A program made the translations under genes and the position numbers. Source: Nocardia iowensis (GTDB lineage Bacteria; Actinomycetota; Actinomycetes; Mycobacteriales; Mycobacteriaceae). Taken from it: a stretch of 64,000 nt of DNA. The notes below the pieces were generated by a model. That model worked only from the letters and a program-made list of their open reading frames with translations, was not told where the DNA came from and did not search any database. The stretch covers positions 3,906,001 through 3,970,000 of the forward strand of contig NZ_CP078145.1 of NCBI RefSeq assembly GCF_019222765.1, read 5' to 3'. Of this stretch, positions 1 to 64,000 are shown piece by piece (position 1 is the first letter of the stretch; each line of letters begins with the position of its first letter).

Positions 1-144
1 CAAACCGTCAACGATGAAACCGAGCCCGGCAGCACGCAGCGACGCTGCGATATCCGCTCCTTGGTCGACCCCCACAACCTCCACGTCGCTCTGTTGAAGC
101 GCCAGCACGTCCTTCAGTCGTCGCAGCTCGGTCTCAGGTGTCAT
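1..144 (-). CDS. Hypothetical protein, partial (N-terminal 48 residues)
   Basis: The ATG at 144-142 overlaps the stop of the upstream gene as ATGA, which suggests translational coupling. The visible part begins MTPETELRRLKDVL and looks like a charged helix followed by an alpha/beta segment (VVGVDQGADIA). The frame stays open to the window edge. I cannot assign a family. It is the most downstream visible member of the minus-strand array of the integrative element. Confidence 0.6.
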   Translation of the reverse strand, partial: MTPETELRRLKDVLALQQSDVEVVGVDQGADIAASLRAAGLGFIVDGL

Positions 145-437
145 CCGCCCACCTCGTCCAGGTTGCCGACCTCGAACCCTTGACCGAAGTACGACGGCAG
201 CCGGGTACCCTCCCAGACCGTTCGCGCCCGATAGTTTTTCATTCCCACTCGATGGTGTTCACGTTCCTCGATGAACACGATTCGCTTCCGCTGGCCTTTC
301 GTCGCATACTCCGTGACCGAGCGCACGGCGCCGGTGATGTCTGGGCTTCCCCAGCCTTTGGACTCCCATCGCTCGCTGTCTTCGTTCCAGAGCAGCAGCC
401 GCCACGGTCTGTGAACCGGGCTGAAGTAGTCGTCCAT
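141..437 (-). CDS. Hypothetical protein, 98 aa
   Basis: The ATG start at 437 is preceded by GAAAGG at a suitable distance. The product is rich in Trp and charged residues (RPWRLLLWNEDSERWESKGWG near the N-terminus), has no membrane segment or signal peptide, and resembles small uncharacterised proteins of actinobacterial mobile elements. Its TGA stop overlaps the next ATG (ATGA). I recognise no family; no function is proposed. Confidence 0.65.
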   Translation of the reverse strand: MDDYFSPVHRPWRLLLWNEDSERWESKGWGSPDITGAVRSVTEYATKGQRKRIVFIEEREHHRVGMKNYRARTVWEGTRLPSYFGQGFEVGNLDEVGG

Positions 438-559
438 CAGATACCTTTCTCGGACTTCCGGAAGGCTTTCGCTTCACCCAGACCAGCGCGGCAAGGTACT
501 GCGGCGGTCAAGCTGATTGCGCGGTGAGGGTCCACAGGGATCGCACCTGTCGTCGGCGG

Positions 560-913
560 TCAGAGCACGACGATGTCGGCGGGTAGCTTTGCCTCGGAAG
601 AGGTATGGCTGATCAACGCGTGAAGCTGGGTCGGGGTGAGCCCGGCCGCGGTGGTGAGCTGATCATGCAGCGTGCCCGTCGCGATATAGGCCAGCTGTTC
701 GTCGACGTGATAGAGCCCAAGGGTCCAGCCGGGATCGTCCTGGCATTCCATCTCGCCGTTGGATGCCAGCACGTTCAGACCGTTGTCCACCAACTGGCCG
801 CCGATGGCCCAGCAATTACCGCCGGTAGAGCTAACGATGGCCGGCCCGGTACAGAATCGGGAAACGAGCGCCAGCTCTGCGTGGTACTTGTTGGTCAAGT
901 AGTTCCAGTCCAC
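560..913 (-). CDS. Hypothetical protein, 117 aa
   Basis: A GTG start at 913 follows a good AGGAG five to six bases upstream. The product begins MDWNYLTNKYHAELAL and has a mixed alpha/beta composition with no membrane segment. The C-terminal part, AGLTPTQLHALISHTSSEA, looks helical. Its start lies 9 bases after the stop of the broken gene at 922-1315, consistent with one transcript. Family unknown. The 122 bases between this gene and the next one downstream hold nothing I recognise. Confidence 0.65.
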   Translation of the reverse strand: MDWNYLTNKYHAELALVSRFCTGPAIVSSTGGNCWAIGGQLVDNGLNVLASNGEMECQDDPGWTLGLYHVDEQLAYIATGTLHDQLTTAAGLTPTQLHALISHTSSEAKLPADIVVL

Positions 914-921
914 TGCGACTC

Positions 922-1315
922 CTAATCTGGTTGTGGGTTTTCCGGAGGGATACAGGCGTTGACTTGATCGCGAGCGACGGCAATCTCGGCGGGCGTGCAG
1001 TGCTCGAGCGGGACTTCGCGCAGCAGGCTTTGCAGCACAGCTGCTCGTCGTGAAAAGTGGCGAATGCGTTGCAGCACAGCGTCAATGCCGTCTTGACCCC
1101 GTCGTCATCGACGACCAGGCAACCCGACGCGGTGAGTCCGGCACAGCGCTCATAGATGTCGCGCGTCATCTCGACCATCGGCAGGCTCACGATCACGACA
1201 CGGCGCGGTGGATCGAAGTTCGCATGCCGACCACGCGCGACTTCCTCGATCGCGGCCGGGCCGAATCACCAAAGGAAGTAACAGATTTCGCCATCACACT
1301 CAGTGGGTGTGGCAT
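922..1315 (-). pseudogene. Broken small gene: two frameshifts and an in-frame TGA
   Basis: An ATG at 1315 follows AAGGGAG, but its frame soon loses protein-like character. A plausible reading moves to another frame (CDGEICYFLW), meets an in-frame TGA at 1266-1268, continues as FGPAAIEEVARGRHANFD... to CLVVDDDG, then shifts again at the run of four G (1097-1100, minus strand). It then reads GQDGIDAVLQRIRH... to PENPQPD with stop TAG at 922-924. Each shift is a one-base loss. The intact product would be about 130 aa, family unknown. The start copies the 5' end of the gene at 2633. Either a decaying gene or sequence error; the reconstruction rests on my reading of codon and residue patterns. Confidence 0.45.
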
Positions 1316-1479
1316 TCGGAGGGGTCTCCCTTCTGATCGCTGAGTTCGCTGACTTGGGTTCCGGCCACTGCGCGCTGTAGGGGAACCTCGAGATGGGTGT
1401 CGTTCGTGCCCTCGTCGATCCGGATACCCGGACACGGGCGCAGCGGGCATGCGCAGGTCGCTGAAGTCCGATGTCGCAC
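1300..1479 (-). CDS. Small hypothetical protein, about 59 aa
   Basis: This frame reads like coding sequence (CACPLRPCPGIRIDEGTND, ending SDQKGDPSECHTH). It has several cysteines and could bind metal. I placed the start at a GTG at 1479, eight bases after the stop of the upstream gene; the ribosome-binding site is weak, so the start is uncertain. It overlaps the next gene's ATG by 16 bases. Not a family I recognise. Confidence 0.4.
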   Translation of the reverse strand: MRHRTSATCACPLRPCPGIRIDEGTNDTHLEVPLQRAVAGTQVSELSDQKGDPSECHTH

Positions 1480-1487
1480 AGCAAATA

Positions 1488-1916
1488 TCAGTTGCGCCGC
1501 TCGTTTTGGTCGGCGATATCGAGCACCCACGCCGCAAGGTCATCGAGGCACCTGACGGCCTTGACGTCGAGCATGCCGATGCGCGATCGCGTCTTGCGGT
1601 GCAGCTCCCAGGGGGAAAGATTCTTGGTCCACAGCGGCCACACCAGGACTGAGCATTCGCGGCAGCGACCCAACCGCCACCGCGTGCCGCGATTTCCGTA
1701 TTGAGCGCCGGGATAGGTGATTCGGCCGTCGTGGCAACGGATAACCTTGGTGAATCGCGGTCCGCCGCCGTTCCATCCCGGACAACGCCAGAACTTGTCA
1801 TAGCACGGCCGGGAGAACCGCCACTAGCGCGAGCGGGGCCGGAATTCCTCGGGGGTGATCGCTGGTGTGGTGGCGGCAGCGTGAGATGACGACGAGGGAT
1901 CTGTGGGGTCGGTCAT
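1488..1916 (-). pseudogene. Cys-rich small protein gene interrupted by an in-frame amber codon
   Basis: An ATG at 1916 follows a strong ACGGAGG. Thirty codons (MTDPTDPSSS to EEFRPRSR) lead to a TAG at 1824-1826. The same frame then continues for 111 further codons with clearly protein-like, cysteine-rich sequence: FWRCPGWNGGGPRF, GRCRECSVLVW and AAWVLDIADQNERRN. No ATG, GTG or TTG lies close after the TAG, so independent initiation of the second half is unlikely. Full length would be 142 aa, probably a zinc-ribbon protein. The TAG is either a nonsense mutation, a sequencing error or a suppressed/read-through codon. Confidence 0.55.
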
Positions 1917-2011
1917 GGGGAACCTCCGTAATGGGCGAAGGGATGAGGTCGCAGATCGAGGTGGTCGCGGATGGCGCTGCGAGAAGCGGCATGCACGAAC
2001 ATGACCGGCAA
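1913..2011 (-). CDS. Possible 32-aa peptide
   Basis: A short frame reading PVMFVHAASRSAIRDHLDL... ends HYGGSP. Its TGA overlaps the ATG of the next gene (ATGA), the coupling used throughout this array. A TTG at 2011 or an ATG at 2002 could start it. There is no convincing ribosome-binding site, so this is tentative. Confidence 0.3.
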   Translation of the reverse strand: MPVMFVHAASRSAIRDHLDLRPHPFAHYGGSP

Positions 2012-2048
2012 CCGGCGGCATACCGTCCGGTACCGGGGGACGTTGGGC

Positions 2049-2633
2049 CTACTCGCTCGCGGTCGCGAGGTCGGCGAGCACGGCATCCGTTGGCACTGAG
2101 TTCGGCATGAGTAGGTAGGTGTGGGGTCCGGTGGGGTGCAGATCGACGCGGGTGAAGTCATCGATGGCCTCGCCGATCCAGAATTCGGGGTCGCCAGGGG
2201 ATTGTTCGTCGCCGTGCAGCCACGATTGCAGGTCGCCGTCGAGCTCATAGAATCGTCCGGTCGTGGGATCTTCTATGCAGGCAATCGCGATGTCGCAGTG
2301 GGTGACTCGCACAATCCGCAGCGTGGACAGCCCGCCGAGAGCGGAGAAGGCGTCGTTGATCGTCGCCTGCGCCACTTCGGCGAGTCGACAGGCGGTAAAG
2401 CATCCACCCAGCCGTGGCGGTGGGTGGAACGCGGGAATCGAGGCGGCGAGTTCGCGGCGGAACGAGTCGATAGCCGCCGATACGACGTCACCGAGTGCAT
2501 CACGGAGACTGGAGCGCGGGATGAGCTGGCGCACCCGATCGAGCTCGCTAGGTAACACGACACCACCTGTCATCGCCAGCAGTTCCACGACGGTGATCAC
2601 CGCTTCGCCATCACAGGCTGGAGGGTGTGGCAT
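2049..2633 (-). CDS. Hypothetical protein, 194 aa
   Basis: I start at the ATG at 2633 (MPHPPACDGEAVITVVELL), preceded by AGGAAA; longer upstream readings lose coding character. The first half is helical (ELDRVRQLIPRSSLRDALGD, then VVSAAIDSFRRELAASI). The second half is alpha/beta with FYELDGDLQSWLHG and a C-terminal acidic stretch (DPEFWIGEAIDDFTRVDL). No signal peptide or membrane segment. The first ten codons are nearly the same DNA as the start of the broken gene at 1315, suggesting a shared or duplicated 5' cassette. Family unknown. Confidence 0.7.
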   Translation of the reverse strand: MPHPPACDGEAVITVVELLAMTGGVVLPSELDRVRQLIPRSSLRDALGDVVSAAIDSFRRELAASIPAFHPPPRLGGCFTACRLAEVAQATINDAFSALGGLSTLRIVRVTHCDIAIACIEDPTTGRFYELDGDLQSWLHGDEQSPGDPEFWIGEAIDDFTRVDLHPTGPHTYLLMPNSVPTDAVLADLATASE

Positions 2634-2781
2634 CGGGGTGGTTTCTTTTTCCTGACAGCCGGGCCGCGAGGACGTATATCGCGCGATGACGGCATCGACA
2701 CCCTTGCTGAGTCTCGAGATCGCTCTGGGTAAGGAGCGGAACGGCTTGCACGTCGCGGCGTGGACGCTGCGGCCCGTGCGC

Positions 2782-3222
2782 CTACTCATTTCGACCGCTC
2801 GGCTGCTGGTAGTGCTGATCGAAGACGTCACTGTGGGGATCGAACAGCGCGGTTACCTCGGGATCTCCGGCGTCGAAGCGCCGCACGAGTTCTGTCATCG
2901 CCTCGTGGAAGAGCTGTTCCAATACCGAGTGCTCGCAGCCCTTCGGCCCGGGAACAGTAGCGATGGAAACGCGTTTCGGTGGAGTCCAGCGTGTTCCATA
3001 GCGTGAACTCGAGCCGATGAAGGGGACAAGGTCGGCTCGGTAGCAGTCATCCTGACGGCAGAACCAGGCGACGAGCTCGACGCAGGGCTGGGCCATTTTC
3101 TCCTCGGGGGTGCAAAGCTGCCAGCACGCGGTCTTGCTGGTGATACTGCTGAGGTCAAAAACTGGCGTGGCGTGTGGTCCGCCAGTGTTGTCGGCGTGGA
3201 CTCCGCCGGTGGGGGATGTCAA
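2782..3222 (-). CDS. Hypothetical protein, 146 aa
   Basis: A TTG at 3222 is chosen because a perfect AAGGAGG sits seven bases upstream; the longer frame upstream has no such site. The product begins MTSPTGGVHADN. It contains a cysteine-bearing central region (ACWQLCTPEEKMAQPCVELV, WFCRQDDCY), which could be a metal site, and ends in an acidic helix (AMTELVRRFDAGDPEVTAL). Family unknown. The 298 bases upstream, to the DUF4192 gene, contain signal-peptide-like and protein-like fragments in different frames but no intact gene I can defend. Confidence 0.65.
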   Translation of the reverse strand: MTSPTGGVHADNTGGPHATPVFDLSSITSKTACWQLCTPEEKMAQPCVELVAWFCRQDDCYRADLVPFIGSSSRYGTRWTPPKRVSIATVPGPKGCEHSVLEQLFHEAMTELVRRFDAGDPEVTALFDPHSDVFDQHYQQPSGRNE

Positions 3223-3520
3223 CGGTGTTCCTCCTTGTCGGTTGTGTTGATTGGAGTGGCTCTGGTCGGCGTGAAGGCCGCGCGTGTTGTGTGGCAACGC
3301 GATCGGTGCCGCCCGCCAGGCGCTGCTTGTTGATCAGCGCGTTGACCGCGCGCGAAATCGGTGACTGACCCACGGGCTCGGCCGCAGGCGTACTCGGCGC
3401 GGCAACTGGCGGCGGCGGTGACGCACACGAGCGCACTGAGCGAAACCGCAACGCGGAGAAACGCATACCGCCCGGGTGATGCCGGCGAATGGGCAGGGTA
3501 TGTAGTGGGTGCCTGGCTGC

Positions 3521-4585
3521 TCAGGGATCGGTGCGGGCGAGATCGATCCCGAGGTCGGCCGCGGCAGCGACACCGAAGCGGGTCCACGCGGGAAGCTTGT
3601 CGGCCGGTATTCCCCTGTCGAGGGCCGCCCACAACAGCCGGGACGTCCAGTGGCTGGGATTCGCGTCCAGTGCGGCCTGCACGCAGATACGGGCCAGCAC
3701 CCCGTCGCCTCTCAGATAGGCGCTGTAGGCGAGCAGCGCGGCGGGCCCGGCACGCTCGGGCCCGGCCAGAGCACGCAAAAGCTGCGTCCACAGTTGCTCG
3801 GCCTGCACCTGATACTCGCTGCTCGCGGTGGCGTGTAAACAGTCCAGAACCATCTGCTCCGAGAGCGTCATCGCGAGCTCGGCGAATCCCGCCGGCGCCA
3901 GCTCCTCTCCGGCAGCGACATCGGCGATACAGAACAGGGTGTGCAACAAACCCCGACGGTAGTGGCTATCCCAGGAGTCCTGAGCCCCTGCACGCTGCCG
4001 TGCCCGCTGCGCGCGCGTCCGCGCCGCAGGCATCCACCGCTCAACCTCGGCGGCCAGTCCCGGGTCAGGGGACACCGAGTCGATGAGGGCCTGTCGAGAG
4101 GAGAAGGTGGTACAACCCTGAGCTTCCCGATCGGACGCGGCGGCTGTTTGTCCCGGATCGGTGAGAACACCATGGTCGGAAGCGTCGGTGAGCGACCACC
4201 ACGTCGAACCGGCAACGATTCGCCTGGTCATCCAGACATGTGCGAGAGAGGCCGAGGCACGGTCGAGCCCGTCGACCAGCGCGGCAAGCAGCACCTCAAC
4301 ATCGGAATCCGGAGCTGTTCGTGGCGGCGAGTCGACCAGACGGTCATCGACGACGATCGCCAGTGCGTAGGTGGCATCGATCTGGCGGGCAGCATCACAC
4401 GTGCGCGTGACCGCCGGAGCAACCGGGTCGGCGAGAGCGAAGGACGCGACCATGCTCCGTGCCGAGGTCCGCTCGCCACTACCGGTGTTGAACAAGACAA
4501 GGACGATCTGACGTTCGGGTTCGTAGCCCAGCGAGGCCGGCATCGAGGCAATCAATGCGGTGGGATCGAATCGGTGAACCGACAT
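3521..4585 (-). CDS. DUF4192 family protein, 354 aa
   Basis: The start ATG at 4585 follows AAGGAG. The product opens MSVHRFDPTALIASMPASLGY with the following RQIVLVLF strand, the hallmark opening of DUF4192 proteins of actinobacteria (usual length 330-400 aa). The N-terminal domain continues with AYALAIVVDDRLVD-like strands. The C-terminal half is helical and ends in a TPR-like repeat (LLAYSAYLRGDGVLARICVQ). Function of the family is unknown. A second, diverged DUF4192 protein lies at 6322-7530 with the ATP-pyrophosphatase gene between them, suggesting a functional trio. Family assignment is from memory of its characteristic opening and TPR-like tail. Confidence 0.85.
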   Translation of the reverse strand: MSVHRFDPTALIASMPASLGYEPERQIVLVLFNTGSGERTSARSMVASFALADPVAPAVTRTCDAARQIDATYALAIVVDDRLVDSPPRTAPDSDVEVLLAALVDGLDRASASLAHVWMTRRIVAGSTWWSLTDASDHGVLTDPGQTAAASDREAQGCTTFSSRQALIDSVSPDPGLAAEVERWMPAARTRAQRARQRAGAQDSWDSHYRRGLLHTLFCIADVAAGEELAPAGFAELAMTLSEQMVLDCLHATASSEYQVQAEQLWTQLLRALAGPERAGPAALLAYSAYLRGDGVLARICVQAALDANPSHWTSRLLWAALDRGIPADKLPAWTRFGVAAAADLGIDLARTDP

Positions 4586-4691
4586 AGATAACAACTCCTT
4601 CCACAGACGACCGATGACATTGAGGGCGATCGATGGCGAGGGCGTGACACGGCAGGCTGGTCGGGGCGTTAAGAAACCCGCTGCATGCCGA

Positions 4692-5966
4692 TCACGCCGC
4701 GTCACGGACGGAGTAGAGGGCCTGTGCCGCGAGTTCCAAGGCAGTGAGCCGGGTGTCGGCGTGACCGTGCCAACGAGTCTCGAAGCCGGATCGTTGTTTG
4801 GGCAGAACCGAATCCGGGGCCGCGACGAAGAATTCCTCCAACCGCGGATAGGTGGGGGATGGTTCGGTCAGCCAGATCCGGGTGTGCTGACCATCGTCAT
4901 GCGGGGCGATGTCAAGGTGAACCCCGAGTCGTGTGAGGAACTGCGAGGCCGCAACGCGACTGCCGCGATAGATCGTTTCGACCGAGCGCCACGCGGTCGC
5001 GGGTCGGCTGTAGCAGCGCCGCACCCGATACACCGCCCACCCGCAGCGCTCGAGCTCGGCCGCCGCGAGGGCGAGGACGTGTTCGGCGCCATCGCGGCGG
5101 AGCCGATCGGCCAACGACTTGCCGGGCCCGAATAGCCCAGAATTGCGGTTCAGCGCGACCGTGACGTACTCGTCGATGACATGTTTGAACGCCTCGGCGG
5201 GTGCCATGTTGAACCGTTCGAGCTGCTCGGGCCAGCTGGGCACCGAGACGAAACAACACTGGCGGCAACAGGATTTGGGCCACCACACACCGAACAACCC
5301 GAACAGATACCCCTGACAACGCGCCCGCGACCAACCCGCGGCATGCAACGGATAGATCGGGCGCCGCTGCCCGCCCATCGTGACCGAGGAGTCCTTGCCG
5401 ATACGACCGGACTCCTCAGCGTTGAAGCCGATCGCATGCACGTACGGTTCATGCGCCAAATACCTTGCGCGCCAACCATCCAGGGGCATGCCCTTGGACT
5501 TCACTGAACACGTCCTTCTGCCACCGAGGGTGGGAAGAACGCCGTTGGCGCGGTGCTCGGCGCTCAGTGCGTAGAAGCCGTGCTCGTCGGCATCGGGATG
5601 TAAGCGCACCGGGCAGCGCGAATCCTGCAGCACCACGACCCCGTCGGCCGCCGAGGGGCCCGCACGGGCAACTTCGACAAACCTGATCGCACGCTCACGC
5701 AGTAGCGGCAGGATATGGGTGGTGACGAGATCGCAGGTGCTTGTCCACTCATCGCCGGTCTGAGCGACCATGACGATCAGATTCGACAGATCATCACGTA
5801 GCTCCGGTGGCCGAAATCTCGGTTCGAGCAATGTCAGGACGATACCCGCGGTGCTCTCGACGCCCATGCCGTAGGACCAGCACACGGGCATCGAACCATC
5901 ATCGAAAAGCGCAGGGACAGAGAACAATCCGTCGCAGTCATCAGACACAGGGCCGCTCCGTTCCAT
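4692..5966 (-). CDS. PAPS-reductase-like ATP-pyrophosphatase, about 424 aa
   Basis: Near the N-terminus SYGMGVESTAGIV matches the SGGxDS-type PP-loop of adenine-nucleotide alpha-hydrolases. It is followed by VMVAQTGDEW, the DNDE-like acidic strand of PAPS-reductase/DndC relatives. RRTCSVKSKGMPLDGW and the cluster SCCRQCCFV supply cysteines that could bind zinc or an Fe-S cluster. The product is longer than assimilatory PAPS reductases, with a C-terminal extension of roughly 150 residues, so a sulfate-assimilation role is unlikely. Nucleotide or DNA/RNA modification is possible but unproven. The start is either ATG 5966 or GTG 5948, the latter with GGAACGGAGC upstream. It lies between two DUF4192 genes on the same strand. 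Confidence 0.75.
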   Translation of the reverse strand: MERSGPVSDDCDGLFSVPALFDDGSMPVCWSYGMGVESTAGIVLTLLEPRFRPPELRDDLSNLIVMVAQTGDEWTSTCDLVTTHILPLLRERAIRFVEVARAGPSAADGVVVLQDSRCPVRLHPDADEHGFYALSAEHRANGVLPTLGGRRTCSVKSKGMPLDGWRARYLAHEPYVHAIGFNAEESGRIGKDSSVTMGGQRRPIYPLHAAGWSRARCQGYLFGLFGVWWPKSCCRQCCFVSVPSWPEQLERFNMAPAEAFKHVIDEYVTVALNRNSGLFGPGKSLADRLRRDGAEHVLALAAAELERCGWAVYRVRRCYSRPATAWRSVETIYRGSRVAASQFLTRLGVHLDIAPHDDGQHTRIWLTEPSPTYPRLEEFFVAAPDSVLPKQRSGFETRWHGHADTRLTALELAAQALYSVRDAA

Positions 5967-6016
5967 ACACGCCGGGACAATTTTTGGACCGGATACGTGG
6001 CGTGGAGGGGTGGGGA

Positions 6017-6252
6017 TCAGTCCTGGTGACCGTTGTTCTCGAGCCACAATGCGCGATCCGGGACCGCGTCCAAACGTGTGTGTAGCTCCTCTCGGGGGAT
6101 CCGCGAGGCGGGTGCCACGAAGTCGTCGGCCCAGTCTGTGAGCGACCCGCAGAGGGCGTTGCCTGGTCATTGAGATCTATGTAGGTCGCGTTGGTGTCCT
6201 TCAGGCTTAACCGTTGCGCGGGATCGGCTGGGTGAACGACTAGACCGTTCAT
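6017..6252 (-). pseudogene. Small gene with probable one-base deletion, about 78 aa
   Basis: The ATG at 6252 follows a strong AAGGAGGGG. The first frame reads MNGLVVHPADPAQRLSLKD and TYIDLND, then loses coding character. A frame shifted by minus one, open from 6166, reads GSLTDWADDFVAPASRIPRE and RLDAVPDRALWLENNGHQD with stop at 6017-6019, just before the ATP-pyrophosphatase gene. Joining the two needs a single-base loss between about 6166 and 6100. Either a real pseudogene, a sequencing error or a programmed shift; I see no slippery heptamer. The function of the ancestral protein is unknown. Confidence 0.5.
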
Positions 6253-6321
6253 TTCATCCCCTCCTTGAATAGTCGTTCGCGATGGTGGCCAGGCGACTGG
6301 GAGAAGTCCATGCCGACCATG

Positions 6322-7530
6322 TCACCGAGCATCGGGTTCGGTGTCTGTGGATCCGGATGGTGTTGACCGTCGGGGTTCGCCCAGGTCTATACCGAGGTCG
6401 GCGGCGCTGTGAAAGCCGCTGCGCGCCAACCGGCGTATCTGCTCCGGGGGGATGCCGACGGTCAGAGACGTCTCCAGCAGCTGAGCCATGGAATGCTCGG
6501 GATCGGCGCGCAGTGCCGCTTCGAAGGCGGTGCCAGCCAGTGGGCCGTCGCCGCGGACGTAGGCGCTGTAGCCGAGCAACGCGGCTGCCTCGGCGCGATC
6601 TGTATCCGAGTGTGCCCGAGTCATGAGCGACCACACGGTTTCGGCCGCCGCAGCGTGCTCGCCGTCCGGGAGCGCGAGCATCGCGTCACGCACCGACCTA
6701 TCACGCAGTGCGACAGCGAGTTCCGCTAGTTCCGGGGCCATCAGCTGCTCGCCGGACTCGACACTGGTGATCTGCCACAGCACATATTCGAGGGCCTGCC
6801 GACTGTAGGCGGTCGGATCACCTCGCCGCACCGCCATGACTTGCCGCACGCGGGCGAGGGCCAGAGCACTGTCCAACAGGGCGGCTACCTGCTGCTGGAG
6901 ATCAGTGTCCTCGGCCACGATGGCGGCCAGTTCGGCACCAGAGCCGCGCATCGGCTTGCTGTCTACCCATACCGATGCGGCCGGATCCGGCAGGCCCCCT
7001 GCTTGTTCGGGCCCGAACAGGGTCCACCAGCACTTCTGTGGCTCGATCGCCTGCACCGCCCAGGCACCCGCGAGGCTAATGTCCTCAGCGGCCAGGTGCC
7101 GGGCCAGGTCGGCGACCAACACCTCGAATCGTCCTGGGCCGCATCGGTCGCCGGCTGACGGCTCCGGCCCGGCGATTCGGTCATCGACCACGACGGCGAG
7201 TACCGCGGTCATGCCATCGTGTGCCGAGACCTGCGCAATACAGCTGGCCACCATGTCCGCTCGCAACTGGACACGACCGCGGTCAGGATCCAGATCGAAC
7301 CGCATCACCGAGTCGACCACCGCGGACTGGTCGTCGCCATGCACCGTGCGCAGAATGAGCGTGACAAGCGAACGCTGTGGCGGGAACCCGATCAGGGCGG
7401 GTATCTCTGCGATCTGTTCTCCCGGATCATTGACCGGCACAATGCTTCGTGCTGCTCGCGGATCTAACGCGGCCGCCGGATCAGCGCAGATGATTTCCTG
7501 CACGGCTGCCTTGATCTCGGGTTCGTTCAT
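6322..7530 (-). CDS. DUF4192 family protein, 402 aa
   Basis: The start ATG at 7530 follows AAGGAAC. After a 50-residue leader the family core appears: IPALIGFPPQRSLVTLILR, VLAVVVDDRIAGPEP, and a helical C-terminal half with the same TPR-like tail as the paralogue at 3521 (LLGYSAYVRGDGPLAGTAFE). Both proteins end with a similar SAADLGIDL segment, showing common ancestry, but their middles differ widely, so this is an old duplication. It is the most upstream gene of the minus-strand array, so the promoter probably lies in 7531-7759. Function unknown. Confidence 0.85.
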   Translation of the reverse strand: MNEPEIKAAVQEIICADPAAALDPRAARSIVPVNDPGEQIAEIPALIGFPPQRSLVTLILRTVHGDDQSAVVDSVMRFDLDPDRGRVQLRADMVASCIAQVSAHDGMTAVLAVVVDDRIAGPEPSAGDRCGPGRFEVLVADLARHLAAEDISLAGAWAVQAIEPQKCWWTLFGPEQAGGLPDPAASVWVDSKPMRGSGAELAAIVAEDTDLQQQVAALLDSALALARVRQVMAVRRGDPTAYSRQALEYVLWQITSVESGEQLMAPELAELAVALRDRSVRDAMLALPDGEHAAAAETVWSLMTRAHSDTDRAEAAALLGYSAYVRGDGPLAGTAFEAALRADPEHSMAQLLETSLTVGIPPEQIRRLARSGFHSAADLGIDLGEPRRSTPSGSTDTEPDAR

Positions 7531-7759
7531 GGCGTGGATGTTCCTTTCGACAGAGCGATGAATGGGTTGATGACGCACAGTCGACGGCCGAGGCACTCAG
7601 GTGGGGTCGTCGATCAAGTCGGGAGGCAGGAAGGGGTGGATTCCATCACCAACAGACGCTGACAGCGAGGTCGCGATTGATCACGGAGGGAGGACGACGG
7701 GATGCCGGTAACCTGATGAATGGGAGAATCAGGTGGACGGCTCGATCAGGAGCGCTGTC

Positions 7760-8300
7760 ATGCCGAGCTCAGGTTCGAAGCCGACCCCGCATCCGGGGCG
7801 CCACCCCGAAATTCATGAACGCCTAGAACGAAACCGCAAGCGGGTGCAAGCGCGTCGCGCTCCGGCAACGTGAGAAGGCCATCACCACCGCAGTCAAGCG
7901 TTACGTCGCGGCTTGGGTGGCTATCGCCGAGTGCGAGAGCAAGCGGGATCGCGAAATCGCAAGCTACCAGAGGCGGATACAGAAGTTAGAAGCTCGCGCA
8001 AACGAGGAACTGGCTAGGCACCACGCCGAGCAGGCAGCTGCCGCAGCCGCCCTTCACGAGGAAGGCCAGACCGCCGAGGAGGTCGCTGAACTGCTCGAAA
8101 TCACACCGAGGCAAGCTCGGCGCCTGCTCGCGGCCGCGCGCTCAGCGAATGCGGTGTTGACGACAACCGACACAACGCCGAGTTCCGGATTGCGGCAGGC
8201 AAGGGCGACAGCCGCCACGGCGAAGGTAAGCGGCGACGGGAGTAGGACAGAACTCGACTCTGATTCGGAAGGCGAACCGCGAATGGAATTGGTGGTCTGA
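7760..8300 (+). pseudogene. Coiled-coil/HTH small protein gene split by a frameshift
   Basis: An ATG at 7760 follows AGGAG and reads MPSSGSKPTPHPGRH... EIHERLERNRKRVQARR, then stops at 7871-7873. A frame shifted by one continues without an internal start as ALRQREKAITTAVKRYVAAW, a long Ala/Glu-rich coiled coil (IQKLEARANEELARHHAEQ), and TAEEVAELLEITPRQARRLL, a helix-turn-helix. It ends at 8300 after an acidic tail. The shift lies near 7850. A GTG at 7917 could give a shorter 127-aa protein that keeps the coiled coil and HTH. It is the only gene on the plus strand in this part of the element, divergent from the DUF4192 array. Confidence 0.5.
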
Positions 8301-8323
8301 AAATTCGGCCAGAGGGTAGTCGG

Positions 8324-8926
8324 TCAGCCGACGTAGCCGCCGACATTCCATACGTGCTGACGAAAGTGTTGGGGCGCAAATGCTGTCCGTGCGGGAATGC
8401 CCGAAATCGGAGACCGGGGCCAGTACGCCACACCACAGCGATGGCAGTAGTAGCCAGCACTCCAAACAGCGTACGCCGCACGTCTTCCCCGCCAGATTCT
8501 GCTGTTATAGCGGCTCCGGCCATACGCGATCCCCAGCATCAGGACCGAGGGCGCAGCCAATCCGGTCACCACCGTGACAGCGACGAACAGAGCCATCAAT
8601 ACACCAACATCTTCCGGATGAAAGACGTACCACGCCATCGGACCGAGCGCGGCGAGAGCCGGAAACAGGAGCAGGATGCCGCAAAGAACCAAACGGCCCG
8701 TCGGCCGCAGAAGGGGTTCAGGTGCCACGCTTCTGGCTAGTGCTGTCGTGTGAGTCCGTTCGCCTGACGATGCGCCGAGCACCGGTACCAACCCAGCGGA
8801 CGTGACAGCAAATCCGGTGCTGAGGTCGCTGCTGTAGCTAGTGGACACGCCATCTGCGTGAAGTGCTTCCACGTTCTGGACGGCATCGATCCTATGGCAG
8901 AGCGGACACGAGATGTCGGTGTCCAT
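8324..8926 (-). CDS. Membrane protein with terminal zinc-ribbon-like CxxC pairs, 200 aa
   Basis: The ATG at 8926 follows AAGGGGAA. The protein starts MDTDISCPLCHRIDAVQ, a CxxC knuckle, and carries the second CxxC (YYCHRCGVAYWP) near residue 165. The two halves could form one zinc ribbon on the cytoplasmic side. Between them lie two hydrophobic segments (VLCGILLLFPALAALGPMAW and VLMALFVAVTVVTGLA). Proteins of this layout are common, uncharacterised cargo of actinobacterial mobile elements (family knowledge from memory). No neighbour suggests a function. Confidence 0.7.
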   Translation of the reverse strand: MDTDISCPLCHRIDAVQNVEALHADGVSTSYSSDLSTGFAVTSAGLVPVLGASSGERTHTTALARSVAPEPLLRPTGRLVLCGILLLFPALAALGPMAWYVFHPEDVGVLMALFVAVTVVTGLAAPSVLMLGIAYGRSRYNSRIWRGRRAAYAVWSAGYYCHRCGVAYWPRSPISGIPARTAFAPQHFRQHVWNVGGYVG

Positions 8927-8963
8927 ACAAGAGTTCCCCTTCCGAGCAGCAGGTCGGCTGTGC

Positions 8964-9614
8964 TCATATTCGGCGATTACAGATTCGCGGCGACAGAACG
9001 AACGCTACTTGTGATATGGAACACCTTCGGTTGGGGCATGTCGAGAGATGGCGTGGTTTGCACCGCCGGAAGTTGTCGACACAGGTGCTCCTTTGGTCGG
9101 TTGAGAGCCGGTGACCTGCAAAGCGATCGTGCGATCGCATCGCCGAGGCTGCTCCAGCGCTGTGTATTGGATCCGGTGGGGTCATCGTGGGCGTCCGTGG
9201 GGTGTCCCGGCGGGGAACGCCGTGGCGCTGGAGGGCGGTACTGATAGTGCCGGCGGCGAAGTCGAGATCGTCGGCGATGCGGGCGAGGGATTTCCCGTTG
9301 CGGTAGCGGGTAGAGGCGAGGTCGATCTCCGTCTCGGTGAGGTGGCGTTGCTGACGGATGGTCGTGCCGGCCGCGCGAAGAATTCGAAGGACGCTCCCTT
9401 TGCCAAGGTGGTATTGGGCGGCGAGTTGGTTTGTGGAGGCACCATCTTCGTAGGCAGCGCGGATCGCCGTGCGCTGGTCGTCGGTAAGACGGTGCCGCAG
9501 AGCCTGACGGGGCGGGGGTAATGGGTCGGGTGCGCGATCGGCCTGGTCGACCAATTGATTGCGGAGTCGCTCGTGCTTGGCGGTCAGGTGCGTTTCAGTG
9601 GTGTAGATACGCAT
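8964..9614 (-). CDS. HTH protein resembling the C-terminus of a serine recombinase, up to 216 aa
   Basis: The product starts MRIYTTETHLTAKHERLRNQ and holds two HTH-like repeats: RAAYEDGASTNQLAAQYHLG around residue 60 and YRNGKSLARIADDLDFAAGT around residue 110. This is the layout of the Hin/resolvase-type DNA-binding tail. No catalytic domain precedes it. After about residue 140 the sequence becomes Pro/Arg-rich and lacks coding character, so the original stop may have been lost. Most likely a stand-alone regulator or a recombinase remnant. The start lacks a strong ribosome-binding site. Confidence 0.55.
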   Translation of the reverse strand: MRIYTTETHLTAKHERLRNQLVDQADRAPDPLPPPRQALRHRLTDDQRTAIRAAYEDGASTNQLAAQYHLGKGSVLRILRAAGTTIRQQRHLTETEIDLASTRYRNGKSLARIADDLDFAAGTISTALQRHGVPRRDTPRTPTMTPPDPIHSAGAASAMRSHDRFAGHRLSTDQRSTCVDNFRRCKPRHLSTCPNRRCSISQVAFVLSPRICNRRI

Positions 9615-9981
9615 GAGCTCGATGACCGCAGACGCCGCCTACTTCGCACTTAACGCTCTGTAGGCGGCCATCAAAGAGGCGCCACCAGCGGGCGAGGTCC
9701 TGGTCCAAGGAATCAATCCCGCATGCATGCCGATACTCCGATATGCGCATTTAACCATGTATTATCCAAATTGGTGCGTGGCGTTCTGCTGGAATAGGGC
9801 CAGCAAGGAAGGGCGGCTCGATGCATCGATCCAGGCTTCGATCGGTGGTTTCTAGCCGGACGTCGGCAGGTGATCAACGGGTGTCGCCATCACTGCAGTG
9901 GTGGCGAAATCCTCGAAGGTCGGCTTCAATGGGTGGTGGGTACGTCTCAGTGGACGGTTGGAACCGAACTGAGGTGCCCAC
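9615..9981. other. 367-bp gap upstream of the excisionase gene
   Basis: No convincing gene. Bases 9720-9790 are more AT-rich than the surroundings (GATATGCGCATTTAACCATG) and could hold the promoter for the int/xis genes to the right. I see no clear repeat array or origin. Confidence 0.4.
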
Positions 9982-10281
9982 ATGTCATCGCAACCCAAGT
10001 CGAAACGCGCCGCTGTCGATCGCAGCTCTTCGGAGAGTGAAGCGATCGACGTAGACGACCCTCCGAACGATGAAATCTGGCTCAGCACAGCGGAAGTCGC
10101 GCGTCGTCTGAAGATGCGGCCGAAAACGCTTGCGGCGTGGGCCGCCGGGGGTCGTGGCCCACGGTACGCGCGAATGGGGCGGTACCGGCGATACCGCCTC
10201 GCTGACCTCGTCCTCTGGGAACTCGAGCAACTCGCCCACGGTGGTGGCGGCGGACACGTCAGCCCAACGTACCGACGCTGA
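9982..10281 (+). CDS. Excisionase-like HTH protein (Xis), 99 aa
   Basis: The ATG at 9982 has GAGGTG upstream. After an acidic leader the sequence IWLSTAEVARRLKMRPKTLA followed by AWAAGGRGPRYARMG and RYRLADLVLWE is the winged-helix MerR/excisionase fold (helix_turn_helix_17 type) used by Xis of actinomycete integrative elements. It lies 200 bases upstream of the integrase gene on the same strand, the usual xis-int order. It probably directs excision of the element together with the integrase. Confidence 0.75.
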   Translation: MSSQPKSKRAAVDRSSSESEAIDVDDPPNDEIWLSTAEVARRLKMRPKTLAAWAAGGRGPRYARMGRYRRYRLADLVLWELEQLAHGGGGGHVSPTYRR

Positions 10282-10482
10282 CCGTCCGAGGTTCCCTCAG
10301 AGAGCTTAGTGGCTATCAGTTAGCAAACTTCTACCTCTTGTCATTCGTAACTCAACTGGCTCACTCTCGTGCCGGAAGTGCTGGCGTCAGGCAAGGGTCG
10401 GTGACAGGTGGGGGAATTGGGTTCGTCACCGAGTCGATGCCCTGCGATAACCGGCTCGCGAGGGATCCATGAGAGGAGATCG

Positions 10483-11751
10483 GTGGTAGGCAGGCTGCCC
10501 AAGCCCGTCGGTACCTTCGGCGACGCGTCGAAGCCGAAGAAGCAGAAGAACGGGAGCTGGCGCACGACGGTGCGCTACTACGGAGCGCGAGGTTCCCAGC
10601 AGCTGGAGCGTACGGGGGCCAGCGCCGACGACGCCCGAAACCGTCTGGCGGAGGCCATGCGGGACTTCCGGGAACAGCAAGGGCGGGCCCGGATTACGCG
10701 GACTACGAAGCTGATCGAGCTGGCGGCGGAACTGCTGGTGGAATTGGAGGCCGATCCGGACTACACCGAAGGCAACGTCGAGGACTACCGGCGCGAGATC
10801 TACATCTCGACCGACCGGCGCGCGAATCCCGACACGATCAAGATCGAGAACTCGCTCGGCCATTTACAAGTCTGGCAAGCGACCACTGGCGAGCTCGATC
10901 GTCATCTGAAACATCTTGTTGCCCTGAAGCTTCGGCGCAAGGCAAAGCAGCACAAGATCGTCCTGCGCGCGATGATGGCCATCGCGGTGCGGCACGGAGC
11001 CTTGGACGTCAACCCGATGGATGGCGTCTCGGCGTTCACCCGGCGCAAGAACAAGGCACGCGGCAAAGTCGAGGACCAGCATGCGTTGCCGGCGTTTCGT
11101 GCCCAGGTGCGCGCGTGGGCGCGCGGCGAAGCGGTTCCCGGCACCCCGGCTTACACCTGCGGGCCCGCGCGCGACTGGGTCGTGGTGTGGGTGGTCGACA
11201 TCATCACCGGGACCGGGCTGCGCCCGCACGAAGTGTTCGCGCTGCTGCTCGATGACATCAACCTCGATTGCGAGCATCCCTACCTGGATGTGACGGGCAC
11301 GCTGGTCGAGGTGAAGGGCAAAGGTAAGGGCCGGTGGGTGCGTAAGCCGTTCCCCAAGACCGAGAACGGCTGGCGACGCATCCTGCTGCCCCCGCATTCG
11401 GTGGAATCGATTGCCGAAGCCATCGCATATCTGGAATCCTCGGCGTGCTCCAACCCGATGAGGCTGTTGTTGCCCTCGAGGAAAGGGACAGTGCGCAACC
11501 CGAACAACTTCGGACGGCCATGGCGTGCGGCGCGCGGCGAGAACTTCGCGTGGGTCACGCTGCGGACGTTCCGCCGCGGTGTCGGCACCGAAGTCGACCA
11601 CGCCCACGAGAACCCGGAGCGCGCCGCCAGGCAACTGGGCAACACCACCGCGGTGGCCAAGGCGCACTACATCGACATTCCCGAGACCGTGCCCGACAAC
11701 CGTGACGTCCTGGAGCGCTGGGCCCGGGGACCGAAGGCGGCAAAAGTGTGA
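10483..11751 (+). CDS. int: Site-specific tyrosine recombinase (integrase), 422 aa
   Basis: I chose the GTG at 10483 because GAGGAG lies just upstream; a longer reading from 10408 has no such site. The N-terminal part contains the basic SAM-like core-binding region. The catalytic domain shows Arg I in TGTGLRPHEVFALLL, box II as TLRTFRRGVGT, and the nucleophile Tyr in AKAHYIDI near the C-terminus. Box II has Arg where most family members have His (HxxR), and the later LGH is LGN; the Arg of HxxR is kept. Its end lies 85 bases from the tRNA-Pro 3' end, which should carry the attachment site. It probably catalyses integration and excision of the element. Confidence 0.9.
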   Translation: MVGRLPKPVGTFGDASKPKKQKNGSWRTTVRYYGARGSQQLERTGASADDARNRLAEAMRDFREQQGRARITRTTKLIELAAELLVELEADPDYTEGNVEDYRREIYISTDRRANPDTIKIENSLGHLQVWQATTGELDRHLKHLVALKLRRKAKQHKIVLRAMMAIAVRHGALDVNPMDGVSAFTRRKNKARGKVEDQHALPAFRAQVRAWARGEAVPGTPAYTCGPARDWVVVWVVDIITGTGLRPHEVFALLLDDINLDCEHPYLDVTGTLVEVKGKGKGRWVRKPFPKTENGWRRILLPPHSVESIAEAIAYLESSACSNPMRLLLPSRKGTVRNPNNFGRPWRAARGENFAWVTLRTFRRGVGTEVDHAHENPERAARQLGNTTAVAKAHYIDIPETVPDNRDVLERWARGPKAAKV

Positions 11752-11798
11752 GATTTCTGTGAGATCCCCCTCAAATCGGACCGTCTCCTGAACCGAAA

Positions 11799-11833
11799 AG
11801 ACCCCTTCCGACCCAGGTCGAAAGGGGTTTTTC
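11799..11833. terminator. Bidirectional hairpin terminator between int and tRNA-Pro
   Basis: ACCCCTTCCGAC and GTCGAAAGGGGT pair with one mismatch around a four-base loop and are followed by six T on the plus strand. On the minus strand the tail is CTTTTC. It can end the integrase transcript and the convergent tRNA transcript. Confidence 0.75.
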
Positions 11834-11835
11834 TG

Positions 11836-11909
11836 TCGGGCTGACAGGATTTGAACCTGCGACCACCTGACCCCCAGTCAGGTGCGCTACCAAGCTGCGC
11901 CACAGCCCG
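11836..11909 (-). tRNA. tRNA-Pro(GGG)
   Basis: The minus strand folds as a cloverleaf. The acceptor stem is CGGGCTG/CAGCCCG with discriminator A. The D arm is GCGCAGCTTGGTAGCGC. The anticodon stem CCTGA/TCAGG carries loop CTGGGGG, so the anticodon is GGG and reads CCC (and CCT by wobble). The T arm contains GGTTCAAATCC. The 3' end faces the integrase gene, so the element sits at its 3' end. The gene is intact as it stands. CCA is not encoded. Confidence 0.93.
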
Positions 11910-12138
11910 TTGTGCGCCCATTGCTGGGCGCTCGAAGAGATTACCGCACGTGGGGGCGGGGGAGCGAATCGGCTGGTGAGCGGCGTGGCGGTGGGGTGGG
12001 TGGGGGTGTGAAAGGCGGTCGGGCGCAGGGGGTGTGGGGTGGTGGTGGTGATTGGCGGCGAGCAGTGGGGGCATTCCCGTCGATACGGAATGTGCCGGGC
12101 GGGCGGTGGGCCCGGCGTAGCGGAAGGAGACGGCGGGG
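11910..12138 (+). promoter_or_regulatory. G-rich leader upstream of the GAF-ANTAR gene
   Basis: Between the tRNA and the ANTAR regulator the plus strand carries many G runs, including GGGGGCGGGGG at 11952-11962, GGGGTGGGTGGGGG at 11993-12006 and further runs to about 12050. Four runs of three or more G with short loops could form a G-quadruplex in the DNA or the mRNA leader. No gene is seen here. Function is not known. Confidence 0.35.
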
Positions 12139-12879
12139 ATGAGTCGGGAGCGGCGGCTGGTCGAGGCGTTTGTGCAGCTGGCGGACTCGCTGGTGGAGGA
12201 GTACGACCCGGTGGATGTGGTGCAGGAACTGCTGGATCGGGCGGTCGATCTGCTACCCGTCGATACCGCGGCGGTGCTGCTGGCGGGGGCGGACGGGGAG
12301 TTGCGGGTGTTGGCGTCGACCAGCGAGGCGACTCGTTGGCTGGAGCTGCTGCAGATCCAGGCGCAGGACGGGCCGTGCGTGCAGTCGTACCGGAGTTGCG
12401 AGCGGGTCATCGTGGAGGACCTGGAGGAGGCGCGCGACCAGTGGCCCGCGTTCGCGAAGCAGGCTCTGCTGGAGGGTTTTCAGTCGGTGTACGCGCTGCC
12501 GATGCGGTTGCGCATGGATCGGGTGGGTGCGCTCAATTTGTTCAGCACGGGCGACGAACATCTGACCGAGGACGATGTGCTGATCGGGCAGGCGCTGGCC
12601 GATATCGCGAGCATCGCGATTCTGCAGGCCCGGATGCTGGCCGACCACAAGACGGTCAACGGACAGTTGCAGGTGGCGTTGCAGGGACGCATCGTCATCG
12701 AGCAGGCGAAGGGCATACTTGCTGCTCAGGGCGACCTCGACCCGGAAGCCGCGTTCCACGCGCTGCGCGGCTATGCCCGGCATACCCGGGTGCGGCTACC
12801 CGATCTCGCCCGCGCGGTGGTCGATCGGACCATCGACACGAGCCAGATCCTCGCCCACGCCGATCACCGTGAGCCCTGA
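12139..12879 (+). CDS. GAF-ANTAR transcription antitermination regulator, 246 aa
   Basis: The ATG at 12139 follows GAAGGAG. Residues about 15-165 form a GAF domain (EYDPVDVVQELLDRAVDLLP, VDTAAVLLAG, DGPCVQSYRSCERVIVEDL, ALPMRLR...GALNLFS). Residues about 178-235 form the ANTAR RNA-binding domain (LQGRIVIEQAKGILA, AFHALRGYARHTRVRLPDLA). ANTAR proteins bind dual hairpins in leader RNAs and prevent termination. The GAF ligand is unknown. It converges with a PAS-ANTAR gene only two bases away, so the two may be functionally linked. Confidence 0.92.
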   Translation: MSRERRLVEAFVQLADSLVEEYDPVDVVQELLDRAVDLLPVDTAAVLLAGADGELRVLASTSEATRWLELLQIQAQDGPCVQSYRSCERVIVEDLEEARDQWPAFAKQALLEGFQSVYALPMRLRMDRVGALNLFSTGDEHLTEDDVLIGQALADIASIAILQARMLADHKTVNGQLQVALQGRIVIEQAKGILAAQGDLDPEAAFHALRGYARHTRVRLPDLARAVVDRTIDTSQILAHADHREP

Positions 12880-12881
12880 GG

Positions 12882-13634
12882 TCACAGCCGTTCGTGCACG
12901 GTGAGCAGCAGATGGTCGAACTGGGTGCGCAGTTCGACCATCGGCCCGTCCAGCGTGGTGACTTCGGCGACGAGCTGGTTGGCCAGCGCGCGCAGCTTGA
13001 CGCCGGTTTCTTGGGAACGCCAGGTGAGCACCCGAAAGGCCTGGTCAGCGTTGATCCCGTAGATCAGCATCAGCACGCCCTTGGCCTGTTCGATCCCGGC
13101 CCGCGCGGAGTACAGCTCGGGCAGCGCGCCGTTGAGGGTTTGTCTGCGGTCTTCTTCGAGCGCGTTGGTGATGTCGACGTAATAGCCCGCGGTGCCGATC
13201 ACCGTTCCGTCGTCGTCGACCATGTGGTCGCCGACGACGAGGACGTGGTGCACTTGGCCTTCGGTGTCGATGATGCGGTGGCGGCTGCAGAACGGTTCGC
13301 CGGTCTCGACCGATCGAGCGATGGTGTTCGCCACCTGCTGACGGTCTTCGGGGTGCTTGTGTGCCAGCAGCAGTTCGGTGGTCGGTTGCACCGATCCGGC
13401 GGCATAGCCGTGGATGAGCGCGACCTCGTCGGACCATTCCCAGCGCTGGTCGGCCAGCCAGAAGCGGAAGCTGCCCGCACTCTGCGGCCTGCCAGCACCG
13501 AGTACCTCTTCGATCGGCCGTACCGTTTCGGCCTCGTCGACGTCGGCATCCACGAGCGCCTTGGCGATGACCTCGGGCGGCGTTTCGTCGCCGCTCCCGT
13601 GTGCGACGTCCGGCACATCAACAGACTGATCCAC
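12882..13634 (-). CDS. PAS-ANTAR regulator, 250 aa
   Basis: A GTG at 13634 follows GAGGGGCAGG. After an acidic leader, residues about 55-155 form a PAS fold of the PAS_3 type (FWLADQRWEWSDEVALIHGY, CSRHRIIDTEGQVHHVLVVG). A C-terminal ANTAR domain follows (SARAGIEQAKGVLMLIYG, AFRVLTWRSQETGVKLRALA). It should sense an unknown signal and act on RNA leaders. It is convergent with the GAF-ANTAR gene with a two-base gap and no terminator between them. Confidence 0.9.
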   Translation of the reverse strand: MDQSVDVPDVAHGSGDETPPEVIAKALVDADVDEAETVRPIEEVLGAGRPQSAGSFRFWLADQRWEWSDEVALIHGYAAGSVQPTTELLLAHKHPEDRQQVANTIARSVETGEPFCSRHRIIDTEGQVHHVLVVGDHMVDDDGTVIGTAGYYVDITNALEEDRRQTLNGALPELYSARAGIEQAKGVLMLIYGINADQAFRVLTWRSQETGVKLRALANQLVAEVTTLDGPMVELRTQFDHLLLTVHERL

Positions 13635-13824
13635 GACCTGCCCCTCTCGACCTCGACCGATGTCAGTACAAAGACGGTCGGCTGACGGGGTCTGGGGCAG
13701 CGCGTTCCGACGGACAGGCTACCTCGCGGCCTCGACGGCTCGTCGGTGAGGTCGGTGCGGGATCAGCCGGGCACTCGACGCCGTGCGGTTCGTACCGGAA
13801 ACGGTGGTGGCGTTGCGATTCCCA

Positions 13825-14463
13825 TCAAATGCGCCGTGCGACGGTCAGCACGTCCGGTACCAGCGCGGACGGAATCGGTCTGCGCACCGACCGCTGCGCG
13901 GTGATCCGGAATCCGGCGGCCTCGACCAACGATCGCATCTCGTCGGGGGACGGAAAATACGCCACACTTTGAATGGGCGTCGGTTGCAACAGCTGCGCGA
14001 AGCGGCTGCGCGGATTGTTCAGGGCAATCGCGAGAAGCCCACCGGGGGAGAGGATTCGGTGGAACTCCGCGAGCGCGGCGGGATGGTCGAAGAAGTGGAA
14101 GGCGTGCGTCGAGACGACGGCATCGACCGCCGCATCGGGCAGCCCGGTGTCCTCTGCCCGCCGGTTGATCCAATTCACTTGGCCGGAGCGGGCTTTGGCC
14201 TGCCGCAGCATGCCGACGGACGCATCGCACCCGTAGACCACCTCGGGGTTCAACTCGTGTTGGATGCGGGAGGTGAGAATCCCTGTGCCGCAGCCGATAT
14301 CGGCGACCCGGCGAATATCGGCCCGGCGAAGTTGCTCGATGATCTCGTCTTGCGGTGGCCGGTAGGCGATCCGCTGCACAAGGGGAATGTTGTAGACCCG
14401 GGCCAGCCGACTCCAGCTCCGCGTGACGAGGCTGTTGAAGGCGCGGGTCGGCGCGGCTGACAT
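13825..14463 (-). CDS. Class I SAM-dependent methyltransferase, 212 aa
   Basis: Motif I is VADIGCGTGILTSRI near residue 55. The acidic loop is YGCDASVGML, motif II-like DAVVSTHAFHFFDH and the post-motif RILSPGGLLAIALNN follow. The layout matches small-molecule methyltransferases of the UbiE/Methyltransf_11 group. The substrate is not predictable. The start at ATG 14463 is supported by the frame and by the lack of a better site upstream. It stands alone, with a 190-base gap to the PAS-ANTAR gene that shows nothing I recognise. Confidence 0.85.
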   Translation of the reverse strand: MSAAPTRAFNSLVTRSWSRLARVYNIPLVQRIAYRPPQDEIIEQLRRADIRRVADIGCGTGILTSRIQHELNPEVVYGCDASVGMLRQAKARSGQVNWINRRAEDTGLPDAAVDAVVSTHAFHFFDHPAALAEFHRILSPGGLLAIALNNPRSRFAQLLQPTPIQSVAYFPSPDEMRSLVEAAGFRITAQRSVRRPIPSALVPDVLTVARRI

Positions 14464-14553
14464 AGCCTCAGCTTAATCTGTCTGAGACGACACCGGAAGT
14501 AGCGGCCGGGGAGCGGTGTCGCCCACTGCTCCCCAGCCGGATGGGCTCACTGA

Positions 14554-14754
14554 TCAGCGATTGCTACCGCTGTGCTGGCCGCCCTTGGCCTTGGCCTCGG
14601 TCGGCTGGGCTTCGGCGCCCTTCCTACCCGCGGCCGAGGGGTCGGCGCTGTTCTTGTCGCCGAAGCTACCGGTGCTTGCCTGACCGCCGCGGCGGGCCTG
14701 TTCCTCGGTGTCGCTGCGGTTGCCGAACTGTCCGGGGTTGTTGGTGTCTGGCAT
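14554..14754 (-). CDS. KGG-type stress-associated small protein, 66 aa
   Basis: GAGAGGAG precedes two ATGs; I chose 14754 (MPDTNNPGQFGNRSD) because its spacing is better. The product is hydrophilic and disordered, with the RGGQAS box and the final KAKGGQHSGSNR typical of KGG-repeat general stress proteins (GsiB-like). It lacks membrane or catalytic features. Its role, if any, would be in desiccation or starvation survival, by analogy only. The 279 bases upstream hold no clear gene. Confidence 0.65.
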   Translation of the reverse strand: MPDTNNPGQFGNRSDTEEQARRGGQASTGSFGDKNSADPSAAGRKGAEAQPTEAKAKGGQHSGSNR

Positions 14755-15033
14755 GTGCATCTCCTCTCGAGTGTTATCGGCCGAGCCTGTTGAACGGCTC
14801 ATTTGGCGTGTGCCCGTGGCTCTCGGACCTAAACAGGACGATGTGGCGATGCGTTTGCCCTATTGTCCGTTTCGGCTATATGACTCAACGGTTTTGCCAG
14901 GTCGTCGAGCCAACGGCCTTCCGCCCGTACGCCGTAGATCACTTCGATTTTTTCCCGGCGGCGAACAGTGCGGACGCACCGACGGCGAAGGCGAGCGCAA
15001 TGTTGCCGAAATCACGCCGAACAGCAACCGCGC

Positions 15034-15651
15034 TCAGAGCAGCGTGAGGGTATCGTTCGGTCCTTCGATGACCGCGATGAGTCCGGCGCGAATCCCGGCG
15101 CGCACCGGCAGGGGAGCCGAAAGTGCTTGCAACGGAAGCGATAGCACCGCCGGATCCGGATGCACAGCCTCCAGCGAACGCAACGTCGCCTGCGGCAGTC
15201 CCGACGAGGGGTGTGCGGTCTCGCCCCAGTCGATGAGGAATGGAATGAGTCCCCCGTGCAGGTCTTTGCGCGACCAGGTCAGCCGCCACCGCAGCGTCTG
15301 CCCTTCGGGAGTAGCCCTGGACATGTCCGCGACATCGCCGGGATCGTATCCGGCGGCTCGTGCGTCGGCGACCACCGTAGCGATGTCGGTCACCCGCGCC
15401 GCCCAGGTCGCCAGGCGCGGGGCGGCGAGGCCGTTGATGCCGAACGGCCGCGGTAGCCGCGGCACCGGCTGGCCCAGGTCGGGGCCGATGATCTCCAGAT
15501 AGCCGTCACCGAGGCCGAGCAGAAAGTTTCGCGTTCCGTACCCCATGTGCCTGCCACCCGCGACCGGCGCCACGCCGAGCGCTCGCGTCACGACACCTAC
15601 CGTGGCCGCGAGGTCCGGGGTCGCCAAGACGAGATGATCAAACCCGCTCAC
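15034..15651 (-). CDS. VOC-superfamily (glyoxalase-like domain) protein, 205 aa
   Basis: GTG at 15651 gives MSGFDHLVLATPDLAATVGV, the usual beginning of Glyoxalase_3-like domain proteins, with AGG-like bases upstream; longer readings are not coding-like. The fold contains paired beta-alpha-beta-beta-beta modules (GRHMGYGTRNFLLGLGDGYL, EIIGPD, then GLIPFLIDWGE). Such proteins bind a metal and small substrates, but the reaction is not known. It lies tail-to-head behind the LysR gene on the same strand with a 47-base gap. Confidence 0.75.
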   Translation of the reverse strand: MSGFDHLVLATPDLAATVGVVTRALGVAPVAGGRHMGYGTRNFLLGLGDGYLEIIGPDLGQPVPRLPRPFGINGLAAPRLATWAARVTDIATVVADARAAGYDPGDVADMSRATPEGQTLRWRLTWSRKDLHGGLIPFLIDWGETAHPSSGLPQATLRSLEAVHPDPAVLSLPLQALSAPLPVRAGIRAGLIAVIEGPNDTLTLL

Positions 15652-15698
15652 TCTGGAAACCCTAGCCACTTGTCCGCACCGGCGGCTGGTTTCCGCGG

Positions 15699-16568
15699 CT
15701 ATCTTTGCGCCGTGGCCGCGACCAGCGCCGAACGGGCGGCGCGCACGGCGGGATGGTTCCCGGTCCCGCGCCGGTAGGCCAGGCGGGTCCGGCGCCGGGT
15801 CGCCAGCGGGGTGAGCGTGACCTGGGGCGGACACGGCAACGCGCCGAGCTCCGGAACGAGCGCGACACCCTGGCCCGCCGCCACGAGGGCGAGAACGGTA
15901 CCGAAGTCGTCGGCGTGGTGCCGTATCCGCGGCGTGAAGCCGACGGCCTGACAGGCGCGGACGGTCATCGTGTGACACAGCGTGTCGGGCGTGCCCGCGA
16001 TCCAGGAATCCGCGCGATGGGCGGCCAGCGGTTCGGCGGTCAGCGCGGCCAGATAGATAATTTCCTCGAGCAGCGGCTCGGTGTCGAGCGCGGGGTCCGG
16101 TTCGACGGGCACATAGTCGTATTCCTGGACGAGGGCGACGTCGAGGGTTTCCGCGCGCAACGCGGCGGGCGCGGTCGCCGGGTCCAGCTCGGTCACCATC
16201 AGTTCGAGCCCGGGATGGTCGCGACTCAACGCGACGAGCGCGGGGGACAGGATCGTGCGAACCGCGGTCGGGAAGGCGCCGATCCGGAGCGTTCCGGTGA
16301 GCTCGGCCCGCGTGGTCGCCAACTCGGCGGCGGCTTGTTCGAGCACCGCGAGGATTGTCTCGGCGTGCTCGACAAGCATCCGCGCGGCCGGGGTCAGCGT
16401 GACCCGGCGGCCGGTTCGTTCGAGCAGCGGCACACCGGCTTCGCGTTCGAGCGCGGTGAGCTGCTGCGAGACCGCGGAGGGCGTGTACGCGAGCGCGTCG
16501 GCAACCGCCGCGATGGTTTCGCGGTGCGCCAGTTCGCGGAGCAGGCGCAGCTTGCGGATGTCGAGCAT
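15699..16568 (-). CDS. LysR-family transcriptional regulator, 289 aa
   Basis: The N-terminal winged HTH is MLDIRKLRLLRELAHRETI plus AVADALAYTPSAVSQQLTAL. The effector domain follows from about residue 90 (LTGTLRIGAFPTAVRTILSP, DVALVQEYDYVPVE, VALVPELGALPC). Length is typical of the family. It is divergent from the DapA-like gene with 71 bases between the start codons and probably controls it and the following transporter. Effector unknown. Confidence 0.92.
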   Translation of the reverse strand: MLDIRKLRLLRELAHRETIAAVADALAYTPSAVSQQLTALEREAGVPLLERTGRRVTLTPAARMLVEHAETILAVLEQAAAELATTRAELTGTLRIGAFPTAVRTILSPALVALSRDHPGLELMVTELDPATAPAALRAETLDVALVQEYDYVPVEPDPALDTEPLLEEIIYLAALTAEPLAAHRADSWIAGTPDTLCHTMTVRACQAVGFTPRIRHHADDFGTVLALVAAGQGVALVPELGALPCPPQVTLTPLATRRRTRLAYRRGTGNHPAVRAARSALVAATAQR

Positions 16569-16639
16569 CAGCTCAGCTTATGCTCGCGTGTAGAAATGGG
16601 GACTGGACCTGCGGGTTCAACACGAGCACGCTCATATCT

Positions 16640-17545
16640 ATGACGCTCGCAGGCCTTTTCGTCCCCCTTGTCACCCCGTTCACGGCGGACGGCGCACTCG
16701 CTGCCGACGCGCTGGAAGGGCTGGCCCGCTCGGCGCTCGAAGCGGGCGCGACCGGGCTCGTCGCGCTCGGCACCACCGCCGAAACCGCGACCCTCAGCAC
16801 CGAAGAGCGCGGACTGGTCGTCGACATTTGCGCCCGCGCGTGCCGAGAACACAACGCCGCCTTGATCGTCGGCGCCGGATCCAACTCGACGGCCGGCTCG
16901 ATCGAGGCACTCGCGAACCTCAGCCCGCACATCACCGCCGCGCTCACCGTCGTCCCGTACTACACGCGCCCTTCGGAAGCGGGTGTGCTCGCCCACTTCC
17001 GGAGCCTCGCCGCCGCCAGCCCCGTGCCGCTGATCATTTACAACATTCCGTATCGCACCGCCCGCACCCTCGGCATCGACACCTTGTGCCAGCTCGCCGA
17101 GGAGCCGAATATCATCGGCGTCAAACACGCCGTCGGCGGTATCGACGACACCACCGTCGAGCTGATGCGCAGGTGCCCAGCCGATTTCGCGGTCCTCGCG
17201 GGCGATGACCTATACGCGGCACCGCTGCTCGCCCTCGGCGCCGCGGGTGGCATCCTCGCCTCCGCGAACCTCGACACCGCTGCGTTCGCTGCCCTCGTCG
17301 CCGCCTGGCGCGACGGCCCCCTCGACCGGGCCCGCGCTCTGAGTCACCGCCTCGCGGCGCTGTCCGCCGCCGCCTTCGCCGAACCCAACCCGACCGTCAT
17401 CAAAGCGGTTCTTGCTGCTCGAGGACGTATCCCGAGTCCGGCAGTGCGGCTGCCCCTGCTCCAAGCGAGCGCCGCCGCCACCTCCGCAGCCGTGGCCGCA
17501 CTCGAATATTGTTCGCGGGAATGGCAAGAGGATTTGCTGGTGTAG
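16640..17545 (+). CDS. Dihydrodipicolinate synthase/N-acetylneuraminate lyase family aldolase, 301 aa
   Basis: The ATG at 16640 begins MTLAGLFVPLVTPF, the canonical family start. The TIM barrel carries the GTTAET motif (Thr45-Thr46), Tyr134 in YNIPYRT, Arg139, and the Schiff-base Lys162 in GVKHAVGG. All residues expected for a true DHDPS are present, but the genomic setting (LysR, MFS exporter) is unlike a lysine locus. It may be the lysine enzyme or a catabolic pyruvate-dependent aldolase. It lies 27 bases before the transporter gene, likely one transcript. Confidence 0.85.
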   Translation: MTLAGLFVPLVTPFTADGALAADALEGLARSALEAGATGLVALGTTAETATLSTEERGLVVDICARACREHNAALIVGAGSNSTAGSIEALANLSPHITAALTVVPYYTRPSEAGVLAHFRSLAAASPVPLIIYNIPYRTARTLGIDTLCQLAEEPNIIGVKHAVGGIDDTTVELMRRCPADFAVLAGDDLYAAPLLALGAAGGILASANLDTAAFAALVAAWRDGPLDRARALSHRLAALSAAAFAEPNPTVIKAVLAARGRIPSPAVRLPLLQASAAATSAAVAALEYCSREWQEDLLV

Positions 17546-17572
17546 ACGGCGAAGAGATGCAACGCTGAAGCG

Positions 17573-19105
17573 GTGACTCAACCTCCGGATACTCAGGCGA
17601 TGGGGCCTGACCCGACCGCCGACAAATTGGACGCCGCGGTCTTCAAGGTGGCAGGCGTGGTCGTGCTCGGCGCGATCATGTCGATCCTCGACATCACCGT
17701 AGTCAACATCGCACTGCCCACCTTCCAAGCGGAATTCGAGACGAGCTACGCCATCGCGGCGTGGACGATCACCGGCTACACGCTCGCCCTGGCCACCGTC
17801 ATCCCGCTCACCGGCTGGGCGGCCGATCGGTTCGGCACGAAACGCCTGTACATAGCGGCGCTCGCCTTCTTCGTGCTCGGCTCGGTGCTCTGTGCGACCG
17901 CATGGAACATCGAGTCGCTCATCGCGTTCCGGGTGATCCAGGGCATCGGCGGCGGCATGCTGATGCCGCTCGGCATGACGATCATGACGCACGCGGCGGG
18001 CCCGCAACGGGTCGGCCGGGTGATGGCGGTGCTCGGCGTGCCGATGCTGCTCGGCCCGATCTGCGGCCCGATCCTCGGCGGCTGGCTGATCGAATTCCAC
18101 TGGCAGTGGATCTTCTTGATCAACCTTCCCATCGGCGTTGTCGCGCTGGTCCTGGCCTACATCGTGTTCCCCGCGGACAAGCCGGAACCGTCGGAGTCGT
18201 TCGACTTCCTCGGCATGTTGCTCGCCTCGCCCGGGCTCGCGCTGTTCCTGTACGGCGTCTCGTCGATTCCCGGCGAGGAAACGGTCCTGGCGACGAAGGT
18301 ATTGCTGCCCGCGATCATCGGCCTCGTCCTCATGGTCGCGTTCGTCTTCCATGCGCTGCGCACCGAGCATCCGCTGATCGATCTGCATCTGTTCCGCAAC
18401 CGCTCGCTGACCTTCGCGGTGCTCACCATGGTGCTGTTCGCGATCGCGTTCTTCGGCGGCGCGTTGCTGCTGCCGACCTACTTGCAGCAGGTCAGGGGCG
18501 AATCGGCATTGACGGCCGGATTGCTGCTCATCCCGCAGGGGTTGGGCGCGATGCTCACCATGCCGATCGCGGGACGCTTGGTCGACAAGATCGGGCCGGG
18601 GAAGATCGTGCTGGTCGGCATCGCGCTGATCGCGGTCAGCACCGCGTTCTTCATCCAGCTCGACGTGGATACCTCCTACCCGCTCATGCTCACCGCGCTG
18701 TTCGTGATGGGTCTCGGCATGGGTTGCACGATGATGCCGATCATGACCGCGGCCATCCAGACGCTGACGCATCAGCAGGTCGCCCGTGGTTCGACCCTGA
18801 TGAACATCGTCAACCAGGCCGCGGGCTCGATCGGGACCGCGGTGATCTCGGTGGTGCTGACGAACCTGCTGAACAACGAGGAATTCGCCAAACCGGCCAT
18901 CGTGGCGAACGCCAATCCGGAATTCGCCGCCCAGCTGCCGCCGGGCGTGCTGGAGACCGGATTGAGCCAGGCCGCAACGGCATTCAGTAACACCTACGTG
19001 GTGGCGCTGGTGCTGACCGTGCTCACCTTGGTTCCGGCGTTCTTCCTGCCGCGCACGAAACCGAAGAACCCCGAGGCGGCCGCGGTCACCGCGGTGCACG
19101 TGTAG
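17573..19105 (+). CDS. DHA2-family MFS drug/solute exporter (EmrB/QacA type), 510 aa
   Basis: A GTG at 17573 starts a hydrophobic protein with about 14 membrane helices. Motif D1 is ILDITVVNIALPTF, motif A is GWAADRFGTKRLY, and the motif C region is GPILGGWLIEFHWQWIF. Length and motifs fit proton-driven exporters of the DHA2 family. The substrate is unknown. Co-transcription with the DapA-like gene is likely. It converges with the hydrolase gene across a 24-base gap. Confidence 0.92.
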   Translation: MTQPPDTQAMGPDPTADKLDAAVFKVAGVVVLGAIMSILDITVVNIALPTFQAEFETSYAIAAWTITGYTLALATVIPLTGWAADRFGTKRLYIAALAFFVLGSVLCATAWNIESLIAFRVIQGIGGGMLMPLGMTIMTHAAGPQRVGRVMAVLGVPMLLGPICGPILGGWLIEFHWQWIFLINLPIGVVALVLAYIVFPADKPEPSESFDFLGMLLASPGLALFLYGVSSIPGEETVLATKVLLPAIIGLVLMVAFVFHALRTEHPLIDLHLFRNRSLTFAVLTMVLFAIAFFGGALLLPTYLQQVRGESALTAGLLLIPQGLGAMLTMPIAGRLVDKIGPGKIVLVGIALIAVSTAFFIQLDVDTSYPLMLTALFVMGLGMGCTMMPIMTAAIQTLTHQQVARGSTLMNIVNQAAGSIGTAVISVVLTNLLNNEEFAKPAIVANANPEFAAQLPPGVLETGLSQAATAFSNTYVVALVLTVLTLVPAFFLPRTKPKNPEAAAVTAVHV

Positions 19106-19129
19106 GACTCGCGCCCCGAGATCGCCTGC

Positions 19130-19939
19130 TCAGTGCGGCGATCCCGGGGCGTGGTGGGTACGCACCTCGTCGAGGAAGTCCAGGACGACCGGACTTGCGA
19201 GAGAACGGAATTCGTCGAAGTACGCATGCCGGGCACCGGGTATCAAATATGTGCGAGCGTGGGGGACGCGTTCGGCGAGCAGCGCGGCGTTGGCTACCGG
19301 ATTGAACCGGTCCTCGGTCCCGTGCACGATCAAGGTGGGAATTCGGATGTCCGGCAGCACATCCCACGCGTCGTGCTTGTTGCTGGCGACCAGATGCCGC
19401 CGCTTGGCGTAGGCGGGCATGGTGGCGTCGCCGAGGGTGTTGTACGGCCCGGACGTGCGGGCCAGCCATTCCGGGGTGTACATCAGTTCCAGCAGTGCCT
19501 GTTTCGCCGCGTCCGGATCGGGCTGAATGAGCGACTGCCGGATATCGGCACCGCGTTCGATGCTGTGCCGGCCGCCGGGTGAGGTGCAGCCGAGAACCAG
19601 GGCATGCACCCGCGCCGGGTGGCGCGCGGCCAGCCATTGCGCGACGCGACCGCCCATGGATGTGCCGTACACCGCGGCCCGATCGATGCCAAGATCGTCG
19701 AGCACCGCGATCACGTCATCGGCGAAACCCACTGTGCTGTAAGGCTCGTCGGGCTTGTCGCTGTCGCCGGTGCCACGCCAGTCGAGGGTGATGGTGCGGT
19801 ACTCGGCCTCGAAGTCCTCCCTGATCCCATCCCACCAGTGGTGGTTGTTGGACTGCCCGGCAAGCAGGACCAGCGGATCGCCATCGCCGCCGGTTTGGTA
19901 GGCGAGGCGAACGCCGTTGGCGGCCTTGGCATATGGCAC
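19130..19939 (-). CDS. Alpha/beta-hydrolase, 269 aa
   Basis: A classic alpha/beta-hydrolase: oxyanion region LVLLAGQSNNHHWW, nucleophile elbow YGTSMGG (Ser94), acid in HGTEDRF (Asp210), and catalytic His238 in GARHAYF. The WRGTGDSDKP segment resembles the lipase/haloperoxidase subgroup. The substrate is unknown. It lies 12 bases downstream of a TetR gene and is presumably co-transcribed and autoregulated with it. Confidence 0.9.
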   Translation of the reverse strand: MPYAKAANGVRLAYQTGGDGDPLVLLAGQSNNHHWWDGIREDFEAEYRTITLDWRGTGDSDKPDEPYSTVGFADDVIAVLDDLGIDRAAVYGTSMGGRVAQWLAARHPARVHALVLGCTSPGGRHSIERGADIRQSLIQPDPDAAKQALLELMYTPEWLARTSGPYNTLGDATMPAYAKRRHLVASNKHDAWDVLPDIRIPTLIVHGTEDRFNPVANAALLAERVPHARTYLIPGARHAYFDEFRSLASPVVLDFLDEVRTHHAPGSPH

Positions 19940-19951
19940 GGTGCTGGTCCC

Positions 19952-20518
19952 CTATCGGATCGGTGCGTTGGTCGGCCGTAGGCCGTCGAGGACGAATTCC
20001 AGGCAGCGGCGCCAGCTGGCGGTACCGGTCGTCTCGCCGAGCAGCGACAGTGCCCACAGCAGCTGCACCACGTCTTCGTCGCTCGCGTCGGCGCGCACCG
20101 CGCCCGCCTGCCGGGCGCGGTCCAGCAGCGCCGACAGATGCGACATGCCGCGATGGCACGCCTCGGTGAGCTGGGCGGCGGCGGGATGGTCGCCGGTGAG
20201 CGCCTCGAGCAAGCCGCGGTCGGCGGTCAGCTGATCCAGTAGCTGCTCGATGAACCCGCTGAACGCCTGCCACGCGTCCGGCTCGGCCGCTGCCCGCGCG
20301 GCGAATTCCTCCATCGCGGCAAGGCGGGCGGGCAGCAGTGCGTCGATGAGCGCGTCGCGGTGCGGGAAATGGTTGTACAGCGTGCCGATGCTGACCCCGG
20401 CCCGCCGCGCGATCTCCTCCAGCGAGCCATCGAGCCCCTGCTCGGTGAACACGCCGGCGGCCTCCCGCAACAGCTTCTCGCGATTGCGGGCGGCGTCGCG
20501 GCGCAACGGCTTGGTCAT
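19952..20518 (-). CDS. TetR-family regulator, 188 aa
   Basis: The ATG at 20518 follows AGGATGG. The N-terminal HTH reads REKLLREAAGVFTEQGLDG, LEEIARRAGVSIGTLYNHFP. The C-terminal ligand domain has the TetR_C33-like FIEQLLDQLTADRGLLEALT. A perfect inverted repeat lies at 20535-20556, just upstream of this gene and of the divergent SDR gene, so it likely represses both directions and responds to a small molecule handled by the hydrolase or the SDR. Confidence 0.92.
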   Translation of the reverse strand: MTKPLRRDAARNREKLLREAAGVFTEQGLDGSLEEIARRAGVSIGTLYNHFPHRDALIDALLPARLAAMEEFAARAAAEPDAWQAFSGFIEQLLDQLTADRGLLEALTGDHPAAAQLTEACHRGMSHLSALLDRARQAGAVRADASDEDVVQLLWALSLLGETTGTASWRRCLEFVLDGLRPTNAPIR

Positions 20519-20534
20519 GGGGACCATCCTACAA

Positions 20535-20556
20535 AAGTCGAGGGGCACCTCGACTT
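20535..20556. promoter_or_regulatory. Probable TetR operator, perfect inverted repeat
   Basis: AAGTCGAGG and CCTCGACTT form a perfect nine-base inverted repeat separated by GGCA. It sits 17 bases from the TetR start and 55 bases from the SDR start, the expected place for an autoregulatory operator controlling both genes. Confidence 0.75.
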
Positions 20557-20610
20557 CGTGCTATCGTGATGAAGATGAGGGGGGCCTCAATATTCGCCAA
20601 AAGGAGAACC

Positions 20611-21336
20611 ATGTCCAGCACACCAACGGCCGTGATCATCGGTGCGGGACCCGGCCTCGGCATGTCCATGGCCAAGCGTTTCGGCAGCGAAGGATTCCGT
20701 GTCGCACTGCTCTCACGAAGCGACGCACGCCACGAGCGCTATCTGAAAGACCTTGCCGCCCTGGGCATCGAGGCCACCGCCCACACCGCCGACAGCACGG
20801 ACCGGGCCCGGCTGACGTCCGTGCTGGCCGAGATCGCCCGCGCGGGCGACATCGAACTCGCTTATTACGGCCCCGCCGCCACGCAGCTGCCCGTGCCCCT
20901 AGCCGATATCACCGAGATAGACGCCGCCGCAGCTCGATCCGCGTTCGAACTCATCTGGCCCGCCGTCGACATGGTGCACCAAGTCCTCCCGGCGATGCTC
21001 GAACGTGGCAGCGGCGCCCTACTTTTCGCGGGTGGCCTGTCCAGCGTCCGCCCCATGCCGATGCTCGGCCAGCTGGCTCTGTCGGCCGCCGCCCTGCGCA
21101 ACTACGCCGTCACTCTCAATGCCGCCCTCGCCGAACGCGGCGTCTACGCGGGCACCCTCACCATCGGCGGTCTCATCGAGCACGGCGACATTCACGCCAT
21201 GGTCACCGCCGACCCAGGCCACTTCGGCGCCGCCGACGGCCACACCCTCGATCCCGACCGGCTCGCCGCCACCGCCTTGGACATGTACCGCACCCGCGAC
21301 AGGGCCGAGGAGGTGTTCGACGTGTTCACCGGCTGA
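20611..21336 (+). CDS. Short-chain dehydrogenase-like protein, 241 aa
   Basis: The ATG at 20611 follows AAAAGGAG. The N-terminal nucleotide motif GAGPGLGMSMAKRF is a Rossmann GxGxxG variant of SDRs. The catalytic region is atypical: GALLFAGGLSSVRPMPMLGQ has Ser in the expected strand, but the usual YxxxK is not present in standard form (LGQLALSAAALRNY). It may therefore be an atypical SDR lacking the Tyr catalyst. It is divergent from the TetR-hydrolase pair and likely shares its operator. Confidence 0.85.
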   Translation: MSSTPTAVIIGAGPGLGMSMAKRFGSEGFRVALLSRSDARHERYLKDLAALGIEATAHTADSTDRARLTSVLAEIARAGDIELAYYGPAATQLPVPLADITEIDAAAARSAFELIWPAVDMVHQVLPAMLERGSGALLFAGGLSSVRPMPMLGQLALSAAALRNYAVTLNAALAERGVYAGTLTIGGLIEHGDIHAMVTADPGHFGAADGHTLDPDRLAATALDMYRTRDRAEEVFDVFTG

Positions 21337-21344
21337 CGCGGTGG

Positions 21345-21725
21345 TCACACCGGTGGTAGCCGCTTCCTCAGCAGGCAGAACTGGTTTCCCTCGGGATCGC
21401 TGAGCACATACCAGCTCTCGTCACCGGTCTGACCGACGTCGGCGTGCCGCGCGCCCAGTGCGAGCAACCGTTCGAGTTCGGCGTCCTGGTCCCGGTCGGT
21501 CGAGTTGACGTCGAGGTGCAGTGGCAGCTTCGCCACTCGCGGGTCCGATGTTCGACTGAAGATCAGCGTGGGTTGCGGTCCGCCGAAACCGACACCGGGC
21601 GGGCCTATTTCGACGCTTTCGTCGTCCGCGTCGAGTTCCTCGTACCCTAGGACCTCGGCCCAGAACCGGGCGAGTTCCCGCGGGTCGGCGGCGTCGATGA
21701 CGATTTCGCTGATCCGGCAAGACAT
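21345..21725 (-). CDS. VOC-superfamily protein, 126 aa
   Basis: The ATG at 21725 (MSCRISEIVIDAADPRELAR) is the standard opening of the small Glyoxalase_6-type proteins. FWAEVLGYEEL, LHLDVNSTDRDQDAELERLL and the ending WYVLSDPEGNQFCLLRK complete the two beta-alpha-beta modules. Metal ligands may be His and Glu in these strands; the activity is unknown. It converges with the SDR gene and lies 35 bases downstream of the stop side of nothing else. Confidence 0.8.
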   Translation of the reverse strand: MSCRISEIVIDAADPRELARFWAEVLGYEELDADDESVEIGPPGVGFGGPQPTLIFSRTSDPRVAKLPLHLDVNSTDRDQDAELERLLALGARHADVGQTGDESWYVLSDPEGNQFCLLRKRLPPV

Positions 21726-21760
21726 ACCGGCCAGCTTAGATCGCATCCGCGACGGCGGCG

Positions 21761-22945
21761 TCAGGCTTCGCGAACCCCGCGTCGGTCCGACCAGACCAGG
21801 ATCGGCTCGACCACGCGTGCCGCGACGGGGCCGACTATTGCCATCAACAGCACGTAAGTTGTTGCCAGGGCGGCGAATTCGATGGGGACCGCGCCTGACG
21901 CGACGGCCAGCCCGGCGATCACGATGGAGAATTCGCCGTGCGCGACCAGCGCGGTGCCCGCACGGACCCGCCCGTAGCGGGAGGCCCCGGCCCGCTTCGC
22001 GGCCCACCATCCGGTGCCGACCTTGGTGGCGGTGGTGACCACCGCGAGCAGACATGCCCAGCCGAGCACCGGCGGGATGCTGGCGGGGTCGGTCGTGAGT
22101 CCGAACAGCACGAAGAACAGCGCGGCGAACAAGTCGCGGAGTGGTTCCAGAATCTTGGTCGCGTTCTCCGCGGTGGAATCCGAAATCGCGATGCCGAGCA
22201 GGAACGCGCCGACCGCCGCGGACACCTGCACCGAGGAAGCGACACCGGCCACCAACAGCGCGCAGCCGAGCAGCTTGAGCAAGAAGATCTCATTGTCTGC
22301 ACTGGCGACCAGCGCGGAGACGTACCGGCCGAAGCGCAGCGCGACGACGAGGACGACGGTCAGCGCGAGTAATGCGACCCCCAACGTCTGCAATCCGGCG
22401 AGGAGACTGACGCCCGCGAGTACGGCGGTCAGTACCGGCAGATAACCGGCCATCACCAAGTCTTCGAATACCAGGATCGACAAGATCACCGGGGTTTCCC
22501 GGTTGCCGAGCCTGCCCAGCTCGTCCAAGAGCTTCGCGACGATGCCCGAGGAGGAAATGTAGGTGACGCCCGCCATCGTGACCGCGCCGGTGAAGCCCCA
22601 GCCCAGCGCGAGGGCGACAAGTACACCGGGTGTCGCGTTGAGGAAGATGTCAACCAGCCCGGCGGGCCAGGACCGGCGCATCCCCGTAACGAGTTCGGCG
22701 GCATTGTATTCCAGGCCGAGCAGGAGCAACAGCAGGATCACACCGATTTCGCTGGCAAGATGGATGAACTCGTCTACGTGGTGCAATTCGACCAACCCGC
22801 CGTTGCCGAACAGCAGGCCACCGAGCAGATACAGCGGAATCGGGGACATGCCGATGCGAGCGGCGATCCGGCCGAGTAAACCCAAGCCGAATAACACCGC
22901 CCCCAGCTGGATCAGCGCGAGTGCGGTGGTATTCGCGACCATCAT
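21761..22945 (-). CDS. CPA2-family cation:proton antiporter, membrane subunit, 394 aa
   Basis: A hydrophobic protein with about 12-13 membrane helices. Typical Kef/KhtU features are PIPLYLLGGLLFGNGG, FIHLASEIGVILLLLLLGLE, SSSGIVAKLLDELG, and the broken-helix region LVFEDLVMAG with its acidic residues. It lacks the cytoplasmic KTN domain of Kef proteins; that role is taken by the separate subunit encoded just upstream. The ATG overlaps the stop of the regulatory-subunit gene (TGATG), so the two are co-translated. It probably exports K+ or another monovalent cation in exchange for protons. Confidence 0.88.
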   Translation of the reverse strand: MMVANTTALALIQLGAVLFGLGLLGRIAARIGMSPIPLYLLGGLLFGNGGLVELHHVDEFIHLASEIGVILLLLLLGLEYNAAELVTGMRRSWPAGLVDIFLNATPGVLVALALGWGFTGAVTMAGVTYISSSGIVAKLLDELGRLGNRETPVILSILVFEDLVMAGYLPVLTAVLAGVSLLAGLQTLGVALLALTVVLVVALRFGRYVSALVASADNEIFLLKLLGCALLVAGVASSVQVSAAVGAFLLGIAISDSTAENATKILEPLRDLFAALFFVLFGLTTDPASIPPVLGWACLLAVVTTATKVGTGWWAAKRAGASRYGRVRAGTALVAHGEFSIVIAGLAVASGAVPIEFAALATTYVLLMAIVGPVAARVVEPILVWSDRRGVREA

Positions 22946-23427
22946 CAGCCGTTGGTGAGTATTCTCGCCGCGGCGTCCAGACCCTCGGTAGTTCCGACGA
23001 TCACCAGTAGGTCGGCGGCCGCGAAGGTGAAATCCGGACCCGGTGACGGGATAACCGCCCCGCCGCGCATGATCGCGACAATGGAAGCCTTGGTCCGAGT
23101 GCGCATCTCGGTCTCACCGAGCCGCCGGCCGTCATAGGGGGAGCCCTCGAGGATCGAGAACTGCCGAGTGTTCACCCCGTCCAGCTCGCGATGCTCCTCG
23201 CGCAGCTGCGCAACCAGCTGCGGCGCGCCGAGCAGATTGGCCAGCACGGCCGCTTCCGTCGCGGACAGCGGAATCTGATCGGTGGCCTCCGGATTGTCGG
23301 CCTTGCTCACAATCAGATAGATCGTGCCGTCCTTGTGATCGATGACCCCGATCCGGCGGCGCAGGCCTTTGATCGGAAAGTCCTTGCGCACACCAATACC
23401 CGGCAAGCGCGTCACCTCAACGTTCAC
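22945..23427 (-). CDS. TrkA-C-domain regulatory subunit of the antiporter (KhtT-like), 160 aa
   Basis: A GTG at 23427 gives MNVEVTRLPGIGVRKDF, the usual KhtT/AmhM-type start. The N-terminal domain is followed by a linker, then a TrkA-C (RCK_C) domain at about residues 80-160 (SPYDGRRLGETEMRTRTKAS, IVAIMRGGAVIPSPGPD, AADLLVIVGTTEGL). In relatives this domain binds c-di-AMP or nucleotides and gates the antiporter. It overlaps the antiporter gene by one base-pair step, indicating a two-subunit complex. Confidence 0.85.
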   Translation of the reverse strand: MNVEVTRLPGIGVRKDFPIKGLRRRIGVIDHKDGTIYLIVSKADNPEATDQIPLSATEAAVLANLLGAPQLVAQLREEHRELDGVNTRQFSILEGSPYDGRRLGETEMRTRTKASIVAIMRGGAVIPSPGPDFTFAAADLLVIVGTTEGLDAAARILTNG

Positions 23428-23497
23428 CACACCAGCGTAGCCGCGCACCTGCGGAATGCCTGCCGAAAACGTTGTCCGATTCGTCCCGAGCCGCCCA

Positions 23498-25168
23498 TCA
23501 ATCCGAGGCGCCAGGCGCGAGGTGGTAGCGCACCGTCGGGCTCCAGAGGAAGAAGCCGTTGACGCCCGCGTCGTTCGCGGCGTCGATCTGGGCTTCGATC
23601 TCGTTGGGCCCGTAATTCACGCCCAGGCTGAAGTCCTGTAGCCAGGGGACGATTTTGGCGTCGGTGCCCTGCATGCGGTTGCGGAAATCCTGCAACGAGC
23701 GGTAGGTGATGTCATACGGCTGGGAGTTGGGGTTCGCGACACCGTATTCGCCGGGGTTCCAGTGCGAGGGATAGACCATCGGCGCGATGTAGTCGACGTG
23801 TCGAGCCATCAGCGCGATGTCCTGCGCGATCTGGTCGGGCCGGGTGACGGCGATGCCGAAGACCGCGGCACTCTGGTCGGCGCCCGCGTCCCGCACCGGG
23901 TCGCGGCTTTCGCGCAGGAATTCGGCGATCGACACGGTGGGCGACTCGGTCGAGCCCGGGAAATGCATCTGCGACAACGCGCCGTCCGGGCGCCGGATGT
24001 AGTCGTACATGATTCCGTCGAAGCCCAGCTTCGCCGCCTCCACCGCGAGGTCGATGTTGTATTTGCGCATTTCGGGATGCGCGAAGTTGGTGAATGCGAT
24101 CGGGCCGTACTTACTGGAATACGGTTGCCCGGCGGGATTCTGGATGACCCAGTCGTGGCGGCCGGTGTGCCAGGCCCATTCGGCCATGGTCTTGTCGCGG
24201 AATGCGACGATCCGCCCGACCACTCGAAGACCCATGTCGTGCAATTGCCGCAGCGCCGCGGGAGCGTCGTAGATCCCCGCGGCGGCACCCGACTCACGGG
24301 CGAGCGGCACCTGGGAGTCGTAGCCGACCACGCCGTCCTCGTCCTTGATGTCGAGCTGCACGGTGTTGATCCGGCCGTCGCGCGCCATGTTCAGCACGTC
24401 CTCGCGGAGTCCGTCGTCGGACCACCCGTACGCGGTCACGTGCACCGCCTTGATCGGTGGCTGCTCCACCGCCGCGGTGATCGGTTGCGTCGCTTCATTG
24501 CCCGCCGCGTCGACGGCGACCACTTGGGCGCCGGTCTGTGCCCGCGCCATGGTGATCTCGAACGAACCGTCGGCGGCCGGGGTCACCGACTGGCTACCCA
24601 CCGACACGCGCTCCGCGCCTTTTGCCTTGCCGCGCAACGTAACCGGCTCGCGATAGGATTTCACGGCAGCGGGCTGGCTCAGTTCGAGGGCGGGTGGCTC
24701 GTTGTCCACGGTGAATGTCCTGGACACTCCGGGGCCGGTGCGCAGGAAGCCGAGCGTGCTTGGCGGGATCTCGGCGGTGAAGGTGTGTTCGCCGTCGGCG
24801 AGACTTCCGGGTCGGTACACCATTGTGTTGCCCTCGACCGTGCCGTCGACGGGCTTGCCGTCGAGCTCGAGCCGCATGGCGCTGACGTCCTCGGCGCCCG
24901 CCTCCACGCGCAATGCCATGGCGGACAAGGCTGCCGCGCTGACCAGACTGTTCGGCAGGCCGACGAGTGTCAATCCCCGTGGCTCGCCACGCGCCGAACT
25001 GATGGTCACGGTAGCGATAAGAATTGATAAGACTGCGATAACTACAACTGCCGCCAATCGTAGGTGCCCTGAATTGCGGACTCGTGCTAGCAACGCGCAC
25101 ACCAACTTTCGTTCGGGGACGGCTCTACTATCGCGGGTTCGGTCCGCGGCCGTCGTGATTTTGATCAA
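23498..25168 (-). CDS. Exported putative glycoside hydrolase (DUF4015-like), about 530-556 aa
   Basis: A signal anchor (RLAAVVVIAVLSILIATVTI) is followed by an Ig/bacterial-cadherin-like beta region (residues about 70-240) and a TIM-barrel domain. The barrel shows KAVHVTAYGWSDDGLREDVL, INTVQLDIKDEDG, DGIMYDYIRRP and YIAPMVYPSHWNPGEYG, the pattern of putative glycoside hydrolases of the DUF4015 (GHL) family, including the Asp/Tyr-rich catalytic strand. The start is unresolved: the longest reading begins with TTG at 25168, while a GTG at 25102 would also keep the anchor. It is divergent from a polysaccharide deacetylase lipoprotein, suggesting joint action on a cell-envelope polysaccharide. Confidence 0.78.
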   Translation of the reverse strand: MIKITTAADRTRDSRAVPERKLVCALLARVRNSGHLRLAAVVVIAVLSILIATVTISSARGEPRGLTLVGLPNSLVSAAALSAMALRVEAGAEDVSAMRLELDGKPVDGTVEGNTMVYRPGSLADGEHTFTAEIPPSTLGFLRTGPGVSRTFTVDNEPPALELSQPAAVKSYREPVTLRGKAKGAERVSVGSQSVTPAADGSFEITMARAQTGAQVVAVDAAGNEATQPITAAVEQPPIKAVHVTAYGWSDDGLREDVLNMARDGRINTVQLDIKDEDGVVGYDSQVPLARESGAAAGIYDAPAALRQLHDMGLRVVGRIVAFRDKTMAEWAWHTGRHDWVIQNPAGQPYSSKYGPIAFTNFAHPEMRKYNIDLAVEAAKLGFDGIMYDYIRRPDGALSQMHFPGSTESPTVSIAEFLRESRDPVRDAGADQSAAVFGIAVTRPDQIAQDIALMARHVDYIAPMVYPSHWNPGEYGVANPNSQPYDITYRSLQDFRNRMQGTDAKIVPWLQDFSLGVNYGPNEIEAQIDAANDAGVNGFFLWSPTVRYHLAPGASD

Positions 25169-25212
25169 TGTCTTGCCCGGTGAAATGGCCGGGCTCGCGT
25201 ACTGTTTGCGCG

Positions 25213-26232
25213 GTGGCGAAGAACGCGACTAACAGTGTTCGAGTTGTGTTGTCGGTCTTGGCGTTCGCGGCGGCCGCCGGTTGTGCCGCGGCCGCTCCCG
25301 ACCCGATCGACGATCGAAATGCGGCCACGGAGACGGCGAATCCGCCGCCCCCGAGCAGCGCGCCGCCCGATCCGGCCGGGGTGCGGGCGAACGAACTCGG
25401 CCTCGTGCCCGTCCTCATGTACCACCAGCTGACGTCCGAACCGGACAGCGAATACGACCAGACGCCGGCGAAGTTCCGCGCGGAACTCGAACGGCTGCAT
25501 CGTGAGCACTACCGTCCGGTGACCGCGGCCGCCTACATCTCCGGCGACATCGACATCCCCGCGGGCACCCACCCGGTGGTGCTCACCTTCGACGACTCGA
25601 CCCTCAGCCAGCTCACCTTCACCGCTGACGGCAAGGTCGCGCCCGACACCGCCGTCGGCATTCTCGAGCAGTTCCGGACCGAGCATCCCGACTTCGCGCC
25701 GACGGCGACCTTCTACGTCAATAACCAGCCGTTCGGCGACAATCCGGGTGCCCTGCAGTGGTTGGCCGCCCACGGATACGAGATCGGCGCCCACACGGCA
25801 ACCCATCCGAACCTCGCGCACCTGGACGCCGCCGGAGTCCAGCGCGAGTTCGCGGAGAACGTCCGCGCCATCACGGCCGCGGCGCCGGGCGAGGTACGCA
25901 CAATGGCGTTGCCGCTCGGCATCTTTCCGGCCGACCGCGCGCTGGCCAGCGCGGGCAGCTGGGACGGCACATCCTATTCGTTCGAGGCGATCATGCTGGT
26001 AGGCGCGAACCCCGCGCCGTCCCCGTACGGCGGGGCAGACCCCGCCGGGATTCCCCGAATCCGTTCGGGCAGAACGGCCGTCGACTTCGACTCGACCTAT
26101 TGGCTCGATCGGCTCGCGCAGCACCCGGACCAGCGCTACACCTCGGACGGCAACCCCGACGTCATCTCTTTCCCGCAGCACGCCTCCGGCGACCTGACCG
26201 CGCGATGGGCGAGCCACGCAAAGCCGTACTGA
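25213..26232 (+). CDS. Polysaccharide deacetylase-like lipoprotein, 339 aa
   Basis: A GTG at 25213 starts a lipoprotein signal (VRVVLSVLAFAAAAGC, lipobox Cys about 27). A Pro/Ala linker leads to the NodB-like domain: LVPVLMYHQL, HPVVLTFDDST with the metal-binding Asp pair, TATFYVNN, and GYEIGAHTATHPNL carrying the HxxxH metal site. Metal residues of the family appear intact. It should remove acetyl groups from a surface or environmental polysaccharide. The start codons of this and the divergent glycoside-hydrolase-like gene are only about 45-110 bases apart. Confidence 0.88.
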   Translation: MAKNATNSVRVVLSVLAFAAAAGCAAAAPDPIDDRNAATETANPPPPSSAPPDPAGVRANELGLVPVLMYHQLTSEPDSEYDQTPAKFRAELERLHREHYRPVTAAAYISGDIDIPAGTHPVVLTFDDSTLSQLTFTADGKVAPDTAVGILEQFRTEHPDFAPTATFYVNNQPFGDNPGALQWLAAHGYEIGAHTATHPNLAHLDAAGVQREFAENVRAITAAAPGEVRTMALPLGIFPADRALASAGSWDGTSYSFEAIMLVGANPAPSPYGGADPAGIPRIRSGRTAVDFDSTYWLDRLAQHPDQRYTSDGNPDVISFPQHASGDLTARWASHAKPY

Positions 26233-26235
26233 TCC

Positions 26236-26266
26236 GGACCGTACGGCCGACTCGGCCGCACGGTCC
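26236..26266. terminator. Long GC hairpin after the deacetylase gene
   Basis: GGACCGTACGGCCG pairs with CGGCCGCACGGTCC (one mismatch) around ACT, starting four bases after the deacetylase stop. There is no T tail, so it may act as an actinobacterial-type hairpin terminator or mRNA stabiliser. The remaining bases up to 26380 hold nothing I recognise. Confidence 0.6.
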
Positions 26267-26380
26267 CCGGGTAGGGCGGGGTTCATCGGCACACCCTTTG
26301 TGGCAGCCGTGCATCCGTTGTACCGGATGTGCGGCTGTCACAACGGGTGTGCGGCCTGCCTGGAATGAACGGGAGCGCGG

Positions 26381-28417
26381 TCATCGGGGCGAGCGGACTG
26401 CGATCTGTTCGAGGATGGCGACCATGCGGTCGATCTCGTCGAAGGTGTTGTAGAAGGCAAAGGATGGGCGCACCGTTGCTTCCAGGCCGAGGCGACGCAG
26501 GATCGGCTGGGCGCAGTGGTGACCGGCGCGGACCGCGATGCCCTTCTCGTTCAATGCCTTTCCGATGTCGATCGGCTCGCAGCCCGCCATGACGAAGGAG
26601 AGCACGCTCGCTTTGTCGGCGGCGGTGCCCACCAGCCGGACACCACGCACCGCGGCAACACGGGGGGTCGCGTATTCGAGCAGTTCGTGCTCGTAGCGCG
26701 CAATCGCGTCCATGCCGATGCGTTCGACGTATTCGATCGCGGTGCCGAGGCCGACCGCGTCGGCGATATTGCCGGTGCCCGCTTCGAACCGGCCCGGTGG
26801 CGGCTGGAACAGCGAACGCTCCAGGGTGACATCGCTGATCATGTTGCCGCCGCCCTGCCAGGGCGGAACATCTTGCAGTATCTCGGATTTTCCGTAGACC
26901 ACGCCGATTCCGGTGGGGCCGAACAACTTGTGGCCGGAGAACACGAAGAAGTCGGCACCGATCGAGCGCACGTCGATGCTGGTGTGCGGCACCGATTGGG
27001 CGCCGTCCACGATCGTCACCGCACCGGCCCGCTGTGCCTCGGCGACGATCTCGCGCACCGGCGTAATGGTGCCAAGCGCGTTCGAAACATGGGCCACCGA
27101 GACGAGTTTCGTCCGGTCGGAGAGCAGCCTGGTGTATTCGCCCAGCATCAGCTCGCCGGTGTCGTCGACCGGGATCACCTTCAGCTGAGCGCCCGTCTCG
27201 GCGGCAAGCAGCTGCCAGGGCACGATGTTCGCGTGGTGCTCGAGGTGCGAGATGATGATCTCGTCACCGGCGTGAATATTCTTGCGGCCCCAGGTCTGCG
27301 CGATCAGGTTGATGCCCTCGGTGGCGCCGCGGACGAAAATGATCTCCTCCGTCGACGACGCGCCGATGAATCGGGCCACGATGGCACGGGCCTGCTCGTA
27401 GGCATCGGTGGACCGCGCCGCCAATTCGTGTGCCGCCCGGTGGATATTTGAGTTCTCGTGCTCATAGAAGTGCGCGATGCGCTCGATCACCGATCGAGGC
27501 TTCTGCGTCGTCGCGGCGTTGTCGAACCACACCAGCGGATGCCCGTTCACCTGTTCTCGCAGAATCGGGAAGTCCTTGCGCACCGTGTACACGTCGAACG
27601 GCGGGTGCGCGTCGGGCAGTTGACTGGGCGCGGCGCTACCGGGTGATTCCAGGAAGTAGAAGCTCGGCGCCGCGGCCGCCTGCTGGGGCGCGGCGTCGGG
27701 AAAGCGTTGCGGCGACAGCACTTCGCGCAATGACGGAAGCGCTGTCAAGAACGGGTCGGTGTGTACCCCCGCGGTACTGACCGGCGGGTGCGCGGGCAGG
27801 CCCGCCGCGTCGGCCATCGGCACGTCGCGTCCCCAGCCCGGGACCGACGGCTCGGGCGTCCGTCCGCCTGGCGGCGTGGTGTCCGAATCGCCCTGCGCAC
27901 CTGACGATGCCGAGGAACGCCCCGGAACGTGGACGCTGGCCGGAGTAGTCCTCGAAGACCCTTGCGTTCCTGACGCAGCAGATGTCGGCGTGCGAGCACT
28001 GACCGGTGCGGCTCCCGCAAGCCCTTGCGCGCCTGACGATGCCGGGACCGACGGCTGCGGCACACGGCCGCCGGGCGGATTGGTGCCCGAAAGCCCCTGT
28101 GTGCCGGGCGCTGCCGCAGACGGCTGCTGCGGATGCAGACCGGGATGGGTGGCACCGGAAAACCCCGGTGCACCCGCCGAGGTGACCGCGGGCACCGGCG
28201 ACGGCACCGGCACATTCGGCGGCGAAGTCGGCAGATCCGGCTGCGCCACACTCACCCCTACCGGTGCGGCGGGCAGACCCGTCGACCCCGACGGCAGCGC
28301 CGAGAAGAACGCACCGGCAAGGCGATTCAGCGTCGCCTCGTCCGGCAGCATCCACTCGGCGCCGCCCTCGTTCGCCGGCCGCGGGATGTCAGCCCCGGTA
28401 GGTCGGTGCGTAGTCAT
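26381..28417 (-). CDS. Encapsulin-cargo cysteine desulfurase (SufS type) with long disordered N-terminal extension, 678 aa
   Basis: The C-terminal 400 residues are a SufS/CsdA-type PLP desulfurase: FDNAATTQKP, the H-rich SHLEHHANIVPW, Schiff-base Lys in FSGHKLFGPTG, and the catalytic Cys in RAGHHCAQPI. It mobilises sulfane sulfur from cysteine. The first 275 residues are a Pro/Ala/Gly/Ser-rich extension with two conserved-looking segments: MLPDEATLNRLAGAFFSALP near residue 23, and DPFLTALPSLREVL near 221. Between them lie degenerate repeats. Such extensions are the targeting domains of family 2A encapsulin cargo. The ATG at 28417 overlaps the end of the shell gene by 29 bases, so shell and cargo are coupled. 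Confidence 0.93.
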   Translation of the reverse strand: MTTHRPTGADIPRPANEGGAEWMLPDEATLNRLAGAFFSALPSGSTGLPAAPVGVSVAQPDLPTSPPNVPVPSPVPAVTSAGAPGFSGATHPGLHPQQPSAAAPGTQGLSGTNPPGGRVPQPSVPASSGAQGLAGAAPVSARTPTSAASGTQGSSRTTPASVHVPGRSSASSGAQGDSDTTPPGGRTPEPSVPGWGRDVPMADAAGLPAHPPVSTAGVHTDPFLTALPSLREVLSPQRFPDAAPQQAAAAPSFYFLESPGSAAPSQLPDAHPPFDVYTVRKDFPILREQVNGHPLVWFDNAATTQKPRSVIERIAHFYEHENSNIHRAAHELAARSTDAYEQARAIVARFIGASSTEEIIFVRGATEGINLIAQTWGRKNIHAGDEIIISHLEHHANIVPWQLLAAETGAQLKVIPVDDTGELMLGEYTRLLSDRTKLVSVAHVSNALGTITPVREIVAEAQRAGAVTIVDGAQSVPHTSIDVRSIGADFFVFSGHKLFGPTGIGVVYGKSEILQDVPPWQGGGNMISDVTLERSLFQPPPGRFEAGTGNIADAVGLGTAIEYVERIGMDAIARYEHELLEYATPRVAAVRGVRLVGTAADKASVLSFVMAGCEPIDIGKALNEKGIAVRAGHHCAQPILRRLGLEATVRPSFAFYNTFDEIDRMVAILEQIAVRSPR
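27833..28180 (-). repeat. Degenerate 22-24 residue repeats in the cargo extension
   Basis: Residues 80-195 of the desulfurase contain about five tandem units of 22-24 aa built on (S/P)G(A/T)QG-(L/S)-(S/A)G-x-x-P: SAGAPGFSGATHPG, PGTQGLSGTNPPGG, SGAQGLAGAAPVS, SGTQGSSRTTPAS and SGAQGDSDTTPPGG. The matching DNA is diverged, so the repeats are not recent. They probably provide a flexible spacer or several weak shell-binding sites. Confidence 0.7.
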
Positions 28418-29321
28418 GGAACTTGCCCACCTCGGCTCCGTCGAGTACCGCCACCGCGTCATCGACCAGGATCGCCAGCGAGCAGTACAGCGACACCAGA
28501 TACGACGCGATCGCGCTGCGATCAATACCCATGAACTTGACCGAAAGCCCCGGTCCCTGTTCACCGGCCAGCCCCGGCTGGTACAAACCGACCACACCCT
28601 GCCGGGCTTCACCGGTCCGGATCAGCAGGAATTTGGTCTTCCCGCGCTCCACCGGAACTTTGTCCGACGGAATGATGGGAATCCCACGCCAGGTCAGGAA
28701 CTGCGACCCGAACATGCTCACCGTCGGCGGTGGCACACCGCGTCGGGTGCATTCCCGGCCGAATGCCGCGATGCCCTGCGGGTGGGTGAGGAAGAAGCCC
28801 GGCTCCTTCCAGACCCGGGTGATCAGATTGTCCAGGTCGTCCGGCGTGGGCGGCCCGGCGATCGTGGAGAGCCGTTGCTTCTTGGCGGCATTGGTGATGA
28901 GCCCATAGTCGGGGCTGTTGATCAGCTCGCCCTCTTGGTGCTCCTTGATCGCCTCAATGGTCAACCGCAACTGTTGAGCTATCTGATCGTGCGGGCTCGA
29001 ATACAGATCCGAGACGCGGGTGTGCACATCGAGAATGGTGTGCACGGCCTTGAGTCGGTACTCCCGCGGGTCTCGTTCGTAGTCGATGAACGTCTCCGGC
29101 AGCGGAGACTCGTCGAAGTTGTCGCACTGAATATCGACGGTTTGTTCGTGAGTTACCCGGTTACGCCGGTAAATTCCGGCCTCGACGGGAACCCAGTTGA
29201 GCAGATGGACCAACCACCGTGGGGTGATCGACTCCATCTGCGGAACGGTCTTCGTAGCATTCGCCAGGGTCCGGGCAGCTTCATCGCCCAGCGCAACCGG
29301 CTGTGGAACAGCTTTCGTCAT
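28389..29321 (-). CDS. Family 2A encapsulin shell protein (SrpI/MMP-I type), 310 aa
   Basis: The protein matches the SrpI / major membrane protein I family: an extended N-arm (ARTLANATKTVPQMESITPRW), ETFIDYERDPREYRLKAVHT, IAQQLRLTIEAIKEHQEGEL, ARQGVVGLYQPGLAGEQGPG and a final SLYCSLAILVDDAVAVLDG. These are HK97-fold family 2 encapsulins. The 310-aa length without an inserted cyclic-nucleotide-binding domain fits subfamily 2A. It should self-assemble into an icosahedral compartment enclosing the cysteine desulfurase encoded immediately downstream (overlap 29 bases). No rhodanese or serine acetyltransferase gene, which often accompany this system, is next to it. Confidence 0.94.
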   Translation of the reverse strand: MTKAVPQPVALGDEAARTLANATKTVPQMESITPRWLVHLLNWVPVEAGIYRRNRVTHEQTVDIQCDNFDESPLPETFIDYERDPREYRLKAVHTILDVHTRVSDLYSSPHDQIAQQLRLTIEAIKEHQEGELINSPDYGLITNAAKKQRLSTIAGPPTPDDLDNLITRVWKEPGFFLTHPQGIAAFGRECTRRGVPPPTVSMFGSQFLTWRGIPIIPSDKVPVERGKTKFLLIRTGEARQGVVGLYQPGLAGEQGPGLSVKFMGIDRSAIASYLVSLYCSLAILVDDAVAVLDGAEVGKFHDYAPTYRG

Positions 29322-29455
29322 CGAACCACCTCGGGATCGGCAAATCCACCGTTACCAGCTCGATCATGCTAGCCCCTGCCCCTCGGCTTGCCCGGATCGC
29401 GCCTATTGTCCGCCTTGTTCCGCGTGCCGCGTCGATGACCGCAGTCCCGTGGCGA

Positions 29456-30175
29456 TTATCGGGTGGTGTGTTCTCCGCCGTTGACCGCCAGCACCTGACC
29501 GGTCACCTGACGGGCGCCGGGGGAGGCGAGGTAGTGGACCGCCGCGGCCACATCCTCGGGCACGCCGGGGCGGCGGGTGTGCGTGGCGGCGATGAGTGCG
29601 TCGCGCCGCTCGTCCGTCAACGAGTCGTGGAAGAACTCGGTGGCGGCGATATAGCCGGGTGCGACGACATTCGCGGTGATGCCGTGTGGCCCCAACTCCG
29701 CGGACAGCTGCGCGTTCCACGAGGCGAGACCGGCCTTGGCCGCCGCGTAGGCGGTCCCGCCCTTGTCTGCGGCGATCGAACCGATGTGCACCACGGACCC
29801 TCCGCTGGTCAGCCGGTCGCGCAGTGCCGAGGTCATCAGTACCGCGCTGATCAAGTTGGCGTCCAGGTTGGCCCGCCAGGCGGCGGCCAGACTCGCCAGG
29901 TCGGTCGGCGCCTCCCGGCCGATGTCGGTATTGCTACCGGCATTGTTGACCAGGACGTCGATGTCCTGGGGGAGTTGGTCGAGGAGCGCCTCGATCTGTG
30001 CCGGATCGGTCGCGTCACACGTGTGCGCCGTGATGCCGAGTTCCGCTGCCGTTGTGCGCAGTTGCTCGGCTCGGCGGCCGGTGATCACGACCGTGTCGCC
30101 CCCGGCCGCGAAAGTGCTCGCGATGGCTCGGCCGATCCCGGTCGCGCCACCGGTTACCACGATGTTCCGTCCCAT
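29456..30175 (-). CDS. Short-chain dehydrogenase/reductase, 239 aa
   Basis: The ATG at 30175 begins MGRNIVVTGGATGIGRAIAS with the TGxxxGIG cofactor motif. It contains LVNNAGSNTDIG, catalytic Ser in VVHIGSIAADKGG, YAAAK for the YxxxK pair, and the C-terminal VAPGYIAATEF. A complete classical SDR similar to FabG/3-oxoacyl reductases, probably NADP(H)-dependent through the Arg in TGRRAEQLR. Substrate unknown. It is divergent from the MarR gene and shares two tandem operators with it. The encapsulin gene follows 134 bases downstream on the same strand, so some read-through is possible. Confidence 0.92.
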   Translation of the reverse strand: MGRNIVVTGGATGIGRAIASTFAAGGDTVVITGRRAEQLRTTAAELGITAHTCDATDPAQIEALLDQLPQDIDVLVNNAGSNTDIGREAPTDLASLAAAWRANLDANLISAVLMTSALRDRLTSGGSVVHIGSIAADKGGTAYAAAKAGLASWNAQLSAELGPHGITANVVAPGYIAATEFFHDSLTDERRDALIAATHTRRPGVPEDVAAAVHYLASPGARQVTGQVLAVNGGEHTTR

Positions 30176-30196
30176 GTCGCTCTCCTTCTCGTGTAG

Positions 30197-30233
30197 GTTT
30201 AGACCTAAACGTATACGTCGTTTAGACCTAAAC
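30197..30233. promoter_or_regulatory. Two tandem copies of a MarR-type operator
   Basis: GTTTAGACCTAAAC occurs at 30197-30210 and again at 30220-30233. Each is a palindrome of GTTTAG/CTAAAC with a two-base centre. The centres are 23 bases apart, about two helical turns. The pair lies between the divergent SDR and MarR start codons and probably binds two MarR dimers on the same face. Confidence 0.85.
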
Positions 30234-30248
30234 GCAACCGGGAGTGGC

Positions 30249-30788
30249 ATGGACAACAACGACCCCGTCGACGCGATCGCGCTGGCCTGGCGCCGCGAGC
30301 GGCCCGGCACCCCCGTCGACGCCATCGGCGTCGTAACGCGAATCTGGCAGCTCGCCAAGACATTCGGCGACGACCGCCGCCGGGTGCTCGCCACCGAGGG
30401 CGTCGACACCGCCACCCTCGACCTGCTCAGCGTCCTTCGCCGCAGCGGCCCGCCTTACCGGTTGACCACGCGAGAGCTCAAAGACCAAACCATGCTCACC
30501 GCCGGCGCCATCTCCCAGCGGGTAGCGCGCGCCGAAGCGGACGACCTGGTCACCCGCACACCCATGGGCGACGGTTCGCGCGGCGTGGCCGTCTCCCTCA
30601 CGCCATCTGGCCACGCCTTGGTCGAGCGCCTGGTCGACCACGTGCTCGGCCGTGAGGCAGAACTACTCTCCGGCCTCACCGCCGAGCAGCAGCGAAACCT
30701 CACCGACCTGCTCAGAATCCTGCATCAGGACCTGATGTCGCGCCTCGACATCCGCAAGATCACGCAGGTAGGTTCCGCGGATATCTGA
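30249..30788 (+). CDS. MarR-family regulator, 179 aa
   Basis: The ATG at 30249 begins MDNNDPVDAIALAWRRERPG. A long N-terminal helix is followed by the winged HTH (TRELKDQTMLTAGAISQRVA) and wing (ADDLVTRTPMGDGSRGVAVS), then the C-terminal dimerisation helix (LTAEQQRNLTDLLRILHQD). It should repress the divergent SDR gene and itself through the tandem operator at 30197-30233. Ligand unknown. Confidence 0.92.
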   Translation: MDNNDPVDAIALAWRRERPGTPVDAIGVVTRIWQLAKTFGDDRRRVLATEGVDTATLDLLSVLRRSGPPYRLTTRELKDQTMLTAGAISQRVARAEADDLVTRTPMGDGSRGVAVSLTPSGHALVERLVDHVLGREAELLSGLTAEQQRNLTDLLRILHQDLMSRLDIRKITQVGSADI

Positions 30789-30822
30789 ATGCCCGAAAGC
30801 TGTTGGGCGGGAATCGGAAAGC

Positions 30823-32328
30823 TCAGCGCAGGGCGAGGGCGAGGAAGAAGTCGACGCGGTCTTCGAGGCGGGAGAGGTCTCGGGCGGTGAGCTCCTCGAT
30901 GCGCTGGATGCGGTAGCGCAAGGTGTTGACGTGCACGTGCAGGAGGTCGGCGCATTTGGTCCAGGAGCCGGAGACCTCGAGGAAGGTCTCCAGGGTGTGC
31001 ACCAGGTCGGCGCGGTTGTCCTGGTCGTAGGTGGTGAGCGGGTCGAGCAGGCGCAGGCGGAACATGCGGCGGACCTCGTCGGGGACGGAGGCGAGCAACA
31101 GCATGTGGGTGGCGAGTTCGTCGTGGCCGACGACGCTCGCGGGTTGTAGTCGGCCCGCGGCCATGCGGCGGGCGTAGCGCGCCTCTTCGACGGCGCCGCG
31201 CAACCCCTCGCCGTCGACTACGCCGCTGACGCCGACCGAAAGGCGGCTCCCGCGCAGACCCGGCTCCAAAGCGGTTACCGCCCGGTTGATTTCGTCGATG
31301 ACCGGCGTGTCCGGCCCGGCCGGAATCAGGGCGATCGCCTCGTCGTCCACCACACCGGCGGCGGGCCTTCTGCCGTAAAGGATTTCGCGCAGCAGCACGC
31401 GTAATTCGCCGGGGCGCAAGGTGTCGTCGGCGGCGGCCGCGACGGCGATATAGGTTTCCGCGGGCCCGAGGCCGGTGAGTTCAAGGCGCGAGATGATCTC
31501 GGTCGGTTTGCCGTCGGAGACGATCAGTTCGATGAGTTCCTGGGCGAGTCGCCCCTCGGCGCTCTGCCGGTCGTCCTGGCGTGCGCGTTCCAGCGAGACG
31601 ACCGCGGCGAGTTCACCGGCCAGCGCGCGCCGCTCCTCGGGCCATTCGGTGTAATCGCCCTCGAAGACCAGGAACCAGTCGGCGGCCCGAGAGGTGCGGT
31701 GCTCGTCCACCGCGAACAGCGAGAATCGTCCGCTCTCGTGCGGAAACGCGGACGGCAGGCGACGGGCGCTGAGAAACGCGGTGGTTACCTCGACCGGCGG
31801 CGGCGCGGCCGGCCCGGCCACCGCCCGCCCGGTAGACGACATCACCCAGCAGCGCATGCCGAGATCGCGTTCGATCAGCTCCAGCACCGAACCGAGCCCG
31901 GCACCGGAGACGAGCTGGCGATGCCGATCCAGGATCGCGGTCAGATCCGCCGCCCGTCCGGTGGACAGATTGCGGGTGATCTGCTCGGTGACCGCCGCGA
32001 ACGCGACATCTTCCGGCACCCGGAACAGCGGAATCCGATGCTTCCGGCACGCCTCTACGACATCCGGTGGCGCACCGCCGTACCGTGCGTCGCCCGCTGC
32101 CAGCCCCGCGACACCGGCCTGGGCCAGTGCCCGGACGAACACCTCACTGTCGGCGGGGTCGTGCCGCCACTGCATACCGGTGAGTACGAGTTCCCCGCCG
32201 GAGAGGTAGCGGCCCGGATCGAGCATGTCCGTTGTCACAACCCAGCGAACGAACCGGTCCAGCTCTTCCTCGCCGGTGACGAGCTCGAGCCCCAGGTCCG
32301 CCATGGTCAACAGTGATCGAAGGCGCAC
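30823..32328 (-). CDS. PucR-family purine-catabolism regulator, about 501 aa
   Basis: The product begins (GTG at 32328) VRLRSLLTMADLGLELVTGE, the usual PucR N-domain opening, continues with MQWRHDPADSEVFVRALAQA, and ends with the HTH_30 domain LETFLEVSGSWTKCADLLHV, HVNTLRYRIQRIEELTARDL. Regulators of this family activate or repress purine-degradation genes. It is divergent from the urate-pathway operon, and two inverted repeats lie in the shared intergenic region. The start is uncertain because the ribosome-binding site is weak; a site upstream at 32406 is less likely. Confidence 0.88.
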   Translation of the reverse strand: MRLRSLLTMADLGLELVTGEEELDRFVRWVVTTDMLDPGRYLSGGELVLTGMQWRHDPADSEVFVRALAQAGVAGLAAGDARYGGAPPDVVEACRKHRIPLFRVPEDVAFAAVTEQITRNLSTGRAADLTAILDRHRQLVSGAGLGSVLELIERDLGMRCWVMSSTGRAVAGPAAPPPVEVTTAFLSARRLPSAFPHESGRFSLFAVDEHRTSRAADWFLVFEGDYTEWPEERRALAGELAAVVSLERARQDDRQSAEGRLAQELIELIVSDGKPTEIISRLELTGLGPAETYIAVAAAADDTLRPGELRVLLREILYGRRPAAGVVDDEAIALIPAGPDTPVIDEINRAVTALEPGLRGSRLSVGVSGVVDGEGLRGAVEEARYARRMAAGRLQPASVVGHDELATHMLLLASVPDEVRRMFRLRLLDPLTTYDQDNRADLVHTLETFLEVSGSWTKCADLLHVHVNTLRYRIQRIEELTARDLSRLEDRVDFFLALALR

Positions 32329-32373
32329 GTTGCGAAGGCTAACAGTCGGCCCCCCGGTGAACGCCCTTGGACA

Positions 32374-32411
32374 TTCACACAAAGAGTTCGGTGTGAACTG
32401 GCGCACAGTTC
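32374..32411. promoter_or_regulatory. Overlapping inverted repeats in the PucR-uraD intergenic region
   Basis: TTCACAC (32374-32380) and GTGTGAA (32391-32397) are a perfect seven-base inverted repeat with ten bases between. GAACTG (32395-32400) and CAGTTC (32406-32411) form a second, overlapping repeat with five bases between. They lie between the divergent regulator and the urate operon and are candidate binding sites for PucR or another regulator. Confidence 0.6.
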
Positions 32412-32490
32412 AGATTTCTCGTTTCTAGCTGCGGTCTTGCCCGGCGGGTGTACTTGCGGGACAGATTGGCGAACCCCGACAGGAGGTCAG

Positions 32491-33003
32491 ATGGCAGGCG
32501 ACATCGGATGGCTCAACTCGTTGCCACCGGAGGCGGCCGTGCAGGAATTGCTGACCTGCTGCGCGTCCCGCCAGTGGGCGCAGAAGGTGGCGGCATCACG
32601 GCCTTACCCCGACGCCGCGAGCGCCACCGCCGCGGCCGTTGCCGCGGTATGCGAGCTGAGTTGGCCGGATGTCGAGGAGGCGCTGTCGGCGCATCCGCGC
32701 ATCGGCGATCGTGCCAAGGCGGAATTGTCCGAACGCGAGGCGACGTGGTCACGCGGCGAACAGTCCGCGGCCGCGACCGCCGATGCCGCCGTGCTGGCCG
32801 AGCTCGCCGCGGGCAACCAGGCCTACGAGGACCGTTTCGGTCACGTCTTCCTGATCCGGGCCACCGGTCGCAGCGCCGAGGAGATCCTCAGCGAATTGCG
32901 TAAGCGCCTCGCGCATTCGGTGCTCGACGAGCGCATCAAGGTGCAGAGCGAACTCGCCGACATCACCCGCCTGCGCGTGCGAAAGCTGCTGGGGGACACG
33001 TGA
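32491..33003 (+). CDS. uraD: 2-oxo-4-hydroxy-4-carboxy-5-ureidoimidazoline (OHCU) decarboxylase, 170 aa
   Basis: The ATG at 32491 follows ACAGGAGG. The family motif HPRIGD (LSAHPRIGDRAK, near residue 70) contains the catalytic His. WSRGEQSAA, NQAYEDRFGHVFLIRATGRS and the C-terminal ITRLRVRKLLG are typical. It decarboxylates OHCU to S-allantoin in the last step of urate breakdown. Its stop overlaps the next start (GTGA), first gene of the operon. Confidence 0.94.
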   Translation: MAGDIGWLNSLPPEAAVQELLTCCASRQWAQKVAASRPYPDAASATAAAVAAVCELSWPDVEEALSAHPRIGDRAKAELSEREATWSRGEQSAAATADAAVLAELAAGNQAYEDRFGHVFLIRATGRSAEEILSELRKRLAHSVLDERIKVQSELADITRLRVRKLLGDT

Positions 33004-33299
33004 GTCTGTCCACCCACGTGCTGAACGCGGTGACCGGGCGCCCCGCCGCCGGACTGCGGGTCCAGCTCTCCCGCGCCGACGGCACCGTGCTCGCCGAGCG
33101 GCACACCGACGACGACGGCCGCGTCAAAGACCTGCCCGCCCCCGAAACCGGAACGCACCGGCTGACTTTCGACACCGGCGAGATCAGCCCGTTCTACCCC
33201 TCGGTCGCCATCGACTTCACCGTCGCCGACCCGGCCGCGCACTACCACGTGCCGCTGCTGCTCAGTCCGTATTCCTACTCCACCTATCGAGGTAGCTGA
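33000..33299 (+). CDS. uraH: 5-Hydroxyisourate hydrolase (transthyretin-like), 99 aa
   Basis: A GTG at 33000 gives STHVLNAVTGRPAAGLRVQL, the transthyretin-related opening with the catalytic His. RHTDDDGRVKDL supplies the conserved Arg, FYPSVAIDF and HYHVPLLLSPYSYSTYRGS close the protein with the diagnostic YRGS tail. It hydrolyses 5-hydroxyisourate to OHCU between urate oxidase and UraD. It overlaps uraD by four bases and precedes the urate oxidase gene by three. Confidence 0.95.
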   Translation: MSLSTHVLNAVTGRPAAGLRVQLSRADGTVLAERHTDDDGRVKDLPAPETGTHRLTFDTGEISPFYPSVAIDFTVADPAAHYHVPLLLSPYSYSTYRGS

Positions 33300-33302
33300 A
33301 CA

Positions 33303-34178
33303 ATGTCGATCAAGCTCGGACCGAACCGATATGGCAAAGCGGAGACCCATGTCGTCAGTGTGTCGAAAAACGGTGGTGTGCACGAGATCCGGGATCTCAA
33401 TGTGGGTGTCGCACTGTCCGGCGACATGGATGAGGTCCACCTCACCGGCGACAACGCCGCGGTGCTGCCGACCGACACGCAGAAGAACACTGTCTTCGCG
33501 TTCGCCAAGGAGCACGGCATCTCCTCGCCCGAGGCGTTCGGTGTGCTGCTGGCCGAACATTTCGTCGGATCGCAGCCGTCCATTCACCACGCGCGGGTCA
33601 GCGTCGAGGAATACGCCTGGGAGCGGATTGTTCTCGGCGCGAGCAACGAGCAGCATTCGTTCGTGCGTTCCGGTCAGGAAATTCGCACCGCACGGATACA
33701 TTACGACGGCGAAAAGACTTGGGTCGTCGCGGGTTTGCAGGGTCTGGTGGTGTTGAACTCGACGGGTTCGGAGTTCCACGGCTACATCAAGGACAAGTAC
33801 ACGACGCTGCAGGAAGCCTACGACCGCGTCCTGGCCACCGAGGTCAACGCGGAGTGGCGCTACACCGGCGAGCCGAGCGACTGGGACAAGACCTACCGCG
33901 AAGCCAGGCGCGCCCTGCTGGAGGCGTTCGCCGAGACCTACAGCTACTCGCTGCAGCAGACGCTGTACGCGATGGGCGAGCGAGTACTGGCCGCCTGTCC
34001 GGAGATCGGCGAGGTCCGGCTGTCGCTGCCCAACAAGCACCACTTCGTCGTCGACCTGTCCGCCTTCGGACTGGCGAACGACAACGAGGTGTTCTACGCC
34101 GCCGATCGCCCCTACGGCCTGATCGAAGGCACCGTGCTGCGCGAGGACGCGCCCGCGGCCGGACCGGCGTGGGAGTGA
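33303..34178 (+). CDS. Urate oxidase (uricase), 291 aa
   Basis: The product shows the paired T-fold domains: LGPNRYGKAETHVVSV with the catalytic Lys, LTGDNAAVLPTDTQKNTVFA with the catalytic Thr, FAETYSYSLQQTLYAMGERV, and SLPNKHHFVVDLSAFGL carrying the catalytic His. Cofactor-free oxidation of urate to 5-hydroxyisourate. The length is usual. No peroxisomal or export signal; cytoplasmic tetramer expected. It is followed two bases later by the xanthine-dehydrogenase FAD subunit. Confidence 0.95.
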   Translation: MSIKLGPNRYGKAETHVVSVSKNGGVHEIRDLNVGVALSGDMDEVHLTGDNAAVLPTDTQKNTVFAFAKEHGISSPEAFGVLLAEHFVGSQPSIHHARVSVEEYAWERIVLGASNEQHSFVRSGQEIRTARIHYDGEKTWVVAGLQGLVVLNSTGSEFHGYIKDKYTTLQEAYDRVLATEVNAEWRYTGEPSDWDKTYREARRALLEAFAETYSYSLQQTLYAMGERVLAACPEIGEVRLSLPNKHHFVVDLSAFGLANDNEVFYAADRPYGLIEGTVLREDAPAAGPAWE

Positions 34179-34180
34179 CG

Positions 34181-35050
34181 ATGGACTTCTTGCGACCCAC
34201 CAGTTGGGCGGACGCCCTCGACATCAAGGCGAGCCGACCGGACGCCACCCCCATCCAGGGCGGCACCGATATGATGGTCGAGCTCAATTTCGACAAGGGC
34301 CGCCCGAGCGCCCTGCTCGACCTCAACCCCTGCCGGGAGTTGTTCGAGTACCAGGAAATCGACGGCAAGCTGCGCATCGGCGCGGGAGTTCCGTACGTCC
34401 GGATCATCAACCGGCTCGGCGACCGGCTGCCGGGTCTGGCCCAGGCCTCGCGCACCGTCGGCTCGCCGCAGATCCGCAATCGCGGCACCGTCGGCGGCAA
34501 TCTCGGCGCCGCCTCCCCGGCCGGCGATACCCACCCCGCGCTGCTCGCGGGTGATGCGGTGATCGAGGTCGAATCGGCCGCCCGCGGCAGCCGGATGATC
34601 CCGATCGACGACTTCTACGTCTGGGTGAAGAAGAACGCCCTCGAACCGGACGAGCTGATCCGCGCGATCTGGCTGGCTCCGGCCGCGGGGCCGCAATACT
34701 TCTCGAAGGTCGGTACCCGCAATGCCATGGTGATCGCGGTCTGCTCGTTCGCCGTCGCGCTGTATCCCGATGCCGGGACGGCGCGCACCGGCATCGGCTC
34801 CGCGGGCCCGACACCGTTGCGGGCCAGGCCAGCCGAGGAATTCCTTGCCGCGCAACTGCCTTGGCAGGATCCCGCCCCGCTCACCGAGCCGGTGCTGCGC
34901 GAGTTCGGCGCGCTGGTATCGGCCGCGGCGGCACCCATCGATGACGTCCGCGGCACCGCGGACTACCGCAAACACGCCCTGTCGGTGTTGGCTCGCCGCA
35001 CCCTGAGCTGGGCGTGGACGGACTACCTGACAGAAAGGAAGGCAGCCTGA
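34181..35050 (+). CDS. Xanthine dehydrogenase family, FAD-binding subunit, 289 aa
   Basis: An FAD_binding_5/CO_deh_flav_C protein: FLRPTSWADALDIKA, the FAD loop PIQGGTDMMVEL, QIRNRGTVGGNLGAASPAGD, and the C-terminal PQYFSKVGTRNAMVIAV. It passes electrons from the 2Fe-2S subunit to NAD+. The ATG at 34181 follows GGGAGTGACG; its stop overlaps the next ATG (TGATG). With the Fe-S and molybdenum subunits it forms a three-subunit xanthine dehydrogenase that supplies urate to the preceding genes. Confidence 0.93.
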   Translation: MDFLRPTSWADALDIKASRPDATPIQGGTDMMVELNFDKGRPSALLDLNPCRELFEYQEIDGKLRIGAGVPYVRIINRLGDRLPGLAQASRTVGSPQIRNRGTVGGNLGAASPAGDTHPALLAGDAVIEVESAARGSRMIPIDDFYVWVKKNALEPDELIRAIWLAPAAGPQYFSKVGTRNAMVIAVCSFAVALYPDAGTARTGIGSAGPTPLRARPAEEFLAAQLPWQDPAPLTEPVLREFGALVSAAAAPIDDVRGTADYRKHALSVLARRTLSWAWTDYLTERKAA

Positions 35051-35520
35051 TGCGGGTGACCTTCGACGTGAACGGCTCGCGGGAGACCGTCGACGATGTG
35101 TGGGAGGGCGAGAGCCTGCTCTACATGCTGCGCGAGCGGATGGGCCTGCCCGGCTCCAAGAACGCCTGCGAGCAAGGCGAATGCGGCTCGTGCACAGTCT
35201 ATTTGGACGGCACGCCGGTATGTTCCTGCCTGGTCGCGGCCGGTCAGGCCGAGGGCCGCTCGGTGCGCACGGTGGAGGGCCTTACGCAGGGCGCGAAGCT
35301 CGATCCGATGCAGCAGGCGTTCGTCGAGGCGGGTGCGGTCCAATGCGGTTTCTGTACACCTGGTCTCATCGTGCAGGCGCACGACCTGATCGAGCACAAC
35401 CCCGATCCCTCGGATGTGGAGATCCGCGAAGCGCTGGCCGGAAACCTCTGCCGCTGCACCGGATACGAGAAGATCCTCGATGCCGTGCGGCTCGCGGCCC
35501 AGCGGAAGGCGGCAGAATGA
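35050..35520 (+). CDS. Xanthine dehydrogenase family, 2Fe-2S subunit, 156 aa
   Basis: Both iron-sulfur centres are visible: the plant-ferredoxin type (NACEQGECGSCTVYLDG with a distal Cys in PVCSCL) and the helical type (CGFCTPG followed by NLCRCTGYEKI). Length is standard for the small subunit. ATG at 35050 overlaps the FAD-subunit stop, and its own stop overlaps the deaminase start (ATGA). Confidence 0.95.
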   Translation: MRVTFDVNGSRETVDDVWEGESLLYMLRERMGLPGSKNACEQGECGSCTVYLDGTPVCSCLVAAGQAEGRSVRTVEGLTQGAKLDPMQQAFVEAGAVQCGFCTPGLIVQAHDLIEHNPDPSDVEIREALAGNLCRCTGYEKILDAVRLAAQRKAAE

Positions 35521-36920
35521 CCATGGCATCGCGTAGCGATTCGATCAGGGGCGGCGGCCGGGCGACGGGTGGGCCGAAGGTCGTTATCGAAAACGCCTAC
35601 ATCGCACCGGTAGTCGGTCCGGAAATCGCCTCGGGTCACCTCGTGATCGCCGACGGCAGGATCGAATCCCTCGGCGCCGGACCGGCGCCCGCCGTGCCGG
35701 ACGCGCAACGCATCGACGGCACCGGCTGTCTGGTCACTCCTGGCCTGATCAACACCCACCACCACCTCTACCAGTGGGCGTCCCAGGGCCTGTTCCAGGA
35801 CTCGACGCTGTTCGAGTGGCTGACCGGGCTTTACCGGACCTGGGCGCGGATGGACGCCGAAGTCGTCTACGGCGCGGCCTCGGCCGGGTTGGGCTGGATG
35901 GCGCTGACCGGCTGCACCACCAGCAGCGATCACCACTACATCTTCCCGCAGGGTCGCGGCGATCTGTTCGACGCCGAAGTCCGTGCGGCGCACGAGCTCG
36001 GCATCCGATTCCACCCGTGCCGCGGCTCGATGGACCGCGGCCAGTCCGACGGTGGCCTGCCGCCGGACGAGGTGGTGGAGGATCGGGACGCGATCCTGCG
36101 GAACACCTCGGAGATCATCGACAAATACCACGATCCGTCGTTCGACTCGATGCTCCGGGTCGCCGTCGCGCCGTGCTCGCCGTTCTCGGTGAGCGAGGGC
36201 CTGATGATCGACGCGGCTTCGTTGGCGCGCAGCAAGGGCGTTCGACTGCATACCCATCTCGCCGAGACGCTCGACGAGGAAGAGCACTGCCGCGAGCAGA
36301 TGGGTTGCACCCCGGTCGAATACATGGAGAAGCTGGGCTGGCTCGGCGACGACGTGTGGTTCGCGCACGCCGTGCACCTGCACGACGCCGATATCCGCCG
36401 CTTCGCCGAGACCGGCACGGGCATGGCGCATTGCCCGAGCTCCAACGCCCGGCTCGGCGCGGGCATCGCCCGGATCACCGACCTGCTTGCGGCCGGTGCA
36501 CCGGTGGGCCTCGGGGTGGATGGCGCGGCCTCCAGCGAATTGACCTCGCTGGCCGGTGAATTGCGCCAGACCATGCTGTTCCAGCGCGCGGTGCACGGCC
36601 CGACCGCGCTGACCGCACGCCAGGCCCTGGAGGTCGGCACCCTGGGCGGCGCTCGGAACCTGGGCCGCCAGTTGGAGATCGGCAGCCTGGAACCCGGCAA
36701 GCTCGCCGATATCGCCGTCTGGCGGGTCGACGGCTTCCGGGCCGCGGTCCAGGATCCGGTGTGCGCCTTGGTCTTCGGGCCGACGCCACCGCTGGCCCGG
36801 CTGCTGGTCGGTGGCCGCACCGTCGTGGAGAACGACGAGCTGCGCACCGTCTCGCACGACGCGGTCGGCCGGGCCGGTGCGGCCGCGCGGAACCGCCTGC
36901 TACAGGAGGAATCTCGATGA
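35517..36920 (+). CDS. 8-Oxoguanine/guanine deaminase-like amidohydrolase, 467 aa
   Basis: An amidohydrolase-superfamily protein of the AtzA/TrzN-like subgroup: PGLINTHHHLYQW (metal HxH), HTHLAETLDEE, WFAHAVHLHD, and GLGVDGAASSE (metal Asp). Closest in layout to 8-oxoguanine deaminases of purine clusters, which make urate from 8-oxoguanine; guanine as a substrate is also possible. It sits between the Fe-S and Mo subunits of xanthine dehydrogenase, so it likely feeds guanine-type bases into the pathway. The start ATG overlaps the previous stop; an ATG six bases later is an alternative. Confidence 0.88.
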   Translation: MTMASRSDSIRGGGRATGGPKVVIENAYIAPVVGPEIASGHLVIADGRIESLGAGPAPAVPDAQRIDGTGCLVTPGLINTHHHLYQWASQGLFQDSTLFEWLTGLYRTWARMDAEVVYGAASAGLGWMALTGCTTSSDHHYIFPQGRGDLFDAEVRAAHELGIRFHPCRGSMDRGQSDGGLPPDEVVEDRDAILRNTSEIIDKYHDPSFDSMLRVAVAPCSPFSVSEGLMIDAASLARSKGVRLHTHLAETLDEEEHCREQMGCTPVEYMEKLGWLGDDVWFAHAVHLHDADIRRFAETGTGMAHCPSSNARLGAGIARITDLLAAGAPVGLGVDGAASSELTSLAGELRQTMLFQRAVHGPTALTARQALEVGTLGGARNLGRQLEIGSLEPGKLADIAVWRVDGFRAAVQDPVCALVFGPTPPLARLLVGGRTVVENDELRTVSHDAVGRAGAAARNRLLQEESR

Positions 36921-39250
36921 CCTCGACTCGAACCACCGGTTTCCCCGGTGAGGTCGCCGCGCCCGGTAAGGGTGGCGTCGGCGAGAGCCCGCTGCGGCCC
37001 GACGGCACCCTCAAGGTGAAGGGCGAATTCGCCTACTCCTCGGACCTGTGGATGGACGGCATGCTCTGGGGCGCCACGCTGCGCAGCCCGCATCCGCGTG
37101 CCCGCATCGTCCGGCTCGATATCGGCCCAGCGCTGAAACTGCCCGGCGTGCACGCCGTGCTCACCCACGAGGACGTGCCCGGCCGCAAGGTGTACGGGCT
37201 CGACCACACCTGGGATCAGCCGGTACTCGCCATCGACGAGGTCCGCCACCACGGTGAGCCGATCGCCCTGGTCGCCGCCGATCATCCCGAGATCGCCAGG
37301 CGCGCAATGGAAGCCATTGTGATCGAGTGGGAGGTGCTGGAGCCGATCACCGACCCGCTCGCCGTGGTCGCCGACCCGGAACGGCACAAGGTGCAGGAAC
37401 GCGGCGGCATCACCCGGTATCAGCCGGTCCGCGTCGGCGATATGGAGGTCGGCCGGGCGCTGGCCGATGTGGTGGTGGCCGAGGACTATGAGGTCGGCAT
37501 CCAGGACCAGGCGTTCCTCGGCCCGGAGTCCGGCCTGGTCGTGCCCGGCGAGGACGGCGGGCTCGACTTCTACGTCGCCACCCAGTGGATGCACTGGGAC
37601 CTGACGCAGATCGGCCCCTGTCTCGGCTTGCCGGAAGACAAGATGCGGATGACGCTGGCCGGTGTCGGCGGCGCGTTCGGTGGCCGCGAGGACCTGTCGA
37701 TGCAGATCCACGCGGGCATGCTGGCGCTCTACACCGGTAAGCCGGTCAAGATGATGTACAACCGCGAGGAATCCTTCTTCGGGCACGTGCACCGGCACCC
37801 CGCGCAGATGCGCTACGAGTACGGCGTCACCCGGGCCGGGAAGATCGTTTTCGCCAGGGTCCGGATCGTGCTGGACGGCGGTGCCTACACCTCCGCCACG
37901 AACAATGTCACCGGCAACGCTGCCTCGCTCGCGGTGGGCCCGTACGAGATTCCGAATCTCGAGATCGATGCGTACGGCGTCTACACGAACAACCCGCCCT
38001 GTGGCGCGATGCGCGGATTCGGTGCCGTGCAGGCCTGTTTCGCGCACGAGTCGATGATGGACAAGATCGCCGAGGCGGTCGGGCTCGACCCGGTGCACGT
38101 GCGGCAGATCAACGCCGTGAGCCAGGGTTCCAAGATCGCGACCGGGCAGGTCGTGCACGCACCGATGCCGATGGCCGAGATGCTGGGTCAAGCGCGCGAC
38201 ATGCCGCTGCCCGCACCGCTGGATGCCTCCGACATCCGGAACCTGCCCGGCGGCGCCTCGCAGACCACCCACGGCGAGGGCGTCGTGCGTGGCGTCGGCT
38301 ACGGCGTCGGCATCAAGAACATCTGCTTCTCCGAGGGTTTCGACGACTACTCGACGGCGCGGGTGCGGCTGGAAGTGATCGGCGGCGAACCGGTCGCGCT
38401 GGTGCACACCGCCGCGGCCGAGGTCGGCCAAGGGCTGGTCACCGTCGAGGCGCAGATCGCGCGCACCGAGCTCGGCATCGAGCGGGTCACCATTCACCCG
38501 GCCGACAACCAGGTCGGCAGCTCCGGTTCCTCGTCCGCCTCCCGGCAGACCTACATGACCGGCGGCGCGGTGAAGGCGGCGTGCGAGGCGGTGCGGATGC
38601 GCGTACTCGCCCTCGCCCAGGGGCGTTTCGGCGCGACCCGCGGTCTTGCGCTGGTCGGCGGCAAGGTGGTGTCCCACACGGGCGAGGTATACGTCTCGCT
38701 GGTCGACCTGCTCGGTGACGAAATCATCGAGGAGACACGGGAATACCACCACAAGCCGACCACGGGCATGGATCCGGTGACGGGCCAGGGCGACAGCCAC
38801 ACCCAGCTCGCCCTGTGCGTGCACCGGGCCGTGGTGGATGTCGACACCGAACTCGGCCTGGTCAAGGTCGTCGCCCTGGACGCCGTCCAAGATGTCGGCA
38901 AGATCATGAACCGCTTATCGCTGGAGGGCCAGATCCACGGTGGCTCCGCCCAGGGCCTCGGCCTCGCGGTCATGGAGGAAATTCAAGTCCGCGACGGAAA
39001 GGTGCTGAACCCGTCCTTCACCGACTATCTGATCCCCACCATTCTCGACATGCCGCCACAGCGGCTGGAGATTCTGGAAAACGCCGACCCGCACGCCCCA
39101 TACGGGCTGCGCGGCGCCGGAGAGCCACCCACGCTCTCCTCGACTCCCGCGATCGTCTCGGCCATTCGGGACGCATGCCGATCCGCGGGGGGAACCGTGC
39201 ACATCAACCGAGTGCCGGTGCGTCCGGAAGACATCATCCGGAGCAGTTGA
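36917..39250 (+). CDS. Xanthine dehydrogenase family, molybdopterin-binding subunit, 777 aa
   Basis: A full-length Ald_Xan_dh_C/MoCoBD protein: the N-terminal a/b hammerhead (GVGESPLRPDGTLKVKGEFA), GVGGAFGGREDLSMQ, CGAMRGFGAVQACFAHE, EVGQGLVTVEAQIA, and the catalytic glutamate in GLRGAGEPPTLSSTP. It hydroxylates hypoxanthine/xanthine to urate. The molybdenum cofactor is probably sulfurated or delivered by the XdhC-like protein at 40828. ATG 36917 overlaps the deaminase stop. Confidence 0.94.
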   Translation: MTSTRTTGFPGEVAAPGKGGVGESPLRPDGTLKVKGEFAYSSDLWMDGMLWGATLRSPHPRARIVRLDIGPALKLPGVHAVLTHEDVPGRKVYGLDHTWDQPVLAIDEVRHHGEPIALVAADHPEIARRAMEAIVIEWEVLEPITDPLAVVADPERHKVQERGGITRYQPVRVGDMEVGRALADVVVAEDYEVGIQDQAFLGPESGLVVPGEDGGLDFYVATQWMHWDLTQIGPCLGLPEDKMRMTLAGVGGAFGGREDLSMQIHAGMLALYTGKPVKMMYNREESFFGHVHRHPAQMRYEYGVTRAGKIVFARVRIVLDGGAYTSATNNVTGNAASLAVGPYEIPNLEIDAYGVYTNNPPCGAMRGFGAVQACFAHESMMDKIAEAVGLDPVHVRQINAVSQGSKIATGQVVHAPMPMAEMLGQARDMPLPAPLDASDIRNLPGGASQTTHGEGVVRGVGYGVGIKNICFSEGFDDYSTARVRLEVIGGEPVALVHTAAAEVGQGLVTVEAQIARTELGIERVTIHPADNQVGSSGSSSASRQTYMTGGAVKAACEAVRMRVLALAQGRFGATRGLALVGGKVVSHTGEVYVSLVDLLGDEIIEETREYHHKPTTGMDPVTGQGDSHTQLALCVHRAVVDVDTELGLVKVVALDAVQDVGKIMNRLSLEGQIHGGSAQGLGLAVMEEIQVRDGKVLNPSFTDYLIPTILDMPPQRLEILENADPHAPYGLRGAGEPPTLSSTPAIVSAIRDACRSAGGTVHINRVPVRPEDIIRSS

Positions 39251-39367
39251 TCAACAGGGGCAGACTGTATCGCTTCGCAGTACAGACCCCACAACGCAGA
39301 ACCGAACCACGCGGTCCGGCCGCTGCGGCCGGATCGTAGGTCGGCTATGCCCCGAGGAGGGCACGCC

Positions 39368-40810
<1,443 letters not shown>

Positions 40811-40827
40811 AACGGCGGATCAGAACA

Positions 40828-41895
40828 ATGCGTGACCTCGCGGCAGAACTTTTGCCATGGCATCGGGCGGGCAAGTCCTACGCCGTCGCGACCGTCATCG
40901 GTGTCAGCGGCAGTGCGCCGCGGCCACCGGGCGCCGCCCTCGCGGTGGACGCCGAAGGTGTTGTCATCGGCAGCATTTCCGGTGGCTGCGTCGAGGGCGC
41001 GGTGTACGAGCTCTGCCGCGAGGCGCTGCGCACCGGGCAGCCGATCCGCGAAACCTTCGGGTACAGCGACGACGATGCCTTCGCTGTCGGCTTGACGTGT
41101 GGGGGCAAGATCGAGGTGTTCATCCAGCCGATCACGTCCGACGAGTACGACACGATCGAGGCGCTGCTGCGGTCGGCCGAGCCGGTGGCCCTGGTTCGTG
41201 ACATGAATACCGGTGCCGCAATGGCATTGGGTCCCTGGTGGTCGCTCGGCTCGACCTTCGATCCGGTGGTGGTGGCGGAGGCCAGGGCGATGCTCGATGC
41301 GGGCACGACCGGGCTACGCGTCGTCGGCTGCGGCGACCGGGAGATCACGATCTTCGTGGAATCCTATGTACCGCCGCCACGCATGATCGTTTTCGGCGCA
41401 ATAGATTTCGCGGCCGCCGTGACACGGATCGGCCGGTTCCTCGGCTATCACGTCACCGTCTGCGACGCCAGGCCCGTGTTCGCCACCAGAGCGCGATTCC
41501 CGGACGCTCATGAGATCGTCATCGACTGGCCTGACCGCTACCTGTCCCGCACCACGGTCGACTCCCGGACCGTGCTGTGCGTGCTGACCCATGACGCGAA
41601 GTTCGATATCCCCTTGCTGGAGAAGGCATTACGGCTACCGGTGGCATACGTGGGTGCGATGGGGTCCCGACGCACCCACGAGGAACGGATGGCCCTCCTG
41701 CGCGCCACCGGACTCTCGGAAGCCGAACTGGCCGCGCTGCATTCGCCCATCGGCCTCGACCTGGGCGGCCGAACCGCCGAGGAGACCGCGGTGGCCATTG
41801 CCGCGGAGATCGTCGCCGTCCGGCGTGGCGGCTCGACGCGCCCGCTCAACACGAGCGACGGACCGATTCATCGGGACTTGATTCCGAGCTGGTGA
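40828..41895 (+). CDS. xdhC: XdhC-family molybdenum-cofactor maturation protein, 355 aa
   Basis: The product has the XdhC_CoxI N-domain (VATVIGVSGSAPRPPGAALA, GSISGGCVEGAVYE, TCGGKIEVFIQP with a Cys) and a Rossmann C-domain (DARPVFATRARFPDA, AYVGAMGSRRTHEER, PIGLDLGGRTAEETAVAIAA). Such proteins sulfurate the Mo cofactor and insert it into xanthine dehydrogenase. It lies 17 bases after the permease. Consistent with the three-subunit enzyme encoded upstream. Confidence 0.93.
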   Translation: MRDLAAELLPWHRAGKSYAVATVIGVSGSAPRPPGAALAVDAEGVVIGSISGGCVEGAVYELCREALRTGQPIRETFGYSDDDAFAVGLTCGGKIEVFIQPITSDEYDTIEALLRSAEPVALVRDMNTGAAMALGPWWSLGSTFDPVVVAEARAMLDAGTTGLRVVGCGDREITIFVESYVPPPRMIVFGAIDFAAAVTRIGRFLGYHVTVCDARPVFATRARFPDAHEIVIDWPDRYLSRTTVDSRTVLCVLTHDAKFDIPLLEKALRLPVAYVGAMGSRRTHEERMALLRATGLSEAELAALHSPIGLDLGGRTAEETAVAIAAEIVAVRRGGSTRPLNTSDGPIHRDLIPSW

Positions 41896-42024
41896 CAAGT
41901 ATCGGCTGGAGCATCATACGAAATCGACTTCGGAATGATCTATCAGCTTTGGGTTGATCTCATCTATCCCGCTACCGCGTAATCCCTGCATAATTGGTGA
42001 AATTCGACACAAAAGGACCCGATA

Positions 42025-42405
42025 ATGCCGTTGATCTTTCTGAACGGTTCCGCCATGCGCGGAGGGCCGCTCAATCATCTGTTGAACGGCGCGCCGTTCG
42101 CCGGTGAAGCGAAAACCGCCCCGCGATACCGATTCTTCTCGGTCGGCGACCGCTTTCCCGGCCTCGAACCGTCGCCCGACGGCGGCCACTCGATCACCGG
42201 CGAGCTGTTCGACGTGCCGCTCGACGTGCTGCGCGAGCACCTGCTGCCCGCCGAGCCGCCCGAACTGGAGCTCGGCGCGATCGAGCTGGATGACGGCCGC
42301 TCGGTGCTGTCGATGGTCCTGCGCCGACCCCCCACGTCGTACCCGGAGCTGATCGACATCACGCGTATCGGCAGCTGGAAGAAATATCGCGAAGGAGCTG
42401 AATGA
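42025..42405 (+). CDS. AtzF C-terminal-like/gamma-glutamylcyclotransferase-fold protein, 126 aa
   Basis: The ATG at 42025 follows AAAAGGA. The sequence MPLIFLNGSAMRGGPLNHLL, RYRFFSVGDRFPGLEPS, HSITGELFDVPLDVL and DGRSVLSMVLRR resembles the AGGCT-like C-terminal domain of allophanate hydrolases, which also occurs alone in actinobacterial purine clusters. Here it opens the glyoxylate half of the cluster and overlaps the hydroxypyruvate isomerase start (ATGA). A function in ureidoglycolate or allophanate-type ureide processing is suggested by context only, because a known ureidoglycolate lyase is missing. Confidence 0.75.
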   Translation: MPLIFLNGSAMRGGPLNHLLNGAPFAGEAKTAPRYRFFSVGDRFPGLEPSPDGGHSITGELFDVPLDVLREHLLPAEPPELELGAIELDDGRSVLSMVLRRPPTSYPELIDITRIGSWKKYREGAE

Positions 42406-43202
42406 AGCATTACGCAGGGGAGTCCGGTCTCCCGAAATTCGACGTCAATTGTTCGATTCTCTTCACCGATCTACCACTGCTGGAACGTCCCGCCGCCGCC
42501 AAGGCAGCCGGTTTCGACGCCGTCGAATTCTGGTGGCCCTTCGGCGAAGATCCCACTCCGGCAGACAAAGATATCGACGCGTTCGTGCGGGCGATCGACG
42601 ACGCCGGTGTGGAATTGATCGGACTGAATTTCATCGATCTGATTCCGGTCGGCCGCGGCCTGGTCTCCGTGCCCGGCGAGGCGACGAGGTTCCGGGACAA
42701 TATCGAGGTGGCCGTCGGCATCGCCGAGCGCACCGGCTGCCGCGCGCTGAATGCCCTCTACGGCAACCGCATCGCGGGGGAGGACCCGGCGAAGCAGGAC
42801 GAGCTCGCGCTGGAGAACCTGCGGCTCGCCGCCAACGCCGCCGCCAGGATCGGTGCCGTGGTGCTGGTCGAAGCATTGAATGCGCATGAGTCGCCGCACT
42901 ACCCGATCGTCAGCGCCGAGCACGCCATCCGGGTGATCGAGCAGACCGGCGAGCCGAACGTGCGCTTCCTCTGCGACCTCTACCACCTTGCCCGGATGGA
43001 CGAGAACCTGATCCAGGTGATCAAGACCTACGCGCGGCACATCGGCCACGTGCAGATCGCCGACGATCCGGGCCGCGGCCGTCCCGGCACCGGCGACCTC
43101 GACTTCGCGACGCTCTTCGAAACCCTCACCGCCGCAGGCTACGACGGCTGGATCGGCCTCGAATACAAAGACCCCGAGCTGGATTGGAAGTGGATCAAAT
43201 GA
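42402..43202 (+). CDS. hyi: Hydroxypyruvate isomerase, 266 aa
   Basis: An AP-endonuclease-2-type TIM barrel: KFDVNCSILFTDLPLLERPA, VEFWWPFGEDPTP, catalytic Glu in VLVEALNAHESPHYP, the second Glu in WIGLEYKDP, and CDLYHLARMDENLIQ. Length (about 260) matches Hyi, which equilibrates hydroxypyruvate and tartronate semialdehyde in the glyoxylate pathway. Overlaps its neighbours at both ends by four bases; part of a tight operon with glxR and gcl. Confidence 0.92.
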   Translation: MKHYAGESGLPKFDVNCSILFTDLPLLERPAAAKAAGFDAVEFWWPFGEDPTPADKDIDAFVRAIDDAGVELIGLNFIDLIPVGRGLVSVPGEATRFRDNIEVAVGIAERTGCRALNALYGNRIAGEDPAKQDELALENLRLAANAAARIGAVVLVEALNAHESPHYPIVSAEHAIRVIEQTGEPNVRFLCDLYHLARMDENLIQVIKTYARHIGHVQIADDPGRGRPGTGDLDFATLFETLTAAGYDGWIGLEYKDPELDWKWIK

Positions 43203-44074
43203 GTCGCATCGGATTTATCGGCCTGGGGATCATGGGTAGCCCGATGGCGGGTCACCTGGTCAAGGCCGGACACGACGTGACCGGCTACGACATCGGTCCC
43301 AAGGGGCTGGACAAACTGAAGGCCGACGGCGGTTCGACTGCCGCCAGCGTCGCGGAGGTGGTGCGCGACAAAGATATCGTCATCACGATGCTGCCGCAGG
43401 ACGAGCAGATCGAGCAGGTCTTCCCCGACATCGTGGAGCACACGGTGCCGGGCACGCTGTACATCGACTTCTCGACGATCACGCCGAAGACCGCGAAGTG
43501 GACCGCTGAGCAGGGCAAGAAGAACGGCCTCCGGGTGCTGGACGCCCCGGTCAGCGGCGGGGAGACCGGGGCGGTGAACGCGGCCCTGTCGATCATGGTC
43601 GGCGGGTCCGAGGCCGATTTCGCGGCCGCGACGCCGATCTTCGAGACGGTCGGTAAGACTTTCGCCTTGGTCGGCGGTAGCGGCGCGGGCCAATGCGTCA
43701 AGGCGGCCAACCAACTCGTCGTCGGCGGCACCTACGCCCTTGTCGCCGAGGCGATCCTGCTGATGGAGAACCTTGGCGCGGACGCGGCGAAGGGTCTGGA
43801 CGTGCTGGCCGGCGGGCTCGCGGGCAGCAAGATCCTCGAACTCAAGCGGGAGACCATGCTGGCCCGCAACTTCGTGCCCGGCTTCCGGATCGACCTGCAC
43901 CACAAGGACATGGGCATCATCTTGCAGGCCGCCCGCGAGGCCGAGGTGGCCATCCCGATGGGCGCGCTCACCGCGCAACTGATCGCCGCGGGCCGGGCCA
44001 TGGGCTACGGCTCGCTGGACCACTCCGGCCTGCTGCTGGTCGCCGAGGCACTGTCGGGCCGGGGCGAGGCATGA
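43199..44074 (+). CDS. glxR: 2-Hydroxy-3-oxopropionate (tartronate semialdehyde) reductase, 291 aa
   Basis: A beta-hydroxyacid dehydrogenase: [20 protein letters not shown] cofactor motif, [20 protein letters not shown] substrate motif, the catalytic Lys in [14 protein letters not shown], and [14 protein letters not shown]. It reduces tartronate semialdehyde to D-glycerate. Position between hyi and gcl supports this substrate over other family members. It overlaps hyi by four bases. Confidence 0.93.
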
Positions 44075-44229
44075 GGATGCCCGCCATGCCCATGGCGCAA
44101 TCGCTTGCCCGACACGAGAAATGCGCCCTCGGCCTGCCCGACGGCTGGGTGCGCACCGACAAACCGGCCGACGGTACTGGCCTGCATTCGATGCAATCCC
44201 GCAGCGGACGCCAGAACAAGGAGAGCTGA
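44071..44229 (+). CDS. Possible 52-aa peptide between glxR and gcl
   Basis: An ATG at 44071 overlaps the glxR stop (ATGA) and reads [20 protein letters not shown] through to [10 protein letters not shown], stopping two bases before the gcl start. It has no recognised domain. The coupling and position in a tight operon argue for translation, while the absence of family features argues against it. It may be only a spacer. Confidence 0.35.
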
Positions 44230-44231
44230 CC

Positions 44232-46037
44232 ATGGCACGGATGCGTACCGTCGACGCCGCGGTCCTGATTCTCGAAAAGGAAGGGGCGACACAGGCGTTC
44301 GGCCTACCCGGCGCCGCGATCAACCCCTTCTACAGCGCGATGAAGGCGCACGGCGGCATCAAGCATGTGCTCGCTCGTCACGTCGAGGCCGCCTCGCACA
44401 TGGCCGAGGGCTATACCCGCGCCATCGCGGGCAATATCGGTGTCTGCATCGGTACGTCGGGTCCCGCCGGAACCGACATGATCACCGGCTTGTATTCGGC
44501 GAGCGCGGACTCCATTCCGATCCTGTGCATCACCGGTCAAGCGCCGGTGGCGAAGCTGCACAAGGAGGACTTCCAGGCCGTCGACATCGCCTCGATCGCC
44601 GCGCCGGTGAGCAAGTGGGCGGTCACCGTCCTCGAACCCGCCCAGGTGCCAGGCACCTTTCAGAAGGCGTTCCGGCTGATGCGTGAGGGTCGGCCGGGCC
44701 CGGTTCTGATCGACTTGCCGATCGATGTGCAACTCGCCGAAATCGAGTTCGACATCGAGACATACGAGCCGCTGACGGTGCCCCGCCCCGCCGCGACCAG
44801 GGCGCAGGCGGAGAAGGCCATCGCGATGCTGAACGCGGCCGAGCGGCCGCTGCTGGTCGCCGGTGGCGGCATCGTCAATGCCGATGCCGCGGGCCTGCTC
44901 GTCGAATTCGCCGAGCTGACCGGGGTTCCGGTGGTGCCGACGCTGATGGGCTGGGGCACCATCCCCGACGACCACCAGCTGCACGCGGGCATGGTCGGCC
45001 TGCAGACCTCGCACCGCTACGGCAACGCCACCATGCTCGAGGCCGACTTCGTGCTCGGCATCGGCAACCGGTGGGCCAACCGGCACACCGGCGGCATCGA
45101 AACCTACACCAGGGACCGCACTTTCGTGCACGTCGACATCGAGCCGACGCAGATCGGCCGGGTGTTCGCGCCGGACTTCGGCATCACCTCCGATGCCGGT
45201 GCGGCGCTGGCGGTCTTCCTCGAGGTCGCCCGCGAACTCGCCGCGGCGGGTGAGCTGCCCGACCGCAGCGCCTGGGCCGCGCAGGTGCGGGCGCGAAAGC
45301 AGCTCGGCCAGCGCAAGACCCACTTCGACAACGTGCCGATCAAGCCGCAGCGGGTCTACGAGGAGATGAACCGCGCGTTCGGACCCGACGTCCGCTACGT
45401 CTCCACTATCGGCCTCTCCCAGATCCAGGCGTCGCAGCTGCTGCACGTCTATCGGCCGCGGCACTGGATCAACGCGGGCCAGGCCGGACCGCTCGGCTGG
45501 ACGCTGCCCGCCGCACTCGGCGTCGCGACCGCGGACCCGGATTCGACGGTGGTCGCGCTGTCCGGTGACTACGACTTCCAGTTCCTCATCGAGGAATTGG
45601 CCGTCGGCGCGCAATTCAACATCCCGTATATCCATGTGCTGGTGAACAACTCGTACCTGGGCCTGATCCGTCAGGCGCAGCGCAACTTCGCCATGGACTA
45701 CTACGTGCAGCTCGACTTCGACAACATCAACAGCCCCGAGGTCGGCGGCTACGGTGTCGACCACGTCAAGGTCGCGGAGGGGCTGGGCTGCAAGGCGATT
45801 CGCGTCTTCGAACCGGACCGCATCGGTCAGGCGCTGGAAGATGCGAAGAAGATGATCGTCGAACACCGGGTACCGGTGGTCGTCGAATGCATCCTCGAGC
45901 GGGTGACCAATGTGTCCATGGGCCTGGAGATCGACAACATCGTCGAATTCGAAGAGCTGGCGCTGTCCGCAGCGGACGCGCCGACCGCCACCGTCGCCAT
46001 CGAACCGGAGCCGGAACCGGTAGGAGGCGGCAGGTGA
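44232..46037 (+). CDS. gcl: Glyoxylate carboligase (tartronate-semialdehyde synthase), 601 aa
   Basis: ATG at 44232 follows AAGGAG. A ThDP enzyme with all three domains: N-terminal PYR ([20 protein letters not shown]), central domain ([20 protein letters not shown]) and C-terminal PP domain with the ThDP motif [19 protein letters not shown] and [15 protein letters not shown]. In the PYR domain the catalytic Glu of most ThDP enzymes is replaced by Val (HVEAAS instead of HExAA), which is the hallmark of glyoxylate carboligase. It condenses two glyoxylate to tartronate semialdehyde with loss of CO2. FAD binding is expected as in E. coli. Confidence 0.94.
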
Positions 46038-47215
46038 GCGGGCCGGACGCTCCGTTCTCGAGCGAACTGCGCGGCGGGTGGCGTGACGGACACTGCGTCG
46101 TCGCCCCCGACAAGTTCAAGGGGTCGCTGACCGCGCCTCAGGTCGCCGCGCATATCGCGGCCGGACTCCGCCGGGTCCGCCCGGACGTCCCCGTCGTCAC
46201 CATGCCGGTGGCCGACGGCGGCGACGGCACCGTCGACGCGGTGGTGGAGTCGGGCTTCGTCCGCTTCCAGACGAGCGTCACCGGTCCACTGGGATTGCCG
46301 GTGGCGGCCTCGTTCGCGATGCGGGGCGAAGCGGCCGTGATCGAGCTCGCGGAAGCGTCCGGCCTGCGTCGGCTGCCGATTCGGCCGACATTCCAAACCG
46401 CCATGACCGCAACCAGTTACGGCACCGGCGAGCTGATCCGGGCGGCGGCCACCCGCGGCGCCCGGCGGGTGGTGCTCGGTCTCGGCGGTAGTGCGTGCAC
46501 GGACGGGGGAGTGGGCATGATGTCCGCGCTCGGGGTCCGCTTCCTCGACGAGCACGATCGCGAGCTGGCGCCGGGTGGTGCGGCGTTGAGCCGGTTGGCC
46601 CGCATCGACGCCAGTGACATGCTGCAGGTGCCGGTGATCGTCGCCTCCGACGTCGACAACCCGCTGCTCGGCCCGCGCGGCGCCGCGCAGGTCTACGGGC
46701 CGCAGAAGGGGGCCCGCCCGGGCGATATCGACGAATTGGAATGGGGCCTCGCACGTTTGGCCTCGATCGTCGAACGCGACCTCGGCGCCGAGGTCGCCGA
46801 ACGGCCCGGCGCCGGTGCCGCGGGCGGGGTCGGCTACGCCGCGCTCGCCTTCCTCGGCGCGACCGTGCGGCCCGGCATCGAGATCATCCTCGAACTGATG
46901 TCCTTCGCCGAGCAGATCGAGGGGGCGCGGCTGGTGATCACCGGCGAAGGCTCCCTCGATCCGCAGACCCTGCACGGCAAAGCGCCGGTCGGGGTCGCGC
47001 GGGCCGCGGCAGGCGCTACCGTGCCGGTCGTGGCGGTGGCGGGGCAGCGCTCGCTCACCGGCGAGCAGCTGCGCCGCGCGCACATCGAGCAGGCGTACGC
47101 GCTGACCGACCTCGAACCGGACCCCGAGGTGTGCATCGCGAACGCCGGACCCCTGTTGGAACGGCTGTCCGGTGAGATCGCCGGGGCCTGGCTGGGAGCG
47201 AGCGCTCATGCATGA
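46034..47215 (+). CDS. glxK: Glycerate kinase (GlxK/GarK family), 393 aa
   Basis: A GTG at 46034 follows GGAGGCGG and overlaps the gcl stop. [64 protein letters not shown] and [18 protein letters not shown] are the full motif set of the GlxK family. It phosphorylates D-glycerate to 2- or 3-phosphoglycerate, ending the glyoxylate branch. A second family member is at 54145-55278 in the tartrate operon. Confidence 0.94.
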
Positions 47216-48533
47216 TCTGGTCATCCGGTCCCGGCGGGTCGCTCTGCCGGATGGAATTCGCGCGGCTTCGATTGCCGTGCGGGACGGCAAGATTGCCGCG
47301 CTGGCCGACTACGAGGCCGTGCTGCCCGCGGCGGCGACCACCGACCTCGCGGACCTGGTCGTGCTGCCCGGCCTGGTGGATTCGCACGTGCACGTCAACG
47401 AGCCGGGGCGGACCGAGTGGGAGGGTTTCGCCACGGCGACCAAGGCGGCCGCGGCCGGCGGGGTGACGACGATCGTCGACATGCCGCTCAACTCGCTGCC
47501 GCCGACGGTCACCGTGCCGCATTTGGAGACCAAGCGGTCTGTTGCGGATGGGCAGTGCTACGTGGATGTCGCCTTCTGGGGTGGTGCGATTCCGGGCAAT
47601 CTGGCGTCGCTGCGACCGTTGCGCGAGGCGGGTGTGGTCGGCTTCAAATGCTTCCTCTCGCCGTCCGGGGTGGAGGAATTTCCGCCGCTCGGGCTCGGCG
47701 AGGTGGAGGCGGTGATGCGCGAGCTCGCGGCGTTCGACGGACTGCTCGTCGTACATGCCGAAGATCCGGTGCGGCTGCACGATCCGGTCGACGGGTCCTA
47801 TCGCGCGTTCCTCGATTCGCGCCCGGGGGAGGCGGAAAAGGCTGCGGTGCAAGAGGTTATCGCGCTCGCCGAAGCTACCGGCGTGCGTGCGCACATCCTG
47901 CATGTCTCGGCGGCGGCCTGTCTCGGACCGCTGGCCGAGGCGCAGGCGCGTGGCGTGCGGATCACCGCGGAGACCTGCCCACACTATCTGACCCTCTCGG
48001 CCGCCGAAGCGTCGTCCACGGCATTCAAGTGCTGCCCGCCGATTCGCGACGCGGGCAATCAGGACGCGCTGTGGCAGGGCCTGGCCGACGGCGTGCTGTC
48101 GTGCGTGGTCTCCGATCATTCGCCGTGCACGCCCGACTTGAAAGAGGGCGATTTCGCGACCGCCTGGGGTGGTATCTCATCGCTGCAGATCGGGTTGCCC
48201 GCCGTGTGGACCGCCGCCGCCGAGCGCGGGTTCCGGCTGACCGATGTCGTCCGGTGGATGGCCGCCGCGCCCGCCGAGCTGGCCGGGTTGCCGAACAAGG
48301 GCCGGATCGCGATCGGCTGCGATGCGGACCTGGTCGCCTTCGATCCGTGGGCGCCGATCACCGTCGATCCCGGCGCGCTGGCCCACAAGAATCCGATCAC
48401 GCCCTATGGCGGGCGTGAACTCCGCGGTCTGGTCCACGCCACCTGGCTGCGCGGCCGGGTCGTCGGCAACGGCCACCCGCCCGCGGGCAGCCTCATCTCC
48501 GTGCGGCACAACCGACAAGGAAACCATGTCTGA
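47208..48533 (+). CDS. allB: Allantoinase, 441 aa
   Basis: An amidohydrolase of the dihydroorotase/allantoinase group: LPGLVDSHVHVNEPGRTEWE (metal HxH), the carbamylated Lys in VGFKCFLSPSG, HAEDPVRLHDP, HILHVSAAACLG, and SDHSPCTPDLKEGDF with the metal Asp. The EGF...G and the SPCTP pattern is that of allantoinases. It opens S-allantoin to allantoate. It overlaps the kinase gene by eight bases and the allantoicase gene by eight bases. Confidence 0.94.
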   Translation: MHDLVIRSRRVALPDGIRAASIAVRDGKIAALADYEAVLPAAATTDLADLVVLPGLVDSHVHVNEPGRTEWEGFATATKAAAAGGVTTIVDMPLNSLPPTVTVPHLETKRSVADGQCYVDVAFWGGAIPGNLASLRPLREAGVVGFKCFLSPSGVEEFPPLGLGEVEAVMRELAAFDGLLVVHAEDPVRLHDPVDGSYRAFLDSRPGEAEKAAVQEVIALAEATGVRAHILHVSAAACLGPLAEAQARGVRITAETCPHYLTLSAAEASSTAFKCCPPIRDAGNQDALWQGLADGVLSCVVSDHSPCTPDLKEGDFATAWGGISSLQIGLPAVWTAAAERGFRLTDVVRWMAAAPAELAGLPNKGRIAIGCDADLVAFDPWAPITVDPGALAHKNPITPYGGRELRGLVHATWLRGRVVGNGHPPAGSLISVRHNRQGNHV

Positions 48534-49542
48534 CTTCACCAGCCTGCCCGATCTAGCGCTGCGCACCAACCGCGCGGGCGTGATCGCCGCGAGCGACGAA
48601 TCGTTCGAAGAACGCGAAAACCTCATCAACCCTTGGGAACCCCGCTTCGCGGCGCACACCTTCGGCCCCAAGGGGCAGGAGTACGACGGCTGGGAAACCC
48701 GCCGCCATCGCGGTCCCGGCCACGACTGGGCCATTGTCCGGCTCGGCATGCCCGGCGTGATCCGCGGCGTCGTCATCGACACGGCCTGGTTCAAGGGCAA
48801 TTATCCGCCCTTCACCTCGGTCGAAGCCTGCCGCGCTCCCGGCTATCCGTCACCGGCCCAACTGGATTCGGCCGATTGGGTGGAGATCGTGCCGCGCAGC
48901 GCCCTCGGCGGCGACGCGAAACACGAGCTCCCCGTCTCCGACGACCGCATCTTCACCCACGTACGCCTGAACATCTACCCCGACGGCGGTGTCGCCCGGC
49001 TCCGCGTGCATGGCGAGGTAGTACCGGACCCGACCCTGCTCACCGGTCTCACCGTCGACCTGGCCGCGCTCGAGAACGGTGCGCGAACCGTCGCCTGCTC
49101 CAACATGTTCTACTCCGCCCCCGACAACATGCTCGCCCCTGGTCTCGCCCGCAACCAAGCCGAAGGCTGGGAAACCGCCCGCCGCCGTGACAACGGAAAC
49201 GACTGGGCCGTCATCCAACTCGCCGCCCAAGGCGTCCCCGCCCTGATCGAACTCGACACCACCAACCTGCTCTTCAACGCCCCCGGCGAAACCCGCCTCC
49301 TGGCCATCGATCACCAAGGCCCAGAACCCCTCCCGCCCACCGACGCCCCCGACTGGTTCGAGCTCCTGCCCCGAACAACCCTGCAACCCGACACCCCCCA
49401 CCGCTTCCGCCTAACCCCCACCGCCCGCCCCGCCACCCACATCCGCGTCGACATCTACCCCGACGGCGGCATAGCCCGCCTCCGCCTCCTCGGCACCCTA
49501 ACCCCCGCAGCCGAGCGCGACCTGAACTCGCGCTGGCTATAG
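48526..49542 (+). CDS. alc: Allantoicase, 338 aa
   Basis: ATG at 48526 follows ACAAGGAAACC. Two tandem galactose-binding-like (jelly-roll) repeats: FTSLPDLALRTNRAGVIAAS, DGWETRRHRGPGHDWAIVRL, IYPDGGVARLRVHG in the first, and WETARRRDNGNDWAVIQLA, IYPDGGIARLRLLG in the second. It splits allantoate into S-ureidoglycolate and urea. It is the last gene of the cluster; there is no ureidoglycolate lyase after it. It converges with the helicase gene (48-base gap). Confidence 0.93.
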   Translation: MSDFTSLPDLALRTNRAGVIAASDESFEERENLINPWEPRFAAHTFGPKGQEYDGWETRRHRGPGHDWAIVRLGMPGVIRGVVIDTAWFKGNYPPFTSVEACRAPGYPSPAQLDSADWVEIVPRSALGGDAKHELPVSDDRIFTHVRLNIYPDGGVARLRVHGEVVPDPTLLTGLTVDLAALENGARTVACSNMFYSAPDNMLAPGLARNQAEGWETARRRDNGNDWAVIQLAAQGVPALIELDTTNLLFNAPGETRLLAIDHQGPEPLPPTDAPDWFELLPRTTLQPDTPHRFRLTPTARPATHIRVDIYPDGGIARLRLLGTLTPAAERDLNSRWL

Positions 49543-49590
49543 GACCTTTTACCAGTGGTGGGAAGTCTGTGCTCGGCCACTCAGCCAGCT

Positions 49591-51543
49591 TCAGTCTTCG
49601 ATCAGTCCGACCCAGATGTAGTCGCGGGCGCGAGTGAGAGCAACCATGGTTTGTCGAGCGGCAAGGTCCGCTCGGTCCCGCTCGCCGTCCGTGAGTTGGT
49701 CGGCGGTCTTTGTCGGAATCTCGGTCGTGTGGAAGACCGCTGCGAAGTCCATTCCCTTGGCTCGGTGAACGGTGCCGACCTTTACTGCGTCCTGGTGGGA
49801 GCCGTCATATTTGTCCAGCGGCATGACACTGATTCCAGCGCGAGCGAGAACTGTCATATAGCGCTCGGCTTCTCTGTTCGTCATGGTGATCACCGCGATG
49901 TCGGACCAAGGGACGCGGGAACCAGTGATTGCTTCCACCAGCTTTGCCCCGACTTCTTTGCGGCGGACGGGTTCTGCGGCGGCGTAGCCACCGGGCAAGA
50001 CGATCTCGGTGTCCCGTAACACGAAGCCCGGTTCCCCGTCGAGGTCGTCGACGGTGTTGCTGGCGTCGATGCGCTTGGCGTAGTCGTGCACGGCTGAGCG
50101 GTTGCGGTAGTTGACGCGCAACACTGCCCCGCGTCCCTTGATAGGAATGCCGGCATCGGACAGCCGCCAGCCGCCGGGGTACACCTGCTGTTGGCCGTCC
50201 CCGACAAGGAGTAGTGGAGCGTCAGCTCGCCCTCCGGCGATGCGGTGGACTAGTCGGAGTTCCATCAGGGTGAAATCCTGGACCTCGTCGACCACGACCA
50301 GCCCGAAGGGTTCGTCCAGCGGGTGGGCATCCAGTTCTTCGATCGCCTTGGCGATGATGTCGTTGAAGTCGTGCGCATCGCGCTCTTGCAGGCGTTGCCG
50401 GTAGGGCTGGTACAGCTGCTTCCAAACGGTTTCGCGGCGTGCTCCGTCGAGACGGATTCGATTGCGGCCGGTGCGGTCGATGCGCTTGTACTCGTCGAGC
50501 GTAGTGATGCCACGTCCTTTGATCACGCGGTCGATCTCTTCCCGCCAGTAGGACGGGCTAGCTTCGATAGTGCCGACAACTCGCCGTGCTGTCTGCCAGG
50601 TCCGGCTGAACGCGTCTTCGGCTGCCGTGGTGTTGAGGGTGAATGCGACATCGCGGTCCTTGAGAAACCGAGTAGTCCAAGCATGTAGCCCGACGAACGC
50701 GGCCCGGTCGGCTGCGAGCGGGGCCAGCCGCAGGAACCCCGAGCGATGGTAGCCAGGAAGGGTTTTGACGAAGCTGGTGAACAGCAGCGGACCAGGATTA
50801 TTTTTCGCGAATCGGGCCATTCGATGCAGTGCGACAACCGTCTTACCTGTTCCAGCCGGCCCGCTCAACCTCGCCGGGCCGTTGAAGTTTCGGTGTACGA
50901 GATCGAGTTGGTCGTCATCGAGAAAGGTCATCCACTCCTGGAATGGTCTGGCCAAAATCTTGGTGCGCTTGCTTTCGTGCAGCTCAGCTGTGGCAAAGAG
51001 CCCCTCGGCGGAGACCGGTTCGGCTGCCGGGGCATTGTCGGTGGAAATCAGTGTGTATCTGCGGCTGCGGCCAGCCAACTCCGTAGCGATGTAGCGAGCA
51101 TGTTTGGGTGATAGCCCGGTCTCCTGCGCCAGGAGTGTCCGGCGCATCGTGATCGGATCTACGGCCAGGAAGCGCTCCTGCACACCGGTGTTGACTGCCT
51201 GCTCCATGAGCAGCATCACCTCGAGCATATGCGGGACGTACTTGCGGCGACCGTACGTGACTCCCGCGATGGCTTCTTCTGCTTTTGTCCGTATCCGGCT
51301 CAGGTGAGTCGTCTCGGGAATGGCGTCGACGAACACAAGTGCGAATACGCCACTCGGACCGATGGCGAACCCTGCTGGACGATCCTGTGGCGGAAACGGT
51401 ATGCCACTATCGATGAGGAGGTGCCACCGGGACTCCATTGGCGGGACCGACAGGAACAGGCGGTGTTTGGCGGTCAGTCCAGGCAGCCTGGCGAGCTGCT
51501 GCTCGACCCAAGCGCGACGCCGTTCGCGATTGATATCACTCAT
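49591..51543 (-). CDS. SF1 (UvrD/Rep-like) helicase with NERD-like N-terminal region, 650 aa
   Basis: The ATG at 51543 follows AGGGGAAC. Helicase motifs in order: Q-motif LDDDQLDLV, Walker A GPAGTGKT (about 228-235), Walker B VVVDEVQDF (about 416-424), motif III LLLVGDGQQQVYPGG, motif IV RVNYRNRSA, motif V VGTVHRAKGMDFAAVF, motif VI MVALTRARDYIWVG. An N-terminal region (GFAIGPSGVFALVFVDA) resembles the NERD/PD-like fold of some defence helicases but lacks a clear nuclease triad. No 2B-like large insert. Codon use and lower GC differ somewhat from neighbours. It is divergent from the HEPN-motif gene and may form an antiphage system with it. An alternative role in housekeeping DNA repair is less likely given the setting. 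Confidence 0.88.
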   Translation of the reverse strand: MSDINRERRRAWVEQQLARLPGLTAKHRLFLSVPPMESRWHLLIDSGIPFPPQDRPAGFAIGPSGVFALVFVDAIPETTHLSRIRTKAEEAIAGVTYGRRKYVPHMLEVMLLMEQAVNTGVQERFLAVDPITMRRTLLAQETGLSPKHARYIATELAGRSRRYTLISTDNAPAAEPVSAEGLFATAELHESKRTKILARPFQEWMTFLDDDQLDLVHRNFNGPARLSGPAGTGKTVVALHRMARFAKNNPGPLLFTSFVKTLPGYHRSGFLRLAPLAADRAAFVGLHAWTTRFLKDRDVAFTLNTTAAEDAFSRTWQTARRVVGTIEASPSYWREEIDRVIKGRGITTLDEYKRIDRTGRNRIRLDGARRETVWKQLYQPYRQRLQERDAHDFNDIIAKAIEELDAHPLDEPFGLVVVDEVQDFTLMELRLVHRIAGGRADAPLLLVGDGQQQVYPGGWRLSDAGIPIKGRGAVLRVNYRNRSAVHDYAKRIDASNTVDDLDGEPGFVLRDTEIVLPGGYAAAEPVRRKEVGAKLVEAITGSRVPWSDIAVITMTNREAERYMTVLARAGISVMPLDKYDGSHQDAVKVGTVHRAKGMDFAAVFHTTEIPTKTADQLTDGERDRADLAARQTMVALTRARDYIWVGLIED

Positions 51544-51710
51544 GAAGTTCCCCCTCATGCCTGGCGGCAACCGACTACAGCGGTCATCGGTCGAACTCAG
51601 CGTAGCTCAGGACGCGCGGGACGATCGTGAATTACACTCCGTGACAGTCTGATTCAACATGTGTCCGCACGCTTGGACTGCTGCCGCCGACTCTTGCGGC
51701 AAAGGGGGAT

Positions 51711-53090
51711 GTGGGATTGGCCGACTTGGAAACCTTTGTCGGACAGGTGTGGAGCCCTGACGTCCGATTGCTTGCCGAGGACGCCTGGCGGTGCTACAAC
51801 GCGGGCGCAATCCGCGCCTGCATAGCGGCAACCTGGACAGCTGTCACTGCCGACATCATTACCAAACTTGTCTGGTTGGCAGACGACGGCGACAACAAGG
51901 CGGTGTCCTTCCGGAACAGTATCGCCGCAGCGCAGAGTAAGGGTTTGCAGCGCGATGGGGTGCGCGCGATGCAGAGCATCGAATCGTCCCTGCTTGCCAA
52001 CGCGGTTGAGTTCGAGCTGATCGATTCGATCGGCCTACGCGAGTTGGAGCGTATCCGCGAAGACCGGAACCTGTGTGTCCACCCGTCCTTGCGCACACTG
52101 GACGACGTATATGAGCCCCGACCGGAGGTCGCCCGCGGGCATCTGGCGGTCGCGCTGACCACATTGCTCATTCACCCGCCCGTGCAGGGCCGCAAGGTGG
52201 TGAGTGGGCTGGCTGCATATATAGACGACCCCTCCTTTGTGCCGACCGTTCCGTATATCCAGGCCACATTCTTCGACCGAGTTCGATCGGCAACAAAGCA
52301 GACGATAGTCAACCTTGCGGCGAAGCACGCGGTACTCGAAATCGACACGCCAGGCCAGCTATCTGCCGCGGACTACGCAGACCGCATGGCCGTGGCTCTC
52401 GATGCTTTTGCCCAACGTGACCGAGAATCCGTGCGAGCGGCGGTAGCCAAGCAAAAGGAACGATTTCGGACGCTGGATGGCGCGACGCAGTTGCGCACTC
52501 TTGGGCGTCTCGGTGATCACGACTACTTCTGGAGCTCCGTCGACCGTGCCCTCGCAACGCGGTTGCTCGGCCTGCTCGACGCACCCTCGTCAGTTGCTGA
52601 AGGGCAAGCCTTCCCGCGCGATCTCGCTGCAGGCCTTGCGGTGGTGCGGAGCCGGGACGCACGCGAGGGGTTGCCGGGCTTGGAGCAGCGGTTCGAGGAC
52701 CTGCCATGGATCGACCGTATGGCCGTGGTAATTGCCGCGCGTCCTGATCCATACTTCCTTCCTTCGGTTCTCGAGTTCATCAAGGAAGCGTGGTCGTTCC
52801 GCACGGGCGAACAAGCTGGAAGGCTCCTCATCAAGCACGCTCCATTTTTGACTGTCGACATCCTGGCGACAGCGCTCGAGAACTGGTGCACCAACGTGCA
52901 GTGCCGTCGTGCAAGCGAAATGCCGGAAATCGCAGTACGCCTTCTCCAACATACGGCGCATCTGGGCCAGAGTCGCGCCAAGCCCTTTGCCGAGTTCCTC
53001 TCCGGCGTACAGGAAATGGAAGAAGAGGGTGACTACTACAGTTATCCCGCGCTCGAGGCCGCGCTCGTTACCCACGGATACTTGCGATAG
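51711..53090 (+). CDS. HEPN-motif protein, 459 aa
   Basis: A GTG at 51711 follows AAAGGGGG. The N-terminal 130 residues are helical, with AEDAWRCYNAGAIRACIAAT and ending in the motif RNLCVH (Arg119-x4-His124) within ELERIREDRNLCVHPSLRTL. This matches the R-N-x3-H active site of HEPN ribonucleases. The remaining 330 residues are mostly helical repeats (DFAQRDRESVRAAVAKQKE, LEQRFEDLPWIDRMAVVIA) without a known domain. HEPN proteins of defence systems and toxin-antitoxin modules cut tRNA or mRNA. It is divergent from an SF1 helicase with 167 bases between the start codons, so the two could share regulation. No antitoxin-like gene is adjacent. Family name not known to me. Confidence 0.75.
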   Translation: MGLADLETFVGQVWSPDVRLLAEDAWRCYNAGAIRACIAATWTAVTADIITKLVWLADDGDNKAVSFRNSIAAAQSKGLQRDGVRAMQSIESSLLANAVEFELIDSIGLRELERIREDRNLCVHPSLRTLDDVYEPRPEVARGHLAVALTTLLIHPPVQGRKVVSGLAAYIDDPSFVPTVPYIQATFFDRVRSATKQTIVNLAAKHAVLEIDTPGQLSAADYADRMAVALDAFAQRDRESVRAAVAKQKERFRTLDGATQLRTLGRLGDHDYFWSSVDRALATRLLGLLDAPSSVAEGQAFPRDLAAGLAVVRSRDAREGLPGLEQRFEDLPWIDRMAVVIAARPDPYFLPSVLEFIKEAWSFRTGEQAGRLLIKHAPFLTVDILATALENWCTNVQCRRASEMPEIAVRLLQHTAHLGQSRAKPFAEFLSGVQEMEEEGDYYSYPALEAALVTHGYLR

Positions 53091-53385
53091 GTGTCCAGTA
53101 CGCACGGCTCTGAAGCCGGTCCGCTCCGCGCGGCGGGCAGGGGCACCAACCCTGCCGCCGCGTCGCCTTCGCCGAAGGGAACTCCGCAATGCGCGGGAAT
53201 GCCTGCTGGCCACCGCCTGGTGCAGCTGCTTGGTATGGGTGGCTGAGACTGCCGGACCTGGGCCGCAGTTTGCTTCCGGTACCAGGGCGGCCTGTGGGGC
53301 GACGGGCGCGATAGTGTCCGAACATGTCGACCAGCAGCGTCAGGATGATCAGTGGTTGCGGGGCCGGGTGTGAGCGGGCGTTGCG
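53091..53385 (+). other. 295-bp gap after the HEPN gene
   Basis: No gene I can defend. A 41-codon frame from an ATG at about 53190 has GAAGGGAAC upstream but a composition unlike protein, and a 21-codon frame near 53324 overlaps the methyltransferase start. The promoter of the methyltransferase gene probably lies here. Confidence 0.35.
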
Positions 53386-54132
53386 GTGACTGTTTACGAC
53401 GCGACGGGTCGGACGTATGCGGCGACTAGGCGGCCTGATCCGCGTATCGGCGCAATGATCGATGGTGCGTTGCGTGGTATGGGCACGGTGCTGAATGTTG
53501 GCGCGGGTACCGGTTCGTATGAGCCGGGTCGGACGGTGCTAGCGGTAGAACCTAGTCAGGTGATGATCGGCCAGCGCCCGCCGGGGGCCGCGTCCGCGGT
53601 TCGGGCGACCGCGGAGCACCTGCCGGTTCGCGACGGATCGGTGGACGCGGCCCTTGCGGTGCTCACCATCCACCACTGGTCCGATTTGGCGTGCGGGGTC
53701 GCCGAGATGATCCGAGTTGCCCGGCGCCGCATTGTGATTCTTACCTGGGATCATGCGGTCTTCCGCGAGTTCTGGTTGGTGCGGGACTATCTGCCCGCCG
53801 CGGCGGCGACGGATGCGAAACTTGCTGTCCCGCTGGAGAGACTCACTGTGCTACTGAAAAACCCTGAGATACAACCGGTCCCGGTCCCGCACGACTGCGT
53901 CGACGGCTTCGGGGGCGCGTACTGGCGCAGGCCTGAAGCCTACCTCGATGAAACCGTCCGAGCCGGTATGTCGATGCTGGCCCTGACCGCGAAACACCTA
54001 CTGCAACCAGGCCTGTCGCGGCTACGGCAAGATCTCGAGTCCGGCGCATGGCCCGCTCGCTACGCGGACCTGACCGACCGGCCCGCCCTGGACCTCGGAT
54101 ACCGGCTGGTCACAGCCGATCTCGCGAGCTGA
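53386..54132 (+). CDS. Class I SAM-dependent methyltransferase, 248 aa
   Basis: GTG at 53386. The motif I GTVLNVGAGTGSYEPGRTVL is followed by VEPSQVMIGQRPPGA, AVRATAEHLPVRDGSVDAAL and LTIHHWSDLACGVAEMIRVA, as in UbiE-like Methyltransf_11 enzymes. C-terminal residues CVDGFGGAYWRRPEAYLDE form a substrate cap. Substrate unknown. It lies at the right edge of the accessory island and overlaps nothing of the following glycerate kinase, which is on the other strand. Confidence 0.85.
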   Translation: MTVYDATGRTYAATRRPDPRIGAMIDGALRGMGTVLNVGAGTGSYEPGRTVLAVEPSQVMIGQRPPGAASAVRATAEHLPVRDGSVDAALAVLTIHHWSDLACGVAEMIRVARRRIVILTWDHAVFREFWLVRDYLPAAAATDAKLAVPLERLTVLLKNPEIQPVPVPHDCVDGFGGAYWRRPEAYLDETVRAGMSMLALTAKHLLQPGLSRLRQDLESGAWPARYADLTDRPALDLGYRLVTADLAS

Positions 54133-54144
54133 GTGAGGAACTCG

Positions 54145-55278
54145 CTACCGCCGACGGCGCACGGGCCTCCCAGCCCGCGTCAAGCCGATCCGGTGGCCGA
54201 TATCGACGAGCAGGTCGGCGGTCAGCGCCGGGTCGCCCGCGGTATCGCGGTCGGTGTAGTCCGACAGCGCGTATATCTCGGCGAACCCTGTGCGAGACCA
54301 ATACTTTCGGGGGATCTCATTGCGCCCTGCCACGGCGACGACCGGGACGGGCCCGGCCCGGCGGGCGACGACCGCGGGTAGCTTGCCGCGCTCGGACTGC
54401 GCATCGAGGCAGCCCTCACCGGTGACGATGAGGTCTGCTTCCGCGCGGTGGCGGTCGAAGTCGAGCAGGTCGAGGAAATACTCGGCACCGGAGGTCATGC
54501 GAGCGCCGAGCAGCATAGCGGCGAACCCGATCCCACCCGCGCTGCCAGCGCCGGGACTGGCGGCGAGGTCGGCGGCTTCGGGAAAACCGTTGCGGGACAA
54601 CACCTCCACCAAGTGATGAAGACCCCGATCGAGCAGATGTATTGCCGTCAGGTCAGCGCCCTTTTGTGGCCCGTACACGGCGGGCGCTCCTTCCGGCCCG
54701 GTCAGCGGATTGGTCACATCACCAGCGACTACCAATCCGACGGAGGAAAGGCATACCGCCCGTGCGACCTCGATCGAAGTGATGTCGAGCAGAGCCCGAC
54801 CGCTCGGCGCCAAGATGCGTCCGGTCTCGTCGATGAAGCGGAACCCCAAGGCGGTGAGCAGACCGATACCTCCGTCGGTGCTCGCACTGCCACCCAGGGC
54901 AAGCACTACACGTCGCGGATCGAGTCGCAGCGCTTGCCGAAGGGCGTGTCCCAGACCGAGACTCGACGCATCGAGCGCATGCATACGCCCGCTGGGCAGG
55001 GTCGCGAGTCCGCAGGTATTCGCGACCTCGACGACGACGGTGTCACCGCGGACCGCCATCCGTGCGCGACGTGGTAACCCCGTCGCCCCCGCGACGGTGA
55101 TCGTCTGACCGGCGAACCCGGCGGCGACGGCGGCATCGACACTGCCGTCGCCGCCGTCCGCGAGCGGAAGCTGCTCACTGTCCACACCGGACCTCGAAAG
55201 ACCAAGGGCGAGATGATGAGCGACCTCGGCTGCGGTCAGGCTTCCCTTGAATTTGTCGGGAGCGACGAGCACCTTCAT
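54145..55278 (-). CDS. Glycerate kinase, second copy, 377 aa
   Basis: ATG at 55278 overlaps the transporter stop (ATGA). [67 protein letters not shown] and VTGEGCLDAQSERGKLPAVV give the full GlxK-family motif set. It shares family with the kinase at 46034 but differs in many positions, so it is an old paralogue. It ends the tartrate operon by turning D-glycerate into phosphoglycerate. Confidence 0.92.
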   Translation of the reverse strand: MKVLVAPDKFKGSLTAAEVAHHLALGLSRSGVDSEQLPLADGGDGSVDAAVAAGFAGQTITVAGATGLPRRARMAVRGDTVVVEVANTCGLATLPSGRMHALDASSLGLGHALRQALRLDPRRVVLALGGSASTDGGIGLLTALGFRFIDETGRILAPSGRALLDITSIEVARAVCLSSVGLVVAGDVTNPLTGPEGAPAVYGPQKGADLTAIHLLDRGLHHLVEVLSRNGFPEAADLAASPGAGSAGGIGFAAMLLGARMTSGAEYFLDLLDFDRHRAEADLIVTGEGCLDAQSERGKLPAVVARRAGPVPVVAVAGRNEIPRKYWSRTGFAEIYALSDYTDRDTAGDPALTADLLVDIGHRIGLTRAGRPVRRRR

Positions 55279-56582
55279 GCTTCCAGCACCCTGATCAACG
55301 CGGCCGCCGAAATGACGGTGGTCACGCCGCCGATCCGGGTCGAGATCTGGGCGAACGGCATCAGATTCATCCGGTTCGAGGCCGAAAGTATCGCCACATC
55401 ACCGGTTCCGCCGAGCCCGCTGTGGCACACGGTGACCAGCGAGGCGTCGACCGGATACATACCGATGGCCCGGCCGACCCAGAACCCGGTGGCCGCCATC
55501 GACAACACGACGGCGACGCAGGCCGCCACGTAACCCACCGAGAGCACGCCGATGATGTTCTTCAGCGGCAGATACAGCATGCCGAGACCGATCATCGTCG
55601 GATAGATGAAGTGTCGCGCGATCACCGTGTACACGCCGCGCACACTGTCCTCGACCACGGTGGGGAAGACCCCGAACAGCTTGCACAGGACCGACATGAT
55701 GATCACCAGCACCGGTGCTGGCAACTCGACAAACCGCTCCAGCAGCGTGGCGAGCACGAAGAGACCGCAGATGATGAGGACGCCGAGTGCGTGGTTGCGG
55801 GTGCGCGCGGTCAGGTCGGGGTGCGGAACCGGAGCCACCGCAGCGGTCTCGGATGCGGGCACCTTCACCAACTGGCCCCCACCGTCGAGCTGTGGTCGGC
55901 GATCACCGAGCCTGCGCAACAGGCCCGCGGTGATCACCGCGGCGATATTCCCGACAATCGCCGCCGGAATGAGCTCCGCGACATAGCTTTCCGGCTGCCC
56001 GCCCAACGCAGACGCGTACGCGGAGGAAAGGGGAATGACGCCTTCGCCGATGCCGCCCCCGATGATCGGGACCACGATGTAGAACAGCGCCCGATGAAAC
56101 CCGTACCCGAATGCCATGGCGACGCCGATCCCCACCGAGACAGCAACGAATGTGCCGAGCACCAGCGGCGGGAAGATGCGGATCAGACCACCGATCATCA
56201 CCTTCCTGCTCATGCCCAGGATGCTGCCGACCACCAAGGTGCAAATGATGAAGTAGAGGAAGTTCGCCTGTTTCATCAAGACGGTGACGGCCGCCAACGT
56301 GTTCGAATTGAACGCCCCGAAGTACACCAGGATCGACGGCACCATCAGACAGACCAACGCCCCACCGCCGATCTTCGAGATCACCGGAAGCCGATTGCCC
56401 AAGGGGCCGAGCAGCATGCCGAGCCCGACGATCACGGCGAGCCCGCCGATCATGTTCTCCGGTATCGCGTCGAAGAGACCTGCGGCGAGCACCCCGGCGG
56501 TCAGGAGTATCGGAACGATCAGCGGGATGCCGTCGAGGGTCGGCAACGTGAACGATCGCTCGGGCCGTGCCTGCAATTTCAT
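55275..56582 (-). CDS. 2-Hydroxycarboxylate transporter (2HCT) family symporter, 435 aa
   Basis: About 11-12 membrane helices with the two family GGxG re-entrant loops: IIGGGIGEGVIPLSSAYASA and CHSGLGGTGDVAILSASNRM followed by NLMPFAQISTRIGG. These are diagnostic of CitS/CimH-type 2HCT proteins, which move citrate, malate or lactate with Na+ or H+. Here it is flanked by tartrate dehydrogenase and glycerate kinase on one coupled transcript, so tartrate or a related 2-hydroxydicarboxylate is the likely substrate (inference). ATG at 56582 overlaps the tartrate dehydrogenase stop. Confidence 0.9.
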   Translation of the reverse strand: MKLQARPERSFTLPTLDGIPLIVPILLTAGVLAAGLFDAIPENMIGGLAVIVGLGMLLGPLGNRLPVISKIGGGALVCLMVPSILVYFGAFNSNTLAAVTVLMKQANFLYFIICTLVVGSILGMSRKVMIGGLIRIFPPLVLGTFVAVSVGIGVAMAFGYGFHRALFYIVVPIIGGGIGEGVIPLSSAYASALGGQPESYVAELIPAAIVGNIAAVITAGLLRRLGDRRPQLDGGGQLVKVPASETAAVAPVPHPDLTARTRNHALGVLIICGLFVLATLLERFVELPAPVLVIIMSVLCKLFGVFPTVVEDSVRGVYTVIARHFIYPTMIGLGMLYLPLKNIIGVLSVGYVAACVAVVLSMAATGFWVGRAIGMYPVDASLVTVCHSGLGGTGDVAILSASNRMNLMPFAQISTRIGGVTTVISAAALIRVLEA

Positions 56583-57685
56583 GATCGGCTCACGCCGGTC
56601 ATCGATGCTGCGGACGCGAGCTGCGTGCGCACCTGCCCGCCAAGGGATTCCGTCGTTCCGGACCCGCCCATATCGGGCGTCATGGCCGACTTGTCTCGCG
56701 AGAGCACCGTTTCGACGGCGGACAACACGGCGGCCGCGGCGGTGTGTTCGCCCAGATGCTCGAGCATCATCGCCCCGCTCCAGATCTGACCGATCGGATT
56801 GGCGATTCCAAGCCCGGCGATATCGGGAGCAGAGCCGTGCACCGGTTCGAAAAGACTCGGAAACAGTCGTTCGGGGTTGATATTTCCACTCGGTGCGATG
56901 CCGATGGTCCCGGTGCAGGCGGGCCCGAGATCGGAAAGAATGTCGCCGAAAAGATTGCTCGCGACGACCACGTCGAACCAGTCCGGATGCAGGACGAAAT
57001 TGGCCGTCAAAATGTCGATGTGATACTTGTCGACATCGACCTCGGGATAGTTCTGCGCCATCGCGGCGACACGTTCGTCCCAATAGGGCATCGAGATGGA
57101 GATACCGTTGCTCTTGGTCGCCGACGTGAGGTGTTGCTTCGGCCGCCGCCGGGCGAGTTCGAAGGCGTACTTCAGGATTCGATCGACGCCGGTCCTGGTC
57201 ATCACGGTCTCCTGGATCACCGTTTCCCGCTCGGTGCCCTCGAAGATCTTGCCGCCGATGCTCGAGTACTCGCCCTCGGTATTCTCCCTGACCACGTAGA
57301 AATCGACATCACCAGGTAGCCGGCCCGCGAGCGGACTGCTGATACCCGCGAGCAGCCGGACCGGTCGCAAACTCACGTACTGATCGAAGTGCCGCCGGAA
57401 CTGCAACAGACTGCCCCACAGCGAAATGTGGTCCGGGACGGTCTCGGGCCAGCCGACGGCACCGAAGAAGATGGCGTCGAAACCGGCCAGCTCGTCGAAC
57501 CAACCGTCCGGCAGCATTTTTCCGGTGGCGGAATAGTATTCCGCGCTCGCGAAGCCGAACTCGGTGAAATCCAGGGTGAAATCGAATGCGGCCGCTGCGG
57601 CTTCCAGCACTCGAACTCCCTGTGGCACGACTTCTTTGCCGATACCGTCTCCTGGAATGACCGCAATTCGGTGAGTTGCACCCAT
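56579..57685 (-). CDS. ttuC: Tartrate dehydrogenase/decarboxylase (D-malate dehydrogenase family), about 368 aa
   Basis: MGATHRIAVIPGDGIGKEVV opens the isocitrate/isopropylmalate/tartrate dehydrogenase fold. VVRENTEGEYSSIGG, SATKSNGISISMPYWDERV, VASNLFGDILSDLGPACTGTIG and FEPVHGSAPDIAGLGIANPI are family motifs. The overall pattern is that of tartrate/D-malate dehydrogenases (TtuC/DmlA), which decarboxylate meso-tartrate to D-glycerate or oxidise D-malate. I chose ATG 57685; the frame extends to 57763. It heads an operon with transporter and glycerate kinase and is divergent from a LysR regulator. Confidence 0.88.
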   Translation of the reverse strand: MGATHRIAVIPGDGIGKEVVPQGVRVLEAAAAAFDFTLDFTEFGFASAEYYSATGKMLPDGWFDELAGFDAIFFGAVGWPETVPDHISLWGSLLQFRRHFDQYVSLRPVRLLAGISSPLAGRLPGDVDFYVVRENTEGEYSSIGGKIFEGTERETVIQETVMTRTGVDRILKYAFELARRRPKQHLTSATKSNGISISMPYWDERVAAMAQNYPEVDVDKYHIDILTANFVLHPDWFDVVVASNLFGDILSDLGPACTGTIGIAPSGNINPERLFPSLFEPVHGSAPDIAGLGIANPIGQIWSGAMMLEHLGEHTAAAAVLSAVETVLSRDKSAMTPDMGGSGTTESLGGQVRTQLASAASMTGVSRS

Positions 57686-57797
57686 CGTCGCGTGCTCCGA
57701 TCTTCTTGATAGCGCCCCGGTTTCCGTTGTCATGGGGTCGGTCACAACGGTAGGCTCGGACATTCCGCGGCAAAAGATAGGAACGAGAAAGATACTC

Positions 57798-57812
57798 TTT
57801 CCGGAGTGGAAA
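57798..57812. promoter_or_regulatory. Candidate LysR-type site, TTTCC-N5-GGAAA
   Basis: TTTCC and GGAAA form an inverted repeat with a five-base spacer in the gap between the divergent tartrate operon and the LysR gene, 16 bases before the LysR start. LysR sites usually follow T-N11-A and this is shorter, so it is only a candidate. Confidence 0.35.
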
Positions 57813-57828
57813 AGACGAGGAGGTCGCC

Positions 57829-58743
57829 GTGTACGGTGCGTCCACCGACGACGTCACATTCTTCGACATCGTCGCCCGTTCGCGCAGCCTGACCGAAGCG
57901 GCCCGCGAATTCGGTATCTCGGTGTCCTCGGTCAGTAAACGACTGGCGCAGATGGAGGCCCGGCTCGGCGTGCTGCTGGTCCAGCGCAGCACGCGGCGGC
58001 TGACGCTGACGCCGGAGGGGGAGCGCTACGCTGCGGGCGCCTCGTCGATCGCGGCCCAACTCGCGGAGTTGGAAGACTCGATCTCAGGGCAGCGCCACGA
58101 CCTGCGCGGCCGGGTACATATCCGGTCGACGATCGGTCTCGGCCGGGCCCATATCGCGCCGCTCGTCGCGAATTTCGTCGATCGGCACCCGGAAGTGCAG
58201 GTGGATCTGGAGCTTTCGGCGCTGCCGCTCAATATCGGCGGCACCGGCTTCGACATCGACATCAGGGTCGGCGCGTTGCAGGATTCGCGATTGACCGCGA
58301 CCCGGCTGTGGGTGAACCGCCGCGTGGTGTGCGCGTCACCGGAATACGTGCGTCGGCACGGTGCGCCCGCGAATCTCAAAGAGCTCGAACAACACAACTG
58401 CATCATCTTGCGCGAGAACGAGTCCGACTATGCGCTGTGGCGATTCGAGAGCGCGGGCAAGGAGATCTCGATCCGGGTGGCGGGCAACTTGATCAGCAAC
58501 GACGGTGACGTGATCACCCGCTGGTGCCTGGACGGCCGAGGCCTGGTGATGCGGTCGCTCTGGCAGGTCGGCCCGCTATTGCGGGACGGCTCACTCGTCC
58601 AGATATTGCCCGAAGTCGATACGCCGAGCGCGGACATCTCCGCGGTGTATGCCGCCGCCGCGCCACTACCGCGGCGCACCCGTGCCGTCATCGACCACCT
58701 GAAGGCCGGGTTGGGTCAGCGAATCGACGGTCGGCCGGACTGA
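57829..58743 (+). CDS. LysR-family regulator of the tartrate operon, 304 aa
   Basis: GTG at 57829 follows ACGAGGAGG. DNA-binding domain: DVTFFDIVARSRSLTEAARE, ISVSSVSKRLAQMEARLGVL. Effector domain: LRGRVHIRSTIGLGRAHIAP, GFDIDIRVGALQDSRLTA, DVITRWCLDGRGLVMRSLWQ. Placed divergently from tartrate dehydrogenase, the typical arrangement for a LysR activator responding to the substrate (probably tartrate or malate). Family length is normal. Confidence 0.92.
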   Translation: MYGASTDDVTFFDIVARSRSLTEAAREFGISVSSVSKRLAQMEARLGVLLVQRSTRRLTLTPEGERYAAGASSIAAQLAELEDSISGQRHDLRGRVHIRSTIGLGRAHIAPLVANFVDRHPEVQVDLELSALPLNIGGTGFDIDIRVGALQDSRLTATRLWVNRRVVCASPEYVRRHGAPANLKELEQHNCIILRENESDYALWRFESAGKEISIRVAGNLISNDGDVITRWCLDGRGLVMRSLWQVGPLLRDGSLVQILPEVDTPSADISAVYAAAAPLPRRTRAVIDHLKAGLGQRIDGRPD

Positions 58744-58781
58744 GCGCCACGCGAGCGGAAACACCTGTGGCGCAGTGTGTT

Positions 58782-59213
58782 TCAGCCGTACAGTGCGACA
58801 AACTTATCCAGTGAACGCTCGATATCGCCCTTCACCGCACGCGCGACACCGGCGCCGATCGGGCCGAACAACGGCCTGCCGCCGAGCTCGATATCGACGG
58901 TCACCTCCGAGCCCGTCCCCTTCGGCGCGACCAGCAGTTCGAGGCCGAGCTTGGTGCCGCCCTTACCCGCACCGGTCAGCAGCAGTCGGCGGGGTGCCTC
59001 GGCCGCCTTCACCGTCCAGGTCACGCGGTTGCGCAGCCCCTTTACCGAGGCAACGCCGACAAGCTGGGTGCCGACGGTCAGCTGATCGGGAATCTCGCTC
59101 CGCCACGCTTCGTGCATCGTCAGCCACTTGTCGAGGTCGGCGAGATTGGACGTATGTGACCACGCTTCCTCGGGAGAGATCGGCACATCGACGGAGACCT
59201 TCAGCTTTGCCAT
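58782..59213 (-). CDS. SRPBCC-family protein similar to M. tuberculosis Rv0910, 143 aa
   Basis: ATG at 59213 gives MAKLKVSVDVPISPEEAWSH, and the whole protein aligns by eye with Rv0910 (MAKLSGSIDVPLPPEEAWMH as I recall it), including WLTMHEAWRSEIPDQL, VKGLRNRVTWTV and LGGRPLFGPIGAGVARAVKG. Rv0910 is described as the toxin of an Rv0909-Rv0910 toxin-antitoxin pair and has the START/polyketide cyclase fold. I find no Rv0909-like gene beside it here, so it is an orphan or not a toxin. A lipid-binding role is also possible. Confidence 0.82.
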   Translation of the reverse strand: MAKLKVSVDVPISPEEAWSHTSNLADLDKWLTMHEAWRSEIPDQLTVGTQLVGVASVKGLRNRVTWTVKAAEAPRRLLLTGAGKGGTKLGLELLVAPKGTGSEVTVDIELGGRPLFGPIGAGVARAVKGDIERSLDKFVALYG

Positions 59214-59947
59214 GGCCGCATAGTATCCGGTACCCGGGGTTCGCCCTAGTTGGCGCTGGAAGACGTGGGCGACTTCCCCACGTGGTGGTGCGCTCGAGCG
59301 CGCTGCCGGTACGGCTCCGACCGCGCCGGGCGACTCACGGGCAACCGCTGCGCCCGCACCGGCGCCGATCACCCGAGTGATTCCGACTAGAACAGACTGG
59401 ACGGTCCAGCAAACTTCCGGCCGGAGACTGACCCGGATGCTCTGTTGCCGCCGCGCGACGGATCGGCACCGCGATAGGCACGGTTGACACGACGCACGTG
59501 ATATGCAACGGCGCAACCTGATCGGATGATGTGTCCTGTATCTCGACATCGGAAACGCCCCTGGTCACCGTGTGGCTAGCGGCCGTGATCGCCAGCGGCG
59601 CAGCATTATTGCGCACCCGGCGGCACTCGGCATCTCCTGCCTGCAAACGCAATAAGGTGAGTGGATCTGGCGAGACTTGGTTGCTTTGCTGCTAATGTCG
59701 GAACGTCGGGTTCTGGTAACCGTTCGGACACGATCCGTTCGGTCGGCGATAGACCGTGAAATCGCCTGCCCCGTGGGCACTGTGAGGCAAGAGCTGGTCG
59801 GCCTCGTCGGTGTCTATCGGGTTTCCGGTCCTCCGACGTGGACCAGATCCGACCAGGGTTGTGCATGGTCGGCGTCGCGAGGAAGGCGAGACGAAGCACG
59901 ATGACGGAGAGTCGTTTCCTCGGCGCCAATCGACGACGAAAGAACTG
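59214..59947. other. 734-bp gap between the Rv0910-like gene and the conservon
   Basis: No gene with coding-like composition is seen on either strand. It presumably carries the conservon promoter near its right end. I recognised no repeat, terminator or small RNA. Confidence 0.4.
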
Positions 59948-61330
59948 ATGAATCAAGATATCGCCGTGGTGCTTTCATGGATCCTCGCCGCCGCTCTCGT
60001 AGTTGCCATAGCGGTGGCGTTGTACGCAGTGCAGTACGCGAGACAACAGCGAGCCAGGGCCGAGGCACTCGGTAACGAGCAGCGCGCCGCCGAGGAAGCC
60101 GTCGAACGCTTCGCGACTACCACGATTCCCGCGGTAGCCGAGTCGATCAGACGCTTCGATGGCAAAGCTCCCACCGTCGAAATGCCGCCTGCCTTGGAGA
60201 ATTCGCGGCTCGCCCAGGTGTTGCGGTGGATCGCCGAACGGTATGCCGACGACCTGAGCCTGCTACGGTCCGAGACCAGGGAGCAGGCCAACCACGAGGC
60301 GCAGCAGGCGATCAAGGCCGCCGAGGACGCGGTGCGCACCGAGGTGTCGACCGCGTCGCGACAGGCGACCAGCGCGGCGGTGCGGTCGTTCGGCACCTCG
60401 GTGGTCAGTCTCGGCGCCGACGTCAGCCAGGTGGTCAGTGCCGCGCTGCGCGAGCACCGCAAGGACGAGGTGTACGAAACCCTCACCCGGATCGACCACA
60501 CCGTGCAGCAGATGATCCGCCAGGCGCAGTCCTATGTGATCGTCTGCGGTGGCCTGCCCGGCCGCCGCTGGCCCGCCCAGTCGCTCACCGACGTGGTCGG
60601 TGGCGCGGTCGGCCGCGTCCGCGACTACCTGCGGGTGCGCCCCAACCAGCTCGACCGGGTGGTGATCAGCCGTGCGGTGGAGCCGCTGGTGCACACCCTG
60701 GCCACCCTGCTCGACAACGCGCTGCGCTATTCGCCGCCGACGTCTTTCGTCGATGTGAGCTTCCAAGAGGGGCACCACGGCGTCACCGTGATCATCGACG
60801 ACGCGGGCGTGCGGATGAATGCCGAGCAGATGGAAGAGGCCAGGCAGGTGCTCGCGCACGAGCGCTCGGTCGACATCCATCAGCTCGGGCCCTCACCCAA
60901 GGTCGGCTTCCCCGGCATCGCCGCTTTGGCCCGTCGCTACGGCTTCACCGTCTACATCGACGGCCCGAACGTCTACGGCGGCATGCGCGCGATGGTCTAC
61001 ATCCCCGAGGCCCTGCTGATGACCCCGCAGCCCGGCCAGGAGGTCGCGCCGTCCCGCGAGATCGTCGCCGAACCCACGCCGGCGCCCGCTCCGGTGAGCG
61101 AACCGCAGAGCGAAGAGCCAAGCGAGAGTGAGGCATTCGCCGTGCACGAAATCACCAGCGGTGGCTTACCGAAGCGCCGTCGCAGAACGGTCGCGCTCGC
61201 ACCGGTCGGTCCGCGCACCGAACCCGGCCTCGCCCGGCCCGACATCGCCGCCGCCTGGCACAACGGCTCCAAGAGCGGCCGTGCCGCCGCCTCCGATCAG
61301 TCCGATCACACGGAAGGGATGACATCCTGA
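59948..61330 (+). CDS. cvnA: Conservon protein CvnA, sensor-kinase-like ATPase, 460 aa
   Basis: An N-terminal membrane helix (VVLSWILAAALVVAIAVALY) is followed by a coiled-coil region with many Ala/Glu/Gln (residues 40-190) and a HATPase_c domain: LDNALRYSPP (N box), DDAGVRMNAEQMEEA and KVGFPGIAALARRYGF. No clear phospho-accepting His box is visible, as usual for CvnA proteins. C-terminal tail is Pro/Glu-rich. It anchors the conservon complex, in which CvnA-D act like a membrane GTPase-linked signalling set in Streptomyces. Stop and next start overlap by one base. Confidence 0.92.
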   Translation: MNQDIAVVLSWILAAALVVAIAVALYAVQYARQQRARAEALGNEQRAAEEAVERFATTTIPAVAESIRRFDGKAPTVEMPPALENSRLAQVLRWIAERYADDLSLLRSETREQANHEAQQAIKAAEDAVRTEVSTASRQATSAAVRSFGTSVVSLGADVSQVVSAALREHRKDEVYETLTRIDHTVQQMIRQAQSYVIVCGGLPGRRWPAQSLTDVVGGAVGRVRDYLRVRPNQLDRVVISRAVEPLVHTLATLLDNALRYSPPTSFVDVSFQEGHHGVTVIIDDAGVRMNAEQMEEARQVLAHERSVDIHQLGPSPKVGFPGIAALARRYGFTVYIDGPNVYGGMRAMVYIPEALLMTPQPGQEVAPSREIVAEPTPAPAPVSEPQSEEPSESEAFAVHEITSGGLPKRRRRTVALAPVGPRTEPGLARPDIAAAWHNGSKSGRAAASDQSDHTEGMTS

Positions 61331-61755
61331 TGGCTGTACCGGTGACCGACAGCAGTAACAAGCTGGGGTGGCTACTCGAAGATCTCAATGTCCCGGGAGT
61401 CAGATTCGCGGTTCTCCTCTCCGAGGACGGGTTACGGATCGCGCACTCCGCCGGTATCGAACGCGACGAGGCCGAGCGTTTCTCCGCCGCCGCGTCGGGC
61501 CTGCGGTCCCTCGGTAAGGCACTCGGCGAGTTCTGCGGCGACGGGAACAACGGTGTGCGGCAGAACATGACGGAATACGACCAGGGCATGATCCTGATCA
61601 CCGCCGCGGGTGAGGGCGCGCTATTGGGCGTCGCCACCACCACCGAGATCGACGTGGCACTCATCGCGCACCGGATGAACGAACTCGCCGGTCGGGTCGG
61701 ACACGAGCTGGGGAGCCAGCCGCGCAGGCGTGTTGATGGTGGCGAATTGCCATGA
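61330..61755 (+). CDS. cvnB: Conservon protein CvnB, roadblock/LC7 domain, 141 aa
   Basis: LGWLLEDLNVPGVRFAVLLS, EDGLRIAHSAGIERDEAERF and AAGEGALLGVATTTEIDVAL are the roadblock/LC7 fold of MglB/CvnB proteins. It likely modulates the nucleotide state of CvnD. Starts at the last base of the cvnA stop and overlaps cvnC by four bases. Confidence 0.95.
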   Translation: MAVPVTDSSNKLGWLLEDLNVPGVRFAVLLSEDGLRIAHSAGIERDEAERFSAAASGLRSLGKALGEFCGDGNNGVRQNMTEYDQGMILITAAGEGALLGVATTTEIDVALIAHRMNELAGRVGHELGSQPRRRVDGGELP

Positions 61756-62108
61756 CATCACGGTCCCGGCGTGATCCCGATCTGGTTCGGGCATACGTGC
61801 GCACCGGGGGACGTACCCGTCCCACTCGCGAGTTGGACCTGGTCACTCTGGTCCGCGCCGCCGCCAAGGACCCATCCCCGGGTGCCGCACCCGATGCACG
61901 CCGGGTCATGAATCTCTGTAGCCGCCGTGGTGCGCTCTCGATCGCCGAACTCGCCGCGTACCTGGACCTGCCGCCGTCCGTCGTGAAGATCATCACGGCG
62001 GACCTGATGGACAGCGGCCATCTGACCACGCCTACCCCGGCGGAAAACCTGCCGGAGATTGCTCTGCTGGAGGAGGTACTCAATGGGCTCCGTGCTCTCG
62101 CCGTCTGA
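61752..62108 (+). CDS. cvnC: Conservon protein CvnC, DUF742, 118 aa
   Basis: The opening RAYVRTGGRTRPTRELDLVT followed by CSRRGALSIAELAAYLDLPPS is the hallmark of DUF742 proteins: an unstructured N-terminus and a winged HTH-like domain. It is a conserved third member of conservons; its molecular function is unclear. It overlaps both neighbours, with cvnD starting 26 bases before its stop. Confidence 0.95.
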   Translation: MTSRSRRDPDLVRAYVRTGGRTRPTRELDLVTLVRAAAKDPSPGAAPDARRVMNLCSRRGALSIAELAAYLDLPPSVVKIITADLMDSGHLTTPTPAENLPEIALLEEVLNGLRALAV

Positions 62109-62688
62109 TCGCCCAGTCGACTATGTGCCGGAGACCGTTACCCGTTCCGTAAAGCTGTTGGTGGCAGGCAATTTCGGGGTCGGCAAGACGACCTTCGTGA
62201 GCAGCGTCTCGGAAATCAAGCCACTGCGCACCGAGGAGACCATCACCGAGGCCAGCGTCGGCGTCGACGACATGGCAGGCCTGCCCGGCAAATCCCAGAC
62301 GACCGTGGCGATGGATTTCGGCCGCATCACGCTCAGCCCGCAGCTCGCGCTCTACTTGTTCGGCACGCCGGGCCAGCAGCGGTTCGTCCCGTTATGGGAA
62401 GAGCTGGCCCGCGGCGCGCTCGGCGCTCTGGTGCTGGTCGATACCCGACGCATCGAGAAGTCCGATGAGGTGCTTTCCGTGCTCGAGGAGCGCGGCGTGC
62501 CGTATTCGGTGGCGGTCAACCAGTTCGAGGGCGCCAAGAACTTTCCGCTCGGCGAGGTCCGCGACGCCCTGGACCTCGCACCCGACACCCCACTCACCTC
62601 CTTGGACGCACGTGATAGAGGCACGTGCCTGCGGTCCCTGATCACGCTCGTCGAATTCCTGTTCCATCGTCTGGAGTCACGTCTTTGA
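62083..62688 (+). CDS. cvnD: Conservon protein CvnD, small GTPase-like ATP/GTP-binding protein, 201 aa
   Basis: ATG 62083 follows GGAGG. Walker A is GNFGVGKTTF, the switch region contains TEASVGVDD, Walker B-like LYLFGTPGQQRFVPLW, and NKxD is replaced by NQFE (VAVNQFEGAKNF). This is the MglA/Cvn-type G domain. It is likely to be regulated by CvnB and to signal to the P450 or to CvnA. Stop overlaps the P450 start (TTGA). Confidence 0.94.
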   Translation: MGSVLSPSDRPVDYVPETVTRSVKLLVAGNFGVGKTTFVSSVSEIKPLRTEETITEASVGVDDMAGLPGKSQTTVAMDFGRITLSPQLALYLFGTPGQQRFVPLWEELARGALGALVLVDTRRIEKSDEVLSVLEERGVPYSVAVNQFEGAKNFPLGEVRDALDLAPDTPLTSLDARDRGTCLRSLITLVEFLFHRLESRL

Positions 62689-63947
62689 CCACGCCTTCGT
62701 CCGCGCCCCACTCCGCACCCGCCCGCTGCCCCGTCCAGCACGGATCCCCGATCGATACCGATGGCCCCCGGGTATCGCTGTACTCCGAGGAATTCGCGGC
62801 GGACCCACACCACGCCTACCGCGAGATGCGGCGCCAATACGGCTCGCTGGTACCGGTGAACATCGCGCCGGACGTGCCAGCCACGCTGGTGATCGGCTAC
62901 CACACCGCGTTGCGGATCCTCAATGACCCCGAGCATTTTCCAGCCGATCCGCGCACCTGGCAAAAGGGTGTGCCCGGTGAGTGCCCGATCCTGCCGATGC
63001 TGGAGTGGCGGCCGAACGCGCTGCGCAGCGCGGGCCTGGAACACACTCGCTACCGGCAGGCCAACGTGGCCGCCATCGCCGAGGTCGACCTGCACAGCCT
63101 GCACGCCACCGTCGAGCGGATCGCCGTCCCGCTGATCAACGCGTTCTGTCAGGACGGCGCGGCAGACCTGATCAGCCAGTACGCGTTTCCGCTCACCTTC
63201 GCGGTGCTCAACGCCACGCTCGGCTGCCCGCCGGAAATCGGCCAGCAGGTCGCGTCCGGCATGGCCGCGATCTTCGAGGGCGTCAACGCCGACAAGGGCA
63301 ACGCGATGCTCACCGACGCGCTGTTCGACCTGGTCACCCTGAAGCGGAACGAGCCGGGTGACGACATCACCTCACGACTGCTCGCGCATCCCGCCAAGCT
63401 CGATGACGTGGAGATGATCCACCAACTGGTGACGCTGTACGGCGCTGGCATCGAGCCGCAGCAGAATCTGATCGTCAATACGCTGCTGCTGATGCTCACC
63501 GACGACCGGTTCGCGGGAAACGTTCTCGGCGGCAGCCTTTCGACCCGCGACGCGCTCGACGAGGTGCTGTTCACCGACCCGCCGATGGCGAACTACTGCG
63601 TGTCCTATCCCCGGCAACCGGTCCTGATCGACGGCGTCTGGCTGCCAGCGCACCAGCCGGTCGTGATCAGCATGTCCGGCTGTAACAACGACCCCTCGAT
63701 CAGCGTCGGGGAGTACGTGGACAATCGCTCGCACCTGGCATGGAGCGTCGGGCCGCACGCCTGCCCGGCCAGGTCGATGGCATACCTGATCGTGCAGGAC
63801 GCCATCGATCAGCTTCTCGATGCATTGCCCGAGTTGGATCTTGCTGTGGCTGCGAACGAATTGTCTTGGCGGCCAGGACCTTTCCATCGCGCTCTGGTGT
63901 CCCTCCCCGTAGTCTTCCCCAAGTCACCACCGTTGAACGTGTTTTAA
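62685..63947 (+). CDS. cvnE: Conservon cytochrome P450, CYP157-like, lacking the ExxR motif, 420 aa
   Basis: I take the TTG at 62685, which overlaps the cvnD stop. Heme-binding loop WSVGPHACPARSMA keeps the axial Cys but departs from FGxGxHxCxG. In the K helix the expected ExxR is replaced by DEVLFTDPP, with Phe in the Arg place. The I helix reads GAGIEPQQN instead of AGxET. In Streptomyces CYP157 members of conservons show the same loss. So heme is probably bound but the catalytic competence is uncertain. A second P450 gene begins 10 bases downstream. Confidence 0.92.
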   Translation: MTTPSSAPHSAPARCPVQHGSPIDTDGPRVSLYSEEFAADPHHAYREMRRQYGSLVPVNIAPDVPATLVIGYHTALRILNDPEHFPADPRTWQKGVPGECPILPMLEWRPNALRSAGLEHTRYRQANVAAIAEVDLHSLHATVERIAVPLINAFCQDGAADLISQYAFPLTFAVLNATLGCPPEIGQQVASGMAAIFEGVNADKGNAMLTDALFDLVTLKRNEPGDDITSRLLAHPAKLDDVEMIHQLVTLYGAGIEPQQNLIVNTLLLMLTDDRFAGNVLGGSLSTRDALDEVLFTDPPMANYCVSYPRQPVLIDGVWLPAHQPVVISMSGCNNDPSISVGEYVDNRSHLAWSVGPHACPARSMAYLIVQDAIDQLLDALPELDLAVAANELSWRPGPFHRALVSLPVVFPKSPPLNVF

Positions 63948-63957
63948 GGAGACTCCG

Positions 63958-64000
63958 ATGGACACTGAGCCCCTAGTTCTGGACCCGACGGGCACCGATA
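63958..64000 (+). CDS. Second conservon cytochrome P450, partial (first 14 residues)
   Basis: ATG at 63958 follows TTAAGGAG. The visible MDTEPLVLDPTGTD resembles the N-terminus of P450s of the CYP154/156 type that often follow CYP157 in conservons. The gene runs off the window end; identification is an inference from this short stretch and the context. Confidence 0.6.
   Translation, partial: MDTEPLVLDPTGTD

Follow-up and report, generated by a model that had tools for sequence, protein, structure and literature searches.

Do two divergent genes of Nocardia iowensis, one for an SF1 helicase and the other for a protein with a HEPN motif, make up an undescribed defence system, as a preliminary description of the locus proposed, or a variant of a system already known? 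The locus lies in a 64,000-nucleotide stretch of DNA (hereafter the window) from a single-contig genome of 8.95 Mb, and its open reading frames bear out the proposed layout, with genes for 650 and 459 aa standing back to back and 167 bp between their starts. The locus comprises the following features:

49539..53386, no strand: accessory two-gene cassette between the allantoicase and methyltransferase genes, missing in two relatives
49591..51543, minus strand: SF1 (UvrD-type) helicase, 650 aa from ATG
49594..50925, minus strand: helicase motor core, residues 207-650
50989..51543, minus strand: unassigned alpha/beta domain at the helicase N-terminus, residues 1-185 (AlphaFold2 secondary structure; no Pfam match)
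51544..51710, no strand: divergent intergenic region of 167 bp, presumed from the sequence to hold both promoters
51711..53090, plus strand: predicted PD-T7-3/Dandelion-family HEPN protein, 459 aa, GTG start (PADLOC PDLC04108, 8.3e-18; 40-relative profile against PDB 9wxf, 2.5e-41)
51711..52175, plus strand: predicted HEPN domain, residues 1-155 (profile alignment to PDB 9wx2 'Dandelion-hepn', 6.3e-28; structure model)
52065..52082, plus strand: HEPN motif R119-NLCV-H124, its R and H conserved in aligned homologues
52179..53087, plus strand: HEAT/ARM-like helical solenoid of the HEPN protein, residues 157-459
53386-54132: methyltransferase gene

The cassette and its boundaries

The flanking genes agree with a location between metabolic operons: upstream runs an allantoin/glyoxylate operon with allantoicase as its last gene, and downstream lie genes for the methyltransferase, a glycerate kinase and a 2-hydroxycarboxylate transporter. 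GC content is 61-62% at 50-53 kb versus 69-73% at 46-49 kb and 66-68% at 53-56 kb; a value of 61% also occurs at 57-58 kb, outside the cassette. We aligned the 46-57 kb region with the best three of 18 genomes that have an allantoicase match among 31 searched. In one relative (G080) 95 bp replaces the cassette and joins the window stretches 46468-49538 and 53387-57000, and in a second (G143) the window positions 49545 and 53383 are separated by just 147 bp; the third (G116) retains the allantoicase side alone and is uninformative for this comparison. Since 95 or 147 bp stands in place of ~3.84 kb, it is exactly the helicase and HEPN genes that are absent from these two genomes (loci L179 and L180; the uninformative one is L181). 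The methyltransferase gene keeps its site in both and thus falls outside the cassette, so that the accessory stretch, first put at 4.5 kb, shrinks to ~3.85 kb (49539-53386). The cassette is therefore one presence/absence unit at the window site, where gain by the window genome and loss by the relatives are both possible. By eye, likeness to G080 extends into the ~75 bp ahead of the methyltransferase start, which may place the right end of the cassette near 53310. When each insertion end was scanned by itself, the left yielded no repeats within it and the right one weak palindrome. DNA searches of 30 genomes each established no empty site for the two other direct pairs described below (L007 and L019). 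G143, empty at the cassette site, has an unpaired helicase elsewhere (L123).

Family, motif and fold of the HEPN protein

The 459-aa protein matches the PADLOC model for PD-T7-3 (PDLC04108) at 8.3e-18 over residues 13-199, its sole other PADLOC match being a weak one to PDC-M02B (0.013); Pfam and NCBIfam returned no match for it. The same PD-T7-3 model is matched by 29/29 close relatives and by 40/40 wider aligned relatives, the best of them at 1e-44. A profile of these 40 relatives finds the PDB entry 9wxf, 'Dandelion' (12 chains), at 2.5e-41 and aligns to its residues 12-410; it likewise finds the separately deposited HEPN piece 9wx2 (6.3e-28) and C-terminal piece 9wwz (2.3e-6). How far the likeness extends towards the C-terminus depends on the query: the window protein alone covers residues 13-199, hhalign with the close-relative profile extends to column 314 of 509, and the 40-relative profile runs to position 387 of 447. 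Identity between the window protein and PD-T7-3/Dandelion is 24.6% over residues 6-202 and 19% over 279 profile columns. ORF1 of the P2-EC30 Z-region, found by tblastn, matches the PD-T7-3 model at 3.5e-168 and 9wxf with zero differences over 455 residues, so that PD-T7-3, 'Dandelion' and P2-EC30 Z-region ORF1 are three names tied to one gene family. A near-identical gene is present in 15 of 5426 complete E. coli genomes, and our search found no relevant papers on 'Dandelion'. Judged by its sequence, the window protein is thus a distant member of a known family; the profile match, the 40/40 relatives and the identity of P2-EC30 ORF1 with 9wxf lead us to reject its earlier designation as undescribed. 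The matches of all 40 relatives to PD-T7-3 at the same time support the defence reading of that description: PD-T7-3 is reported to protect E. coli, with a stronger effect on T-even phages than on T7, and to act alone (PMC9519451).

The motif RNLCVH is confirmed in the translation at residues 119-124, and its R and H align with those of RHLSAH in 9wxf. R119 and H124 are kept in 40/40 aligned rows, the locus rows among which were gathered in a scan based in part on the motif; the independent counts are those of 120 listed proteins and 19 genome matches. Both residues are present in 120/120 listed homologues (of 183, the window copy included), 116 of which fit a tight pattern while four differ between R and H. 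They are also present in 19/19 genome matches examined, where five matches come from genomes also in the motif-using scan, three copies have stops or are fragmented (L079, L081, L084), and three further matches (G001, G081 and G087; E 3.5e-4 to 9.2e-4) are excluded. The modelled protein is all-helical at a mean pLDDT of 94.1 and has the large helical C-terminal region first noted from the letters alone; in a fold search residues 157-459 resemble HEAT/ARM solenoids. That search against the PDB listed solenoid proteins with no match at E<=0.001; it barely probed the HEPN half, and 9wxf was not among the matches listed, so its outcome does not weigh against membership in the family. The HEPN assignment is supported instead by the solved homologue, with its piece 'Dandelion-hepn', and by the PADLOC PD-T7-3 matches.

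The window protein (459 aa) and PD-T7-3/Dandelion (471 aa; PDLC04108; 9wxf, 9wx2, 9wwz) share a HEPN N-terminus with R-x4-H and a helical C-terminal region, but a helicase adjoins the window copy whereas P2-EC30 ORF1 is the only ORF in its Z-region record. A similar architecture is described for BxaP (ORF376, type 3 BREX-associated), with a HEPN-class (DUF4145) N-terminus, a HEAT-like C-terminus and a likely abortive-infection mode; its authors liken it to PD-T7-3 by structure (PMC10799925). Unlike the window protein, which we compared with it by description only, BxaP is located in BREX loci. Tha of S. aureus prophages is likewise described as a HEPN anti-phage RNase with R-x4-H, but it is a 301-aa protein with a C-terminal HEPN domain that tail proteins activate (PMC11087260; again compared by description only). 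Homologues of the window protein occur on 41 plasmid records. Ten chosen neighbours of distant homologues comprise five that are defence-associated, one DEAD helicase, two conjugation coupling proteins and two without a match, the defence types being DUF6079 with an N6-methyltransferase (L045), GmrSD (L030), an SLFN-g3 helicase (L068) and NACHT-TPR (L033).

The helicase and its occurrence beside HEPN genes

Pfam PF00580 finds UvrD motifs in the divergent gene product (E=1.1e-17), which upholds its description as a UvrD/Rep-like SF1 helicase with motor motifs that, on sequence, are intact; an upstream TTG at 51570 offers an alternative start and a 659-aa product. The NERD-like N-terminal region once ascribed to it was not confirmed. 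PF08378 gave no match to three family N-termini in Pfam at E up to 10, the PADLOC candidate C3a187, 'NERD+UvrD' (2.9e-21, matched by 32/32 helicases), aligns from residue 195 onward only, and no D/E-x-K column is conserved in 32 aligned helicases, the window's included; a NERD nuclease is therefore rejected. Among the acidic positions examined, the helix residue E89 is retained in 28/32 helicases. Hhalign of the N-terminus with one true NERD sequence returned a probability of 0.1%, and the modelled order of its elements is alpha-beta-beta-beta-alpha-beta. With C3a187 the helicase thus has the UvrD motor in common, while no NERD was found in it. It also matches GajB models (E down to 1.3e-13) and shares their UvrD-type motor, but has its own N-terminal domain, and membership in Gabija is rejected because its neighbours are allantoicase, the HEPN protein, the methyltransferase and glycerate kinase, with no OLD-family GajA. 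CoCoNuT types II/III are described as loci with an SF1 helicase, joined in most types by a HEPN RNase, but their helicase is UPF1-like and accompanied by a McrB-type GTPase (PMC11090510); the window helicase is of the PF00580 type and no McrB-type GTPase adjoins the cassette, which rejects this assignment as well.

How often the two genes meet was surveyed in 150 genomes of the genus, where scoring covered part of the candidates in each and copy numbers are thus lower bounds, and in listings of 120 of 183 HEPN proteins and 120 of 2887 and 120 of 928 helicases. The helicase is found in 68 of the 150 genomes at E<=1e-80 and is thus not universal, contrary to what a widespread chromosomal repair gene would show. 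HEPN matches (E<=0.001) occur in 15; eight of these are almost full-length, though an internal stop interrupts one, and the remaining seven are fragments, distant or marginal. A helicase adjoins the HEPN gene in 3/15, all among the eight: the window, G145 (L007) and G042 (L019). In the other twelve, adjacency is absent within the flanks examined; one contig (G009) ends 178 bp beyond one side of its HEPN gene, where a partner is possible. Seen from the helicase, 3 of 78 genus matches are paired and 75 unpaired. Across 70 HEPN loci in named genomes, two, from the same two species (L007, L019), have a helicase within the flanks and 68 do not, nor do 8/8 loci from other genera of the order (1.5-kb flanks); in a phylum sample of 396 genomes the window was the sole HEPN match at E<=1e-90. 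Three near misses among distant HEPN homologues were not counted: at L042 the neighbouring 725-aa ORF resembles, by eye, housekeeping UvrD, at L051 the neighbour is a 969-aa helicase of a different type, and at L047 an SF1-like ORF lies ~2.5 kb off.

Pairing is concentrated in one Nocardia HEPN subclade, whose 6/6 listed members share a contig with a family helicase, three as direct neighbours and three by inferred contig sharing: P0050/P0147 (both on 26413 bp, Nocardia rhizosphaerihabitans), P0011/P0245 (both 49266 bp, Nocardia sp. NPDC127526) and P0021/P0246 (both 43644 bp, shared source). Co-occurrence, the check suggested at the outset, thus extends to all listed members of this subclade, whereas overall pairs are rare. 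Chance would place a helicase beside three of the eight HEPN genes with a probability of ~2e-9, or ~2e-4 under an assumed 50-fold island enrichment, computed with 77 helicase copies where the genus search gives 78. The direct pairs are divergent in the window (167 bp), convergent in L007 (23 bp) and tandem in L019 (3 bp), and joint transcription is therefore not required. In a 127-row HEPN tree, P0011 and P0021 group with the paired copies in a single clade (support 88); in a tree of 33 chosen rows (26 from the surrounding clade and 7 others) the six pair-bearing copies lie on one side of a branch whose support, 84/80, is too low for the program's star, and the branch of P0050 is long. The helicase tree (99 rows) places the six partners in two well-separated groups, window/P0147/L007 and P0241/P0245/P0246, each with unpaired sisters; with partners drawn from two separate helicase subfamilies, the HEPN lineage would have kept the pairing while the partner changed.

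Coupled or independent genes

We give an even chance to the reading in which the two genes form an anti-phage cassette that unites a PD-T7-3-type abortive-infection RNase with a helicase as sensor or regulator. A defence role for the cassette is likely, and the coupling of the helicase to it, whether physical or functional, about evenly balanced. The effector would be a protein of the PD-T7-3/Dandelion/BxaP type, with a HEPN RNase at its N-terminus followed by a HEAT-like arm, which probably oligomerises and stays idle before infection, and which on infection would cut RNA and halt the infected cell. One Nocardia subclade would have gained an ATP-driven SF1 helicase as partner, whose ligand is most likely a phage-made nucleic acid, with replication or end structures among the candidates, and which would set HEPN activity as either activator or brake. 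A more specific form, a two-component branch of PD-T7-3 in which a dedicated helicase senses phage DNA or its replication and gates an oligomer of the HEPN-HEAT RNase, with the helicase subfamily swapped at least once and the pairing kept, strikes us as doubtful.

Quite possible, if somewhat short of probable, is that two independent defence-type genes happen to lie in one cassette or hotspot, with the HEPN protein acting alone like PD-T7-3 and the helicase being a separate accessory gene. Most examined copies of each gene stand without the other and three of the six pairs are inferred, which speaks against coupling, as does the reported ability of PD-T7-3 and BxaP to protect E. coli on their own (PMC9519451, PMC10799925). 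The helicase moreover recurs beside diverse genes: among ten neighbours chosen next to helicases or pairs are a type I R subunit, a type ISP enzyme, a GmrSD enzyme, a NERD protein and a PLD-helicase, and also a PucR regulator, a pyruvate dehydrogenase E1, an ESX-type protein and a CBS protein. At four loci (L019, L125, L132, L154) an AAA-TPR-APH gene is either its direct neighbour or one gene away, an arrangement suggestive of a hotspot, and shared hotspots or islands can account for part of the pairing. Mixed neighbours, varying orientation and mostly solo copies fit independent island genes; against them stand the pairing of all six listed subclade members (those three inferred pairs among them), its survival of a switch of helicase subfamily, the 3-bp tandem of L019 and the absence of exactly both genes at the window site in two relatives.

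It is much less probable that the helicase restrains a HEPN toxin in a toxin-antitoxin-like module that serves the stability of plasmids or islands more than defence against phages, as the commonness of HEPN toxins (PMC9519451) and the 41 plasmid records might suggest. Most homologues examined stand without this helicase, so it is no general antitoxin of the family. To our knowledge, moreover, no SF1 helicase acts as an antitoxin. Most improbable of all is a host RNA- or DNA-metabolism pair, since, for all its seat between metabolic operons, the site is empty in two relatives, both genes are patchy in the genus and the HEPN family matches a validated anti-phage protein.

On the preferred reading, an RNase with a helicase sensor or regulator, the cassette is less likely an entirely new system than a local version of a defence protein already known, and what is new is the two-gene arrangement of a PD-T7-3-family HEPN protein with an SF1 helicase. 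Searches of the open-licence PMC literature brought up, among the matches listed, neither a named HEPN and UvrD two-gene system nor a HEPN defence in Nocardia. The cassette is small enough for direct testing, and a branch with a helicase partner offers a handle on the triggering of PD-T7-3-type HEPN proteins: should the helicase prove to be the sensor, a comparison of solo and paired members would reveal the role of the HEAT arm.

Phage-borne and BREX-like settings of the HEPN family

The PD-T7-3 model matches ORF1 of the Z region of the phage P2-EC30 (AJ512676; locus L206), which, judged by its sequence, is the 'Dandelion' protein of the PDB and whose product is labelled hypothetical in the 10 E. 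coli genomes listed among its matches.

L206:364-1779, P2-EC30 Z-region ORF1

At L045, the locus of a distant homologue, Pfam assignments made for this locus alone place a DUF6079 gene and an N6-methyltransferase gene on either side of the PD-T7-3-like HEPN gene, a layout (L045:6129-14121) that is type 3 BREX-like, with the DUF6079 protein BrxC/PglY-like. By gene length alone, L039, L052, L057 and L035 resemble it, the Pfam scan having covered L045 only.

Surroundings of the cassette and of the helicase family

Glycerate kinases of one Pfam family, encoded on opposite strands, flank the cassette on both sides, and further genes lie towards the window's start:

3521-4705 and 6322-7596, two DUF4192 genes
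10483-11909, recombinase-like ORF (judged by eye) beside tRNA-Pro
45887-47215, glycerate kinase 1, strand opposite to kinase 2
54145-55278, glycerate kinase 2, strand opposite to kinase 1

The DUF4192 genes and the recombinase-like ORF, for which a Pfam scan returned no match, possibly mark a mobile element there.

Four genomes of the genus (G045, G046 at L129, G047 and G049) carry two divergent helicase-family paralogues separated by 1.2-1.6 kb. Elsewhere, members of one protein family are encoded next to the helicase or one gene away (L019, L125, L132 and L154); a scan of the L019 copy showed AAA, TPR and APH-type kinase domains. The family's recurrence may reflect an insertion hotspot.
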